A DNA stretch of 50,956 bases, from IMG/VR virus record IMGVR_UViG_3300045973_001484, positions 1 through 50,956 of that record; one strand, written 5' to 3'. Made by a program: the position numbers and the translations under genes. How positions within the stretch are numbered: position 1 is the stretch's first letter; every line of letters begins with the position of its first letter. Positions 1 to 50,956 of this stretch are shown here, one piece after another. The notes under the pieces are model-generated. The model did not search any database and was not told where the DNA came from. It saw only the letters and a program-made list of their open reading frames with translations. The stretch is from a virus.

Positions 1-234
1 ATGCTGCTTCATACGGTGGGATACCGGGTTGTCGCTGCCGCGACCCCGGAGGAGGCCATCAGACTGAGCCGCGAGAGCAACGGAACTCTGCATCTCCTCA
101 TTACCGATGTGGTCATGCCCGGCATGAACGGCAGCGACCTGGCAAAACATCTGCAGACAGAAAATCCGCAACTGAAATGCATTTTCGTATCCGGACAAAT
201 AGCGTACCTGCATCACCGTAAAAAGGCACTTTGA
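1..234 (+). pseudogene. Response-regulator receiver domain fragment, cut at both ends
   Basis: The frame encodes the middle of a CheY-like receiver domain: a GYRV strand, ATPEEA helix, LLITDVVMPGMNG with the phosphoacceptor Asp, and a CIFVSG strand with the switch Ser. The Asp-pocket residues that normally open the domain are absent, so the gene probably begins left of the window and base 1 is only an internal ATG. After VSG, where receivers continue with YTA and a conserved Lys, the sequence changes to an unrelated tail and stops. The domain therefore lacks its last two elements and should be inactive. Such domains are common at the C-terminus of hybrid histidine kinases. The break is the likely left junction of the outer element (inference). 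Confidence 0.6.
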
Positions 235-260
235 CCTAACCCGTCAGAGTGCCTTTTTTT
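220..260. terminator. Strong rho-independent terminator
   Basis: A 16-bp stem with a single G-T pair (220-235 with 243-258) closes a 7-nt loop and ends in a T run. The arms run AAAAAGGCACTTTGAC and GTCAGAGTGCCTTTTT, so it could work in both directions. The stop codon of the broken receiver gene lies within the left arm. It insulates the outer element from host transcription. Confidence 0.8.
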
Positions 261-265
261 ATTTT

Positions 266-322
266 CGGCTACAGACCTGATCCATCGAAGAAATCAGGCG
301 TTACGTAAGCCAGCAGAAAGGA
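266..322 (+). repeat. Leader repeat, copy A
   Basis: This 57-nt leader ends just before the start codon of the 82-residue gene at 329. It matches the leader at 643-699 without gaps. Shared blocks at identical offsets are GGCTAC, ATCGAAGAAA, GTAAGCC and a purine-rich SD region. The repeat may be a shared 5' regulatory RNA or a promoter module; no function is established. Confidence 0.6.
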
Positions 323-328
323 ACAACC

Positions 329-577
329 ATGAACCACGCAACCATAGTCACTCATTTGTCCCGTATCACCGACCCCACAGAAGCCATCTTCACCGTAACC
401 ATGCAGGACGTTACCGGAGCCATAGTACGTCGTATGGGAACAGCGGCACTCACCTTGTCAGCAGAAGATCTGCAACTGGCCAGAGAGGAGGTGAAAGAAG
501 CCATCGGTCATAATCTGGATATCCGCCCCTATATAGACATGGGACTGGATGTCTGGAAGATCACCCGGAAGCTGTAG
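329..577 (+). CDS. Hypothetical protein, 82 aa
   Basis: A small soluble protein with a mixed beta-alpha pattern and no recognised domain. The start is supported by AAAGGA about 8 nt upstream. It is the first complete gene of the outer element and follows leader copy A. Nothing in the sequence indicates a biochemical activity. Its place in an accessory block that leads to radC and klcA suggests an accessory role during establishment of the element (inference). Confidence 0.6.
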   Translation: MNHATIVTHLSRITDPTEAIFTVTMQDVTGAIVRRMGTAALTLSAEDLQLAREEVKEAIGHNLDIRPYIDMGLDVWKITRKL

Positions 578-642
578 CACCGTCCATCATAGTAAGTTGT
601 ACGTCTGCCTTCTCGATCAATAGCGATCCTGAAGGTTTTTTT

Positions 643-699
643 GGGCTACTGATCCTGTCAATCGAAGAAACCGGACAACAAGTAAGCCGCCAGAGGAGA
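643..699 (+). repeat. Leader repeat, copy B
   Basis: The second copy of the 57-nt leader ends 7 nt before the start of the membrane protein gene at 707. It aligns end to end with 266-322, with the conserved blocks at the same offsets. The coding regions downstream of the two copies are unrelated, so the leader was duplicated or recruited separately from the genes. Confidence 0.6.
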
Positions 700-706
700 G
701 AGTCTT

Positions 707-898
707 ATGCTCACCACCATCATTCTGTGTATCGCTGTTGCCACTATCTTTTACTACCTTGGCTTCTACTCCGTGTTGCTCACGGCTCTGTCCTTTGTCA
801 TAAAAATATCCATGGCACTGATCCTCGCACTGGCCAGCGTGCTGACATGGCGCTGGTGGAAGGGAAGAAAGAGTGACTGCCAGTGGAGAAAGTTATGA
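707..898 (+). CDS. Small membrane protein, 63 aa
   Basis: Almost the whole chain is hydrophobic, with two predicted membrane helices (about residues 3-22 and 27-48) followed by a basic, Trp-rich tail (WRWWKGRK). GAGGAGAG precedes the start. The stop overlaps the start of the next gene (ATGA), so the two small membrane proteins are probably translationally coupled. The family is not recognised. A role in the envelope, for instance entry exclusion or a small toxin, is speculation. Confidence 0.5.
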   Translation: MLTTIILCIAVATIFYYLGFYSVLLTALSFVIKISMALILALASVLTWRWWKGRKSDCQWRKL

Positions 899-1011
899 TG
901 GCAGTGATATCAGCAGTCGTTACCGCTTTTGTTATCATTTTTAAAACGGTCATATTCGTAATAGCAGGCATTGGCCTGTTCATGCTCTGGCTGGAAAATA
1001 AAAGACCGTGA
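895..1011 (+). CDS. Single-helix membrane peptide, 38 aa
   Basis: This short frame starts in an ATGATG that overlaps the stop of the preceding membrane protein. It encodes about 30 hydrophobic residues and the charged tail LENKRP. The overlap and the clean transmembrane character support a real gene in a two-gene unit with its neighbour. It is too short for family assignment. Confidence 0.4.
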   Translation: MMAVISAVVTAFVIIFKTVIFVIAGIGLFMLWLENKRP

Positions 1012-1041
1012 AACTACTACAACATCATTCCACATCACACA

Positions 1042-1066
1042 GGCTGCCTCGGGCGGCCATTTTCAT
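1042..1066 (+). terminator. GC-rich hairpin, weak terminator or leader
   Basis: GGCTGCC pairs with GGCGGCC around a 3-nt loop and is followed by an interrupted T tract. It lies between the membrane-peptide gene and the gene at 1081, so it either ends the upstream unit or structures the downstream leader. Confidence 0.35.
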
Positions 1067-1080
1067 TTCTGGAGGCAATC

Positions 1081-1305
1081 ATGAACGAAATAGTTGAAGA
1101 ACTGCTGAAGCGTCTGAATGAGGATCAACGGGAGGAATTCGAGGAACGCGCCGGGATCATGCAGTATGACGGCGGACTGACTCGGGATCATGCGGAATGT
1201 CTGGCAATGCTGTACCTGCTCAAGAAGTACCACACGGGTCAGTTGGTATCTTATATAGAAGGACCATCTATCAGAAAAGGAGATCATCATGGACACAACG
1301 AATGA
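1081..1305 (+). CDS. Hypothetical acidic protein, 74 aa
   Basis: A helical, Glu-rich small protein preceded by CTGGAGG at good spacing. No domain is recognised. Its 3' end overlaps the next gene by 17 nt in another frame, which suggests coupled translation. Confidence 0.55.
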   Translation: MNEIVEELLKRLNEDQREEFEERAGIMQYDGGLTRDHAECLAMLYLLKKYHTGQLVSYIEGPSIRKGDHHGHNE

Positions 1306-1687
1306 AGAAGAAGTCAAGGTAGTCAGGCAGGAGAGTTGCCAAAACATTAGTAAGACGGGCAGTATTTTTTATGAAATAGGAGCCAAGGGAGAATCTCAAT
1401 TCATACGGCTTGTAAAATCAAGCAAAGGCGGATTGTGCAGCCGTAATTGGATCTCAATGACTGACATTCAAAAACTGGAGGGACTTCCCTATATCACAGC
1501 CAAGGCACTCAAAATTTTGTATGGTGAGAAATCAAACTCTAATAACTGCTATTTCCTTCTGGCGGCGCTCATTAACGAGAAGATGGCTGCCGGGATGGAT
1601 ACCACATCTAAAGAAAGCATACCTGCCGATACAACTCCTACTACACCACCTCAGAAAAAACCCGCCAAGAATAAGCAACCATCCTGA
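1289..1687 (+). CDS. Hypothetical protein, 132 aa
   Basis: The central part (about residues 25-90) looks like a folded alpha/beta domain. The last 35 residues are a low-complexity Thr/Pro/Lys tail, probably disordered. AAAAGGAG upstream of the ATG supports the start inside the previous gene. The family is not recognised. Confidence 0.5.
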   Translation: MDTTNEEEVKVVRQESCQNISKTGSIFYEIGAKGESQFIRLVKSSKGGLCSRNWISMTDIQKLEGLPYITAKALKILYGEKSNSNNCYFLLAALINEKMAAGMDTTSKESIPADTTPTTPPQKKPAKNKQPS

Positions 1688-1740
1688 ATTCCCGTATACC
1701 TCATTCTCTCTATGAACGAAAGCACTGAAAAGGAGAGAAA

Positions 1741-1840
1741 ATACCCCTAATATATATTAATAATAAATAATTATAATACATAACTAGTTATTTCAATTAG
1801 GACCCCCAAGGGTTAACTCACCGGGTTTAACTATAATTAA
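1741..1840 (+). promoter_or_regulatory. AT-rich regulatory region with palindrome
   Basis: The gene-free stretch 1688-1870 contains about 45 nearly pure A/T bases, a perfect 12-bp palindrome ATAACTAGTTAT (1780-1791) and two exact TATAAT hexamers (1772-1777 and 1832-1837). The second lies about 30 bp before the gene at 1871 and is a good -10 candidate. The palindrome is a plausible operator. The A/T tract could also be an unwinding element, but no iterons were seen. Confidence 0.4.
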
Positions 1841-1870
1841 ATCATGTATTTATGTAGAAAGGACGCCAGT

Positions 1871-2059
1871 ATGACCCTTTTGTTCGTTGTAATAATGGCA
1901 ATACTAATCAAGTTCAGTACACAGAGGTTCTGGCTCATTTACTTTCTGATACTCGGCCTGGCCACTCAAGCAGGTTATCAGATTGGTATAATCGGCGTGG
2001 CTGTCTGGATGGGGCTGGGCAAGATCCTTCACGATTTATTTTATGCAAGGCGAAGTTAA
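1871..2059 (+). CDS. Small membrane protein, 62 aa
   Basis: Two predicted membrane helices (about residues 2-15 and 19-45) are followed by a short basic tail. The start at 1871 is chosen over the upstream ATG at 1844 because GAAAGGA sits 8 nt before it. It is the third hydrophobic small protein in the outer element's accessory block and is followed by a strong terminator. Function unknown. Confidence 0.5.
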   Translation: MTLLFVVIMAILIKFSTQRFWLIYFLILGLATQAGYQIGIIGVAVWMGLGKILHDLFYARRS

Positions 2060-2071
2060 CCACACACCCAC

Positions 2072-2101
2072 AGGGAGCCTTTAAAAGCTCCCTCTTTTTT
2101 T
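2072..2101 (+). terminator. Rho-independent terminator
   Basis: AGGGAGC pairs perfectly with GCTCCCT around an 8-nt loop, followed by C and T7. It closes the transcription unit of the membrane protein at 1871. The radC-like gene starts only 12 bp further on, so the hairpin may also act as an attenuator for it. Confidence 0.8.
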
Positions 2102-2112
2102 CGGAGGCATAC

Positions 2113-2592
2113 ATGAACGCAGATACTCTATTCGCTACAGGAACGATCCGCTTCAAGACCATCAAGGCAATCTACGAAACACTTACCGTCAGCGAGGATA
2201 TCAGCAACTACCTGTCAACAGGAGACCGGTATACCTCCCCTTCTCAGGTATTTGAAACCTTTCGCTTCCTCCAGAAGGAGACCAAAGAGTACTTCATTGC
2301 CCTGCATCTGGAAGGAAAGAACAGAATTCTCTGTATAGATATTGTTAGTATAGGTTCATTAAATCAGTCCATCGTCCATCCAAGGGAAACCCTGAAAAAT
2401 TCCCTGCTGTCGTCAGCGGCGGCAATCATTCTGATACATAATCACCCTACAGGAGACCCCGCGCCATCATCGGAAGACATTGCCATTACGAAGAGACTCC
2501 GGGAGGCAGCTGATATTATAGGTATTAAAATCATTGATCACATCATCATTGGCGACTCATATCTGAGTTTTGTTGAAAAAGGACTATTATAA
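2113..2592 (+). CDS. radC: RadC-like JAB-domain protein
   Basis: At 159 residues this is the JAB/MPN domain form of RadC without the N-terminal helix-hairpin-helix half of the chromosomal protein. The metal-binding signature HxHx7SxxD is complete (His109, His111, Ser119, Asp122), with Gly-Asp-Pro in between as usual. This short RadC type is typical of plasmids, prophages and integrative elements and often lies beside antirestriction genes. The biochemical role of RadC is not settled despite its old DNA-repair label. CGGAGG precedes the start. klcA follows after 14 bp and is probably co-transcribed. Confidence 0.88.
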   Translation: MNADTLFATGTIRFKTIKAIYETLTVSEDISNYLSTGDRYTSPSQVFETFRFLQKETKEYFIALHLEGKNRILCIDIVSIGSLNQSIVHPRETLKNSLLSSAAAIILIHNHPTGDPAPSSEDIAITKRLREAADIIGIKIIDHIIIGDSYLSFVEKGLL

Positions 2593-2606
2593 AGGAGATT
2601 TAAACC

Positions 2607-2839
2607 ATGACCATCTACAGCGTACGACTGAACGAAACAGAACGCCTCAACTATACGGCCTCCCATTTCGGTGACAATTTTCCCTTCCGAATCGAACCTT
2701 TCATCTACAGCATGGCCAGAAACTTGTCCCGTGATTATCAGGGTGGTTACTGGCACATGAATGAGCTTTCTAACGGCGGGCTTTTCATGTTTCCGGCTTC
2801 TGACACTCCCTTTCATGTAACATGCATGAATGGCTTTGA
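2607..2839 (+). pseudogene. klcA: Antirestriction protein KlcA/ArdB, 5' part split by prophage
   Basis: Codons 1-77 plus two bases of codon 78 of a KlcA/ArdB protein. Family features are the HFG motif, DYxGGYWHMNELSNGG and the MNGF strand. After base 2839 the frame runs into prophage sequence and stops at 2879 with a foreign 13-residue tail. The missing part lies at 44225-44393; joined, the halves make one 133-residue frame of normal family length. ArdB/KlcA proteins relieve type I restriction of incoming DNA, so the element has probably lost this function. AAAGGAG precedes the start. Confidence 0.9.
2835..2839. repeat. Target-site duplication, left copy (TTTGA)
   Basis: The five bases flanking the left prophage end recur at 44220-44224. 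Removing one copy with the prophage restores codons Gly-Phe-Asp-Gly of klcA. A 5-bp duplication is what MuA-type transposition produces. Confidence 0.88.
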
Positions 2840-2893
2840 CAAGGGGGGCACGATACTTAACTATGTAAACATGCGATAAACCACCGCGACGAT
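2840..2893 (+). repeat. Left prophage end with transposase-binding-site candidate
   Basis: The end begins CAAG, and a 23-bp block at 2871-2893 (ATGCGATAA...CACCGCG...CGAT) matches an inverted copy at the right end in 20 of 23 positions at the same 31-bp distance. These are candidate end-binding sites for the MuA-type transposase. The rest of 2894-3140 has no convincing gene and probably holds further transposase sites. Confidence 0.8.
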
Positions 2894-3140
2894 GGTTGAC
2901 GGATGCTTGCAGATAGGGGTGATGGTGTAAAGTATCAAGACAGGTTTGATGGAAACGCGGCGGCAAAAATTTGAGTGATTGAGTTGTGCGACCAGGGGGG
3001 GATTCCGATCGCATTTTTATTCGCCTGGGGCAGCAGTCCATACTGTTATCCTGTGCTGATCTGCGACGTGATCGAAGCGAATTTTGAAATGCTTGTCGCC
3101 GCTGACCTCCATAATTAACACTACGCCGGGCTTCTTATGG

Positions 3141-3710
3141 TCACGCGCCCACAACCTTGGCCTCAATAGTTAAAACAAAGTTTTTCATTTCGTCATCATT
3201 CGGTAAATAAACCAAACCGTCAAGCGCGGCTTTTAAAGCTTTTTTCAACTGGGCTTTTTTAAGCTTCCCGTCGGATAAGCCATCTGCTTTCAAAAGCTCA
3301 GAATTAGCTTTTTGCTTAAAAAATTCTCGAGTGTAATTTTTCTTTGCGGTCTCCATACACACCATGATTTCTGAATGAGTAGTGACCTCTCGCGGAGACA
3401 CCCACTGAACGACTGAAATATGTAATGGCGATCCACTTGGATCCAGAGCCAACAATCGGCCAAAATGATTACGCACTAGGTCAAACCTACTTAAAGCGGT
3501 TTTAAAGTTTTTTGTGTTTTTAATAATTTCAACGCTTTCTGAGATAATACGTAGTAATTGCGGTTTTTCAAATTCAAAGGCAGCAACCAAGCGTTGTCTG
3601 TCGTGTTCTTCTTTGCGGGCCTTGTTTCGGTTTTCTGATTCCAGCTTTTTTCTTTGGGCGTTGACTTTCGCATCTTCTGCCCATCTATTTAAAAAATCAA
3701 AAAAACCCAT
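3141..3710 (-). CDS. Hypothetical prophage protein encoded with the repressor, 189 aa
   Basis: The N-terminus is highly charged and probably coiled coil (about residues 12-45). A central alpha/beta region follows, then a Lys-rich stretch and a C-terminal helix. No family is recognised. It starts 9 bp after the repressor gene with a strong GAGGAGG, so the two form a lysogenic operon. It is the leftmost gene, where transposable phages often carry accessory cargo, and would be expressed in the lysogen. Superinfection exclusion, anti-phage defence or repressor modulation are possibilities only. Confidence 0.6.
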   Translation of the reverse strand: MGFFDFLNRWAEDAKVNAQRKKLESENRNKARKEEHDRQRLVAAFEFEKPQLLRIISESVEIIKNTKNFKTALSRFDLVRNHFGRLLALDPSGSPLHISVVQWVSPREVTTHSEIMVCMETAKKNYTREFFKQKANSELLKADGLSDGKLKKAQLKKALKAALDGLVYLPNDDEMKNFVLTIEAKVVGA

Positions 3711-3719
3711 ATCCCCTCC

Positions 3720-4379
3720 TCACCCATATTTTTTCTGGCTTAGCCGGCTACCCATACCTTTACGCGCGGATCCACCAATACCGATATTCCCAAAATTAGC
3801 AAACGACACGTATTTTGATTTTAAAAATATGAACCATGTGCGCCAGTAAATGAACAGGCTTACCAGTACCGGTATATATAAAATATACATCTTGGAAAAC
3901 AGGCACAGCGCCATGGCCCCGCTGATCAGGTTGTAACCAACCATTGCCAGAATGATCATAGGGGGCAGCGCCAGGGTATTCAACAAATTAACGGCAATAG
4001 CTCCCCCTTGTGTTACCGTCGTTGGGTCAAGCTGCCTCAGCCTTCCTGCTGCCGCTTTCAATTCCGCCCTTTCCCTCTTCTCCTGGGCATACTTAAGCAC
4101 ATCCTTTTGGTCCTTTTCATCCAAGGGCCCGACCTCGCGATCCAGTTTAGCAATGATCGGGCTGGGCCTCTTTTCTGGTGCCTGGCCTTCCCCAGTTAAA
4201 AGCCAATTTATGTCTACATTGAATTCTCGTCTTAACGAGCTTAATAAAGCTCCCCCTGGAATAGATTTCCCTTTTTCTACATCACAAATATAGCCTGACG
4301 ATGTTGACAGAATGTCTGCAAACGCCTGTTGTGACAAACCTTTTTCATTTCTTATTTGTTTTATTCTTTCACCAATCAT
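3720..4379 (-). CDS. Prophage repressor: XRE-type HTH with C-terminal membrane helices
   Basis: Residues 1-65 form a Cro/CI-type helix-turn-helix domain (RIKQIRNEKGLSQQAFAD, then SSGYICDVEKG) ending in the INWLLTGEG motif typical of phage repressors. A charged linker (about 70-120) follows, then two long hydrophobic segments (about 125-150 and 155-180) and a basic tail. There is no LexA-type Ser/Lys peptidase domain. Position and orientation match Mu c. The ATG at 4379 is preferred over an upstream TTG. The membrane anchor is unusual for a phage repressor and suggests control through membrane sequestration (inference). Confidence 0.75.
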   Translation of the reverse strand: MIGERIKQIRNEKGLSQQAFADILSTSSGYICDVEKGKSIPGGALLSSLRREFNVDINWLLTGEGQAPEKRPSPIIAKLDREVGPLDEKDQKDVLKYAQEKRERAELKAAAGRLRQLDPTTVTQGGAIAVNLLNTLALPPMIILAMVGYNLISGAMALCLFSKMYILYIPVLVSLFIYWRTWFIFLKSKYVSFANFGNIGIGGSARKGMGSRLSQKKYG

Positions 4380-4410
4380 AAATTTTGCTCGCAATAACGA
4401 ATTTTTATCA

Positions 4411-4485
4411 TTGACAATACTCGGTATTACGAGTATTTGTTATCTATCACGTTAGTACTGCACAACGAAACGAAGGTCTAACGTG
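4411..4485. promoter_or_regulatory. Early operator/promoter region
   Basis: Between the leftward repressor and the first rightward gene lie two inverted repeats. AATACTCG (4416-4423) pairs perfectly with CGAGTATT (4430-4437) across 6 bp. CACGTTAG (4448-4455) pairs with CTAACGTG (4478-4485). A consensus -35 hexamer TTGACA (4411-4416) abuts the first repeat, so a repressor bound there would block a rightward promoter. This is the expected switch region. Confidence 0.65.
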
Positions 4486-4511
4486 TGATTGCAAAAAAAA
4501 AGGGGACTACC

Positions 4512-4712
4512 ATGAAAAACAAACTTGAATCTATGAACTTTCCAGAAGAACTTTTCGGACTCAAGGGCGCGGTGGTAATATCCCGTCATATCAACGCCTC
4601 AAAGCCTCTGTCGGAAAATCCCATACAGGCGATGCTAGAGCTTGTTGGCCTCGCGGGCAAAAAAATTGAAGTAGTAGCCAGTTATTCCAGGGGTACACGC
4701 CTTTTCCCTTAA
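4512..4712 (+). CDS. First early gene, hypothetical protein, 66 aa
   Basis: A small protein directly downstream of the operator. The ATG at 4512, preceded by AGGGGAC, is preferred over a GTG at 4485 that lies within the second inverted repeat. No domain is recognised, and it does not look like an HTH protein. The position suggests an early regulatory or host-takeover role. Confidence 0.5.
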   Translation: MKNKLESMNFPEELFGLKGAVVISRHINASKPLSENPIQAMLELVGLAGKKIEVVASYSRGTRLFP

Positions 4713-4748
4713 TCATACTAACCGTTTTCAACATTGGAGACCGCCGTC

Positions 4749-5171
4749 ATGCCTGAATATCTAAATATCATCTTTGCCTGTCTCGTTGTTACCTGTGGCA
4801 CCGTTGTTTTTGGAGTCATGATCTGGATGGTCATCAGCCACTGGCGGTGTACCGTCGAAATCCATAAGCAATATCTGGAGAGCTGTCGCGGTCTCGATAA
4901 GGCTCTCGATGAGGAGAGGGAGCTCATCCGGCTTACTCAGCTTCGAAAAACGCTCGTGGATCTCGATTCGATCTTTGTACGCCTCGCGAGTCGCCTTGAT
5001 CTGCCACAAGGTCAGGTGATGCCGAAGCATCCAAATCATGATGCCGGTAAACCACACTTCTCCCCAGATAAAGAAACACCAGAACTCAACGGGTGTGAAG
5101 CGGCCCCTGGTTGCAGCACTGCCGAGCAGAAAACCCAGATTAGCGGCGATACAGAGCGCTATAGCGCCTAG
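4749..5171 (+). CDS. Possible membrane protein, 141 aa, opposite another gene
   Basis: One strong membrane helix (about residues 4-30) is followed by a charged helical region; the last 45 residues look less protein-like. TTGGAG lies about 10 nt before the ATG. The whole frame is antisense to the leftward gene at 4761-5210, and only one of the two may be used. It fits the direction of the early operon but has the weaker start signal. Confidence 0.35.
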   Translation: MPEYLNIIFACLVVTCGTVVFGVMIWMVISHWRCTVEIHKQYLESCRGLDKALDEERELIRLTQLRKTLVDLDSIFVRLASRLDLPQGQVMPKHPNHDAGKPHFSPDKETPELNGCEAAPGCSTAEQKTQISGDTERYSA

Positions 5172-5210
5172 CTCTGTCTTCACTTGTTCCGGCCTTGATT
5201 TTTGCAGCAT
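4761..5210 (-). CDS. Leftward membrane protein of unknown function, 149 aa
   Basis: Two predicted membrane helices (about residues 14-30 and 38-60, the latter Trp/Phe-rich) precede a long amphipathic cytoplasmic region. GGAGGT lies 7 nt before the ATG, and codon choice is ordinary through the first 120 codons, which favours this strand over 4749-5171. It would be transcribed against the early operon, as expected for a cargo gene expressed in the lysogen. Family unknown. Confidence 0.5.
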   Translation of the reverse strand: MLQKSRPEQVKTELGAIALCIAANLGFLLGSAATRGRFTPVEFWCFFIWGEVWFTGIMIWMLRHHLTLWQIKATREAYKDRIEIHERFSKLSKPDELPLLIESLIETATALQILLMDFDGTPPVADDHPDHDSKNNGATGNNETGKDDI

Positions 5211-5234
5211 ATAACACCTCCAAGGAGTCACCTC

Positions 5235-5462
5235 ATGACCGCGAAAGAACAATACCTAAACGTCCGCTCCGTTATGGTCAAAAACGGAGTGACCAATCGC
5301 CAGATAGCCAAGGAAACCGGCGTGCGCGAAAACTACGTCTATATGATCTTGGCCGGAGAGCGCACCGGCTATCGCATCCGCAGGGCCATTGCCGCAGCCT
5401 GCAAGGTCGGGGTTGCGGATCTCTGGCCCGACACACCACCTGAATACCTGGAGGCAGCATGA
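5235..5462 (+). CDS. Ner-like HTH regulator, 75 aa
   Basis: A compact helix-turn-helix protein (VTNRQIAKETGVRENYVYMIL, then a second helix pair) ending in a DLWPD motif like the IWP of Ner/Nlp proteins. Ner is the early Cro-like factor of Mu that shuts down early and repressor transcription. Position after the operator, size and fold agree. AAGGAG lies 7 nt before the ATG at 5235. The next gene starts in its stop codon. Confidence 0.7.
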   Translation: MTAKEQYLNVRSVMVKNGVTNRQIAKETGVRENYVYMILAGERTGYRIRRAIAAACKVGVADLWPDTPPEYLEAA

Positions 5463-5851
5463 ACGATACAACACTTCGCTATTACCGCCTTGCCGCCGCG
5501 CTTCGCTGCATACCCCAGGAAGAGCAGGAACTCCATATAACAGCAGAGGCAGCGCTCATTGAGCGCCGTAAAACATCTTGGCGTGCGCACCATACAACTC
5601 GTTTTGAGATGATTGCCCTCCTTGGTCGCCATCATGTAGAAGCAATCTATCTCAGCAAACTCACTGATAAAAAGAAATCTCGCCTGCTATTTCTAACTGA
5701 CACAGATCTGGAAGAAACTCTGTGTCAAGCGGAACAGCGGATAAAAGATCATCCGCCAACTCCACCCAAAGTTTGTTGTACCTGCGGACAGCGCTTGCAA
5801 AAGCTTTCACGCACTCGACCTGAACCGGGCGAAGTTCATTGGTACCAATAA
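5459..5851 (+). CDS. Hypothetical early protein, 130 aa
   Basis: It starts in an ATGA overlap with the Ner-like gene, so coupling supports expression. The N-terminal 80 residues are rich in helices and basic residues. A CCTCG cysteine cluster near residue 108 may bind metal. The last 191 bp overlap the leftward gene at 5661-6317 tail to tail. No family recognised. Confidence 0.5.
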   Translation: MNDTTLRYYRLAAALRCIPQEEQELHITAEAALIERRKTSWRAHHTTRFEMIALLGRHHVEAIYLSKLTDKKKSRLLFLTDTDLEETLCQAEQRIKDHPPTPPKVCCTCGQRLQKLSRTRPEPGEVHWYQ

Positions 5852-6317
5852 AGAGCCGGTCACGTAACAACACTTTGTTAGCGGTGTTTTTTCTCCAGTC
5901 CTTCGGAATGTACCGGGCACCCTTGTTTATAAATGCATTCTCCCAAATCGGCAGTTCACGTCCAGTCATTAAGTCGAGGATAGCATAATGAGAAATCTGG
6001 AAATTCCAGTCCCAACATCGTTCCGGTTCCCAGACATAATCGGGGATAAACACATAATCATCAATATGGGCGTCCTTTACGGCAAAGTCGTAGCTCTTAA
6101 GTTTCAATCCGCAGCCAAGAAGCCGGTTTGCTGCCTTCTCTGTTGTCTGCATTTGCAAAAAGAACGGCTGAACCATTTTTGCGGTACGGCCGCAGCCTGG
6201 GCACGTATAGAGAGAGTTGGCGATTTTAAGATATTTGTCACTGGTGACAATAGTCGCATGCCGACACTGATCCTCATGTGCACCGTTAATGCATAAAAGC
6301 CGTATGGAATCAAACAT
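5661..6317 (-). CDS. Leftward zinc-binding-like protein of unknown function, 218 aa
   Basis: Cysteine and histidine pairs in the first third (CINGAHEDQCRH, then YTCPGCG) resemble a zinc-binding module; a Trp/Tyr-rich middle and a helical C-terminus follow. A GGAGG 6 nt before the ATG at 6317 gives good evidence of translation. It is the second gene reading against the early operon and overlaps 5459-5851 convergently. Probably prophage cargo; function unknown. Confidence 0.6.
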   Translation of the reverse strand: MFDSIRLLCINGAHEDQCRHATIVTSDKYLKIANSLYTCPGCGRTAKMVQPFFLQMQTTEKAANRLLGCGLKLKSYDFAVKDAHIDDYVFIPDYVWEPERCWDWNFQISHYAILDLMTGRELPIWENAFINKGARYIPKDWRKNTANKVLLRDRLFIGTNELRPVQVECVKAFASAVRRYNKLWVELADDLLSAVPLDTEFLPDLCQLEIAGEISFYQ

Positions 6318-6382
6318 CACAAACCTCCGGTTGGGAATATATCAAACTTGTCTTGACGGTAACAGCAAAAACGAGGGGCGTC

Positions 6383-6826
6383 ATGGAGAAACGTAAAACG
6401 AGAATTCCCAGGTGTATGTCAATGCAGCAGGATCTGTTTTCCAGCGGCATGGCAGAGGGGGCGTTTGATATTGATCTGGGTCACCGTCAGGTAATCAGCC
6501 GCGCGATGAGTAACTGCGGTAAAGACCGCTACCAGATCGCCATGGAGATGTCACGGGCCGCCAAAGCGACCGTTACCAAGGAAATGCTTGATAAATACGC
6601 CGCCAGCGATCCGGCAAACGGTATGCGCGGGGCAATGCTGACAGCGTTCTGCCATGTAACCGGGACCTTTGAACCGATCCGCTATCTGCTCGAGCCCCTG
6701 GGAGCGGATGTCTTAAAGCCCGAGGATCAGCCGCTTATTGAATGGGCACAATTAACCAGGGACCGGGAACAGATCGACCGGCGTCTGCAGGAACTGGAAT
6801 CAAAAAATGGAATCAGGAGGAAATGA
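6383..6826 (+). CDS. Conserved early protein of Mu-like phages, 147 aa
   Basis: The chain has a FDIDLGHRQVISRAM segment, a helical DNA-binding-like core (DRYQIAMEMS, then KEMLDKYAAS), an AFCHVTGT motif and a C-terminal coiled coil. Proteins of this pattern are common between ner and A in Mu-like phages; I know of no assigned activity. GAGGGG supports the ATG at 6383. The core resembles a CII/XRE-type regulator, which makes a DNA-binding role plausible. Confidence 0.6.
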   Translation: MEKRKTRIPRCMSMQQDLFSSGMAEGAFDIDLGHRQVISRAMSNCGKDRYQIAMEMSRAAKATVTKEMLDKYAASDPANGMRGAMLTAFCHVTGTFEPIRYLLEPLGADVLKPEDQPLIEWAQLTRDREQIDRRLQELESKNGIRRK

Positions 6827-6827
6827 T

Positions 6828-6881
6828 ATGAAAATCAACGTGCCTGAAGAGTTCTTGCAGCGTAAGGAGGTAGGGCCATGA
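6828..6881 (+). CDS. Possible 17-aa leader peptide
   Basis: An AGGAGG at 7 nt spacing opens a frame of only 17 codons whose stop overlaps the start of the next gene (ATGA). It may be a translated leader or a decayed gene. Confidence 0.3.
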   Translation: MKINVPEEFLQRKEVGP

Positions 6882-7042
6882 GAATAACCGATGAATTGCG
6901 ACTAGCCAGAAATGCTGCAGAGGAAGAATTGGGGACCGCTCGCAAGCAGTTATCAGTGGCGCAGAGCTGCTTTGCCAAAGCAAAGAAGAAATACGAACGG
7001 GCACGAGATGCCTGGGTAGCGGAAATGGAGAAAGCACAATGA
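6878..7042 (+). CDS. Small helical protein, 54 aa
   Basis: The sequence is nearly all predicted helix with heptad-like Leu/Ala spacing and many Lys/Arg residues, so a short coiled coil. TAAGGAGG precedes the ATG. The stop overlaps the start at 7039. Function unknown. Confidence 0.5.
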   Translation: MRITDELRLARNAAEEELGTARKQLSVAQSCFAKAKKKYERARDAWVAEMEKAQ

Positions 7043-7335
7043 GCGGCAAATCCTACAACCCGGTCATGAGTGATCATAAATTTATCGATATCGTCGAGTT
7101 TCTTCATCAACAGTCCGCGCCGGTCAGCGCCGCCAGCATCAGCCGGGCGCTTGGTTTGCCCCATGCCACGGTGATGAGCCACATGACGGTGGCTCTGGAG
7201 CGTAAATGGGTGCGGATGAATGGCGAAGCATACGAATCCGGCAGCCGGATCAGCGGCATGTACGCCGTGTACCTCCAGGGGCTGAAAGAGAAGAGCGTTG
7301 ATATCAACAGGGAAATACAGCAGCTGGAGGTGTGA
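7039..7335 (+). CDS. Winged-helix DNA-binding protein, 98 aa
   Basis: Residues 15-75 form a winged helix of the IclR/MarR type: FIDIVEFLHQQ, APVSAASISRALGLPHATVMSHM as helix-turn-helix, then a wing with WVRMNG. A C-terminal helix may dimerise. It lies in the early operon before the transposase, so it may be an extra transcription factor. Overlapping start and stop codons on both sides indicate coupling. Confidence 0.6.
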   Translation: MSGKSYNPVMSDHKFIDIVEFLHQQSAPVSAASISRALGLPHATVMSHMTVALERKWVRMNGEAYESGSRISGMYAVYLQGLKEKSVDINREIQQLEV

Positions 7336-7336
7336 G

Positions 7337-8617
7337 GTGGATCTCTCCCTTGCAGCCAAGCTGCTGGCCTGCCGTCTCTGTCATGCGGCCACCGGCTGCG
7401 ACGTGAGGAAATGCTGTGAAAGCTGTACCGACACCTGTAACGCCCGTCAAAATTGCTATCAGGAACTGCCGGAAAAAGAACTTGTGAATCGGTCACATAT
7501 ATTAAAACAGGATTGGAGGGGCACTATGGGAGAAGAAGTAGACCAGGAACGACTCAGCTGGCTGATTAACACACCGCCGAGTGACATCAATTTCCGGGGC
7601 GAGCTGTCAAAAGCCAACGAGGCCACCATCCGGGCGGCCTTGGAAGGAATAGAAGGTTTCGATGGCGTCAAAGTGAAGGAAACCGCACTGAGCCGTCAGC
7701 TAAAGAAGCTGCTGGAAACGCAGGGTGAGCAGATTGCCGCCACCGCAACCCGCCAGGCGCGCACCGTGGCCATGGACTTGACGACCATTCAGGCCGAGCG
7801 GGATCAGCAACAGGCGGAGAGAGATGAACAAAAAGGCCGGGAAATGATGATCGCCCAAGCGCATGAAGTGATCGGCCGGATTCAGGCAGTCGATATGATT
7901 GTGAAATTCGGTGATGTCACCAATCTTGTGTGGTTAAAGGAAATGAAGGAGGCGAAGATCTACAAAGACCTCCCCAATATAGGTACGTGGGATAACTTCT
8001 GTAAATATTTAGGAAAAGATAGACATACCGTTGACCAGGACTTGCTTAATCTGGCTGCATTTGGAGAAAACTTTTTGGAGACGTGTCACCATTTGAGAGT
8101 CGGCTACCGCGATCTCCGCAAACTCCGCCAGCTCCGATACGACGGCGAGTCATTTACGATGTCCGATGACGGCAAAACGGTCGTCATTGAGGGTGAATCA
8201 ATCGCATTGGGAGAGGACGCCGGAGCCGAGATCGAAGCCGCGCTTGAAAAACTCCTCGTGAAGAACAGAACCCTGCGGGAGCGCAACGGCAAGCTGGAAA
8301 AGGACTTTCGGGGCGCGGTGAAAGAGGAAACCTTAAGCTTGGAGTCACAATTAAAGACACAAACCTTGCGCGTCCAAGCATTGGAGGTGTACGAGCCGAG
8401 CGAGACGGATCGCGAATGGAGCGTCAAGCAGATGGCAAAAATAGAAGACGCCTCAGCCGCCCTGCAGCTGGCCATCGCCGGGTTCCTTATCGATCCACGC
8501 GTAAAGGAAGATCGCCATTTACAGGCCAAAGTATCCGCGCACCTGCAAGAGGCCGAGCTGGCACTCACAGACGTTCGCACCCGGCTGGATGACATTATCG
8601 ATATACACAGAGGCTAG
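7337..8617 (+). CDS. Coiled-coil early protein with Cys-rich N-terminus, 426 aa
   Basis: A GTG start at 7337 follows GGAGG at 6 nt. The first 60 residues hold nine cysteines in CxxC and CC arrangements, probably a zinc module. From residue 64 there is an acidic, mainly coiled-coil protein with a globular segment near 190-250 (GTWDNFCKYLGKDRHTVDQD) resembling DUF3102-like phage proteins. A second strong start, ATG at 7526 with GGAGG, lies in frame and would give a form without the Cys module. Location directly before A suggests a role in replication or transposition; unproven. Confidence 0.55.
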   Translation: MDLSLAAKLLACRLCHAATGCDVRKCCESCTDTCNARQNCYQELPEKELVNRSHILKQDWRGTMGEEVDQERLSWLINTPPSDINFRGELSKANEATIRAALEGIEGFDGVKVKETALSRQLKKLLETQGEQIAATATRQARTVAMDLTTIQAERDQQQAERDEQKGREMMIAQAHEVIGRIQAVDMIVKFGDVTNLVWLKEMKEAKIYKDLPNIGTWDNFCKYLGKDRHTVDQDLLNLAAFGENFLETCHHLRVGYRDLRKLRQLRYDGESFTMSDDGKTVVIEGESIALGEDAGAEIEAALEKLLVKNRTLRERNGKLEKDFRGAVKEETLSLESQLKTQTLRVQALEVYEPSETDREWSVKQMAKIEDASAALQLAIAGFLIDPRVKEDRHLQAKVSAHLQEAELALTDVRTRLDDIIDIHRG

Positions 8618-8626
8618 GAGCCGGCC

Positions 8627-10303
8627 ATGGCAACCAGAATTGAACCACACATAGTGCAGCAGATCATTACTGCATGGAACGATGCGCCGCGTAACCACAA
8701 GACGGTCATTGTCAAAAAATGGGCAATTATCTGCGACTGCAGCCCACATACTATCTACCGACTGCTCCCCAGCAGCCGGCAGCGCAAAAAAGGCGAGCGC
8801 AAACGTGCGGATATAGAGTCAGTGGCTCGTATTATCGCGGTAATCAAAAACAGCCCTCCCGAGCATCGGGGGGTGCTCTCCACCGCAGATGCCATCAAGA
8901 TCGCCATTATTAACAACAAAATACCGGCAGAATACGCCGATGTACATCCGGGCAGCATCGACCGTGTCATTCGCGAGCTGGGCCTAAACAGTAAACGCCG
9001 TCGTGTCGAGCGTTTTCAGGCCGAATATCCCAACGAAATGCATCATGTGGACGCCAGCTCCAGTGACTGTTTTTACATCGCCAAGGCCCTGCCGGATGGG
9101 GACTTTCTTTTAAAACTCCATCGCGGTGTGAAAGGGTACAAGAACAAACCGATCCCGGTTGATGGCCTGCGCCCCTGGATCTACGGCATGACCGATGATA
9201 ACAGCGGCTGCCACTGCTGTCGCTATGTCGCCGCCAAAGGCGAGCAAGCCACCCACAACATGGAGTTTCTGGCCTGGGCCTGGTGGCAGCAGCCGGACAA
9301 ATGCTTTTGGGGGGTGCCGTCCCATCCCTCCTCCGACAAACCCGGCAAAATTAAGGGTGACCACGGTCCGATGATGGAATCACCAATAGCCAAGGATTTC
9401 TTCGCGCGATGCGGCGTTGAAATTGATCCATCAGCGGTCCTCAACAAAGAAACCCACGGCAAAATCGAGCGCCCCTGGCGAACCCTGTGGCAAAAATTCG
9501 AGCTGCCGTTTTTTGCCATGACTGACTGGAAAAAGTTTGAAATCACCATGTCAGAGTTGAACCGCCAGCTGATGAATTACTCTATAGACTACAACGAAAT
9601 GCCACACCGCTATGAGCGCAAACTGAGTCGCCGTCAAATTTGGGAGCGGGTCAGTCTGCACGGTGGAGTCGTGATCCTGCCGAACGATGCGCTGGAAACC
9701 ATCGCTAAAAGCGCCGTTGTGCGCAACGTCAACCAGGAAGGCGTTTTCTGGTTGGACAGCGAACCGTATGAAGTCAAGGGGCTTCATGATGCCAAGGTCA
9801 AAGTAATTATCGGTGTTTATGACAAAAAGATGGTCGTGCAGGATATCGCCGACGGCAAAACATACGAGGTGGGCGGCTTTGTTCCCAACAAGCTGGGTGA
9901 ATACAAGCTCAACCCGGAAACCGGCCAACAGCAGATGCAAAAAGAAGCGGCCAAAATGGACGGCATCACTATCCCACTCTACTCTGCCGAAGGCCGCGCC
10001 GTACTGGCGGCACCCGCCCCGGCAACGGAGAAGACAACCGTGGTGCGCAAGGTTATCAAAATTCCGACACGAGTGAAAGAAACCTTGCGGCTTCATAACC
10101 CGTTGAATACGGACCGTTATCACACCGTTGAGGAAGCATTAAACGCGTTCCAGTTTTTGTCGGGCTGGTATTTCAAGGATGACCTGAACTCACGCCGGGA
10201 CGTCACAGCGGCGATTATCGAAAACGGGCTGTCAAAGCGGTTTGTAGCCGAATTTGCCGGGGAGATAGAGATACAGGCAGAGCAGATGAAGGTGGCGATG
10301 TGA
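8627..10303 (+). CDS. A: DDE transposase, MuA family
   Basis: 558 residues, slightly shorter than Mu A. The N-terminal 125 residues are helical DNA-binding segments. The RNase H-like core carries the DDE triad in HHVDAS (Asp142), KGDHGP (Asp245) and HGKIERPW (Glu281). The Mu-type beta-barrel domain follows (about 345-430), then a C-terminal region that in Mu contacts MuB. It catalyses strand transfer for integration and replicative transposition and should bind the ends described at 2840 and 44219. GGAG precedes the ATG. All three catalytic residues are present. Confidence 0.93.
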   Translation: MATRIEPHIVQQIITAWNDAPRNHKTVIVKKWAIICDCSPHTIYRLLPSSRQRKKGERKRADIESVARIIAVIKNSPPEHRGVLSTADAIKIAIINNKIPAEYADVHPGSIDRVIRELGLNSKRRRVERFQAEYPNEMHHVDASSSDCFYIAKALPDGDFLLKLHRGVKGYKNKPIPVDGLRPWIYGMTDDNSGCHCCRYVAAKGEQATHNMEFLAWAWWQQPDKCFWGVPSHPSSDKPGKIKGDHGPMMESPIAKDFFARCGVEIDPSAVLNKETHGKIERPWRTLWQKFELPFFAMTDWKKFEITMSELNRQLMNYSIDYNEMPHRYERKLSRRQIWERVSLHGGVVILPNDALETIAKSAVVRNVNQEGVFWLDSEPYEVKGLHDAKVKVIIGVYDKKMVVQDIADGKTYEVGGFVPNKLGEYKLNPETGQQQMQKEAAKMDGITIPLYSAEGRAVLAAPAPATEKTTVVRKVIKIPTRVKETLRLHNPLNTDRYHTVEEALNAFQFLSGWYFKDDLNSRRDVTAAIIENGLSKRFVAEFAGEIEIQAEQMKVAM

Positions 10304-10313
10304 AAGGGGAAAT

Positions 10314-10469
10314 ATGCGAGTCCAGTGCACAAGATGCAGAAACAAACATGAGGAATCAGAGCGGCTGGAAGTGCCAAGTACGGCGATAAAGATCATGGGC
10401 GCGATGGATCTGGTGTGCCCACGCTGCAAGGGAAAGAACTATTACATTTTACTTTCAGAACCGAAATAA
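10314..10469 (+). CDS. Zinc-ribbon peptide, 51 aa
   Basis: Two cysteine pairs, CTRC at residues 5-8 and CPRC at 35-38, frame a small zinc ribbon of the Com type. In Mu, Com is a small zinc-binding translational activator, but that gene lies at the other phage end, so no equivalence is claimed. GGGGAAA precedes the ATG, and the frame fills the gap between A and the hairpin at 10474. Confidence 0.5.
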   Translation: MRVQCTRCRNKHEESERLEVPSTAIKIMGAMDLVCPRCKGKNYYILLSEPK

Positions 10470-10473
10470 CAGC

Positions 10474-10501
10474 GGCCCCCGACGCTGCAACGTCGGGGGC
10501 C
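10474..10501 (+). terminator. Strong GC hairpin between A and B
   Basis: An 11-bp perfect stem (GGCCCCCGACG with CGTCGGGGGCC) with a 6-nt loop and no T tract. It may lower expression of B relative to A or protect mRNA ends rather than terminate fully. Confidence 0.5.
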
Positions 10502-10524
10502 ATAACCCAGAAAGGAGAAACAAT

Positions 10525-11448
10525 ATGAAAGCGACTATGACCAGATTGGAAACATTTGTCAACCTTGGTTACACCAAAGACCCGCTCAAAGGGCATTTGC
10601 ATGAAACCGGGGACATGGTGCGTACCCGGCGTATCCTCACCATGGCAGTAGAGAGCCGAGCCATGGTCAGTATCGTCGGCGAGCGCGGTTGCGGCAAATC
10701 GGAGTCCGTCAAAGCGGCGCTCAAAAAGCTGTCCGGAACGGACAAGCCGCTTAAAACCGTATGGGTCAACCGGGGGGATCAGGAAAAGCTTTCCATTGCC
10801 GATATCAAGAAGTCCATGATTCTCAACCTATCTACAGAGTCCGTGAAAAACGGCGGTATCGTCAGCAGCATGCAGCTGCGCAGAATTCTGGGCGAGGCGA
10901 CCCGTAAACAGAAAGTTGTCGTGATTATCGAAGAGGCGCAGCGCCTTCATCCCCTGACGCTCAAAAGCCTCAAAACCCTGCGCGAAATCGAATGGCTGGG
11001 GGAAACAGAGCTTTTCGCCATCGTTTTGGTGGCGCAGTCAGACCCGATGAACCGCCCGGGTGTGTCGGAGGTCAGCCTGCGGAGTGACCTGGTGCGCATG
11101 CAGGGGATCTCCGCTAATGAGGCGGCGCATTATGTCCGTCAAGCGCTTGGCAAACACTTTACGCCCACGGCCATTGATTTGTTGGCTGAAATGCCGGAGT
11201 CGCGCAACTATCTGGAGCTGCAGGCGCTTTGCGTAGAGCTGCTCAACATTGCCCTGGCTGCCGGACACGAGCAGGTAACTGACCAGGATGTTAAATCCAT
11301 CTCTCCGGCCGTCACTACTACGGTCCCTCGTGCCACCTCACCCAAAGTTGCTGCTGTGGCAGTTGCTCCCGCCACTGCTCTGCAGGCGGTGTTGGCGCGG
11401 CGTGGCGAGAGGGCAACAAATCTGGAGGCCGCCAATGCTCAGGCTTAA
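10525..11448 (+). CDS. B: AAA+ ATPase, MuB/TnsC-like target selector
   Basis: 307 residues, as for Mu B. Walker A is GERGCGKSE (about 52-60), Walker B is VVIIEEAQRL (about 132-141), and a SDPMNR sensor segment follows. The C-terminal region (about 225-307) is Ala/Pro-rich. MuB forms ATP-dependent filaments on DNA, delivers target DNA to MuA and gives target immunity. AAAGGAG precedes the ATG. The next gene overlaps its 3' end. Confidence 0.9.
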   Translation: MKATMTRLETFVNLGYTKDPLKGHLHETGDMVRTRRILTMAVESRAMVSIVGERGCGKSESVKAALKKLSGTDKPLKTVWVNRGDQEKLSIADIKKSMILNLSTESVKNGGIVSSMQLRRILGEATRKQKVVVIIEEAQRLHPLTLKSLKTLREIEWLGETELFAIVLVAQSDPMNRPGVSEVSLRSDLVRMQGISANEAAHYVRQALGKHFTPTAIDLLAEMPESRNYLELQALCVELLNIALAAGHEQVTDQDVKSISPAVTTTVPRATSPKVAAVAVAPATALQAVLARRGERATNLEAANAQA

Positions 11449-11917
11449 ACAGGCACTCTCGGATTGCGGCATACCAAATCAGGCGCTGGTAAAGATCAGC
11501 GGATGCAGTAAAGCGCTGGTCAGCCGGACGCTGGCTACTGGTGTATTTCCGCCCCAGGATGCGGAGAAATTCAAGGCCGGGGTTGCCCGTATGGTTGGTG
11601 ATGATGCCCGGCTGATTGATTGGATGAATGACCGGCACATGCATATAGATGATCTGTATGCAAAAGTCCGTGCCCCGGAGCAGAGCCAAACGCTGTCCCT
11701 CCCGTCTCCCGACACTCTCCCCCGGCTTCTCTGCGATATCGCCGGGCGGGCGGTGTTGAATGACTCAGGCGATTTTGCCAATGAGATGATTATCCAGTTA
11801 GCTCGTACAGCCAGTTTTCTGCACCGGAAAATGGCAGAGATGGCGGGGCATGACGCCCCATGGACAATGCGAACAGAGGCCGAAGCGGCCGCAATCCTGA
11901 AAGGAGTTCAATCATGA
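11435..11917 (+). CDS. HTH-containing protein after MuB, 160 aa
   Basis: It starts inside the end of B with GGAGG 7 nt upstream. Residues 1-55 look like a helix-turn-helix (ALVKISGCSKALVSRTLATG), and the rest is helical. Homologous-looking proteins occupy this place in many Mu-like phages without a known function. A regulator or DNA-binding accessory is likely. Confidence 0.55.
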   Translation: MLRLKQALSDCGIPNQALVKISGCSKALVSRTLATGVFPPQDAEKFKAGVARMVGDDARLIDWMNDRHMHIDDLYAKVRAPEQSQTLSLPSPDTLPRLLCDIAGRAVLNDSGDFANEMIIQLARTASFLHRKMAEMAGHDAPWTMRTEAEAAAILKGVQS

Positions 11918-12057
11918 GAAAATTCATCCGTCGGATACTGGCACATCTGCAAGCCCGCCGTAACTGGAACCGCTGCAAACGCCAAATGCGTGAACGCGCC
12001 GAGGGGCGGCTGATTGTATCTCTCTACGGAAACGGCATGATCCGGAGGCGGGTATGA
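11914..12057 (+). CDS. Basic small protein, 47 aa
   Basis: About one third of the residues are Arg or Lys, suggesting nucleic-acid binding. AAAGGAG precedes the ATG, which overlaps the upstream stop; its own stop overlaps the next start. Family unknown. Confidence 0.45.
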   Translation: MRKFIRRILAHLQARRNWNRCKRQMRERAEGRLIVSLYGNGMIRRRV

Positions 12058-12239
12058 ATCCTTTAGCAGAATTTGCCGACAGGGCACTAGTTCGCTCAAT
12101 GGGCGGCAACGTAGCCGGAGAAATACCGGGACTCGGGAAGCCGTGGGCCTGCGTAAGTTTCGGCCACCCCGGCCATAATGCGACAACCTGTATCCACTGC
12201 ATCACCAATTTTATGAATGAAAAGGGAGTGAAGAAATGA
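12054..12239 (+). CDS. Hypothetical protein, 61 aa
   Basis: A small soluble protein with a possible Cys/His cluster (GHPGHNATTCIHC). CGGAGG upstream and ATGA overlaps on both sides support the frame. Function unknown. Confidence 0.45.
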   Translation: MNPLAEFADRALVRSMGGNVAGEIPGLGKPWACVSFGHPGHNATTCIHCITNFMNEKGVKK

Positions 12240-13066
12240 ATTATTACAGTTACAGCCTCCACAGCGGCATGCAGTACCACCCAACCGGACCGGAGGCCAA
12301 ATCAGCCGCCGAAGAGGCAATACGGGTCATGTCCGCCGACCCTGCCATCTATTCCCCCACTGACTTGATGGGTTCCACCTGGGGAGAAATCACTGAGCGG
12401 GCGACACCTACCGGTGAGGTCGGTTACGCTCTTAGGCGCCAGGATCGCCTTTCATATGAAGCCGCCTATCCCCAGGTGATCGACGGCCGCATGATGACCG
12501 CCGAAGGTGATCTGAGGCTATTGCAAAACATTCACGAGCCAGATTTGCTGGAGCACGACATGGTCCTCAGTATTGCCTGCATCTGGGAAGCCATGAGCGC
12601 AAGGATAGCCCGCTTCAAGCAGAATAACTTCCAGGACGTAACTGTCTTTGCCGATCTCATCTTTGAAAACTACCAGGCAAAACGGGGCGGCAAAGAAGGT
12701 GGCGTGGGCTACACCACTTTCGATAAGAAATACAAGCTCATCATCTCAATCCAGAAGGCCCTCGACCTTGGCCCGGAGATCATGGTGGCAAAGGCCAAGA
12801 TGCTGGAAGCGATTGAGCAAGCTGGTGGTGACAGCGACTTTAAAGCCCTGGTAACCGCCGCCTACTCAATGGTCGATGGCAAAGTCAGTGTTGCAAAAAT
12901 TTTAGGACTGCGCCGCGTCAAAATCTCCAACGCCCTTTGGAACGAAGCTCTGACCATTGCAATTGATGCGATCGAGGTGATCAGCAAAAAGAGACAGCTC
13001 CGGCTCTATAAGAAAAACGATGCCGGCAAGTACATCTCCATCCCGCTCGATATCGCGGCAATTTAG
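12236..13066 (+). CDS. DUF3164 family protein, 276 aa
   Basis: Residues about 85-276 match the DUF3164 family of Mu-like phages: DLLEHDMVL, a helix-rich middle with YQAKRGGKEGG and YTTFDKKYK, then VSVAKILGLRRVKIS and the closing SIPLDIAAI. The family is conserved in the semi-essential early region; its role is unproven. The first 80 residues are an extra N-terminal region not usual for the family. It may come from another small gene or extend the domain. Confidence 0.75.
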   Translation: MNYYSYSLHSGMQYHPTGPEAKSAAEEAIRVMSADPAIYSPTDLMGSTWGEITERATPTGEVGYALRRQDRLSYEAAYPQVIDGRMMTAEGDLRLLQNIHEPDLLEHDMVLSIACIWEAMSARIARFKQNNFQDVTVFADLIFENYQAKRGGKEGGVGYTTFDKKYKLIISIQKALDLGPEIMVAKAKMLEAIEQAGGDSDFKALVTAAYSMVDGKVSVAKILGLRRVKISNALWNEALTIAIDAIEVISKKRQLRLYKKNDAGKYISIPLDIAAI

Positions 13067-13077
13067 GGGGAGATGTG

Positions 13078-13242
13078 ATGATTACAAAACTCTTACTCGA
13101 CATGTGTGTCGAAAACGTTAGTGAGCTGCAAGCGTTACTATCGGTTGTCACGCCGGAAATAAGGGTTACTGGTGCCGGCGGTGCTTTGCTGAAGATCAGG
13201 GTCTACGAGAACGATAATGAACGTTACATGGAGGTGGCGTAA
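13078..13242 (+). CDS. Hypothetical protein, 54 aa
   Basis: GGGGGAG precedes the ATG; the stop shares bases with the next start (TAATG). The pattern is alpha/beta with no recognised domain. Confidence 0.45.
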   Translation: MITKLLLDMCVENVSELQALLSVVTPEIRVTGAGGALLKIRVYENDNERYMEVA

Positions 13243-13391
13243 TGGCGAGTTTAGAAGTCGATAACAACTGCATCAACTGCGAGTACCGGCATGAAAAGTC
13301 CACATTTGGGGAATGTGTCGGTTGCGTGAAAAACTCTAAAAAGGGCAACCAATTCCCTGGATGGAAACCGGTTGAATCGGAGGCCAAATAA
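13242..13391 (+). CDS. Four-cysteine zinc-binding peptide, 49 aa
   Basis: Cysteines at 10, 13, 25 and 28 form two pairs as in a minimal treble clef or zinc ribbon. TAATG overlaps on both sides give strong evidence of coupled translation with the genes at 13078 and 13391. Confidence 0.5.
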   Translation: MASLEVDNNCINCEYRHEKSTFGECVGCVKNSKKGNQFPGWKPVESEAK

Positions 13392-13576
13392 TGAAATGCC
13401 CACATTGCGCCTCGGAAGTCGAAGTCGAAACCTTTGATATTTGTAATCATGGTCCTGTTGACGGCATCGAAGTGTTTTTTGAGTGCAAGACATGCAACCG
13501 GAATTTCGGAGCACATGTGCTCCCGGCAGCTTTTACAGAATTTAGTTTGGAGGATCCCGCCCATGTTGATGCTTAA
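13391..13576 (+). CDS. Zinc-ribbon protein, 61 aa
   Basis: MKCPHC opens the chain and ECKTCNRNFG forms the second pair, the usual pattern of a small zinc ribbon. Overlaps its neighbours by a few bases. Function unknown. Confidence 0.5.
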   Translation: MKCPHCASEVEVETFDICNHGPVDGIEVFFECKTCNRNFGAHVLPAAFTEFSLEDPAHVDA

Positions 13577-13754
13577 GAAAGCGATCGACAACATTGAGAC
13601 AATCGGCGCCCTGAAGCAGGCAATTGCCAGCGTCCCGGATGATACACCGCTGGAGGATAGTTTTAATCGCAGCATGTGTCTGATCTATCACGAGGGCGGG
13701 TCAAGAAACGACGGCAATCCGGAACCTTCACCGGACTATGTAGAATTCAGGTAA
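13563..13754 (+). CDS. Hypothetical protein, 63 aa
   Basis: GGAGG about 9 nt upstream supports the ATG inside the previous gene (a second ATG lies 6 nt later). Mostly helical at first, Gly/Pro-rich at the end. No domain recognised. Confidence 0.45.
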   Translation: MLMLKKAIDNIETIGALKQAIASVPDDTPLEDSFNRSMCLIYHEGGSRNDGNPEPSPDYVEFR

Positions 13755-13764
13755 CCATGCGAAA

Positions 13765-13820
13765 CGATCATCTTGCCGAAGTCGGCAAGTTGATCGTCGC
13801 CCGGAGGTGGCGCTCCGGGC
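13765..13820 (+). promoter_or_regulatory. Double-hairpin leader of the DUF2786 gene
   Basis: Two adjacent hairpins lie between the stop at 13754 and the start at 13847. The first (13765-13796) pairs 14 bp with one mismatch around CTTGCCGA/TCGGCAAG; the second (13799-13820) pairs GCCCGGAG with CTCCGGGC perfectly. Neither has a T tract, so an mRNA-stability or translational-control element, or a protein-binding site, is more likely than a terminator. Confidence 0.5.
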
Positions 13821-13846
13821 CTGATGAGCAGCTAAAGGAGAGAACC

Positions 13847-14554
13847 ATGATTGACAAGCGGTTACAGGTTATTGAGAAAATCAAGAAACTTTTGAGGTTG
13901 GCAAAATCCAGTAATGAGCATGAAGCTGCCCTGGCGGCTGCACGAGCCCAAGAGTTGCTTGCTAAATACAACCTTGATGAAGAGCTTCTGACAGAGAAGG
14001 AGTTGCCCAGGGAGGCTGGTGTTGCGGATACAGCAACTGTTAAAAAACCTGCCCGGTGGGTCTACCTTCTCGCCTCTTCTGTCGCTGGTGCCTTTGACTG
14101 CCAGTATGCACACTCTGCCTCAGGCCACATGCTGTTTTTCGGTGTAGAACTTGACCATGAAGTTGCTGCTTTCACTTTCGGTTATCTCTACAGGGCAATA
14201 AACCGCCTGGCTGCACAGTTTATGAAGAAAAGCCAGAATCGCCGCCTTACCGTCAAAGGGGGGAAAAAGGTTCGACTCAGTTACTGTCTCGGGGCCTCTC
14301 ATGTCGTCAGTAAAAAACTTCGAGAGCAAAAAGAACGTACTCCCGTAACAACGGCCGCTCTCGTTCCTGTTAAGGAAGCGTTGATCAAAGCCAAATGTGA
14401 TCAGTACGGCGTACATACCACCGAACAGAGTCGCGAAGATTTGAGCACCCGAGCCTATTGGTCAGGCGTTCGTGACGGGGCGAGTATTGATCATGGCCGC
14501 AAAGCCGTTACACAGAAAAAAGAGAAGCCACTTCGGATTGGACATGGGAGCTGA
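13847..14554 (+). CDS. DUF2786 domain protein, 235 aa
   Basis: Residues 8-48 carry the DUF2786 signature (IKKLLRLAKSSNEHEAALAA, AQELLAKYNL). A longer domain follows that usually accompanies it in phages, with LGASHVV near the middle and a basic C-terminus. The family is frequent in phages and plasmids; no biochemical role is known. AAAGGAGAG precedes the ATG at 13847. Start codons upstream in the same frame are not used here because the leader there is a double hairpin. Confidence 0.75.
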   Translation: MIDKRLQVIEKIKKLLRLAKSSNEHEAALAAARAQELLAKYNLDEELLTEKELPREAGVADTATVKKPARWVYLLASSVAGAFDCQYAHSASGHMLFFGVELDHEVAAFTFGYLYRAINRLAAQFMKKSQNRRLTVKGGKKVRLSYCLGASHVVSKKLREQKERTPVTTAALVPVKEALIKAKCDQYGVHTTEQSREDLSTRAYWSGVRDGASIDHGRKAVTQKKEKPLRIGHGS

Positions 14555-14555
14555 T

Positions 14556-14927
14556 ATGACACCGGAAAAACGCGAAAAATTGACGTCAGATCTTGCCCCG
14601 CACGGCCTGTCCGTGCTCCTCACACGTGATTTTGACGGCATTCTGCTGCAACTTGCTCGACTGGCTCAGTTTGAGCGGCTGATGATGCTCACTGCGGCCG
14701 GTAACCCCTCTGTTGAATGCGCCGTTGAACATGTTCATTGCCAACAGATCAGCCCTGTCCCCAGCCCCCGGGAATTCAGCGAACCCCTGGAGACGATTCA
14801 TATTCCGCAACTGCTTCAGGCCGTAAATGTGGAACTGCAACGGGCTATGGATAACGGCGGCAACCTGATGCCGGACCGCGTAGCCGCCGCTGTGCTGGCC
14901 TTTTCCGCCATTCTGATTCGGAGCTGA
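14556..14927 (+). CDS. Hypothetical protein, 123 aa
   Basis: A mainly helical protein without recognised motifs. GGGAG lies 5 nt before the ATG at 14556, two bases after the DUF2786 stop. Confidence 0.5.
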   Translation: MTPEKREKLTSDLAPHGLSVLLTRDFDGILLQLARLAQFERLMMLTAAGNPSVECAVEHVHCQQISPVPSPREFSEPLETIHIPQLLQAVNVELQRAMDNGGNLMPDRVAAAVLAFSAILIRS

Positions 14928-14928
14928 C

Positions 14929-15123
14929 ATGGGAAAAATGAAAGAAAATCCGCGCTATAAAGTGCTCTCGTTTCGAGTCACTGAGGATGAATTGGCAGAA
15001 ATTGAATCCGTAATGATCGGTGGCAGCCGCAATGATTTTCTCCGTGATGCCGTACTGAAACAGGCCAGAGAAGATGACCAACGGTATAAATCCATGGCAA
15101 CGGCAAAACAGGCTGCGTTATGA
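14929..15123 (+). CDS. Ribbon-helix-helix-like protein, 64 aa
   Basis: KVLSFRVTEDELAEIESV followed by SRNDFLRDAVL fits a ribbon-helix-helix DNA-binding fold (strand, helix, turn, helix) as in MobC/CopG proteins. A lysine-rich tail ends the chain. Probably a small dimeric repressor in the middle operon. Confidence 0.55.
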   Translation: MGKMKENPRYKVLSFRVTEDELAEIESVMIGGSRNDFLRDAVLKQAREDDQRYKSMATAKQAAL

Positions 15124-15602
15124 GCCGGGAGATCACGATACACCAACCTGCCCAGCAATACAGCGTCCAGGGGTTTGCCATACGCGCTCCGGGCGGTAAA
15201 ACCGTGCAGGGATTGCAATCATTGATTGCTTGGCGCAATGCCCATGCCGAGGCTCCGGATTACTGGCTCAGGGCATTGGTTTGCGAGGCGTTTCAGCACC
15301 TGTTTTCGCGCCGCATGTATGACACGCCCGCTGCTGATGTAATTGTGATTGTTGCCGAGGATTGGGTCAGGCTTATTGGCAAGGGGCTTGTTGAGGAGAT
15401 AGATCGAGACCGGCTCATTGCCGGATTTGAGCGCATCGAACTTGAATGCCGCCGTTGGCCGCAACCAGTTGATTTAATGAAACGGTTGGCCCTCCGCATA
15501 GTGAAACCGCAGGCCGGGACGATAAACGTAACGGCGATAGATGAAGCGGCCCACGAGCGTACCGCTGAGGCATTGGATAAAATATTGGAGAGCTTGACAT
15601 GA
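15120..15602 (+). CDS. Hypothetical protein, 160 aa
   Basis: Overlaps both neighbours by 4 bp (ATGA). Helix-rich with the RRWPQPVDLMKRL motif often seen in phage proteins placed just before Gp16/GemA. Role unknown. Confidence 0.5.
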   Translation: MSREITIHQPAQQYSVQGFAIRAPGGKTVQGLQSLIAWRNAHAEAPDYWLRALVCEAFQHLFSRRMYDTPAADVIVIVAEDWVRLIGKGLVEEIDRDRLIAGFERIELECRRWPQPVDLMKRLALRIVKPQAGTINVTAIDEAAHERTAEALDKILESLT

Positions 15603-16219
15603 AAACAAAGACAAATCCCCCCCGGCCCCCCTTTAAAAAAGTGGGGAGAAATCGCCCGACCCTGCCGATCAGCAGCGCGCAGCGCACTGTAATCATGTTG
15701 ATCTGCACGCAGTTCGGTATATCCAAATCCGAACGCGCCGGCATGCTTCAGGACCGTTACGGCAAATCATCCAGCAGCGACCTCACCTCCGATCAGGCCG
15801 GACACTTCATCGCTGAGTTTGAAAAGAAGGGCTTTATCATCAAGCCGAAGAAAGGCCTGACCACGGCGCTGCCGCCGCGTGGCACGGTGCGCCGCCCAAT
15901 CTCTCGGACGGCGGGCAATGTCGTTGCCCTGGTCAGCCAGGACGAACGGGACAAGATCGCCTCCGTGGCCGGTTTGATCGAGTGGCGGGTTGAGGATGGT
16001 CTGCAACTCTTCCTGGAGAAACGCATGGGTATCAAGGGCGGTAAGGTTCGTACATCCGGAGAAGCCTATCTGGCGATTGAGGGCCTGAAAAAGATGTTTG
16101 AGAACGGCATGAAGGCCACGCACGGCAAGGACTGGTGGCGTACCCTTCGGCTCCGCTCAGGGACCGCCGAGGGAATACTGGAATATATCGAGCTGCACTG
16201 TCCGGAGGAGTGGCGATGA
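15599..16219 (+). CDS. Gp16/GemA family regulator (DUF1018)
   Basis: The Gp16 domain spans about residues 28-206, with a winged-helix-like C-terminal end (LRLRSGTAEGILEYI). In Mu this region modulates host gene expression and replication through GemA. The first 20 residues are encoded by a C-rich/A-rich palindrome-like segment (bases 15612-15645) giving a PPRPPFKK peptide, the hallmark of an extragenic repeat inserted into the start of the gene. Confidence 0.75.
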   Translation: MKTKTNPPRPPFKKVGRNRPTLPISSAQRTVIMLICTQFGISKSERAGMLQDRYGKSSSSDLTSDQAGHFIAEFEKKGFIIKPKKGLTTALPPRGTVRRPISRTAGNVVALVSQDERDKIASVAGLIEWRVEDGLQLFLEKRMGIKGGKVRTSGEAYLAIEGLKKMFENGMKATHGKDWWRTLRLRSGTAEGILEYIELHCPEEWR

Positions 16220-16428
16220 TAGGTGGCTATGTAACATTTTATTTAGATGAGGATGCCTATGAATCCAGGCGATTATTAGACTCGATACAGGGGTTGCGGA
16301 TTAACGGTCAGCGCCCTAAATCTTACCAACTGAAATTTTCTGAGGGGTCACTCACTGCTGATGAAGCGGATAGATTAAATCAGTGGATCCGCATGATACC
16401 GACTGTGCTGGAAATACGAAAATCATGA
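16216..16428 (+). CDS. Hypothetical protein, 70 aa
   Basis: Starts in the stop of the Gp16 gene with CGGAGGAG upstream. Alpha/beta pattern, no recognised motif. Confidence 0.45.
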   Translation: MIGGYVTFYLDEDAYESRRLLDSIQGLRINGQRPKSYQLKFSEGSLTADEADRLNQWIRMIPTVLEIRKS

Positions 16429-16745
16429 CTCAATCAACCGAGGAAAAACTAAAAGGAATGCTCTCCGCTGCCGGATTGCCGCAACGCGGCAGCTACCGCA
16501 GTGGTGAAGTCTGCACCATCCTCGGTATTGGTGCGGCCACGTTCTGGAGGTTGGTGAACAGATTTGAGAAGGATGAAGCCGGCCAGCTTGTGCATCCGGA
16601 TAGTCTTGACTCGATCATGCTCCGCCTGCAGCGCCGGGTTACGTACAGCGAGTTAGTGGCATTCCTCACCAGGAACAACAGCTACACCCGGCAAAATGCC
16701 GTGGACCCGAAGCAAATGGCGTTGTTTGAGGAGGAGGCCGCATGA
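16425..16745 (+). CDS. HTH protein in the position of Mu Mor, 106 aa
   Basis: A MerR/AlpA-like helix-turn-helix (YRSGEVCTILGIGAATFWRLV) is followed by a helical segment. It lies directly after Gp16, where Mu encodes the middle-gene activator Mor, so it may activate middle or late genes. It does not share obvious Mor/C sequence, so the equivalence is positional only. Confidence 0.55.
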   Translation: MTQSTEEKLKGMLSAAGLPQRGSYRSGEVCTILGIGAATFWRLVNRFEKDEAGQLVHPDSLDSIMLRLQRRVTYSELVAFLTRNNSYTRQNAVDPKQMALFEEEAA

Positions 16746-16960
16746 TTTCCATTACCTGTCATTGTCGCTATACCGCAGATCTCTTCGATTTCACCCACAC
16801 ACCCATCAGCGGAGATCTGCCACCAGGACACTTCCAGTGCCCGAAGTGTGGCATTGCCTGGCGTCGGCACGAGAGTGAACATCGGATACTGCGTGCCGGG
16901 TCGGAAGCTACGATCGTTGCTGGTCGGGTGGATGTGGTTTTGATGGATAGCAGACTATAA
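16742..16960 (+). CDS. Cys-rich small protein, 72 aa
   Basis: CHC near residue 6 and CPKCG near 33 make a likely zinc site. Overlaps the upstream gene by 4 bp. Function unknown. Confidence 0.45.
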   Translation: MISITCHCRYTADLFDFTHTPISGDLPPGHFQCPKCGIAWRRHESEHRILRAGSEATIVAGRVDVVLMDSRL

Positions 16961-16977
16961 ACATAGAGAGGTGAATC

Positions 16978-17234
16978 ATGAGTGAAATGGTGAAAGTACG
17001 GATTCAGACATCACAAAAAGTCTATTACGACCAGACTGTTGAAATGACCCGCGAAGCATGGAAAAACTGAAAGTTACGCCTGAGAGGCTAATGGAATCTG
17101 AGGACATGGGGCCACTTTCCGACCTTCTTAACATCAATGACTGCTCTAACTGGGATAATTATGACGAGCCGGAATTGAATGTTGTTGACGATGAAGGAAA
17201 ACCGGTACAGCCCGAAGATTACTATTGCCCGTAG
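16978..17234 (+). CDS. Small phage protein split by a -1 shift, 85 aa when joined
   Basis: Frame 0 from 16978 (AGAGAGGTG upstream) stops at 17070 after 30 codons. The -1 frame continues without a break to 17234. Slippage on the heptamer GAAAAAC (17061-17067), directly before the stop, joins WKN to LKVTPERL and gives one protein-like chain of 85 residues. Either a programmed -1 shift or a one-base indel in the A5 tract. An ATG at 17058 could instead start the second part as a 58-residue protein. Function unknown. Confidence 0.5.
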
Positions 17235-17309
17235 TATATACGGCTAACGGCCAGACGGTGAATAGCCGGTTTTGGTGCTGTTCCGCTGTTCTGATTATGT
17301 GAGGATATC

Positions 17310-17507
17310 ATGGCAAATTGTCCTAAATGTGGTCACATATTTACAGTCAGAGTTACGAAGCGCTCTGCCAATAAAGCACAGCCAGTCAATTGTAAAGCTC
17401 TGCCAAAGGGGCTGAGATATTGTCCAGAATATTGCCCCTCGCGGAACTCAGATGTTTGTGTGGAATTGTCGCGTAGTCTCGAAATTGCCGACTCTCTACG
17501 TCAATAA
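17310..17507 (+). CDS. Cys-rich zinc-binding-like protein, 65 aa
   Basis: CPKCG opens the chain, and further cysteines follow at about 28, 38, 42 and 50. Its own leader (17235-17309) precedes it. No known family. Confidence 0.5.
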   Translation: MANCPKCGHIFTVRVTKRSANKAQPVNCKALPKGLRYCPEYCPSRNSDVCVELSRSLEIADSLRQ

Positions 17508-17584
17508 TATGTTTTTAACTTAACGGGTTGCGTACGTGCGGCCTGAACGCACCATACGCGGGCTATGCTTTGAGGAAGTGAACG

Positions 17585-17884
17585 ATGAAATTTGAAATGC
17601 CTGATAACGTGGTCAGCCTTGAAGTATTCCGGGCAGATCGTCAACTGAAAGCCCTTAAAGGACTATGCCCCCATAAACGACTTGGCATTGACCCTCTGGA
17701 CGGCCTTTATTGTCTTGATTGCGAACGGCAGTTAAATGCAATCGAATGGATAATCGGGAACATTGACCAGTGGCGCATAATTCACCAGAGGATGAAAGCA
17801 GCACAAGAAGTAGGGGCCAAAGCGTATGAGCGCAATAGAGTCAAGTGCGTTCACTGCAAGAATATGACGCCAATTATTCGGTAA
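17585..17884 (+). CDS. Zinc-binding-like protein, 99 aa
   Basis: CPHKR at residue 28, CLDCERQ near 43 and CVHCKN near 88 suggest one or two zinc sites, separated by a helix with IEWIIGNIDQW. GAGGAAG precedes the ATG. Function unknown. Confidence 0.5.
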   Translation: MKFEMPDNVVSLEVFRADRQLKALKGLCPHKRLGIDPLDGLYCLDCERQLNAIEWIIGNIDQWRIIHQRMKAAQEVGAKAYERNRVKCVHCKNMTPIIR

Positions 17885-17903
17885 GCATAACGGCTTAGAG
17901 CTA

Positions 17904-17926
17904 AGGGGCGGGCATTATCCGCCCTT
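17904..17926 (+). terminator. Hairpin between Cys-rich genes
   Basis: GGGCGG pairs with CCGCCC across 7 nt, extended by two weaker pairs, followed by a short TT. Could be a partial terminator or leader structure for the gene at 17977. Confidence 0.4.
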
Positions 17927-17976
17927 ATCCAGCGCCTTGGTTATGGCGTATATATCAACAAAGGAGAATCACCACC

Positions 17977-18201
17977 ATGTCATATTCGTTGGAAACACCA
18001 TGCTGTAACTACCCTTCTCCAATCCCCGGAGGTCAAGGGGATTGCGTTAAAAAAGACATTTGTACTGATCGTTGCGTAATTCAGGGCGCAATCAATGCCG
18101 TTCACATGATGCCCGTTGGAGTAGGTCACTTGGGCGGCGGCTCCATCGTTATCAACTGCTCCAACAAACAATTGGCACAGCCGGAAACACCGGCAGAATA
18201 A
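17977..18201 (+). CDS. Cys-rich hypothetical protein, 74 aa
   Basis: Six cysteines in the first 35 residues (CC, CVKKDIC, C) and a Gly-rich middle. AAAGGAG at 11 nt supports the start. Last confident gene of the middle block. Function unknown. Confidence 0.45.
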   Translation: MSYSLETPCCNYPSPIPGGQGDCVKKDICTDRCVIQGAINAVHMMPVGVGHLGGGSIVINCSNKQLAQPETPAE

Positions 18202-18207
18202 AAAACT

Positions 18208-18330
18208 ATGGCAATCAGCAATAATGCTACTGTGCGCCATAACTCTGAGCACAGCGGCGGAACGCAGTGGAGTCCGCTGCTGCGGGAGTTAGGCCCTCCT
18301 TCCCTTGACAACCCCTCCCGAAAAGAGTAA
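18208..18330 (+). CDS. Possible 40-aa peptide
   Basis: A short hydrophilic frame with no clear SD. It is listed because it fills the space to the terminator region; it may not be expressed. Confidence 0.2.
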   Translation: MAISNNATVRHNSEHSGGTQWSPLLRELGPPSLDNPSRKE

Positions 18331-18402
18331 ACAGGCCCGAAATAGCCCTACAGTAAACTTTCTCGCATCACCCCCACATACCCTATCAAACAGAATCAAA
18401 CG

Positions 18403-18425
18403 AACGCGCCCCCCGGCGCGTTTTT
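18403..18425 (+). terminator. Rho-independent terminator closing the early/middle block
   Basis: AACGCGCC pairs with GGCGCGTT around CCCC and runs into T5. It separates the early/middle genes from the lysis and morphogenesis genes. The 18331-18654 stretch holds no convincing gene. Confidence 0.8.
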
Positions 18426-18515
18426 CGTTATTGTCCCTCCCGTAGCACCCAACCCCCGATAACACCCGAGCCCATGAGGCCACGTGATCCCGGCGCCAAC
18501 TTCCCAGGCGAGACA

Positions 18516-18539
18516 GAGACACCCTTCACGGGGTGTCTC
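18516..18539. terminator. Hairpin upstream of the lysis genes
   Basis: GAGACACCC pairs perfectly with GGGTGTCTC around 6 nt. A partial second copy (GACACCC...GGGGTG) lies at about 18606-18623, giving a repeated stem motif in the leader of the endolysin gene. It could be a late-promoter element or a second terminator. Confidence 0.45.
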
Positions 18540-18654
18540 AAACAAATTTCGAGGCCATCCGGCCACCACATATACCAAGCAGCACAAGCGTAGCGCCCGG
18601 CATGTCAGACACCCTATGGGGTGCGAGGCATCGCCGGGCGTCCTGGGAGAACCA

Positions 18655-19293
18655 ATGGTAACCGCCGATCAGTTTGCAGCTTTATTTCCCAACAACAAGC
18701 AACCCTCCATCTGGGCGGCGGCACTTACAGCAATCCTGCCAAAGTACTGCATCGATACGCCGCTCCGCATCTCCGCATTTCTTGCCCAGTGCGGCCACGA
18801 AAGTGCCGGCTTTACTGTGCTGGTAGAGAACCTCAATTACAGCGCCGAGGGGCTTGCCGCCACATGGCCTGATCGCTACGCAATTGATCCCAAAGTGATA
18901 ACCAAATCGCCGAATGCGCTGGCCAAACGACTGCACCGCAATCCGGAGGCCATTGCCAACAACGTCTATGCCAATCGCCTGGGCAACGGTAATGAGGCAT
19001 CTGGCGACGGCTGGGCTCATCGGGGACGGGGAGCGATCCAGTGCACCGGCAGAGGTAATTACATCAACTTCGCCACGGCGGTGGCTAAACCATATGCTGA
19101 AATCGCGGCGTATCTCGAAACTCCTGAAGGCGCAGTCGAATCGGCGTGCTGGTTTTGGGATCGCAACAGGCTGAATCTCCTGGCCGATGCCGAAAAAACG
19201 CCACACATAACCAGGATCATCAACGGAGGATTTAACGGCCTGGCTGATCGTTCCAGCCGTTACGATCTGGCCCGAACGATATTTACCGCGTAA
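18655..19293 (+). CDS. Endolysin, glycoside hydrolase family 19
   Basis: 212 residues of a GH19 (chitinase-like) lysozyme. The general-acid Glu is in QCGHESAGF (Glu49), and the substrate-cleft motif RGRGAIQCTGRGNY is present (about 123-136). GH19 endolysins cut the glycan backbone of peptidoglycan. There is no signal peptide, so release needs the holin encoded downstream. TGGGAG precedes the ATG at 18655. Longer upstream starts would translate the hairpin leader. Confidence 0.88.
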   Translation: MVTADQFAALFPNNKQPSIWAAALTAILPKYCIDTPLRISAFLAQCGHESAGFTVLVENLNYSAEGLAATWPDRYAIDPKVITKSPNALAKRLHRNPEAIANNVYANRLGNGNEASGDGWAHRGRGAIQCTGRGNYINFATAVAKPYAEIAAYLETPEGAVESACWFWDRNRLNLLADAEKTPHITRIINGGFNGLADRSSRYDLARTIFTA

Positions 19294-19321
19294 CGCACAT
19301 ACCCCAAGCAAAGGAGATTAT

Positions 19322-19936
19322 ATGAAAACTTGGTACAACAGCAAAACTCTGTGGGTGAACATGCTGGCAGTCATGGCGTTTTATGGGCAGAGCCGGTACG
19401 GCTTTGTTATCGATGCCGAAACTCAGGCAGGGCTGCTCGCCGTCATCAACCTGTTTCTGCGCGTCATCACCAATACACCGATTATCTGGAAAAACGACGC
19501 CTCCAATCCATTGGCCAACGACTCGGGGCGTATTCTGGCGCCGCTGATTAATATGCTGCTGCTGGCGGCATTGGCGCTGATCAGCGCCTGTACAACCCTT
19601 GGAACTGCCAATCCGCAGATCTCCACCGAATCACCTCTCCAGAAGGCGGGCAAATCGCTTCTGTCCGTCAAAAATCAAATCAATGTTGCCGCCTCCCAGG
19701 TAAATGCTCTCTGTGCCAGTAAAAAGCTGACTCCGGACATTTGCCGCCAGGCGAAGGGGATCTACGACGCGAGCAAACCAACCTATGACAGCGCGGTAGA
19801 CGCGTACCAACAGCTGTCATCAGACCCGTCAGGGGCTGGGGGAGGTGATCCGGCCGCCATCAGTGCGGCACTGATACGGTTGCAGGACGCGGCGGACCAG
19901 CTTCACCTGATTGCTATTTCCGGTGTCGCACTGTGA
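19322..19936 (+). CDS. Holin-like/lipoprotein fusion, 204 aa
   Basis: Residues 1-75 resemble small phage holin-type membrane proteins (KTLWVNMLAVMAF, then a second helix near 35-55). In frame follows a textbook lipoprotein signal (MLLLAALALISAC, Met78, Cys90) and a periplasmic helical domain of about 110 residues, as in an outer-membrane spanin subunit. It may be one fused protein, or the lipoprotein may start separately at 19553, where no good SD is seen. Adjacent to the endolysin, so a lysis function is likely. Confidence 0.55.
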   Translation: MKTWYNSKTLWVNMLAVMAFYGQSRYGFVIDAETQAGLLAVINLFLRVITNTPIIWKNDASNPLANDSGRILAPLINMLLLAALALISACTTLGTANPQISTESPLQKAGKSLLSVKNQINVAASQVNALCASKKLTPDICRQAKGIYDASKPTYDSAVDAYQQLSSDPSGAGGGDPAAISAALIRLQDAADQLHLIAISGVAL

Positions 19937-20130
19937 CCGCCGCAGAGATCGCGCAGCTGGCCATTATCCTGGCCCCCATTGCCAGCAATCTGGCTGTTGA
20001 AGGGGGCAAGGTCATCGCAACGTACCGCGAAAACATCGCCCAGGAGCAACTCAACACAGCGATCGAGCTGTCCAGGTCGGCAACCTGGCCGGAACTTGAT
20101 TTCACCAGTAAGCCGAGTGTTCAAGGCTGA
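19933..20130 (+). CDS. Small membrane protein of the lysis cluster, 65 aa
   Basis: GTG start overlapping the previous stop. One hydrophobic N-terminal segment (about 4-22), then a charged helix. Possibly a lysis accessory or spanin partner; not recognised. Confidence 0.45.
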   Translation: MTAAEIAQLAIILAPIASNLAVEGGKVIATYRENIAQEQLNTAIELSRSATWPELDFTSKPSVQG

Positions 20131-20345
20131 TGGATGACGGAGATCGCGCCCAGGCATCCCTGGATGCATTTATTGCCGGTGCGCTGTTAGAACACCACCG
20201 CCGCCAGCCGCACGGTCCTGGTGCGGATGAATGTGAATTCTGCGGCGAGGAAATCCCGGAAGCGCGGAAAAAGGCGCAACCAAGCTGTACCACATGCATT
20301 GAGTGTCAAACCAAACTTGAAATTAACTCCCGGAGGCACCTGTGA
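20130..20345 (+). CDS. DksA/TraR family zinc-finger protein, 71 aa
   Basis: The C4 zinc finger of the family is complete: CEFCGEEIP (about 35-43) and CTTCIECQ (about 53-60), with an N-terminal helix carrying DRAQASLDAFI. Short TraR-type members bind in the RNA polymerase secondary channel and act without ppGpp. Phage copies at this place between lysis and terminase genes are common and may redirect host transcription late in infection. Confidence 0.8.
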   Translation: MDDGDRAQASLDAFIAGALLEHHRRQPHGPGADECEFCGEEIPEARKKAQPSCTTCIECQTKLEINSRRHL

Positions 20346-20677
20346 CACCAGAGCAAATCGCCGCCCTGACAGCTATTTCTACCATCCTTTCCAAGGTCGG
20401 CACCTGGCCGATCGGGTCCATCGTGGCGGCCGTAGTATTCGGCCCCTGGATAGTGATGGGATTTATCGCCCGTGGCATGGAAAAACGCCATGAGGCCGCA
20501 ATCCAGATGTACACGGAAAACGTCAAACTGGTAGTTAACTACGAAAAGATCGCCGAAGGGCTGCAGAGTATTATTGTTCTGTCAACCCAGAAAATGACTG
20601 AGGTTAAGGACCGCGTTGATAACAACCTCTTCTGCCCAATGATGCGCAAAGACCAAAAAGTGGAGAAACAGATATGA
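20342..20677 (+). CDS. Membrane-anchored helical protein, 111 aa
   Basis: A GTG start overlaps the upstream stop. One strong membrane segment (about 25-47), then a long amphipathic helix with a Cys near the end. The topology resembles an inner-membrane spanin or the tail-linked membrane proteins found here in Mu-like phages. Confidence 0.5.
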   Translation: MTPEQIAALTAISTILSKVGTWPIGSIVAAVVFGPWIVMGFIARGMEKRHEAAIQMYTENVKLVVNYEKIAEGLQSIIVLSTQKMTEVKDRVDNNLFCPMMRKDQKVEKQI

Positions 20678-20919
20678 GCCTGGAACGCGCCGCCATGAAA
20701 GGGGAGTTGGTCGAGATGGAGCTGCATGCCGATAATCTCCGTAATCTGATTAAAGGCACCGCCGAGGGACTCCGCGTGAAACTGAATACCACCCGGATTC
20801 TGCCAGAGGATCTGGATATCTCGGTTATCGACGCGCAAACAGATCAACTGAAAACATCATGGGCTGAGTTGATTTTTCTCAAGTCACGGATCTCAGAATA
20901 TAAGCGAGAGCTTGCCTGA
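20674..20919 (+). CDS. Hypothetical helical protein, 81 aa
   Basis: Nearly all helix; ATGA overlap upstream and a TGATGG junction downstream. Proteins of this type usually precede the small terminase in Mu-like phages. Confidence 0.5.
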   Translation: MSLERAAMKGELVEMELHADNLRNLIKGTAEGLRVKLNTTRILPEDLDISVIDAQTDQLKTSWAELIFLKSRISEYKRELA

Positions 20920-21413
20920 TGGCTGAGAAAGGCGCGCGCATAACTCTGGAGCCAGTAGCCCGACAGATGTTTGTTGAGGGGAAATCTCTAAGCGATATCG
21001 AAGCCGAACTGGGGGTGTCCCGTCAGTCTCTGTCCGACTGGAAGGGGCGCACAAAAAAGCCGGGTGAAGATAAGGATGAGTGGGACAAAGCCCGCGAACG
21101 CAAGGTTAGTTTCGGCCTGCGCATGGAATCCTTGTTGGAGCAGGAATTGACTTATGCCGAGGAATTGCAGGCGGGGTCAGTGTCCGGCGGTACATTGGAC
21201 AATTTGTCCAAATTGGGCGCCCTGGTAGTCAAATTCAAGAGCATCGAAGCCACTGGCAGCGGTTACGACAAGGGCAAGGTGTTTCTGGAGAATGTGCAGT
21301 GGATGGTTTCCTGGCTTCGGGAAAACGATCCGGAGGGGTTGAAAGCGCTGGCGGCTGATTTCGACGCCATGACCATGCAGTTTAAAGCGGAGTTACTTGG
21401 CGGAGCAATCTGA
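20919..21413 (+). CDS. Small terminase subunit, Mu Gp27-like
   Basis: An N-terminal helix-turn-helix (KSLSDIEAELGVSRQSLSDW) recognises DNA, and a helical oligomerisation region follows. Length (164 residues) and position directly before the large terminase match the Gp27 type. It should recognise phage DNA near the left end for headful packaging. Confidence 0.75.
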   Translation: MAEKGARITLEPVARQMFVEGKSLSDIEAELGVSRQSLSDWKGRTKKPGEDKDEWDKARERKVSFGLRMESLLEQELTYAEELQAGSVSGGTLDNLSKLGALVVKFKSIEATGSGYDKGKVFLENVQWMVSWLRENDPEGLKALAADFDAMTMQFKAELLGGAI

Positions 21414-22936
21414 TGGCAATGCGTAAAAAACAAAACCTCTCAGAGCTGCAGTTTGACGATTACGTCGCCGCACTCCGCAAGCAGATCACCGACAGCGTCT
21501 CGCCGTTTGAGGCCGATACTCCGGCCAAAAAGCGGGAACGGGTAGAGAGCTGCAAGGCTGATCCGCTTCTGTTTATGAAAACCTACCTGCCGCACTACTT
21601 TCCCGGTGAAGAGGCTCCGTGTCATCACGAATGGTGCGAGATGGCAGACACTCCCGGTTTCAACCTGATCGGCGCTCCCCGCGATCACTCGAAAACGACT
21701 ACCGTCACCTTTGGACTGAGGGTCTACTACGCTGCCTATGAGCTGCGCAAATACTCCATGCTCGGCTCAGATACCCATGATCAGGCTACTCGCTTCACCG
21801 TCTCCATCAAGGTAGAGCTGGAAGATAACCCACGCCTCAAGCACGATTTCGGCGACGTGATCGGCAAAACCCGGCAATGGGCCGATGACTATTTCATTAC
21901 CAAGAGCGGCTACCTTATTGAGGCTCTCGGTCGTCAGGATAAATGGCGCGGAAAAAAGAACGGCCCGTACCGCCCCGATGATATCGGCCTGGATGATATG
22001 GAGAACAATCAGACCGTCAAGAGCCCGAACGTTACCAAGGCGATCGTCGATTTCATCCTTGAGGAAGTACTCCCCTGTATGGAAGGGGACTGCGCGGCCA
22101 CTATGGTGGGGAACGTATTCAACGCCAAGAGCGCCATTGCCCAACTGATCGCCAAGGAAGATGAGGAAACCGGCGGGCCGCTCTATAACTCTAAGGTTTA
22201 CGACGCTATTGTAGACGAAGAGGCCCATATCACCCTATGGCCGGCGCGATGGCCATGGGACAAGTTGATGCGCCGCAAGCGGCTCATAGGCACCAAGGCG
22301 TTCAACAAGGAGTACCGCAACAAGACCAGCGAGGAAGATTCACCGTTCCCGGATGAAACCGATAATTATTACGACCGTATCGAGATCATAAACCGGAAGC
22401 TGGTCTTTGCCACCGGCGTAGACCCGACCGCGACTTCCACCTCTAAAAGCGACTTCCGGGCCGTAACCACCTGGGGATTAGACAGAGAGGCGATGGTATT
22501 TTTCTGCATGCACGCCTGGATCAAGCGCCGCTCGATCGGCGAGATGTTCGCCGCCGCCTATGCCCAAAATGAACAGTACCCCGGTAGAGTGCCGATTGAG
22601 GAAAACATGCTGAAAGACTTCCTGCATGAAGCGATTCAGAACTATGCCAAGCAGGTCGGGCACTATCTCCCCTGGGTTCCGATCCACCACAGTACCAACA
22701 AGGTCGATGGCCGAATTATCGGCACCTGCGAGTATCTGTGGGAACATAAGAAGATGTTGTTTGAAAAACGCCATTCCGACCAGAAGATTTGTCGCGAGCA
22801 ATACGTCTACATCAACAACGCCACGGTTAATGATGACGGCCCGGACGCCTCCGAAATGGCAATCAGCTTCCTGCAAAAAGGTTCCGGTTTCCGAGTCACC
22901 GATTGCTATCCCGAATTCACGGAGTGTTCCGCATGA
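21413..22936 (+). CDS. Terminase large subunit, Mu Gp28-like
   Basis: 507 residues. The ATPase half has a Walker A variant (GAPRDHSKTT, about 84-93) and Walker B DIGLDDME. The nuclease half begins with VDPTAT, where Asp is the first RNase H-fold metal ligand. Packages DNA into the prohead through the portal and cuts it after a headful. Overlaps its neighbours on both sides. Confidence 0.88.
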   Translation: MAMRKKQNLSELQFDDYVAALRKQITDSVSPFEADTPAKKRERVESCKADPLLFMKTYLPHYFPGEEAPCHHEWCEMADTPGFNLIGAPRDHSKTTTVTFGLRVYYAAYELRKYSMLGSDTHDQATRFTVSIKVELEDNPRLKHDFGDVIGKTRQWADDYFITKSGYLIEALGRQDKWRGKKNGPYRPDDIGLDDMENNQTVKSPNVTKAIVDFILEEVLPCMEGDCAATMVGNVFNAKSAIAQLIAKEDEETGGPLYNSKVYDAIVDEEAHITLWPARWPWDKLMRRKRLIGTKAFNKEYRNKTSEEDSPFPDETDNYYDRIEIINRKLVFATGVDPTATSTSKSDFRAVTTWGLDREAMVFFCMHAWIKRRSIGEMFAAAYAQNEQYPGRVPIEENMLKDFLHEAIQNYAKQVGHYLPWVPIHHSTNKVDGRIIGTCEYLWEHKKMLFEKRHSDQKICREQYVYINNATVNDDGPDASEMAISFLQKGSGFRVTDCYPEFTECSA

Positions 22937-25221
22937 GCTGGTGGAATCGCTTCATAAGCAAGCCCCGCCCCGACGTCAACCCCGGGTCCGTCTCGATACC
23001 CGAAGATACGATGAACGGCGTTATCAGCAAGCTCTCAGGCTTCTACAACTTCGCCGCCTCGCCTTTCGACCTGGAAGCGCTGCGCGTCCTGGAACTGCTC
23101 GGCATGCTCAACCCGGATATCTCTCAGGCGCTGTCCATCTGGGTCAACCTGGGCAACACCGGACATGAGGTAGAGGTAGAGGGGCGCAATCCCCAGGCGG
23201 TGCTTGACCGGATAAACAGGCTGGCCGCCACGGTCTACCAGATCGGCGGTGGTATTGATGGTCTGATCAACGGCTTTTTGCGCCAAATCCCGCTGATGGG
23301 TGCGCTCTCCGCCGAATGGGTAGTTGCTGACAACATTAATGACGGCCTGATTGAATGCGTGACTGTGCCGGTCAAGCGCATCAGATGGCAGCGGGTGAAC
23401 GGCGTCTTCACACCCTTCCAGTATTCGGGCTTTATTGTCCAGGGCGGCAACGGCTACATCCAGCTCAACCCGATCACCTATAGCTATATGCCGTTGATGA
23501 CAAATGACGGCAGCCCGTATGCGATCCCCCCGTTCCTCGCTGCCCTGAAAAATATCGAAGTCCAGCTGGATGCAACCGACAACCTCAGTTCAATCATCCG
23601 GAAAATGGGATTGCTCGGTTTTATCGACGTCAAGCTGGAGATCCCTGACCAGAAGCCAGGAGAAAATGACGATGCCTACCGGAATCGTCTGACCCAGCGG
23701 TTGAAAGCATATGCGGCTGCGTACAAAGGCAGTATCTCCAAGGGGGTCAGTGTCCATTACAACGATCAGGAGATCAAACACAACGCGACGAACGCCGGTG
23801 CCGCTGCAGGAGCAAAATCAGTCTGGGAGATGAACGAAGAGCAGATTTTCTCTGCCATCGACATTCCACCCAGCATGTGCGGCCGCTCGTACAGCACAAC
23901 CGAGACATATGCCGAGGTGGATTTTGAACGGTTGGGCACCAAGCTGGTCAATGGTCGCCGCATGATCAAACGCTTCCTTGAGAAAGGCTACACCCTGGAT
24001 CTGTTGTTACGCGGTATCGACGCCCAGATCAGCATTTCATTCAACGAACACAACGCCTTCAAACAGAAGGAAAAGGAAGAAGCGGAAGGCCAGCGGATCA
24101 AGAACATATTGAGCAAGCGGGATGCCGGGATGATCTCCGATGACGAAGCCGCTCAGGAACTGGGTTACGAGAAAGCCACCGGCCGCCGGCCGGGTGATAC
24201 ACCGCCTGATGGTTTCTTTGGGTCTGCCTCAGCAACTGCAGTGCGCTTCTCATTCAATAGCCGCACCGGCCGTTACGAGCATGTACCCGAGGTGATCCGG
24301 CTGGAGCAGCCGGCCGATGACCGCGCCGATCAGAATTACATAGCGGTGCTGCAGGCGGTGCTGGAAGGGCCGGAACAAGCGGCTATCAAGGCGGCTCTGG
24401 CTGCTGCTGAAGCGTTTGAGGCCGGCAGGTCTTTAAAGCGTATTGCTGCCGAGAGATTTGCGAGAGACGTCTACACCGCCTTTGCCGACTCTCTCCGCTC
24501 CGGGATTGCCAAAACCTCGATCATGAAGGTGTGCAAGCAGTTCACTGGAGCAGAGTGGCAGCGCCGGCGCTACGAGGATAAAAACCATCTGTTGTCTGTA
24601 CAGCGCAGATTTGAGGGCGAGGATAAAGTCATAAACATCGGCCTCGTTGATCAGAATGCCATTCGCTACATAACCAACGTGGAGACCTTCTACTTCGGGC
24701 GCGGCAACTATCTGGCCAATAACGAGGCTACCGGCAAACAGTTCATCTCCTGGCTGCAGGATGAGTACATCACCAAGGGTCTCAGTATCCGTGATGACGC
24801 TACATGGAGCGAGTTCAAAACCACATTTGCCGACCTGGTCAAAGAGACCAGCTTCCAGAAGATCGAACAGATCGTCTCCACTACGATGGGCCGCATCCAG
24901 AACATGGGACAGCTCCTGAGCCATTATGAAGCGGGGGTTAAACGTTACACCATCGTAGGTCCCTCAAGCTATCCGGCCTGCAAGCATTGCCTCAACATGT
25001 TGGGCAGGAAGTTCGAGGTCAAGGCCGCCGTGTCCAGGCTGGCTAAAAATCTGGAAAAAGGTTTTGAGGACCCCAGCGACTTCCCGCCGTTTCTGACGAC
25101 AAAGTACACGGCTGATCAATTGGACAAGAAAGCAATCAGCGACTCCGACCTCCAGGAGGCCGGATTTGACCTTGCACCATTTCACCCGAAATGCCGCCAT
25201 CGGACAGCGGCGGTGGGCTAA
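22933..25221 (+). CDS. Portal (Gp29/DUF935) fused to minor head protein (Gp30/GpF)
   Basis: The ATG at 22933 overlaps the terminase stop, giving 762 residues. Residues 1 to about 440 are the DUF935 portal with the IRWQRVNGVFTPFQ and PPSMCGRSYSTTE segments. Residues about 480-762 are the phage Mu F-like head morphogenesis domain, including TTMGRIQNMGQ and a C-terminal Cys/His cluster (CKHCLNM, FHPKCRHR). In Mu these are separate genes. The fusion joins the DNA entry ring to the protein that links it to the capsid. No stop or frameshift sign at the joint. Confidence 0.82.
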   Translation: MSWWNRFISKPRPDVNPGSVSIPEDTMNGVISKLSGFYNFAASPFDLEALRVLELLGMLNPDISQALSIWVNLGNTGHEVEVEGRNPQAVLDRINRLAATVYQIGGGIDGLINGFLRQIPLMGALSAEWVVADNINDGLIECVTVPVKRIRWQRVNGVFTPFQYSGFIVQGGNGYIQLNPITYSYMPLMTNDGSPYAIPPFLAALKNIEVQLDATDNLSSIIRKMGLLGFIDVKLEIPDQKPGENDDAYRNRLTQRLKAYAAAYKGSISKGVSVHYNDQEIKHNATNAGAAAGAKSVWEMNEEQIFSAIDIPPSMCGRSYSTTETYAEVDFERLGTKLVNGRRMIKRFLEKGYTLDLLLRGIDAQISISFNEHNAFKQKEKEEAEGQRIKNILSKRDAGMISDDEAAQELGYEKATGRRPGDTPPDGFFGSASATAVRFSFNSRTGRYEHVPEVIRLEQPADDRADQNYIAVLQAVLEGPEQAAIKAALAAAEAFEAGRSLKRIAAERFARDVYTAFADSLRSGIAKTSIMKVCKQFTGAEWQRRRYEDKNHLLSVQRRFEGEDKVINIGLVDQNAIRYITNVETFYFGRGNYLANNEATGKQFISWLQDEYITKGLSIRDDATWSEFKTTFADLVKETSFQKIEQIVSTTMGRIQNMGQLLSHYEAGVKRYTIVGPSSYPACKHCLNMLGRKFEVKAAVSRLAKNLEKGFEDPSDFPPFLTTKYTADQLDKKAISDSDLQEAGFDLAPFHPKCRHRTAAVG

Positions 25222-25229
25222 GACCATGC

Positions 25230-25249
25230 ACCGGGTCGTTATACCCGGT
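25230..25249 (+). terminator. Hairpin after the portal fusion gene
   Basis: ACCGGGT pairs perfectly with ACCCGGT around 6 nt; no T tract. Probably an RNA processing or stability element in the late transcript. Confidence 0.4.
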
Positions 25250-25307
25250 TCATAAACTAAATTTGAGCGTTTCATGACGTATTACACAGCAGGACAGGAG
25301 GCTGATT

Positions 25308-26429
25308 GTGGGAGCAAAAGAGCGAAAACAGTTTGCAGTAATCAAAGAAGGGTTTGCCCGGGCTACTTTCGGCGGTGTCTTTTCCGGTTGCCCAACCGAA
25401 GCGGTAGGCGGGTCGATTAGTTTTGCCGCGCTGGATGACAATGGCGGACTGAATAAAGATGAATTCTTTGCCACCATGGCCCGCATCCTGTCCAAGGCGA
25501 TTACCCCCTACCGTAAATTCGACTTTACCAAGGGCGATGTACTGAAAAAATCGGTCGGTATATTCGAGGGTCTGACCCTCTATGCCAACCACAATCCCAA
25601 CGTCAATGACTGGAAGGGTTTGGTCCAAAATTGTGTGTGGGATGACAAAAACAATCCGGCCGGGATCAACGCCATGATTGTCGTTGATAAGACCATCGAT
25701 CCCAAGTTGGCGCGCGGACTGGAGATCAAGGCCTTGCGCTCGCTTTCGGTTACCATCTGGTTCAACTACGAGAAGAGTCACCCTGATCTGCCCGGTTTCT
25801 ATGACCGCCTGGGAGAAACCGTCGACGGTGAGGTTGTACGATTCATTGTCACCGAGATAACCAATGCCGGAGAAGTTTCCGTCGTCTGGGAAGGTGAAGA
25901 CCCTTTTGCAAAAACATTCGGCTTCGACTCCGCTCAGCCCCCGGGAGACGGTCCCCTGAGCGGAACCGAAGGGCAACACCTAAACCAAGGAGGAAAAGAC
26001 ATGAAACTTACTGCAGCAACAGTGGCGCTGCTCGGCCTGGCCGCCGGCGCTGAACCAACCGAAGCCGAGTTGGAAACTGCCATCACCGGCAAAATTTCCA
26101 GTCTCGAAACACAGATCGCCTCACTCAAGCCAGACGCCGCAATTGGCGTACAGACCCTCAAGGAAACCCGCGAGCGCGCAGTTACTCTCTACAAGGTTGC
26201 CAAGGGAGAGAAGGTTGTCGAGACTTTTATCAGCGGAGTTATTGAAAAGGCGGACCTGACCACGGCACGGGCTTTCTGTTCCGAGTATCAGACTGCGGTT
26301 GATGAGAGTATCCCCCTGGCGTGCCCCAAGTGCGGCGAGAAACTCACCCGCCGATCATCGCAGGCTGAAGGCGACGGTCATACAACTGCTGGCGCCGGCA
26401 AGCGCGCTGACGATTACAAGGTCGCATGA
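25308..26429 (+). CDS. Prohead protease with in-frame scaffold (Mu GpI type)
   Basis: 373 residues from a GTG with CAGGAGG upstream. The N-terminal half resembles phage prohead proteases (LTLYANHNPNVNDW, ARGLEIKALRSLSV, with a candidate catalytic Ser in the latter). A linker follows, then a helical scaffold ending in CPKCGEKL. The protease processes scaffold and capsid during maturation. An internal start makes the scaffold alone (see 26001-26429), as with genes I and Z of Mu. Confidence 0.78.
   Translation: MGAKERKQFAVIKEGFARATFGGVFSGCPTEAVGGSISFAALDDNGGLNKDEFFATMARILSKAITPYRKFDFTKGDVLKKSVGIFEGLTLYANHNPNVNDWKGLVQNCVWDDKNNPAGINAMIVVDKTIDPKLARGLEIKALRSLSVTIWFNYEKSHPDLPGFYDRLGETVDGEVVRFIVTEITNAGEVSVVWEGEDPFAKTFGFDSAQPPGDGPLSGTEGQHLNQGGKDMKLTAATVALLGLAAGAEPTEAELETAITGKISSLETQIASLKPDAAIGVQTLKETRERAVTLYKVAKGEKVVETFISGVIEKADLTTARAFCSEYQTAVDESIPLACPKCGEKLTRRSSQAEGDGHTTAGAGKRADDYKVA
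26001..26429 (+). CDS. Nested scaffold protein (Mu GpZ type), 142 aa
   Basis: A strong internal site, AAGGAGG 7 nt before an ATG in the frame of the protease gene, predicts a separate scaffold protein made of the C-terminal domain (KLTAATVALLGLAAGAEPTE at the start, coiled coil, then CxxC). Higher synthesis of the scaffold than of the full-length protease is needed for prohead assembly. Confidence 0.65.
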   Translation: MKLTAATVALLGLAAGAEPTEAELETAITGKISSLETQIASLKPDAAIGVQTLKETRERAVTLYKVAKGEKVVETFISGVIEKADLTTARAFCSEYQTAVDESIPLACPKCGEKLTRRSSQAEGDGHTTAGAGKRADDYKVA

Positions 26430-26490
26430 TCTGACTCAGCGTCCAGATCTCCACGTTCACATCACATAATACAGACCCAAGGAGGTCATT

Positions 26491-26877
26491 ATGGCCAGTT
26501 GGAAAGATTTGATGGATATCAACTATTCGGGGATTAACAAAGAAGTCGTAACCGTATTACTCGCGGCTGCCATTGTGGTTGCTGATATCGGCAAGCCGGT
26601 CAAGGTTTCAGCCGACAATACGGTTGACCTGGCTGCCGTAGAAAATCCATTTCCCGGAGTACTCGACCAGGTTGACCCCTCCGGCGGCCTGGGCGCGCTC
26701 CAGTACTGCGGCCCGGTTACGGTGCCATATACCGGAGCACCCGCCCTGAATCGTCAGGAACTGGTTGCTAATGGCGCAGGCGGTGTCAAACCACCTGCAG
26801 TTGCCGGTACAGGACGTATGTATTTTGTCCTCAATATCGACGAAACGGCCGGTACCATAACGTTTCTGCTGACCTGA
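26491..26877 (+). CDS. Capsid decoration/stabilisation-like protein, 128 aa
   Basis: Beta-rich, between scaffold and major capsid, with CAAGGAGG upstream. Size and place suit a head decoration protein, but no signature is certain. Confidence 0.5.
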   Translation: MASWKDLMDINYSGINKEVVTVLLAAAIVVADIGKPVKVSADNTVDLAAVENPFPGVLDQVDPSGGLGALQYCGPVTVPYTGAPALNRQELVANGAGGVKPPAVAGTGRMYFVLNIDETAGTITFLLT

Positions 26878-26919
26878 CACCTGCTGGTCCACACCTGCAC
26901 ATTATAAGGAGAGTTGCAC

Positions 26920-27921
26920 ATGAAATTGATCAAGCTTGAAAAAGGAATGTATCAGGATGCCCGGCTTAAAAAGCTGACCCTGACCGAACTGTTGGCCGAA
27001 TTGGCTCCATCTGAAGTTAAGGGACTCGACGCCTACGAGTTCCAGCTGATGCAGCGTGATATCAACCTCAAGCATGACACGGTCGAGCGTTTCTACCGCA
27101 CTCAGGAAGATATTATCCTCTTTCCCGAGTTCATCAACCGTAACGTGCGCATCGGTATCGCCGGACTCTCGGCACGTGATCTGACGCTGGAAGATATCAT
27201 CGCCACAACCACAACCATCGACGCCGGTGTATACGACACGGTCAATGCCCAGTTCGATGCCAAGAAGCTGGACTTCGGCAGAATCGCTGAAGGTGCCCCT
27301 TTCCCAACCGTCAAGATCACAACTACCAAGAACAGCATCCGGTTGGCTAAAATCGGCATTGCCATGGATGTTACCTACGAAGTGTTGCGGCGTATGAAAC
27401 TGCCGCTGCTGGCCATTCATATGCAGCTGGTCGGCCAGCGCCTGGCCAAACGCATGGTGGCTTTCGCCATGTACAACATCATCAACGGCGATGGCAACAT
27501 CAACGCCGCACCGGCCGGGGCCGCCGCTGCCCTCTCGTATGACAACCTGCTGGACTTCTATGAGGATATGACCAACTGGACTCCGACCGTGTTTGCCGCG
27601 AAGAGTACCATCCGCAAGTCAATTCTGAAGCTTGCCGAGTTCAAGGATTCGCTGTTGTTCGATATGGCAAAAACCGGAAAATCGCCAACTCCGTTCGGCG
27701 TGCCGCTCAAGCGCTTCAACTGGTCTGAAACGGCACTGGGTGACAACCAGGTCATAGCGATCGACAAAACCGCTTCCCTGGAACTGGTCAAGGAGTCCGG
27801 CGCCGAACTGATCGAGACCGACAAGGTCATCGACGGGCAGATCGAGAAGTCGGTTATCTCCCAGGTGGTCGGGTTCAGCCGTATCTTCACCGACGCATCA
27901 GCAGTATTCACCAAACAGTAG
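26920..27921 (+). CDS. Major capsid protein, Mu GpT position
   Basis: 333 residues with the E-loop/P-domain pattern of HK97-fold capsids (spine helix near FINRNVRIGIAG; KIGIAMDVTYEVLRRM). The start at 26920 has AAGGAG at 8 nt; an ATG two codons upstream is less well placed. Placement after scaffold and decoration genes agrees. Forms the icosahedral shell. Confidence 0.8.
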   Translation: MKLIKLEKGMYQDARLKKLTLTELLAELAPSEVKGLDAYEFQLMQRDINLKHDTVERFYRTQEDIILFPEFINRNVRIGIAGLSARDLTLEDIIATTTTIDAGVYDTVNAQFDAKKLDFGRIAEGAPFPTVKITTTKNSIRLAKIGIAMDVTYEVLRRMKLPLLAIHMQLVGQRLAKRMVAFAMYNIINGDGNINAAPAGAAAALSYDNLLDFYEDMTNWTPTVFAAKSTIRKSILKLAEFKDSLLFDMAKTGKSPTPFGVPLKRFNWSETALGDNQVIAIDKTASLELVKESGAELIETDKVIDGQIEKSVISQVVGFSRIFTDASAVFTKQ

Positions 27922-27923
27922 CC

Positions 27924-28301
27924 ATGGCTACCATTCTGGAAATGCTGCAGAACCGGTTGCCTGATGAGGCGGCATTATTTGCCGCCTCACTGGCAGTCAC
28001 CATTGAAGAGGCCCAGGCTTTTGCCGGGTACGAAGGCACCGCCGAAACGGAACTTTCGACTACCCGGAAATCACTGATAGCCGACGTGGCGGCTAAGGCG
28101 CTATTGCTCCCGGCCCGCAGTCACTACAAAAAGGAGATGGCAAAAGTTGAGGGCGATGGCGCCGGTAAAGCAGAGTTTGTGGATAAACTCAAATTCCTCA
28201 ATGAAATGGAAACCGCCCTGGACAAGTCAATCAACCTGAGGCGTCAAGGGATAGCGCCCGTCGATACCGGTGTGGCCATGGTGCTCGTTAGCGATGAGTG
28301 A
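27924..28301 (+). CDS. Head-tail connector-like protein, 125 aa
   Basis: Helical, between capsid and tail-completion genes where Mu encodes Gp35/Gp36. Probably part of the neck. No signature motif. Confidence 0.5.
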   Translation: MATILEMLQNRLPDEAALFAASLAVTIEEAQAFAGYEGTAETELSTTRKSLIADVAAKALLLPARSHYKKEMAKVEGDGAGKAEFVDKLKFLNEMETALDKSINLRRQGIAPVDTGVAMVLVSDE

Positions 28302-28698
28302 TCTCCTCAGCCAAGAAAGTGTTGATCAGTTCCGCGCTGCCATGCGCAACGTGACTGATACGTTCCACAAAACTCCGGTCATCCTTCGGAGGAAAACCGG
28401 TGAGGAGATTGATCTGCTGGCCGGGTGGAAGCCTGACGATACCGGCAGCTATGGCAACGTCAATGGCGAAGCATATGTCCAGGAAGCACAGCGCGAAACC
28501 GTGGAGCGGTTTCTGGTCAGCTTCAACCGCGATTACCTTGCGGAAAAGCAGCTGATTGATTCAGCCACGGATACGCTGCTGATCAGCGAGGATGACAAGC
28601 TGATTGAAAAGGGGAAACGGTATGTCCTGGTGAAGATTACCGACAAGGGTGTGTTTCGGGGTGTGCCGATCCTGGTGCTGTTGACGGTTCAAAGATGA
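28294..28698 (+). CDS. Head-completion-like protein, 134 aa
   Basis: The ATG at 28294 overlaps the previous gene by 8 bp. Beta-rich with a compact barrel-like C-terminus (KRYVLVKITDKGVFRGVPILV), similar in pattern to stopper proteins of the neck. Confidence 0.5.
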   Translation: MSDLLSQESVDQFRAAMRNVTDTFHKTPVILRRKTGEEIDLLAGWKPDDTGSYGNVNGEAYVQEAQRETVERFLVSFNRDYLAEKQLIDSATDTLLISEDDKLIEKGKRYVLVKITDKGVFRGVPILVLLTVQR

Positions 28699-29174
28699 GC
28701 TCCGTCGAATTGACCGGGGACTGGAAACGGTTGAAGCAGGTGCTTAACGAAGCCAGCCCGAAGCTGAAAAGCGAAAGCCGGCGCACCATCGGGAGACAGC
28801 TGAAAAAGATCGAGGCGACGGTTTTAAACCATATCGATAAGCAGGATCTGGAGTGGACGCCGCTCAATGAATCGTATGCGGCGCATAAGGAAAAAAAGAA
28901 ATTATCACCGGATATCCTGCGAGCTACAAACCAGATGTACTCCAACATCACGACTGTCCAGGAAGGCAACTACTCCGGTGCGGTCGGGGTAAAGCGCGGG
29001 GTAAAGAGCAAGGATGGGGCAGATATCACCGATATCGCCCTGATCCACGAACAGCCGGAAGATGACGGCAAGAAGATCCCGGCCCGGAAGTTATGGAAGC
29101 CGACCTTTGATGCGATGAAAGAGGGTATCGCGAAAGAGCTGAAGGGAATCGCGATCGAGGTGTTCAAAAAATGA
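28695..29174 (+). CDS. Virion morphogenesis protein, Mu GpG type
   Basis: 159 residues with the tail-completion pattern of the family: QDLEWTPLNESYAAHK, LRATNQMYSNI, and a closing IPARKLW. Joins tail to head during assembly. Overlaps its neighbours by 4 bp. Confidence 0.7.
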   Translation: MSSVELTGDWKRLKQVLNEASPKLKSESRRTIGRQLKKIEATVLNHIDKQDLEWTPLNESYAAHKEKKKLSPDILRATNQMYSNITTVQEGNYSGAVGVKRGVKSKDGADITDIALIHEQPEDDGKKIPARKLWKPTFDAMKEGIAKELKGIAIEVFKK

Positions 29175-29758
29175 TGCAGCCCTGCCGACAATTTTTGACT
29201 GACCGCCTCAAGGATCTGCTGCTGCCGAACGGGACCAAGCCATTCAAGGTGGAAGCTGTCGGCCCGCCAGCCGTCGCCGCGACGATCTTTTTTCAGGAAC
29301 TCCCCCGGGATTTCCTGAAGGATAACGATTACGCCGTCTGCTGCCTGCCGCTGGTAGACCGGAACCGCAAGAACGGGCGGTTGATCGGATATAACCGCAA
29401 CACGGTTGCCAAAACCGAAACGCTGATCCGCCGCCGCTTCAACCGCGAGATCATATTCCGCTGCCTGTTGTTCGCTCCCGCTGCCGATCTGTACGGCACC
29501 GCCGGATTTACCGGCCTAATGGAGCAGTTTAACCAGGCGGTGGCCGAATATCACCATGTCCTGGACTCTGATAACAGTGTGATCCTGATCGAGCCCCAGG
29601 ACAGCGCACAACCCTGGGACAGCGAACAGGAGCAAGGGCGCAAACTCGACCGTCCACCCCTGGGGATTGTCCGGATACAGTTCAGCGGCGGTATCCAAAC
29701 CAGCAGAACCACGGCGCTGATCCCCAGCGTTACATTTACAGACCCGCAGATTCAATAA
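29171..29758 (+). CDS. Tail terminator-like protein (Mu Gp37 position), 195 aa
   Basis: An alpha/beta protein of the size and place of the tail terminator/Gp37 family; LRPVD-like hallmarks are not evident. Assigned mainly by synteny between GpG and the sheath. Confidence 0.5.
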   Translation: MMQPCRQFLTDRLKDLLLPNGTKPFKVEAVGPPAVAATIFFQELPRDFLKDNDYAVCCLPLVDRNRKNGRLIGYNRNTVAKTETLIRRRFNREIIFRCLLFAPAADLYGTAGFTGLMEQFNQAVAEYHHVLDSDNSVILIEPQDSAQPWDSEQEQGRKLDRPPLGIVRIQFSGGIQTSRTTALIPSVTFTDPQIQ

Positions 29759-29770
29759 AGGAGGTTCGCA

Positions 29771-30007
29771 ATGTCAAAGGAAGAGTTGAACGCACCAACC
29801 AGCATGGTTGCCCCCCGGTCACAAGCACAACAGGAGCCGTTGCGCCCGGTTGAACAGCATGCGGCAGAGTGCAACATGCCCGCCCCGAATCTGGCAGGTA
29901 TGTGCCGCGCCAATAATTGGGCACCCGGCAAACAGGTCACCGCCGGCGAGTTTGATGAGGCCATGGAGGCCTATGCTGTACGCCCCATGGGGAGCGGCAG
30001 AGGATAA
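29771..30007 (+). CDS. Small tail-region protein (Mu Gp38 position), 78 aa
   Basis: Disordered N-terminal half (Gln/Pro-rich), then NNWAPGKQVTAGEFDEAM, which resembles the compact C-terminal motif of small proteins that precede Mu-like sheath genes. AAAGGAGG precedes the ATG. Confidence 0.5.
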   Translation: MSKEELNAPTSMVAPRSQAQQEPLRPVEQHAAECNMPAPNLAGMCRANNWAPGKQVTAGEFDEAMEAYAVRPMGSGRG

Positions 30008-30053
30008 ATCAAAGGTGGGCGGGTCATGACCGTACCCCTACGGAGGAACAATT

Positions 30054-31736
30054 ATGCGTGACGTTTTTGAGTTTTTGGTAGACGGCACTTCCGGTATCGC
30101 GCCGGGCGGAGTCGAAGGGGCCTGCATCGTAACCGGTGTCTGCTCGGTGGGCGTGGTTGGCCGTGGTTATCTGCTCGGCAAATCCTCCAATCTGGAAGCA
30201 CTGCTCGGCGTCGGGCCGCTGGTTGATCGTCTGCGCGATGTTTTCGCCACCGGCGGTCAGGCTCCCCTGGTGATCGCTGTTCCGGTCACCGGAGTGGCTG
30301 GCGGCTATATCACTCCGGTCGAGCATGCCGGTACCGGCCCCGTGGCAGCCGCCAGCGGAGTGGCGACCGGTAATGCCGATGCGGTTATCTCTATTGTCGT
30401 GGGTGGCGCGCTGGGTGTGGCTACCTACAAACTGTCCGTTGATGGTGGCACTACCTGGGGCGTAACCGGCGCAACCCCGGCAAACGGTCAGATTGCCGTT
30501 GCCGCCACCGGAGCCACAATCACCCTGGCAGCCGGTGTCCACGTTGCCGCCGATACCTATAGCGCCCTGGTGCGCGCACCAATCGGCCCGGTTACCAAAA
30601 TCGGCACCGGCCCGAATATCACCGTGGCTGGCACGATCATGGCCGCTGCCGATGTTCAGCTGCAGATAATGTCAACCGGTGCCCGCAACGTGGGCACGTA
30701 TCAAATATCTCTTGACGGCGGTGATTCCTGGGGCGGCGTGCGCACAATTCCGGTTGATGGCTTGATCGCGGTCGGCACGTCCGGAGCTACCATCACATTT
30801 CCGGCACAAAATGCGGTTGCCGGGGACACCTATACATTCCAGACCCTCGCCCCGGTACCGACGGTGTCGGCGGTTCTTGATGCCCTGGAGATCCCGCTCG
30901 GACTGTATGACGTGGAGTTTGTCTATGTTGTGGGACCGTCCGATTCCAGCGACTGGACCGCCATGGGCGTGCAGGCGGATACGTTATGGAATCTCCATCG
31001 CCCGACATTTTTTATCGCTGAGACTCGCCTGCCGTTTGCCAATGAAACAATTGACGAATGGACAGCCGCCCTTGTCCTGGAGCGCCAGGGCTTCGCGCAC
31101 CGCTTCGTAGCTGTGGTTGCCGCATACGGTGAGATATCGGATGTGACCGGTAAACGCATTACCCGCAATGCCGCCGGTCTGGCTGCGGGGCGGCTGCTGG
31201 CAATTCCGGTCATGCGCGCCCTGGGGCGTGTCCGCGACGGCAATATTGCCCCGCTGTCTCTGCCGAGTCTCTATACCGAGGCGCATCAGGCCACGCTGGA
31301 AACCGCCGGTTATATCACCGCCCGCCGCTATGCCGGGCTCTCCGGATGCTATTGGGGCGATGAAAAAACCATGGCCGATGTCACCAGCGATTACCAGTAT
31401 CTGACCGTGCTGCGGGTAGTTTTCAAGGCCGTGCGCAAAGCGAGGATTGCCGCCCTTAAATCGATGTATGACGAAGCGGGAGACCCGACATTGGGCGAAG
31501 GTGCCGCCGGGTTGTCGTATCTGAAGGTCAATATCGAAAACGCCGTCGATACGATGGTAAATGCCGTGCCGTCCGAATTGGCCGCCCGACAGATCACCAT
31601 CCCGTCAGGGCAAGATATCGTCAACAACGGCGTGGCGGTGGAAATGAAGCTGATCGGCATTCCGATTATCCGCACCATCAAGCTGTTCGCCAGTTATGTC
31701 TACGCCGGCGGCGCGTTTGATCCGAGGCTGAAGTAA
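30054..31736 (+). CDS. Contractile tail sheath protein (Mu GpL type) with inserted repeats
   Basis: 560 residues, longer than Mu L. The C-terminal 290 residues are the conserved sheath core, with RLLAIPVMRALGRV and the closing RTIKLFASYVYAGGAF. Between about residues 93 and 270 lie two related beta-rich units of about 85 residues, each with a YxxSxDGGxxWG motif and a TGATIT or SGATIT strand. They probably form surface domains on the tail. AGGAAC precedes the ATG. Confidence 0.82.
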   Translation: MRDVFEFLVDGTSGIAPGGVEGACIVTGVCSVGVVGRGYLLGKSSNLEALLGVGPLVDRLRDVFATGGQAPLVIAVPVTGVAGGYITPVEHAGTGPVAAASGVATGNADAVISIVVGGALGVATYKLSVDGGTTWGVTGATPANGQIAVAATGATITLAAGVHVAADTYSALVRAPIGPVTKIGTGPNITVAGTIMAAADVQLQIMSTGARNVGTYQISLDGGDSWGGVRTIPVDGLIAVGTSGATITFPAQNAVAGDTYTFQTLAPVPTVSAVLDALEIPLGLYDVEFVYVVGPSDSSDWTAMGVQADTLWNLHRPTFFIAETRLPFANETIDEWTAALVLERQGFAHRFVAVVAAYGEISDVTGKRITRNAAGLAAGRLLAIPVMRALGRVRDGNIAPLSLPSLYTEAHQATLETAGYITARRYAGLSGCYWGDEKTMADVTSDYQYLTVLRVVFKAVRKARIAALKSMYDEAGDPTLGEGAAGLSYLKVNIENAVDTMVNAVPSELAARQITIPSGQDIVNNGVAVEMKLIGIPIIRTIKLFASYVYAGGAFDPRLK

Positions 31737-31747
31737 ATCCCCCTAAA

Positions 31748-31774
31748 TCCCCCTTTCTTGAAGGGGGACTTTTT
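31748..31774. repeat. REP-like palindrome acting as terminator
   Basis: TCCCCCTT pairs with AAGGGGGA around 5 nt and is followed by C and T5, between sheath and tube genes. A preceding partial CCCCCTAAAT copy gives the look of the extragenic palindromes common in Geobacter-type genomes. A partial terminator here would reduce readthrough into the tube gene, or it may be neutral. Confidence 0.6.
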
Positions 31775-31792
31775 AAGATTCGGAGGTTAATC

Positions 31793-32248
31793 ATGATCAA
31801 CGGAAGTTTATACGACTGGGAATCAGTCAACATAATGCTGCCAAACGGCATCACCGTCGGTATCACTAATATTGATTACGACGATGAACGGCCGATTGAG
31901 GAGCGTTACGGCAAGGGTTCCCAGCCTCGCGGCTATGGCCGCAAAAACTACAAGGCATCCGCCAAAATGGAGATCGACATCGATGCGGCTGAATTGCTGG
32001 CGGTTTCGCTGGCAACATCGGGCGGCGGCGGGATTTACAACGCCATGCCGTTCCCTATCACGGTCTGCTACGCCCCAGAAGGCCAGCCGATGATTATCGA
32101 TGTGCTGCCGCTCTGCAAGATTGTCAAGACCAGCAGCGGGGCCAAGCAGGGTGATGATAACGTGGGCGTGCGCAAATATGATTTGAAGGTATTGGCGCCG
32201 ATCCAGTGGGGCGCAATACCGGCCCTGGTACCGACTAATCTACTGTAA
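31793..32248 (+). CDS. Tail tube protein (Mu GpM type)
   Basis: 151 residues, beta-rich, with YDDERPIEERYGKGSQPRGY near residue 30 as in tube proteins of Mu-like phages, and a closing VLAPIQWGAIP. Directly after the sheath, as expected. CGGAGG precedes the ATG. Forms the inner tube through which DNA passes. Confidence 0.75.
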   Translation: MINGSLYDWESVNIMLPNGITVGITNIDYDDERPIEERYGKGSQPRGYGRKNYKASAKMEIDIDAAELLAVSLATSGGGGIYNAMPFPITVCYAPEGQPMIIDVLPLCKIVKTSSGAKQGDDNVGVRKYDLKVLAPIQWGAIPALVPTNLL

Positions 32249-32325
32249 CTAACCACCCCCAGCCCCTTTATGCCCCAGAGGGTACTCCTTAAACACAGGA
32301 GGGGTAGTTTAAAACCAAAATCAAG
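32249..32325. repeat. Second REP-like element
   Basis: AACCACCCCCAGCCCCT on one side and AGGAGGGGTAGTTT on the other can pair into an imperfect long stem. This is the second extragenic palindrome type known from the group. It fills the space between the tube and chaperone genes. Confidence 0.45.
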
Positions 32326-32336
32326 GGAGTCTTGAA

Positions 32337-32654
32337 ATGAAAAAAACATTGCCACAAGCCGTTACCGATGCTCAGGCAGCCGGAAAAACCATCCTGGAAC
32401 TGACCGGTGATGACGACCAAAAATATTACTTCGAGAAGCCGGGCTCAAAGGATATCGAGCGTTTTATCGCCACCGCCACCAAGGGCAAGGCAACCCAGGC
32501 GGTGCGCAACCTGGTCATTGAAAAAGCCATTCACCCGTCCGGTGAAGAGCTGGCCAGTGAGTTCCGCGAGAACCCCGGCCGCATGGTTGCCCTCAATAGC
32601 GCCCTGCAGGCGGCAGTCGGCATGAATGAGGATTTTACTGCAAAAAAGTTGTAG
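32337..32654 (+). CDS. Tail assembly chaperone, short form (G analogue), 105 aa
   Basis: An alpha/beta protein immediately upstream of the tape measure gene, as in Mu Gp41 and lambda G. It ends with the stop at 32652-32654, three bases after a slippery heptamer. It should coat the tape measure protein during tail assembly. Confidence 0.72.
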   Translation: MKKTLPQAVTDAQAAGKTILELTGDDDQKYYFEKPGSKDIERFIATATKGKATQAVRNLVIEKAIHPSGEELASEFRENPGRMVALNSALQAAVGMNEDFTAKKL

Positions 32655-32842
32655 AGCTTCGCGAGGAGCTGAAGGGTAATCCCCTCCGCCAGATGGCGAT
32701 ACTGATCCGGTACTACCTGCGGGAGGAGCCGGATCAGGATCTGGAGCGGATGTTGGAACAGTACACGGCAGCATTGTGGATTGAGGAACGCACAGCAACG
32801 GTGATGCAAAACGCGGTGATGAAGGGAATGGGTGGCAAGTAA
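32337..32842 (+). CDS. Tail assembly chaperone, -1 frameshift product, 168 aa
   Basis: The heptamer AAAAAAG (32642-32648), in the phase A AAA AAG, directly precedes the zero-frame stop. Shifting -1 there continues in an open frame of 64 codons (VVELREELKGNPLRQ, then a helical WIEERTATVMQ region) to 32842, where the stop overlaps the tape measure start. This is the conserved G/GT arrangement of long-tailed phages, where the shifted product recruits tail tube subunits. Confidence 0.8.
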
Positions 32843-35040
32843 TGGAATCGATATTCAAACTCGGCATACTCCTCAAAATAACCGACATGGTCTCTGGACC
32901 GGTGACGGCTATCGGCCGGGCTATCGATACCCTGGAAGCCAAGTCCAAGAAGCTGCAGCCGGTATTTGATAAGTTCAAGGATTACGGCGCCTGGATTGCT
33001 GGTGCCGGGGTGGCCGGGGCACTTGGCCTCGGTATTGCCGTGACTCAGTTTGCCAATCTTGAAGAGGCACAGCTCGGCCTCCGTACCCTGCTGATGGATT
33101 CAACCGGGCAGGTCGGAGCTGAATACGCCAAATTGAATACTCTGGCCGAACAACTCGGCACCTCTCTCCCAGGATCTACCAAGGACATGATCGAGATGTT
33201 CACCGCCCTGCGCGAACAGGGAGTACAGACCAACATCATCTTGGGCGGAATGGGCGAGGCGGCCGCGAAGTTCGCCGTACTGATGAAGGTTCCGTTTGCC
33301 CAAGGGGCAACGCATGTTGCCAAATTTACCGAAGCGCTAGGTATTGCCGACAAGGAAGCCGTCCCCTTTATGGATATCCTCCAGCGACTGAAGGGTGCTG
33401 CAGGAGTCAATGTTACCGATCTGGCCGAATCCATTAAATACGCAGGGTCGTCACTGAAGGCGCTCCGCATCCAGGGATTGGACGCCGGGCAGGATGTCAG
33501 TGCTGCTATCGGCCTGATGGCAACCTCCAGTATTGAGGGAAGCCAGGCGGGTACCAACTTCGCCATGGCACTCTCGCGCATGGCCGAGATCAGCAACAAG
33601 CTCGACTCGAATAAAATCAAAAAACTTGTCGGCCCGATCCTGGATGCCAAGGGGATCAAGCTCAACTTTTTCGATGGCGCCGGCAACTTCACCGGCATCC
33701 GCAATATGATGGGCGAACTGGAAAAACTCCGGGCTATCAATCCCCAGGAACAACTGATCGTACTTTCCAAACTGTTCGGTCAGGAAGCCTCGCGACCGCT
33801 TTCCGTTTTCATCAATCAGGGTGTGGCCGGGTTCGATGCAATGACCCTTAAAATGAAGAATCAGGCGAACATGCAGACCAAAATCAATGAGATCATGTCC
33901 GGAACAAAAATGCAGTGGGAAACCATGACCGGCACGCTTGCCAATGTGGTTGCCCATACCGGTGCGGTAGTCACCAGAATAGCCGGGCTGATCGGTATCA
34001 TGAAGCTGATTAACGATCTGGCTGGAAAACTTGATAGCTGGATTATGGCCAATCCAAAAACAGCCGGCATCATCGCCGGAATTGCCCTTGCCGTGACCGG
34101 TGCCGCGCTGGCGATCGGCACCCTGTTGTTGGCTATCGGGTTTGGCGGCACATTGTTTTTGAAAATGCAGGCAGGATATGCCCTGTTGTTACAGGGAATC
34201 GTGTTGATTAAGTCCGCGCTCCTCGGGTTAATCCCTGTAGTTTGGAGCTTCACCACGTCTCTCCTGGCTAATCCCATCACCTGGATCGTTGTGGCAATTG
34301 TCGCTGCTGCCGCCCTCATCGGTGCGTCATTTATCTGGATGTACAACCATGTCACCTGGTTCAAAAACGGGGTTAATGCGATGCTGTATGGACTCGGCTT
34401 CGGTATTGGAACTCTCGTTAAATGGCTCATGCAGTTGGGTTCGTACATCGCTCAACCATTCCAGTTTATCTGGTCGATTATTTCTCGTTTGATCGATGCA
34501 CTCCCGCAGATCGGCGCGGCAGTATCATCGGCACTGGCAGGCATGCTTAATGCTCTCCCTGCCATTTTTGGCGGTCTGTTTGCCTCCGGACAAGCAATCA
34601 TCGGGACGCTGGTAGCCGGCATTAAATCAGCAGCCTCAGGCCCGGTAAATGCCATCAAGGAAATCTTCCAAAAAGTCCGCAACCTGCTGCCATTCTCCGA
34701 CGCCAAGGAAGGGCCACTCTCACAACTGACGCTTTCCGGACAGCGGATCATGTCCACCATGGGCGAGGGCATTACCGGTGCTGCGGGCGGTCTACAGAAA
34801 ACCATGGCCACCGCACTGGCCGGCGCTGCCCTGACGACCAGCATTGCGGTGCAACCGCCTGCGGCAAACACAGCGCTTCTATCCAACAATCAAACGCTTT
34901 CCGCAAACCGCTCCGGTTCTGATGCAAACGGGAAGCGGGTCATCATCCAATCCATGACTGTTCAAATCAATAGCGTTTCCGATGTTTCCGACTTCATCAA
35001 ACAATTACAAATGATCGTGGAGGGGCATGATGTCGATTAA
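32842..35040 (+). CDS. Tail tape measure protein
   Basis: 732 residues. The N-terminal 350 residues resemble the TP901-type tape measure core (LGLRTLLMDSTG, GATHVAKFTEALG). Four to five hydrophobic segments follow (about 395-500), then an amphipathic region with PGxxNAI-like and PFSDAKEGPLS motifs. It sets tail length and is ejected into the host membrane. ATG overlaps the chaperone stop. Confidence 0.87.
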   Translation: MESIFKLGILLKITDMVSGPVTAIGRAIDTLEAKSKKLQPVFDKFKDYGAWIAGAGVAGALGLGIAVTQFANLEEAQLGLRTLLMDSTGQVGAEYAKLNTLAEQLGTSLPGSTKDMIEMFTALREQGVQTNIILGGMGEAAAKFAVLMKVPFAQGATHVAKFTEALGIADKEAVPFMDILQRLKGAAGVNVTDLAESIKYAGSSLKALRIQGLDAGQDVSAAIGLMATSSIEGSQAGTNFAMALSRMAEISNKLDSNKIKKLVGPILDAKGIKLNFFDGAGNFTGIRNMMGELEKLRAINPQEQLIVLSKLFGQEASRPLSVFINQGVAGFDAMTLKMKNQANMQTKINEIMSGTKMQWETMTGTLANVVAHTGAVVTRIAGLIGIMKLINDLAGKLDSWIMANPKTAGIIAGIALAVTGAALAIGTLLLAIGFGGTLFLKMQAGYALLLQGIVLIKSALLGLIPVVWSFTTSLLANPITWIVVAIVAAAALIGASFIWMYNHVTWFKNGVNAMLYGLGFGIGTLVKWLMQLGSYIAQPFQFIWSIISRLIDALPQIGAAVSSALAGMLNALPAIFGGLFASGQAIIGTLVAGIKSAASGPVNAIKEIFQKVRNLLPFSDAKEGPLSQLTLSGQRIMSTMGEGITGAAGGLQKTMATALAGAALTTSIAVQPPAANTALLSNNQTLSANRSGSDANGKRVIIQSMTVQINSVSDVSDFIKQLQMIVEGHDVD

Positions 35041-35617
35041 CGACGGGTTTATCAGCTTTGATGATGGAGTGATCAAGCTTAATGGGACGGCTATACCGGG
35101 AATTTTTGTGTCCATGACGGTCAACGCCGGTGTCCGTTTTGACCGCGCCGAGAAAGACCATATGAGCGGAAAAAACAAGCTTCCGCTTGGATGGGAAGAT
35201 GCAGATATCAAGGTCAGTTTAGATCTGATTTGCGAATATGTTGAAGAGTATGGGCAAGAGGTAGAGAGCACCTGTTACATGAAGCTGAGTGTAATTGATG
35301 ACTTATTTAAAAATAGCGAAAAAAAGAAGGCAGACCCGAAAATTTACGATATTGCCAGCAGCCACTTGGACGCCAGAGGTATCAAGAGGGTCGTTTTTTC
35401 CGGGCTTGAATCCATAGAGGATGACCAGAGCGATGTTATCCGCGTCACTCTGGCTTTCAGTGAACATCTTCCGGTTGTTGCAAAGAGAGAAAAACAGGTT
35501 AACGCAACTAAGACCCCTGCTGCACCGGCAATAAAGACAACACCGGCAATCAGCACAACAATTGTCAGCGACCCACCCGGTGCCTTTAGATCGGGACTTA
35601 ACGCGGGTTTAAAATAA
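35030..35617 (+). CDS. Tail/baseplate protein between tape measure and hub, 195 aa
   Basis: A beta-rich N-terminal 145 residues and an Ala/Thr/Pro-rich tail. The second of two adjacent ATGs is favoured by the spacing to GGAGG. It takes the place of the Mu N (DNA-circularisation-type) protein but is shorter and without clear similarity; probably a tail tip component. Confidence 0.5.
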   Translation: MSINDGFISFDDGVIKLNGTAIPGIFVSMTVNAGVRFDRAEKDHMSGKNKLPLGWEDADIKVSLDLICEYVEEYGQEVESTCYMKLSVIDDLFKNSEKKKADPKIYDIASSHLDARGIKRVVFSGLESIEDDQSDVIRVTLAFSEHLPVVAKREKQVNATKTPAAPAIKTTPAISTTIVSDPPGAFRSGLNAGLK

Positions 35618-36414
35618 TGGAACTGAGTGGCCTTCATATTGATATAACGATCGGCGATTTGGAAGTTTACCGTTCCCCACGCTGGTGGATTGAATCCCGC
35701 CGTCATTATCCCCTGGGGCGCGCCGGCATTACCCTTCCGGATCCGACCGGCGAACTGTTCAAGACTATCAATATCGGTGACCCGGTAACGATCGAGCTGG
35801 GCTACCGCAACCAGGCTCCCACTACCTGGAGCGGTACGGTTGCCCTCCGCTATCCCGGCCAGACTCCCGATCAGCTGGAAATCCGCGCTGTCGATCAATC
35901 GTATGCGCTGGCACAAACCAGCATCATACAGAGCTGGGAAAACGAAACCCCTGAAGCGATTGTGGCGTGGGCTATCCGTCAAACCGGCCTGCCGGTCGGC
36001 AAGATCGGTGAAACCGGCATGCTGCTCCCCCGGGTGTCCGCCGGAAATATCCTCGCCTGGCAGCTGGTGCAGCAGGTCGGTATTAGTTGCCGGGATGCGT
36101 TTGGCCTTGATCTGAGCACGTGGGCGCTCTGGCTGGGTTCTGCCGGAGTCAACTGGGGCGATTTCGACGAACCGGGCGATACGGTGACGGTGGCCAGTTC
36201 GGCGAACCTGATTAATCATGATCCGACCGACTGGGCCACAGGCATGGGGCTGATCGAGACGTATTTGCTGGCAGATCTGTCCCATTCCCGCCTGATACAT
36301 CTCCAGGACGATCGGCGCGGAATCGATACGGTTCACCGGGCACTGAGAGTCCGCCACGAAGGGACTCCGGATCGTGTCCGAACGTTTGCCTGGTATGGGG
36401 TGGAACATGGGTGA
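35617..36414 (+). CDS. Baseplate hub protein (Mu Gp44/GpP position)
   Basis: 265 residues with the hub opening (beta-barrel SPRWWIESRRHYPLGRAGITLPDP) and an ISCRDAFG segment. Forms the trimeric hub on which the spike sits, directly before the spike gene. Confidence 0.7.
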   Translation: MELSGLHIDITIGDLEVYRSPRWWIESRRHYPLGRAGITLPDPTGELFKTINIGDPVTIELGYRNQAPTTWSGTVALRYPGQTPDQLEIRAVDQSYALAQTSIIQSWENETPEAIVAWAIRQTGLPVGKIGETGMLLPRVSAGNILAWQLVQQVGISCRDAFGLDLSTWALWLGSAGVNWGDFDEPGDTVTVASSANLINHDPTDWATGMGLIETYLLADLSHSRLIHLQDDRRGIDTVHRALRVRHEGTPDRVRTFAWYGVEHG

Positions 36415-37048
36415 GGTTGATCTCAAAAAACTGCTGCAACGGGCGATTGAGCTGGTCATGCCGAACCTGCGCCACTATTACCGGCTGCTGCGCAAGGGGC
36501 GGGTGGTGAAAGCCTATGCCTCTGACGGCTCATACTGGGCCGATGTGCAGCTACTCCGGAATGACGAAAGCGATGACGCCAACGAGCCGGTTATTACCAA
36601 AATAGAAATACCTGTCCTCTGGGGTGGCCCGGAGCGCGGCATTGTGTGTCCCCCTGCGGTCGGCACACTCTGCGATATCGAATATTACGACGGCGATCCA
36701 AACTACGCCCGTATCAGTAATTTCCGCTGGGAGAAGAACAAAGCTCCGATCTGCGCGGAGGGCGGTTTCATTATTCAGCAGAGCCCTGACGTTTATTTTC
36801 TTATCACTCCCGCCGGAAAACTGGAGATCAAGTCGGCAAACGCCAAAATGGATATGGTCACGCTGGATATCGTGGCGGCGGTGACTATAACCGGCCCCCT
36901 GGTGGTTACCGGGACTATTGCCTCAGCCGCAACCGTGGCAGATGCGACCGGTACCATGACCGCCATGCGGGACATATTCAACGCGCACACCCATGTGGAG
37001 CATGGCTCCGGCGGTGGCGTAACAGATCCACCGGCAGCGGGGATGTAA
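36407..37048 (+). CDS. Baseplate spike protein (GpV/Gp45 type)
   Basis: 213 residues. An OB-like domain (GRVVKAYASDGSYWADVQLL) is followed by a repetitive beta-helix (about 140-185) and a tip with HTHVEHG (about 191-197). The His-x-His of such tips binds iron in P2/Mu-type spikes and sharpens the membrane-piercing point. ATG at 36407 overlaps the hub gene. Confidence 0.82.
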   Translation: MGEVDLKKLLQRAIELVMPNLRHYYRLLRKGRVVKAYASDGSYWADVQLLRNDESDDANEPVITKIEIPVLWGGPERGIVCPPAVGTLCDIEYYDGDPNYARISNFRWEKNKAPICAEGGFIIQQSPDVYFLITPAGKLEIKSANAKMDMVTLDIVAAVTITGPLVVTGTIASAATVADATGTMTAMRDIFNAHTHVEHGSGGGVTDPPAAGM

Positions 37049-37051
37049 CGT

Positions 37052-37489
37052 ATGGCCGATCTGTTCGGACAGGACATAAAGATCGATAGTGCCGGTCAGG
37101 CGTTGGTGGCTGCAAACGGTGAACTGCTGTTGACCGAAGGGGCAGAAACCGGCGTCCAGGATATCCGCCTCTGCCTGGGGACTCCCCTGGGTGAATTGTT
37201 CTACGATATCGAGTCCGGCAGCCTGGTACATGAGTGGTACCAGGAGGAAAATACCCAGGGTAATCGTTCGGCATTTGAAGCTGAAATCGAGCAACGCATC
37301 GAAGCGGATCCGCGCGTGGTTCTGGGTACGGTAACCTGCAGGGTGAGCTCGTGGGATGAAAAAGGCATCACGGCCCGCGCATCATGGGAGTTTATCGGTG
37401 AAGACCATCCGTTTAACCTGGTCATCAGTTACGACTCAACAAATAAGGAGATGGTGATACGCGATGTCAATCCAAGATCTAGTCTCTAA
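37052..37489 (+). CDS. Baseplate wedge protein (GpW/gp25 type, Mu Gp46)
   Basis: 145 residues with LFGQDIKIDSAGQALVAANG at the start and the EQRIEADPRVV segment typical of the gp25-like wedge. Overlaps the J-like gene by 26 bp. Links baseplate and sheath and starts contraction. Confidence 0.77.
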   Translation: MADLFGQDIKIDSAGQALVAANGELLLTEGAETGVQDIRLCLGTPLGELFYDIESGSLVHEWYQEENTQGNRSAFEAEIEQRIEADPRVVLGTVTCRVSSWDEKGITARASWEFIGEDHPFNLVISYDSTNKEMVIRDVNPRSSL

Positions 37490-38627
37490 AAACCTCGACA
37501 CCATCCGTCAAGAGATGTTTGGCCGGTTGTCGGCCAAACAGGAGGAATACGTTGCGGCGGGGTGGCTGCCGATTCGCCTGAATCTCAACAAGGGCATTGT
37601 CCGAGGCTTGATTGAGTTGTGGTGTTGGGGATTATGGCAGCTGTACCAGTTTCTTGCCGTTATCCTCAGCCAGGCTGCAGCTGACACCGCCACCGGGCTG
37701 TGGCTGGATCTCCACTGCAAGCAGGTTGGTGTCAACCGCAAGCCGGCTACCAAGGCTACCGGCATCATTTATTTCACCCGGGCTGTTACCGGGGGCAACG
37801 TGCCGATTCCCGCCGGTCGGGTGGTCAAAACCAAGCCCGATGGCCTTGGGCGGGTTTACCGCTTTGTTACCTCTCAGGCTGTTGTTTTGGCCGCTGGTTC
37901 ACTGGAGGTGGCCTGCCCGGTTGAGGCCGAGGATTACGGCCAGGGCGCCAATGCTACCGCAGGTCAGATCAGCGAGATATCTACGGTCATTTCCGGCGTC
38001 GATGCGGTGGAGAATCGCGTTGGCTGGTTGACCAGCGAGGGGAGCGACGCCGAGGGTGATGACAGCCTGCGGTTGCGTTATCAACTGGCCTGGAAAAAGC
38101 TCAACGGCTGTACAAAGTACGCCTATGAGGCATGGGCACGGGAAGTAACCGGGGTCGTAAGCGCTACGGTCCTTGATCAGCATCCTCGTGGAGAGGGTAC
38201 GGTTGATGTGCTGATTGTTGGCCCGGCAGGCATACCGACTCAGCAGTTGCTTGACGCTGTCAGTGTGAACATCCAGGGGACCGGCAACGGCGATGAAAAA
38301 TACCCGATCAATGATGATGTGGAGATCCGTGGCCCGGTGCCGGTGAACGTGTCATTTACTGCGGAACTGGTACTGACCGGCGGCGATCCCGCTTCTACTC
38401 TGATTACCGCTGAAAACAGAGTCCGGGCGTTGTTTTCAATTCTGCCGCTGATCAGCGATATTTCCCCTCTGAATATCGGCGCCGATGCCACTCTTGACCG
38501 TTTGAAATGGGCCGCCATGCTGCCCAATGTCAAGCGCATCACCACTGAGTTTGTTGATATTCCGGTACCTGCAGACGGCCTGGCTGTTCTGGGTTCTTTG
38601 ATTCTCTCATACGCTTGGGCGGAGTAA
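37464..38627 (+). CDS. Baseplate J-like protein (Mu Gp47)
   Basis: 387 residues with the J-family features: ADTATGLWLDLHCKQVGV, PIPAGRVVKTK, and GSDAEGDDSLRLRYQLAWK near the middle. Wedge component that holds the fibres. It starts within the upstream wedge gene. Confidence 0.85.
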   Translation: MSIQDLVSKNLDTIRQEMFGRLSAKQEEYVAAGWLPIRLNLNKGIVRGLIELWCWGLWQLYQFLAVILSQAAADTATGLWLDLHCKQVGVNRKPATKATGIIYFTRAVTGGNVPIPAGRVVKTKPDGLGRVYRFVTSQAVVLAAGSLEVACPVEAEDYGQGANATAGQISEISTVISGVDAVENRVGWLTSEGSDAEGDDSLRLRYQLAWKKLNGCTKYAYEAWAREVTGVVSATVLDQHPRGEGTVDVLIVGPAGIPTQQLLDAVSVNIQGTGNGDEKYPINDDVEIRGPVPVNVSFTAELVLTGGDPASTLITAENRVRALFSILPLISDISPLNIGADATLDRLKWAAMLPNVKRITTEFVDIPVPADGLAVLGSLILSYAWAE

Positions 38628-38629
38628 CT

Positions 38630-41600
38630 ATGAATTTGTTTTGGTCATACTTCCGGGATTCGCTGAGATTCCCCCTGATTCGTAATCTTGGCCCGTTGGC
38701 GATGCTCGTTGAAGGGGCGGCCGTAACTCTTGATGAGGTTCGGGAGCTGATTATAGCGTTACGTGATCAGACCCAGCCATTGCGCTGTAATGATGCGATG
38801 CTGCTCCGGTTTGCCGCGAGCAGAGGTATCACCAGGTCTCCCAATGAGCCGGAGCTGTACTGGCTGGAGCGGGTGCGCTTTGCATATGACTGGTGGTGTA
38901 AAGGCGGGCGGTCTTCATTGCTGTCTAAATCGCTGGTGGATGGATTTAATGTCGCATCAGCAAAGATCATAAATATGCGGCGCGAAGATCCGACACAATG
39001 GGCAAGCTTCCGCTTGGAAATTGACGGTGCCAGTGGTGATCTGCTCACCCGCCTGAATCAGATAGACTGGGCAGTGAATGAGGTAAAGCCAGCCCGGTCA
39101 AAGCTTAAGCATACGTCATTATTTGTCAGCAAGTCAGATATCCTGCCGTTTTGGGCAGGTGTCGTTTTGTTTGGTGAAACAGTTACACATTTTTCCGGGG
39201 AGGATTTTATGTATGTAAATTTTAAAGGGGCATTCGTGCCGGGAGATTATAATGTCAACGACTGTTTCCGACACAATGGCGCAATCTGGCGTGCAAAGGC
39301 TGATAACAGCGTAGCTCCTCCGGTAGATTTTGTTGACAACGAGCATTGGGAATTGCTGTTACCGCCCGGGCAAAAGGGGGATAAGGGGGATACTGGAAAT
39401 ATTGGCGCTCAAGGTGCTTCCGGCCCCCCCGGTGCTCCCGGCAACCCTTATAAAACATATGGCACATTGGTTCTGGCGACTGCTGATCTTGCTAATATAC
39501 CAGATGATCGATTGGTCTGGATTAACAACGACACGGTTAATACGGGGTATTACTCTAAGTTAGGGGGAGTTTTGGTTAAGTCTGACTCTGATCGAGTTGC
39601 ATTGGTAGAGGGCAGAGCAACAACACTGGAATCAAGAGCAACCATTATTGAAAACGGCAAAGCTCCAAAATCATACGGTAAAAACCTTTTTAACATTAAC
39701 GATGCAGACGTTGCAGTTGGTTATTATCTTGCCATTGCTACCGGTGCTCTGGTGCCTACTTCTGATTTTGCTACAACCGGCTACATCCCTGTCGTTGCAG
39801 GAACTACCTACTACTTATCGGTCAAATACTACATTGTTTGGTACGATATTAATAAAACCAGAATATCTGGATTTGATATTAGAGCAAGTAGCAACACCCA
39901 GATTGCCCCAGCTGGTGCGTGCTTTATGCGCTGTACTATTTACCCCTACCTTACTGGTACCTTGTGGACCAAGTTCCAGGTAGAGGTGAGTGCTGTCGGA
40001 ACTACCTGGGAAGCATATTTAGATCAAAGCATGTTGGCATCAAAAGCTATTGCTATGGCAACCAGGGATAATGAGCTGGACGCAAAAAAAGCCCAGATTG
40101 CTAGGGGTAAAAACCTCGTCAACATAAATGCTCCCGATGTGCTGCTTAACTCATATATCAATGCGGCAAACGGCAACATTACTTTTGAAAATAACAATTA
40201 TGCTTTAACCGGGTATATCCCCATAACTGGAGGTGCCACATATACCTTCTCCTCACAGCACAGAATGTGCTGGTTCACTGCTGACAAAATATACATCAGC
40301 GGGGTTACTATCGGTGGGGGAAATACGTTGGTGGCTCCCGCAAACGCTGTTTACGCAAGGGTGTCTGTAACTCCATGGTCTACGGGGACACTCTGGACGA
40401 AGCTGCAGGTTGAGGAAGGATCTGCTGCTACGGCATGGGAAGCATATACTGACCAAAGTATGCTGCCGGGTAGGGCTGCGGCTCTTGAGTTGAGAGCAAC
40501 CGCTCTGGAAACATCTAAAGCCAATATTATTCCAGGGAAAAATAAGTTCAACATTAATGACCCGGACATAGCACTCAACCAATATGTCTCGGAGGCCAAT
40601 GGCAATCTTGGTGGTTTCTCCGGATACGCTACAACCGGCTACATCCCTGTCGTTGCAGGAACTACCTACGTGGTTTCGACAAAAAAATATTTGGCTTGGT
40701 ACAACGCCTCTAAAATATTCATATCCGGATCACCCGCAACTGATGCAAACAGGGTACAAACTGCTCCTGCCGGTGCCGCCTATCTACGATGCTCGGTGTA
40801 TCCGTATAACACAGGTACCCTATGGACAGAGTTCCAAGTGGAGATCGGGACAGCCTCAACCGCGTTTGAGGCCTATTATACTGGAGTGGATTTGTCTACT
40901 GCTATCAAGGGTACGCTGTCTGCCGACGCGATACCTGACGGATTAATTACCATACCTAAAGCCAACTTTTTTAGTGTCGGGAAAAACAAATTCAACATCA
41001 ACGACAGCGGCAACGTAACCGCTAAATACATTAATAGTACCACCGGCAATGCAGACCCAAATGACAGCTATAATGCAACGGGGTATATCCCGGTTACGGG
41101 TGGGGCCACATACACTCTATCCACAAAGTCGTGGCTTGCATGGTATACCGCCGCTCATGTGTATATTTCCGGTTCTTCCTCGTCCGACACCAATCCAACT
41201 CAATCCGCACCTGCAAACGCGGCATATTTGCGCACATCAGTACTGATAACGGGGGGAACACAGGATTGGCTGCAACTACAGGTGGAATTAGGTACAAATA
41301 AAACTGCATGGGAATCATATGGATATCAATTGTCTGATCCTACAGGTGGATTACCCATCAGAACCGCGGTCGTCAGTCCAACTTCCAATCTCGCAATAGC
41401 CCCGAAATTATATACTGCGGTTGGAAAAGAAATAGCAGTGTACCAGGAGACTGTCGCCGGTATCTGGCCCTCATTACAGGGCCGGATAGGAATCACTCTG
41501 ACCGGATCAAAAATGACCGGACCATCGACAAAGTTAACTCCTGCATCAACAGCAGGCAGTCCACTGGCAATCTCGGTTACGTTGGCAAACGAGAGTATGG

Positions 41601-42619
41601 ACATAATCGAAACGAAATCATCTTCCCTGATCATTGCCAGTGAAGTGACAACTACTGCAGTAGTTGTGCAGAATATCGGTGACAGTATCACCTTCAGATC
41701 AACATTCACTGATGCAATAAAAGCAGGCGCATCTGCAACCGGACTTACTTTTACCGGGATCAGAGACTCGTCAACTGCTTTGGTTCAGGTGCCGTGCGAA
41801 GGCTATGGTGGCTGGACATTGGCAATGCACAGCACGGTTGATTCGTCTGGTTTATTTTCCCCGTTCATGCACCCGGTTACAGCAGGGTATCGGTATTTTG
41901 GGAAGACCTCATACTGGATTGCCGCAAATGGCGCATCTCCTGCGTATGCGTATGCAAATTTTAACAGAGTTAAAACCTTGTTCAATCCTGCAACCGGACT
42001 GCTCACAGCCCCTGCAGTGAATGACATTATGGGCAACGGGGCGGGTGCATATGTTGTGTGGAACGGATCATCATGGGTAACAATATTATCAGCTGCTTTC
42101 GGCGGCTTTGAATTGAGCTATGCAAAATACCGTGCAACGTGGGGGATCGCACGCCCTAATATCGTGCATGTATTGCTGGGAACAAACGACTTTTACGGTA
42201 AGCCTCCCGCAGGATTTCCAGCCGTGTATGCTACGTTCAAATCACAATATGATGCACTGATTGCCAGCATCCATGCTGACAGCCCATCCTGTAAAATAAT
42301 CATTGGTATACCTCCATCCTCTGGTCGGCAGGGTGACTTTGGTATATATGCCTCCGAATTATGCAAGCGGGATTACTTCCTGTTGGCGCAATCTCTCATC
42401 GCTGATTACAGCAATAGAGAGGGCGAATTACTTTATCTGGCTGACTATCATTCTATTTTGGACCGTGAGTTTGCATGGGGCAACGCTTCAGAACCGCCAT
42501 TTACCGGGTACACCGGGAGTAATGCTGACGGATTGTATAAGGCTGATCTCGTTCATCCTTTGGATGGGGCGGTTCAGATGGCAAATTTGTACATGGGGAT
42601 TATTCAGGCATTAAGATAA
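38630..42619 (+). CDS. Chimeric baseplate-tail fibre with SGNH hydrolase, 1,329 aa
   Basis: Residues 1-195 are a Gp48/tail-protein-I-like baseplate attachment domain. A carbohydrate-binding-like WRAKADN segment (about 200-240) follows, then Gly-x-x collagen-like triplets (about 247-271), a coiled stretch, and four beta repeats of about 115 residues starting near 350, 493, 636 and 784 (each opens GKN.xNIN and ends WEAY-like). The C-terminus (about 1010-1329) is an SGNH/GDSL hydrolase with Ser1019 in NIGDS, Asn1186 in GTND, Asp1306 and His1309 in DLVHP. It probably deacetylates surface glycans. ATG at 38630 has GGAG upstream. Confidence 0.83.
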   Translation: MNLFWSYFRDSLRFPLIRNLGPLAMLVEGAAVTLDEVRELIIALRDQTQPLRCNDAMLLRFAASRGITRSPNEPELYWLERVRFAYDWWCKGGRSSLLSKSLVDGFNVASAKIINMRREDPTQWASFRLEIDGASGDLLTRLNQIDWAVNEVKPARSKLKHTSLFVSKSDILPFWAGVVLFGETVTHFSGEDFMYVNFKGAFVPGDYNVNDCFRHNGAIWRAKADNSVAPPVDFVDNEHWELLLPPGQKGDKGDTGNIGAQGASGPPGAPGNPYKTYGTLVLATADLANIPDDRLVWINNDTVNTGYYSKLGGVLVKSDSDRVALVEGRATTLESRATIIENGKAPKSYGKNLFNINDADVAVGYYLAIATGALVPTSDFATTGYIPVVAGTTYYLSVKYYIVWYDINKTRISGFDIRASSNTQIAPAGACFMRCTIYPYLTGTLWTKFQVEVSAVGTTWEAYLDQSMLASKAIAMATRDNELDAKKAQIARGKNLVNINAPDVLLNSYINAANGNITFENNNYALTGYIPITGGATYTFSSQHRMCWFTADKIYISGVTIGGGNTLVAPANAVYARVSVTPWSTGTLWTKLQVEEGSAATAWEAYTDQSMLPGRAAALELRATALETSKANIIPGKNKFNINDPDIALNQYVSEANGNLGGFSGYATTGYIPVVAGTTYVVSTKKYLAWYNASKIFISGSPATDANRVQTAPAGAAYLRCSVYPYNTGTLWTEFQVEIGTASTAFEAYYTGVDLSTAIKGTLSADAIPDGLITIPKANFFSVGKNKFNINDSGNVTAKYINSTTGNADPNDSYNATGYIPVTGGATYTLSTKSWLAWYTAAHVYISGSSSSDTNPTQSAPANAAYLRTSVLITGGTQDWLQLQVELGTNKTAWESYGYQLSDPTGGLPIRTAVVSPTSNLAIAPKLYTAVGKEIAVYQETVAGIWPSLQGRIGITLTGSKMTGPSTKLTPASTAGSPLAISVTLANESMDIIETKSSSLIIASEVTTTAVVVQNIGDSITFRSTFTDAIKAGASATGLTFTGIRDSSTALVQVPCEGYGGWTLAMHSTVDSSGLFSPFMHPVTAGYRYFGKTSYWIAANGASPAYAYANFNRVKTLFNPATGLLTAPAVNDIMGNGAGAYVVWNGSSWVTILSAAFGGFELSYAKYRATWGIARPNIVHVLLGTNDFYGKPPAGFPAVYATFKSQYDALIASIHADSPSCKIIIGIPPSSGRQGDFGIYASELCKRDYFLLAQSLIADYSNREGELLYLADYHSILDREFAWGNASEPPFTGYTGSNADGLYKADLVHPLDGAVQMANLYMGIIQALR
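39677..41322 (+). repeat. Four tandem coding repeats in the fibre
   Basis: Units begin at 39677, 40106, 40535 and 40979, with spacers of coiled-coil type between them. Units 1 to 3 are spaced exactly 429 bp and share stretches of near-identical DNA (for example around TTCCAGG and CTACATCCCTGTCGTTGCAG), a sign of recent duplication or gene conversion. Unit 4 is the most divergent. Variation in copy number could change host range. Confidence 0.75.
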
Positions 42620-42693
42620 ACGATAATAAGAGGCGGCGGACTATCTGCGGTTTGTGGTTTATTTAATATAGACAAATTATGGGAGCTGGCAAA

Positions 42694-43467
42694 ATGCCTG
42701 ACTTTAGAGTTCGATATACTGACGCTGGGTTAGCAAAAATGAACGCCTGTGAAGCGGCCGGACAATCACTTAAACTGACCCACATTGCGGTAGGCGACGC
42801 CAACGGTGCGTACTATCCGTTGGAAAATATCCCTCTGCAGACTGAGTTGGTAAACGAGGTTTATCGTGCGGCGATCAATCGTTTGTATGTTGACCTCACC
42901 GATCCTACTCAAATCGTCGGCGAAGCACCAATTTTGCCAGGTGCCGGCCCATTCACTATTCGTGAGGGTGGTGCTTTTGATGTTGACGGTACTTTGGTAT
43001 TTGTCTGGCTAATGCCTATCACAGACGTGCCTGATGTCGCTGACAACAGTGACAAGAGCATCAACATTAGGTTCGTTCGGAAGGTTAGTAACGTCAATAA
43101 CATTACATTGATCACCGATGCTCAAACGGTAATGTCAACACAAGAACATGCCGATTCTCAAGGCGTTGGTTGGAACTCAGGCCATGCGCGTTATATTGCC
43201 ATCAGCGGACCGGTGTTGACGAGTGATCGCATTATCATAGTTGATGCCAGTAGTGGCGATATTCAGTTGAATATGTTGCCGGCCGCATCTCCGGCAGCTA
43301 GGTTGATCAGAATCAAGAAAACTGCTCTGGATCAGAGCGCACATAATGTCATTTTGGTGCCTATGCCGGATGATACTGTGGAAGGGATGATAGAATATAC
43401 GTTTAACGGCCCTGGGGAATGGCATGATTATCTGCCAAATGGTGTGAATAACTGGGAACAATTCTAG
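42694..43467 (+). CDS. Tail-collar fibre protein (P2 GpH-like N-terminal domain)
   Basis: 257 residues. The first 150 match the phage tail-collar fibre domain (FRVRYTDAGLAKMNACEAAG, LTHIAVGDANG, REGGAFD). The C-terminal part is beta-rich. It attaches to the baseplate and may carry or connect a receptor-binding tip. GGGAG at 8 nt supports the ATG at 42694. Confidence 0.72.
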   Translation: MPDFRVRYTDAGLAKMNACEAAGQSLKLTHIAVGDANGAYYPLENIPLQTELVNEVYRAAINRLYVDLTDPTQIVGEAPILPGAGPFTIREGGAFDVDGTLVFVWLMPITDVPDVADNSDKSINIRFVRKVSNVNNITLITDAQTVMSTQEHADSQGVGWNSGHARYIAISGPVLTSDRIIIVDASSGDIQLNMLPAASPAARLIRIKKTALDQSAHNVILVPMPDDTVEGMIEYTFNGPGEWHDYLPNGVNNWEQF

Positions 43468-43475
43468 GAGGATGT

Positions 43476-44102
43476 ATGCAACGAATTAATCTGTTTGTAT
43501 GTAATCTGTTTATGCTCGTTTCATTGGTGTTACCGCAGTCTCAGGCCATTGCGGGGACTGCAGTAACAAGTTTTTCAACAGTGAAAGCAACGACTATATC
43601 TGCAACTAATATTGATGCCAATAAGGTCCGGGCATTGGTAGATGTAGGTGAGGTCAAAGCTTTTTTCCGGGTGCAGTGCCCAACGGGATATTTGCCCTCT
43701 AACGGTTCATCATTTGCTCGTGCAACCTATCCTGATTTGTGGACAGTATGTCAATGGGCTGGATGTGGTGTTGGTAATGGATCAACCACATTCACAACTC
43801 CTGATCTGAGGGGAGAGTTTCTACGAGGTATCGACTCCAATAAAGGGACTGATCCGGACTACGCAACCCGATCAGTTGGTAGTGTGCAGGCTGATACAAT
43901 GCAGCTGATTACAGGGTCATTTGCAATCGATGATAGACAAACTTTGGCAACGGGGGCGTTTCAGATAGGTGACTGGGGAGACTACGGGTCCGGCAGTACT
44001 GGGTCTGGTAATGCAGTGACATTTGATTCATCGCGAGTAGCAAGGACCAGCACGGAAACCAGACCTCATAATGTTGCCGTATTATATTGCATCAGATATT
44101 AG
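43476..44102 (+). CDS. Collar-domain tail protein with export signal, 208 aa
   Basis: Residues 1-27 form a Sec-type signal peptide (basic start, hydrophobic core, SQAIAG cleavage region), and AGGAGG precedes the ATG. The mature part has a phage tail-collar domain (about 60-125: CPTGYLPSNGSSFARATYPDLW, FTTPDLRGEFLRGID) and a beta C-terminus ending TRPHNVAVLYCIRY. Export from the cytoplasm is unexpected for a virion part. The signal may have been captured with a host protein, or the product may work at the cell surface. Confidence 0.75.
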   Translation: MQRINLFVCNLFMLVSLVLPQSQAIAGTAVTSFSTVKATTISATNIDANKVRALVDVGEVKAFFRVQCPTGYLPSNGSSFARATYPDLWTVCQWAGCGVGNGSTTFTTPDLRGEFLRGIDSNKGTDPDYATRSVGSVQADTMQLITGSFAIDDRQTLATGAFQIGDWGDYGSGSTGSGNAVTFDSSRVARTSTETRPHNVAVLYCIRY

Positions 44103-44165
44103 GGTTTGCCGTTTGGTAGGGACTATTTTATAAACCGTCAAGTTAAGTTTGATCACGTCAAGAAG

Positions 44166-44219
44166 ATCGGCGCGGTGACTTATCGCATTTTTTGCGCTAT
44201 TGTTATCGCGCCGCGCTTG
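44166..44219 (-). repeat. Right prophage end with transposase-binding-site candidate
   Basis: Read inward on the minus strand the end begins CAAG, and the 23-bp block at 44166-44188 matches the left-end block in 20 of 23 positions. Both blocks start 31 bp from their end. This defines the right boundary at 44219. Confidence 0.82.
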
Positions 44220-44224
44220 TTTGA
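44220..44224. repeat. Target-site duplication, right copy (TTTGA)
   Basis: Second copy of the 5-bp target, directly before the resumed klcA frame. See 2835-2839. Confidence 0.88.
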
Positions 44225-44393
44225 CGGAATTCTATCAGCGGAAGGATTTGGCCTAACAGTTTCGCTTTACAGCTACAGTAACCTGTCGTTTTCGGAAGAT
44301 CTGGCTGACATATGTGCCGAACAGTTCCATCTACTGCGAGAATTTATGTTTGAACATCATGAATCAAAGTTAATTCTACTGGCCATCGACTGA
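44225..44393 (+). pseudogene. klcA: Antirestriction protein KlcA/ArdB, 3' part
   Basis: Completes the gene begun at 2607: the last base of codon 78, then 55 codons (DGILSAEGFGLTVSLYSYSN, AEQFHLLREF, closing LLAID). The family C-terminus has the same pattern of acidic helix and LLR motif. A frame open from 44106 through the prophage end has no functional meaning. Without the 5' part no protein is made. Confidence 0.9.
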
Positions 44394-44419
44394 CCTGCGT
44401 GGCGACCGATTGACATTTT

Positions 44420-44555
44420 CGGCGGGACGGCCCCAAAAAGGTGGTAAAGGCGGCGAAGGTGGTGTGGCTGGCCGGGGACACCGGGTTCACCCTCTTTCCC
44501 CCCTTTTTTCGGCCCGGTGCGAAAAATGTCTGCGGGAGTGGATGTTCGACTCGCA
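44420..44555. repeat. GC-rich relic related to 49228-49325
   Basis: This part of 44394-44596 shares an ordered series of blocks with 49228-49325: AAAGGTGG, GGCGG/GCCGG plus GAAGG, CACCG, a T/C-rich stretch, CGGCC and CGAAAAATGTC/CGAAAATGTC. It is probably the remains of a coding linker rich in Lys-Gly-Gly codons. No intact gene is visible. Confidence 0.4.
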
Positions 44556-44596
44556 CATCGACACAACTCTAAAATCAAAACTCAATAGTATTGTCT

Positions 44597-45337
44597 TTAA
44601 TGTACTGTAACTGTTTTTCGTAATATTGCAAAAGGGTTAGGCCACTTTCGTCGGGTTTCAACCTCTTGAAAATTGATATTGCCGACGTGGGTGGAAATAT
44701 CAATTTTATCTTTGTTCTTACAAAGCCAGTACATCACATCGCTGGAGGTGTAATATTCAGTAACATCACGGATAAGAAATAGCCGTTGTCGAGACTGATT
44801 GGCCAGTGCCTTCAAAAAACTGAGCTGATGTTTCTCTGTATATGCTCCTTTTACATGCAGCCAGTGTTCTTTTCCGCGTATATCCGTAGCGGACACCATC
44901 CAATTGTTGCGCTGCCCTTTGAATTTCTCATCCGCAACACTACTCATCTGCCGTTTGCAAATCCAGTAAATTGCGGCCTTCTCGGCTTGAGCCCTCCGTT
45001 CAAGCTCTTTGTAATTCATTTCCAGCCATTCCTTAATCTCTGATGCACATCGGTCAATTGGCTGTTGATTGTGATCCATCCTCGGAAAGCCCCATCGATC
45101 AAGGTACTTAGCAATACACGGTATAGATAACGGTTGCTTAAGACGCCGGTTAATCAGGTGCATTACTGCATCTCTATTCCAGAGGTATAGCTGCTGGAAA
45201 TATGGGCCTTCTGGCTTGATTTCAACCTGGAACGGTCGCTTGTTAAATATCACCTGTTGTAATTCATGCTCCAATTCTTCTGACAATGAACGGTCCTTGC
45301 GACGTTTTCGTTCACATTTCACAAGTCTCTCTACCAT
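44597..45337 (-). CDS. IS630-type transposase relative without catalytic residues, 246 aa
   Basis: Residues about 60-200 follow the IS630/Tc1 family: LWNRDAVMHLINRRLKQPLS, IAKYLDRWGFPR, IKEWLEMNYKELERRAQAEKAAIYW, then WMVSAT and FLKALANQSRQRLFLIRD. The catalytic WGDET becomes YWICKRQ and the ending YSPELNP is lost, so only the middle Asp remains. The frame is nevertheless intact. AGAGGTGAT precedes the ATG at 45337. No inverted repeats flank it, so it is not an active insertion sequence. A DNA-binding role after domestication is a fair guess. Confidence 0.65.
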   Translation of the reverse strand: MVERLVKCERKRRKDRSLSEELEHELQQVIFNKRPFQVEIKPEGPYFQQLYLWNRDAVMHLINRRLKQPLSIPCIAKYLDRWGFPRMDHNQQPIDRCASEIKEWLEMNYKELERRAQAEKAAIYWICKRQMSSVADEKFKGQRNNWMVSATDIRGKEHWLHVKGAYTEKHQLSFLKALANQSRQRLFLIRDVTEYYTSSDVMYWLCKNKDKIDISTHVGNINFQEVETRRKWPNPFAILRKTVTVH

Positions 45338-45575
45338 TTTATCACCTCTCGAACTGCACACATTTCATCCGCAAATATAGACAGATATCATCAATAAAGC
45401 CAGTCAAAAAGCGTGCTTGAAGATAGTTGTAACAGGCAGAAATATAGACACATTTCGTTTCCCGTTATATTAATATGCAAGCATATTAAAGACATTTAAT
45501 TAAACTCTCGACAGCCGATATTTACCCATGGTATCGATTGAACAAGACGGACGATCAATCTCAAGGAGGTTAAAA
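45338..45575. promoter_or_regulatory. Divergent promoter region with palindrome and direct repeats
   Basis: Between the leftward transposase relative and the rightward primase lies a perfect 9+2+9 inverted repeat (TTAATATGC with GCATATTAA, 45470-45489) and two copies of AAATATAGACA (45373-45383 and 45440-45450). The palindrome is a strong operator candidate. It could be bound by the transposase relative itself or by an outside regulator. Confidence 0.55.
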
Positions 45576-48335
45576 ATGATGCGGACATGTTTAATGACAC
45601 TGGTGCTGGTTGTGACGACATGCCTGCCGGTCCTAGGTCAAGGGACCAAACCTGACGCAGTGGCGTTAGCGTTAAAATCTACACTTACGTTTGGAGTAAA
45701 CATGGGGAATATGACGAAAGTTGATGTTTGGCACCAAGCGGAGGAATGCTCCTCCGTAGAGACAACTGCAGACGACTATCAAGCTGCAGAACAAAATGGG
45801 TTGCAGATAACTTGCAACCAGAACGAGGAGGTGATCATTACAGAAAATATTGAAGTTTTGGCAACCAGCATTTCAAATGGTGATTTCATTTCAGCCATTT
45901 TCAATCAGCTACCTGAAGGATCGTCAGCAGCTGTATGTAGCAAGTCCGGCGATCCCGAAAATGGTAGTGGTTGGTATGCGCAGCCTGCAGGAACAATCGA
46001 ATTACCAGCAACAGACAACAACTACTCATCGTGTTCCAGCTTTAAGCAGCATGACGGCGAAGCATTCTCCGTCAGGAAGGATCAGTTTGGTGCCTTGCAT
46101 TGTCTGATGCTCGATGACCTCGGGACTAAAATTCCGTTTAACAAATTGGGTGGAATCAAGCTGTCGTGGCGGATCGAAACCAGCCCAGGCAACTATCAGG
46201 GTGGTCTCATTCTGGCTGAACCGATCACCGATTATGCCGAAGCGGAGCGTCTGACCAAGGCCATTAATTCTGCCGGATACAGTGACGCCGGATCAACAGG
46301 TCCGACCCGCTGGTTCCGGTTGCCGAATGCCATCAATGGCAAGGAGAAATACTGGGATGCTGACGGTAATCCATTCAAGTGCCGCCTTGACGAATGGCAT
46401 CCGGAGAGACGCTATACCAAAGATGAAATTGATGAAAAATTGGATCTTGTAATGGTACCGGTAGTATATTCTGTCGCTGAAGCAGTCACCATTGAACACG
46501 GTGGTAATGATGTTTTAACTCCGCGCGCTATCGAAAACCCTGTAATCACCACCCTCAAAAATCGAGGCCTGTGTAAAACACCGCTGGGCTCCGGGAAGTT
46601 TGACATTTCCTGTCCCTGGCGCAATGAACACACTGACGGTGTCGATAGTGGTACCGCATTTTTTGAACCGGATGATATTTACCCAACCGGTGGTTTCAAA
46701 TGCCTTCACGCCCATTGCTCTGACCGGCACATCAAAGATCTGCTTGAGTTTTTGGGTATCTCCAACAGCGAAGCACGTCATAAACCGGTGATTCGCATCG
46801 TTCCGGGCGAAATTCACCGGGTGGTCGATGCTGCTGAACGCCAACTGGCTCAACTCGGCAAGCTGTATCAGTCAGGCGGACTGATTGTTACCGTCACAAC
46901 TGATCCTGTGTCCGGAGATCCTTCTGTACTACCACTCGGTATTTCCTCACTGACCCGACAGTTGTCGGTTGCAGCAACCTGGGAGAAGTTCGATGCACGT
47001 CTTGGCGGGTTTGTACGTTGCGATCCTCCAGCACGACACGTGTCGATTCTGAATGATGCAAAGACATTCCAGCATCTGCCACCACTGGCAGGAGTAACAA
47101 GACAGCCATATTTCCGGGATTCCGATGGTGAACTCGTGACTGAACCGGGATATGACGACAAGTCAAAAATGTTTGGTGTCTTCAATCCACGAGAATTTAT
47201 CATGCCGGGGCTTTCTCTCGAAAATGCCCGTAATGCTCTTGCTTTACTGGAAGAGTTGCTTACGGAGTTCCATTTTGTATCCACCACCGACAAAGCTGCT
47301 GCACTCGCGGCAATATTTACTGCTGTTGTCAGAACGTCCTTACCCCATGCCCCTGCCTTCCACATCAAAGCGCCAGTTTTTGGTAGCGGAAAGTCTTATC
47401 TGTGTGAGGTAATCGGTGCTTTCGCCGGTCCAGGGCTAAACTCAAAAGTCAGCTATCCGGCGACTTCCGAGGAAGCAACCAAAACTATCTTGTCATTACT
47501 TTTAACATGTCCAAGCGTAATTGAATTCGACGACATGTCGTCTGACTGGACACCCTTCGGTACCATTATGCGGATGTTAACAGCTGAACAAATCACTGAC
47601 CGTATCCTTGGCGCTTCAAAAACAGCCACCGTTTCGACACGCACCCTCTTTCTCGGCTCCGGTAACAATGTTGGGCCGGTACGCGATTTACTCCGGCGTG
47701 TACTGACCATTCAAATTGATCCGCGATGTGCCACGCCTGCAACAATAACATATCGGGGGAATCCCCTTGAAATAGTCCGTAAGGAACGCGGTAAGTATGT
47801 CGCTGCGGTATTGACCATAATCCTCGCCTGGCGGGCTTGTGGCTCACCAATGACGGCGTGTGACAGCATCGTCACCTATAGCGGGGCCTGGTCAAATTAC
47901 TGCCGTCAACCGCTGATATGGCTCGGGTATCCCGATCCGGCGTCTGCCCTGATTGAACAGGTTAAGCATGATCCGGATGCAGAACCTCTTGCGCACTTGA
48001 TGTCGGAATGGTTCCGGGCATTCGGATCAATCGCAACCACCGTCCGTAAAGCCGTTGAGACAGCTATCGGTAAAGGATTTATGGAAGGAGATTCTGAACT
48101 CCATGATGCAATTCGCGAGTTTCCCGTGGAAGAACGAGGGGTTATCAATCGCACTAAACTCGGCTGGATACTCAAGAAAAACGCTAACCGCATAATCGAC
48201 AACATGGAATTCCAGCGGGATGGGGCGGATGGCCGAACGGCCTGGAAAGTAGTCAAGATTCAGCAAAAAAAACCACCTGCTTCGCCTGATTTACCGGAGA
48301 GACCGGAATTTGTCAGTCAGGAAGAACCGTTTTAA
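45576..48335 (+). CDS. RepB-type primase/helicase of the integrative element, 919 aa
   Basis: A RepB/AEP primase domain spans about residues 85-260 (MLDDLGTK with Asp180/Asp181, ETSPGNYQGGL, RWFRLPNAINGK). A CHC2-like zinc module follows (ISCPWRNEHTDG, FKCLHAHCSD), and then an ATPase with GSGKS (603-607) and EFDDM (Asp652). It should prime and unwind DNA for replication of the excised element. The best SD (AAGGAGG) leads to a start whose first 23 residues look like a Sec signal, odd for a primase. An in-frame ATG at 45702 with GGAG would give a normal N-terminus of 877 residues. Confidence 0.82.
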   Translation: MMRTCLMTLVLVVTTCLPVLGQGTKPDAVALALKSTLTFGVNMGNMTKVDVWHQAEECSSVETTADDYQAAEQNGLQITCNQNEEVIITENIEVLATSISNGDFISAIFNQLPEGSSAAVCSKSGDPENGSGWYAQPAGTIELPATDNNYSSCSSFKQHDGEAFSVRKDQFGALHCLMLDDLGTKIPFNKLGGIKLSWRIETSPGNYQGGLILAEPITDYAEAERLTKAINSAGYSDAGSTGPTRWFRLPNAINGKEKYWDADGNPFKCRLDEWHPERRYTKDEIDEKLDLVMVPVVYSVAEAVTIEHGGNDVLTPRAIENPVITTLKNRGLCKTPLGSGKFDISCPWRNEHTDGVDSGTAFFEPDDIYPTGGFKCLHAHCSDRHIKDLLEFLGISNSEARHKPVIRIVPGEIHRVVDAAERQLAQLGKLYQSGGLIVTVTTDPVSGDPSVLPLGISSLTRQLSVAATWEKFDARLGGFVRCDPPARHVSILNDAKTFQHLPPLAGVTRQPYFRDSDGELVTEPGYDDKSKMFGVFNPREFIMPGLSLENARNALALLEELLTEFHFVSTTDKAAALAAIFTAVVRTSLPHAPAFHIKAPVFGSGKSYLCEVIGAFAGPGLNSKVSYPATSEEATKTILSLLLTCPSVIEFDDMSSDWTPFGTIMRMLTAEQITDRILGASKTATVSTRTLFLGSGNNVGPVRDLLRRVLTIQIDPRCATPATITYRGNPLEIVRKERGKYVAAVLTIILAWRACGSPMTACDSIVTYSGAWSNYCRQPLIWLGYPDPASALIEQVKHDPDAEPLAHLMSEWFRAFGSIATTVRKAVETAIGKGFMEGDSELHDAIREFPVEERGVINRTKLGWILKKNANRIIDNMEFQRDGADGRTAWKVVKIQQKKPPASPDLPERPEFVSQEEPF

Positions 48336-48346
48336 ACAATACGCAA

Positions 48347-48378
48347 CTCCTCCGGTACACAATACCGTGCCGGAGGGG
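48347..48378 (+). promoter_or_regulatory. Hairpin leader, copy 1
   Basis: A 12-bp stem with G-T pairs (48347-48358 with 48367-48378) lies just after the primase gene. It is followed by GGTACAAA and ATTAAAAAGGAA before the ATG at 48410. The same layout precedes the paralogue at 48887. Confidence 0.55.
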
Positions 48379-48409
48379 TACAAACTTACACATTAAAAAG
48401 GAACTTTAC

Positions 48410-48721
48410 ATGCAAATCGATAATCAAAATACAACAACCATTCTCTGCAATGGCCGCCGGGTTGATACGGCTTTTCTCGACCTGATTCATGAGGTCGTCC
48501 AAGACAGGATTACAACAATACCTTATGACGTACCATACACATTGAAGCAAATATGCGGCAAAGATTTCTGGGAACAGCTTGAAGACAGTGAAGTCGAACG
48601 TGCTGGCTACTGCATGTCCCATCTTGTGGCAACGAATGCAGTGGATATGGAGGAGGTTGGTAAAGATATCCACAATGCCAAGTTGTACCGACGCATCAAT
48701 CGTTCGGACACTGTGGATTGA
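48410..48721 (+). CDS. Conserved hypothetical protein, paralogue 1, 103 aa
   Basis: Contains YTLKQICGKDFWEQLEDSE then AGYCMSHLV, a pattern I associate with small conserved proteins of phages and integrative elements; no activity is known. AAGGAAC precedes the ATG. A diverged, shorter paralogue lies 166 bp downstream. A terminator-like hairpin follows. Confidence 0.65.
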   Translation: MQIDNQNTTTILCNGRRVDTAFLDLIHEVVQDRITTIPYDVPYTLKQICGKDFWEQLEDSEVERAGYCMSHLVATNAVDMEEVGKDIHNAKLYRRINRSDTVD

Positions 48722-48731
48722 TCCCAAAGAG

Positions 48732-48759
48732 GTCGGGATATCGGCGGTGGTATCCCGAC
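48732..48759 (+). terminator. Terminator-like hairpin
   Basis: GTCGGGATA pairs perfectly with TATCCCGAC around 10 nt and is followed by TTTAT. Ends the transcript of paralogue 1. Confidence 0.6.
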
Positions 48760-48826
48760 TTTATCCGATGTGTGGCCGCGAAAAGTCAGCCTTGACGATG
48801 ATCCGGTTTAGGCCCACGCAACACTT

Positions 48827-48855
48827 CCACCGGGTGCCTCTAAAATGCCCGGTGG
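48827..48855 (+). promoter_or_regulatory. Hairpin leader, copy 2
   Basis: CCACCGGG pairs perfectly with CCCGGTGG around 13 nt, followed by TACAAA and ATTAAAGGAA before the ATG at 48887, mirroring copy 1. The stems differ in sequence but keep pairing, as expected for a selected structure. Confidence 0.55.
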
Positions 48856-48886
48856 TACAAATCAACTTATTAAAGGAATTCTACCC

Positions 48887-49159
48887 ATGACTAATAATAC
48901 ACAAAGATTTTCCACTTCTTTCTCCCATGGCTGCCGTATCGATTCGAAGGTTCTCGAACTACTACATGAAACAATCCATGAAACTCTTCCTTTATTACAG
49001 CCATATGTATCGTACACATTGAAACAAATATGCGGCAAAGACTTCTGGAAACAGCTTGGTGACTACAAGATTTGCTTGTCTGTGGATTTGGAAGATGCAG
49101 GCAAAGACGACCACAATACCGATCTCTATCGGCGCAATAATATTTCGACACGGTATTAA
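48887..49159 (+). CDS. Conserved hypothetical protein, paralogue 2, 90 aa
   Basis: Shares YTLKQICGKDFW and the LYRRxN ending with paralogue 1 but lacks about 12 residues, including the AGYCMSHLV segment. The start at 48887 has AAAGGAA upstream; a longer start at 48845 would lie in the hairpin. It arose by tandem duplication with its leader and has since diverged. It may be losing function. Confidence 0.55.
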   Translation: MTNNTQRFSTSFSHGCRIDSKVLELLHETIHETLPLLQPYVSYTLKQICGKDFWKQLGDYKICLSVDLEDAGKDDHNTDLYRRNNISTRY

Positions 49160-49741
49160 TAGATCACCATTCAAGTGGGGCTGCCGTCTACCTCGGCGGT
49201 GGCCCTGCAGACTTTTTCCAGCCCGGTGCCGCCGAAAGGTGGAGAAGCCGGAGAAGGGGGGGATGCACCGCCTTTACCACCTTTTCCGCCTTTTCCCGGC
49301 CACGGTCAGCGAAAATGTCCGTTTGCCGTGCGTTCTTCCGGAGGCCCATGCCCCGCATCGGTTTGCGCCGAACGGCCCCCCTGCGCTGCCGTGCGACCTC
49401 CAAAACGTGCCGGGGTGCAGCAACTGCCGGTGGTTATGGCCGAACTGATCCCGACCCGGCGTTTTGCCGTCTCTGGGGCAACGGGGCTGCCAGTCGGCAC
49501 GCTTCCGGACTGGCAACAGCTGGCGGCGGCGCAGGTCACGGTAACTGAAAAAACTACATGTCTGACAACAGGCGCTTTGGCTGGAAAAACCCTTCAGTAA
49601 CTCATTTGGCCCGACTATGGACCGACAGATTTCTAACACTACTGAGAAGCCGTTGCCACGTAAGGCAATGATCAAATTGAACAAAAAACAACATGTCCGT
49701 TGACCCAAAAAACAGGTCTCACGGAACAGGAGATAAAAACT
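49160..49741. other. Gene-poor GC-rich stretch
   Basis: Frames are open on both strands because of the high GC, but none has a good SD or a recognisable domain, and composition is Pro/Gly/Arg-rich. Bases 49228-49325 are related to 44420-44555. Probably the remains of a decayed gene upstream of the integrase. Confidence 0.4.
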
Positions 49742-50956
49742 ATGAGTCAAACAATAGATAACAAGCAGTTCCGGTTTAGCCAAAAATTAATCGACAGCTT
49801 ACCGATACACGACAGAAACTCCGCCTCTGCCATGGCCGAGTATAGCGACGTCGAGGTAATCGGCCTAAAGGTCTCAGTCAGTAAGTCTGGCCACAAGTCA
49901 TATTCCCACCGTTACCGGTTTAACGGGCAAAAGAAAACGATGAAGTTAGGAGAGCATCCGAGTCTAACCGTGATACAAGCTCGGCAACTGGTGAATGACA
50001 ACAAGAATTTGCTTGCACAAGACCTTGATCCGGCTGGAGAGAAGAACAAACGTCGGAGAGTACCTACCATGCTGGAGTTCGCAGTACAGACATATTTACC
50101 GCAAGCACGGTTACACAAGCGGTCATGGAAAGACGACGAATCTAAAATACGGCGTGATATCGGTAAAATGATCGGTGGTATACCAATTACCGAATTGACC
50201 ACTGCCGATATCATGCAGCTTCACACAACAGTTGCCCACCGAACGTCCATGGGGACCGCTAACAGATATCTCGCTCTATGCTCTGGTATCCTTTCGCTTG
50301 CCATGAGGTGCGACATTGTTACAAAAAATGTAGCCAGAAGTGTGAAAAAATTTAGAGAAGCAGAACCCCGAACCCGATTTTTATCCTCAGACGAACTCGG
50401 CATGTTCATAACCGCCCTCGATAATTCAGACCGGATAACGGCCTGTGCCCTGAAATGCCTCTTGCTGACCGGCCTGAGGAGAATGGAGCTGTTCAGCCTC
50501 CCATGGTCAGAGGTTGATGTTGAGGCTGGTACGGCACGGATCGTTTCAACAAAGGCGGGGAAGGCTCGAACAATAGCCTTCAACTCTCTCGCGCTTGAAT
50601 TGATCAAAAAGTTAAAGTCAGAAGCATCGCCGAGCTGCCCCTGGGTTTTTCCAGCCCGAAATGGCGGACATATTAAAGATGCCCGTAAGGCGCTCTGGAA
50701 GGCGATGAGGCAAGCAGATATAAAAGATCTCCATCAACATGACCTTCGAAGAAGTTTTGCCTCCCTTTTGGTTAACGCCAATGTTGATATTTACCAGATA
50801 AAAGATCTGCTTGGTCATTCATCGGTTGCTGTCACGCAGAAATCGTACGCTCATTTGCAGCAAAACACGCTTCGTACTGCCAGCGAAGTAATGGTAACAA
50901 CTCTACAGGATGCTCTGGGCAAAATGGTTGTTCAGCCCGAATTACTCGCAGCATAA
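49742..50956 (+). CDS. int: Tyrosine recombinase/integrase with DUF4102 arm-binding domain
   Basis: 404 residues from the ATG at 49742 (GGAG upstream). The N-terminal 95 residues are a DUF4102 arm-binding domain (MKLGEHPSLTVIQARQLV), then a SAM-like core-binding domain (about 100-210), then the catalytic domain with Arg246 (TGLRRMEL), a Lys in STKAGKA, His333/Arg336 (HDLRR), His359 (LLGHSS) and Tyr369 (KSYAHL). All catalytic residues are present. It should integrate and excise the outer element. The gene ends at the window edge, and its 3' end probably faces the attachment site. Confidence 0.93.
   Translation: MSQTIDNKQFRFSQKLIDSLPIHDRNSASAMAEYSDVEVIGLKVSVSKSGHKSYSHRYRFNGQKKTMKLGEHPSLTVIQARQLVNDNKNLLAQDLDPAGEKNKRRRVPTMLEFAVQTYLPQARLHKRSWKDDESKIRRDIGKMIGGIPITELTTADIMQLHTTVAHRTSMGTANRYLALCSGILSLAMRCDIVTKNVARSVKKFREAEPRTRFLSSDELGMFITALDNSDRITACALKCLLLTGLRRMELFSLPWSEVDVEAGTARIVSTKAGKARTIAFNSLALELIKKLKSEASPSCPWVFPARNGGHIKDARKALWKAMRQADIKDLHQHDLRRSFASLLVNANVDIYQIKDLLGHSSVAVTQKSYAHLQQNTLRTASEVMVTTLQDALGKMVVQPELLAA

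Follow-up and report, generated by a model that had tools for sequence, protein, structure and literature searches.

A 1,329-residue frame in a Mu-like prophage is probably two neighbouring late genes, a gp48-like baseplate protein and an SGNH tail fibre

Does one long frame among the tail genes of a Mu-like prophage encode a fibre built covalently into the baseplate, or do two neighbouring genes happen to be read there as one? The frame, at 38630–42619 on the plus strand, is uninterrupted over 1,329 aa, the length given in the preliminary description, and has no stop through the junction of its baseplate-like and fibre-like parts. It was read from the 50,956-base IMG/VR record IMGVR_UViG_3300045973_001484, the whole of which was analysed and is referred to here as the window. 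The window carries a Mu-like prophage, and the long frame lies within its tail region, in the order sheath, tape measure, baseplate proteins, gp46-like protein, J/gp47, long frame, collar-fibre gene and tail-collar gene. A gp47/J wedge gene (Baseplate_J, E=3e-51) at 37464–38627 is located directly upstream of the gp48-like part of the frame. Relatives of the J protein came from IMG/VR and from MAGs of Desulfuromonadaceae, Desulfobacteraceae and Deltaproteobacteria, and the host is therefore probably of the Desulfuromonadia type. The parts of the locus are as follows, with related loci given L numbers.

38630–39208, plus strand: gp48-like (Mu BW3 / Tail_P2_I) baseplate-wedge domain, codons 1–193; 45–53% identical to the most similar free-standing gp48 proteins
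39170–39218, plus strand: junction; frame 0 reads FGETVTHFSGEDFMYV and the +1 frame ...IFPGRILCM-stop, the gp48 C-terminal motif, with TAA at 39216–39218
39199–39203, plus strand: Shine-Dalgarno sequence GGAGG, 5 nt before ATG 39209
39209–42619, plus strand: proposed separate tail-fibre gene, 1,136 aa from M194, based on the Shine-Dalgarno sequence and ATG at the gp48 family end and on fibre homologues lacking gp48
39215–39364, plus strand: small domain before the collagen, residues 196–245; phrog_5073 tail fiber protein, E=5e-10, with copies in L037 and L102
39368–39448, plus strand: collagen-like stretch, residues 247–273, nine Gly-x-x triplets; Pfam Collagen below cut-off, E=5e-4
39449–39676, plus strand: neck domain; 51% identity to an esterase-type fibre (SASA domain) in L047, another genome of the same class
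39677–40033, plus strand: beta-repeat 1
39770–39811, plus strand: 42-bp run identical to 40628–40669 in repeat 3, a possible gene-conversion footprint
40106–40462, plus strand: beta-repeat 2
40535–40888, plus strand: beta-repeat 3
40979–41329, plus strand: beta-repeat 4
41342–42619, plus strand: linker and SGNH/GDSL hydrolase domain, residues 905–1329, from a Lipase_GDSL_2 match and catalytic blocks
42679–43467, plus strand: second fibre gene with a Phage_tail_fib N-terminal domain, the type found directly after gp48 in most relatives
43476–44102, plus strand: tail-collar-domain protein

Elsewhere in the window, the tail sheath (30054–31736) is 560 aa long against a profile of 376 positions, and by eye its residues ~80–260 resemble two inserted beta-repeats. 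At the right end, 45528–50956 holds a primase-like protein and a tyrosine integrase that appear to be part of another element. Inspection by eye also located a DNA-adenine-methylase-like ORF (WPGGKRRLAK...) just 3' of the fibres in L006, L025, L026, L046 and L047, with none seen at the corresponding place in the window, and a formylglycine-enzyme-like protein in the sister prophages L029 (4987–7698) and L028 (10412–11533). L029 also carries a reverse-transcriptase-like ORF, which together with the formylglycine-enzyme-like protein suggests, again by eye, a diversity-generating retroelement.

The N-terminal part of the frame is a wedge domain of the Mu gp48 / Tail_P2_I kind, as had been claimed, by its homology to sister gp48 proteins and its position 3' of the gp47/J gene. 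Residues 1–193 are 30–51% identical to their sisters in an alignment with ten of them, and 53% identical to the nearest genome match. Tail_P2_I was detected by Pfam in seven of the 11 alignment members and Phage_Mu_Gp48 in two; the window's own domain falls below Pfam detection and is assigned through its sisters. A search for a close copy of the window's gp48 found none. The gp48 of L007 contains a 25-aa insertion at residues ~38–62 holding a tandem VTFEGEP repeat.

Comparison with related loci bears directly on the question of one chain or two. Loci were found with J or gp48 queries and 37 were read, with one left out as incomplete at its start and a few of the remaining 36 being the same contig or near-identical. 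In all 36 of these, each with a complete gp48 reading, gp48 is a stand-alone protein of ~180–250 aa that ends at 178–251 aa, and the start of the following ORF lies anywhere from 11 nt upstream to 59 nt downstream of the gp48 stop. An in-frame fusion of gp48 to a fibre was present in none of the 36, and the long frame as a conserved fusion was rejected on this ground. In the window, frame 0 runs on past the family end and the +1 frame ends there. A control for this comparison is provided by the portal and MuF-like head protein, which form one 772-aa frame at 22903–25221; this frame came back near full length in seven matches from six relatives, and every relative that gave a match keeps the fusion. 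Because the portal–MuF fusion was recovered in this way, a real gp48–fibre fusion would be expected to show by the same comparison.

The sequence at the junction points in the same direction. Just before ATG 39209, frame 0 reads FGETVTHFSGEDF, and the +1 frame reads IFPGRILCM with its stop overlapping the ATG. The preliminary description mentions neither this motif nor the Shine-Dalgarno sequence and ATG beside it. The endings of gp48 in many relatives (ESVTVYPS*, SEVITVYPG* and TITTIFPGGEE*) are similar to the IFPG of the +1 frame, which is followed by a stop at most six codons on, and a short T run is located at the site. The pattern [VI][YF]P occurs out of frame in the window at 4.5e-4 per position, giving a chance of ~1e-3 of meeting it at the junction in either frame; this figure applies to a short match, IFPG, and to a pattern defined from the relatives once the motif had been noticed, before the chance rate was computed. 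GC3 drops along the locus, from 60–65% in the baseplate genes before gp48 to 55% in gp48 itself and 42–51% in the fibre. The preliminary description had named a frameshift separating its baseplate part from its fibre part as a refutation of its own proposal, and such a shift is largely what the gp48 motif and stop in the +1 frame indicate.

These observations tell against the earlier proposal that gp48 is the covalent anchor of the fibre. A genuine wedge–fibre fusion, made as one chain with the fibre built into the baseplate, would agree with a frame that stays open through the junction, and if true would tie the wedge to the fibre covalently in an unusual way. It is nonetheless improbable, given that no related locus with a complete gp48 reading has it and that an internal Shine-Dalgarno sequence and ATG sit at the junction together with the out-of-frame gp48 tail and stop. 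Stoichiometry in Mu adds to this. Mu has one gp48 (BW3) per wedge, and its trimeric gp49 fibre docks via gp48 residues 133–155 (PMC11915804); because of this combination of one gp48 per wedge with trimeric fibres, an obligate fusion would supply 18 wedge domains for six sites.

The ATG at 39209 is in-frame codon 194 (M194) of the long frame and falls at the window counterpart of the gp48 family end, about codons 187–193. Of the 225 internal ATGs that lie in frame in the window genes, 14 have a Shine-Dalgarno match of at least five bases under a lenient rule, and a few of these 14 are at or next to gene starts. The Shine-Dalgarno sequence alone is therefore weak evidence, and it is the position at the family end that counts. 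One internal start similar to that at codon 194 lies in the head-protease gene (25308–26429), where an in-frame AAGGAGG precedes ATG 26001; this start resembles the nested scaffold start of Mu.

A good internal Shine-Dalgarno sequence and ATG would also suit a gene with two products, in which each trimer consisted of a long chain fixed covalently in the wedge plus two shorter ones begun at M194. One anchored and two free chains would match one gp48 per wedge, and in-frame starts of this sort have the head-protease example as a parallel; internal starts are also in use elsewhere in phages, for instance in endolysins (PMC12203907). However, the arrangement is not conserved in the relatives, and the +1-frame motif looks more like the end of a gp48 that has been lost than like a fusion under selection; a dual-product gene is about as improbable as the genuine fusion. 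Alternatively, ribosomal frameshifting could operate at the short T run, where the +1 frame holds the gp48 tail and a stop, the shifted product being normal gp48 and the unshifted one the fusion. No relative needs a shift there, though, and no recognized slippery site was seen at the junction in an inspection for the slippery sequence itself; such frameshifting is the least probable of the explanations considered.

The reading preferred here, at a probability of roughly 0.8, is that the 1,329-aa frame represents two neighbouring late genes, gp48 and an SGNH tail fibre, brought into one frame by a small offset. Gene 1 would be gp48, the outer baseplate-wedge protein of ~195 aa. Gene 2 would be the tail fibre at 39209–42619, 1,136 aa. 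An offset near 39183–39200 would put the gp48 end, with its stop, out of frame, presumably by mutation or by sequencing error as judged from one sequence, and in either case the fibre would keep its own ribosome-binding site. Only for this reason would the two frames be read as one here. Against two genes stands the DNA as given, which encodes one uninterrupted chain, and searches for a homologue whose start coincides exactly with the M194 domain found none. Elsewhere the window has no obvious excess of broken genes and so does not look generally error-ridden.

With two genes preferred, the fibre can be considered on its own. The small domain at its start is common to phage fibres and to collagen-like and other structural proteins, where it lies beside collagen stretches. 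The Gly-x-x stalk of the preliminary description is present as the nine triplets listed above, and the four tandem repeats were also recovered, starting at 39677, 40106, 40535 and 40979 with spacings of 429, 429 and 444 bp, so that repeats 1–3 do lie 429 bp apart. The near-identical stretches ascribed to repeats 1–3 were overstated: the only long identical run is the 42 bp common to repeats 1 and 3, and repeat 2 has an identical run of at most 12 bp with either. The repeats are mutually 41–53% identical in protein and 55–62% in DNA, and by sequence the four are homologous but old. Repeats 1 and 3, with their 42-bp identity, could recombine and so change the copy number; no close copy of the window's fibre was found, and hence no copy-number change was observed.

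The repeats belong with the phage tail-fibre beta-repeats of the phrog_11541 kind, the profile of which matches across them at E=1.7e-32. A model of one repeat consists mostly of beta strands (pLDDT 74). A fold search with the repeat model gave 51 viral matches at E<=0.001, some of which carry annotations as fibre or SGNH/GDSL protein; the PDB gave none at that threshold.

The C-terminal domain gave a Lipase_GDSL_2 match at E=2.8e-7, its 31.6 bits lying just below the curated cut-off of 32.9. The complete SGNH triad that had been claimed was located, with blocks I, II, III and V all present as GDS (Ser1019), GG (1060–1061), GTND (Asn1186) and Asp1306-x-x-His1309. The catalytic Ser, Gly, Asn, Asp and His are invariant in three sequences, those of the window, L002 (43% identical to the window) and L046 (27%). 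A profile of the three sequences found SGNH-type esterases in the PDB weakly, with a best E of 7e-4, and a model of the SGNH domain from two sequences reached a pLDDT of 38. Of the glycan-deacetylating fibre on the baseplate that was first proposed, a fibre with an SGNH domain of the deacetylating kind stands by sequence, and the covalent join to the baseplate is not supported.

Scans with the whole protein or its SGNH part gave only one viral relative and none in genome contigs. The relative, L002 (IMGVR_UViG_2883794882_000006), has a siphophage-like tail region and a fibre with the same beta-repeats, which also shares the linker and the SGNH domain, at 40% identity over 425 aa; it differs from the window fibre in lacking the gp48 part, in its N-terminal region and in having three repeats rather than four. 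L046, from the class covered by a search centred on a Desulfuromonadaceae genome, has a 1,299-aa repeat-SGNH gene, likewise without gp48 and with another N-terminus. Similar beta-repeats, again without a gp48 part, occur in a Staphylococcus phage Sebago protein annotated as an SGNH/GDSL hydrolase, the N-terminal region of which is different from that of the window fibre; its SGNH part gave no match to that of the window by tblastn. In the sister prophage L006, an unrelated SGNH protein is encoded as a separate gene 3' of gp48.

Mu offers a close parallel, with the same order of gp47/J-type wedge, gp48 and fibre and a gp48-like domain of ~190 aa; unlike in Mu, the gp48 and fibre frames are joined in the window's DNA as given. 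By this analogy the window fibre would form a trimer of its own and dock on gp48 non-covalently, as in Mu. The collagen stretch would hold the three chains together, the beta repeats, four in number, would either bind a cell-surface glycan or act as spacers along it, and the SGNH head may remove O-acetyl groups, allowing the phage to dock.

Deacetylation of glycans by SGNH fibres is already established. Two SGNH-domain fibres of Klebsiella prophages are active esterases and G7C gp63.1 deacetylates lipopolysaccharide (PMC13123978), and the Possum gp66 fibre deacetylates the O-polysaccharide of Pectobacterium (PMC9569702). The window fibre is like these as an enzymatic SGNH fibre, a likeness drawn from their description and not from sequence, and by analogy it would deacetylate a surface polysaccharide.

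The two-gene reading corrects the gene call: annotation of the fibre should begin at 39209, and that of gp48 should record that its end is out of frame. The locus brings one more prophage, probably from Desulfuromonadia, into the group of phages with SGNH esterase fibres, and the same repeat-SGNH module is found behind different attachment regions.
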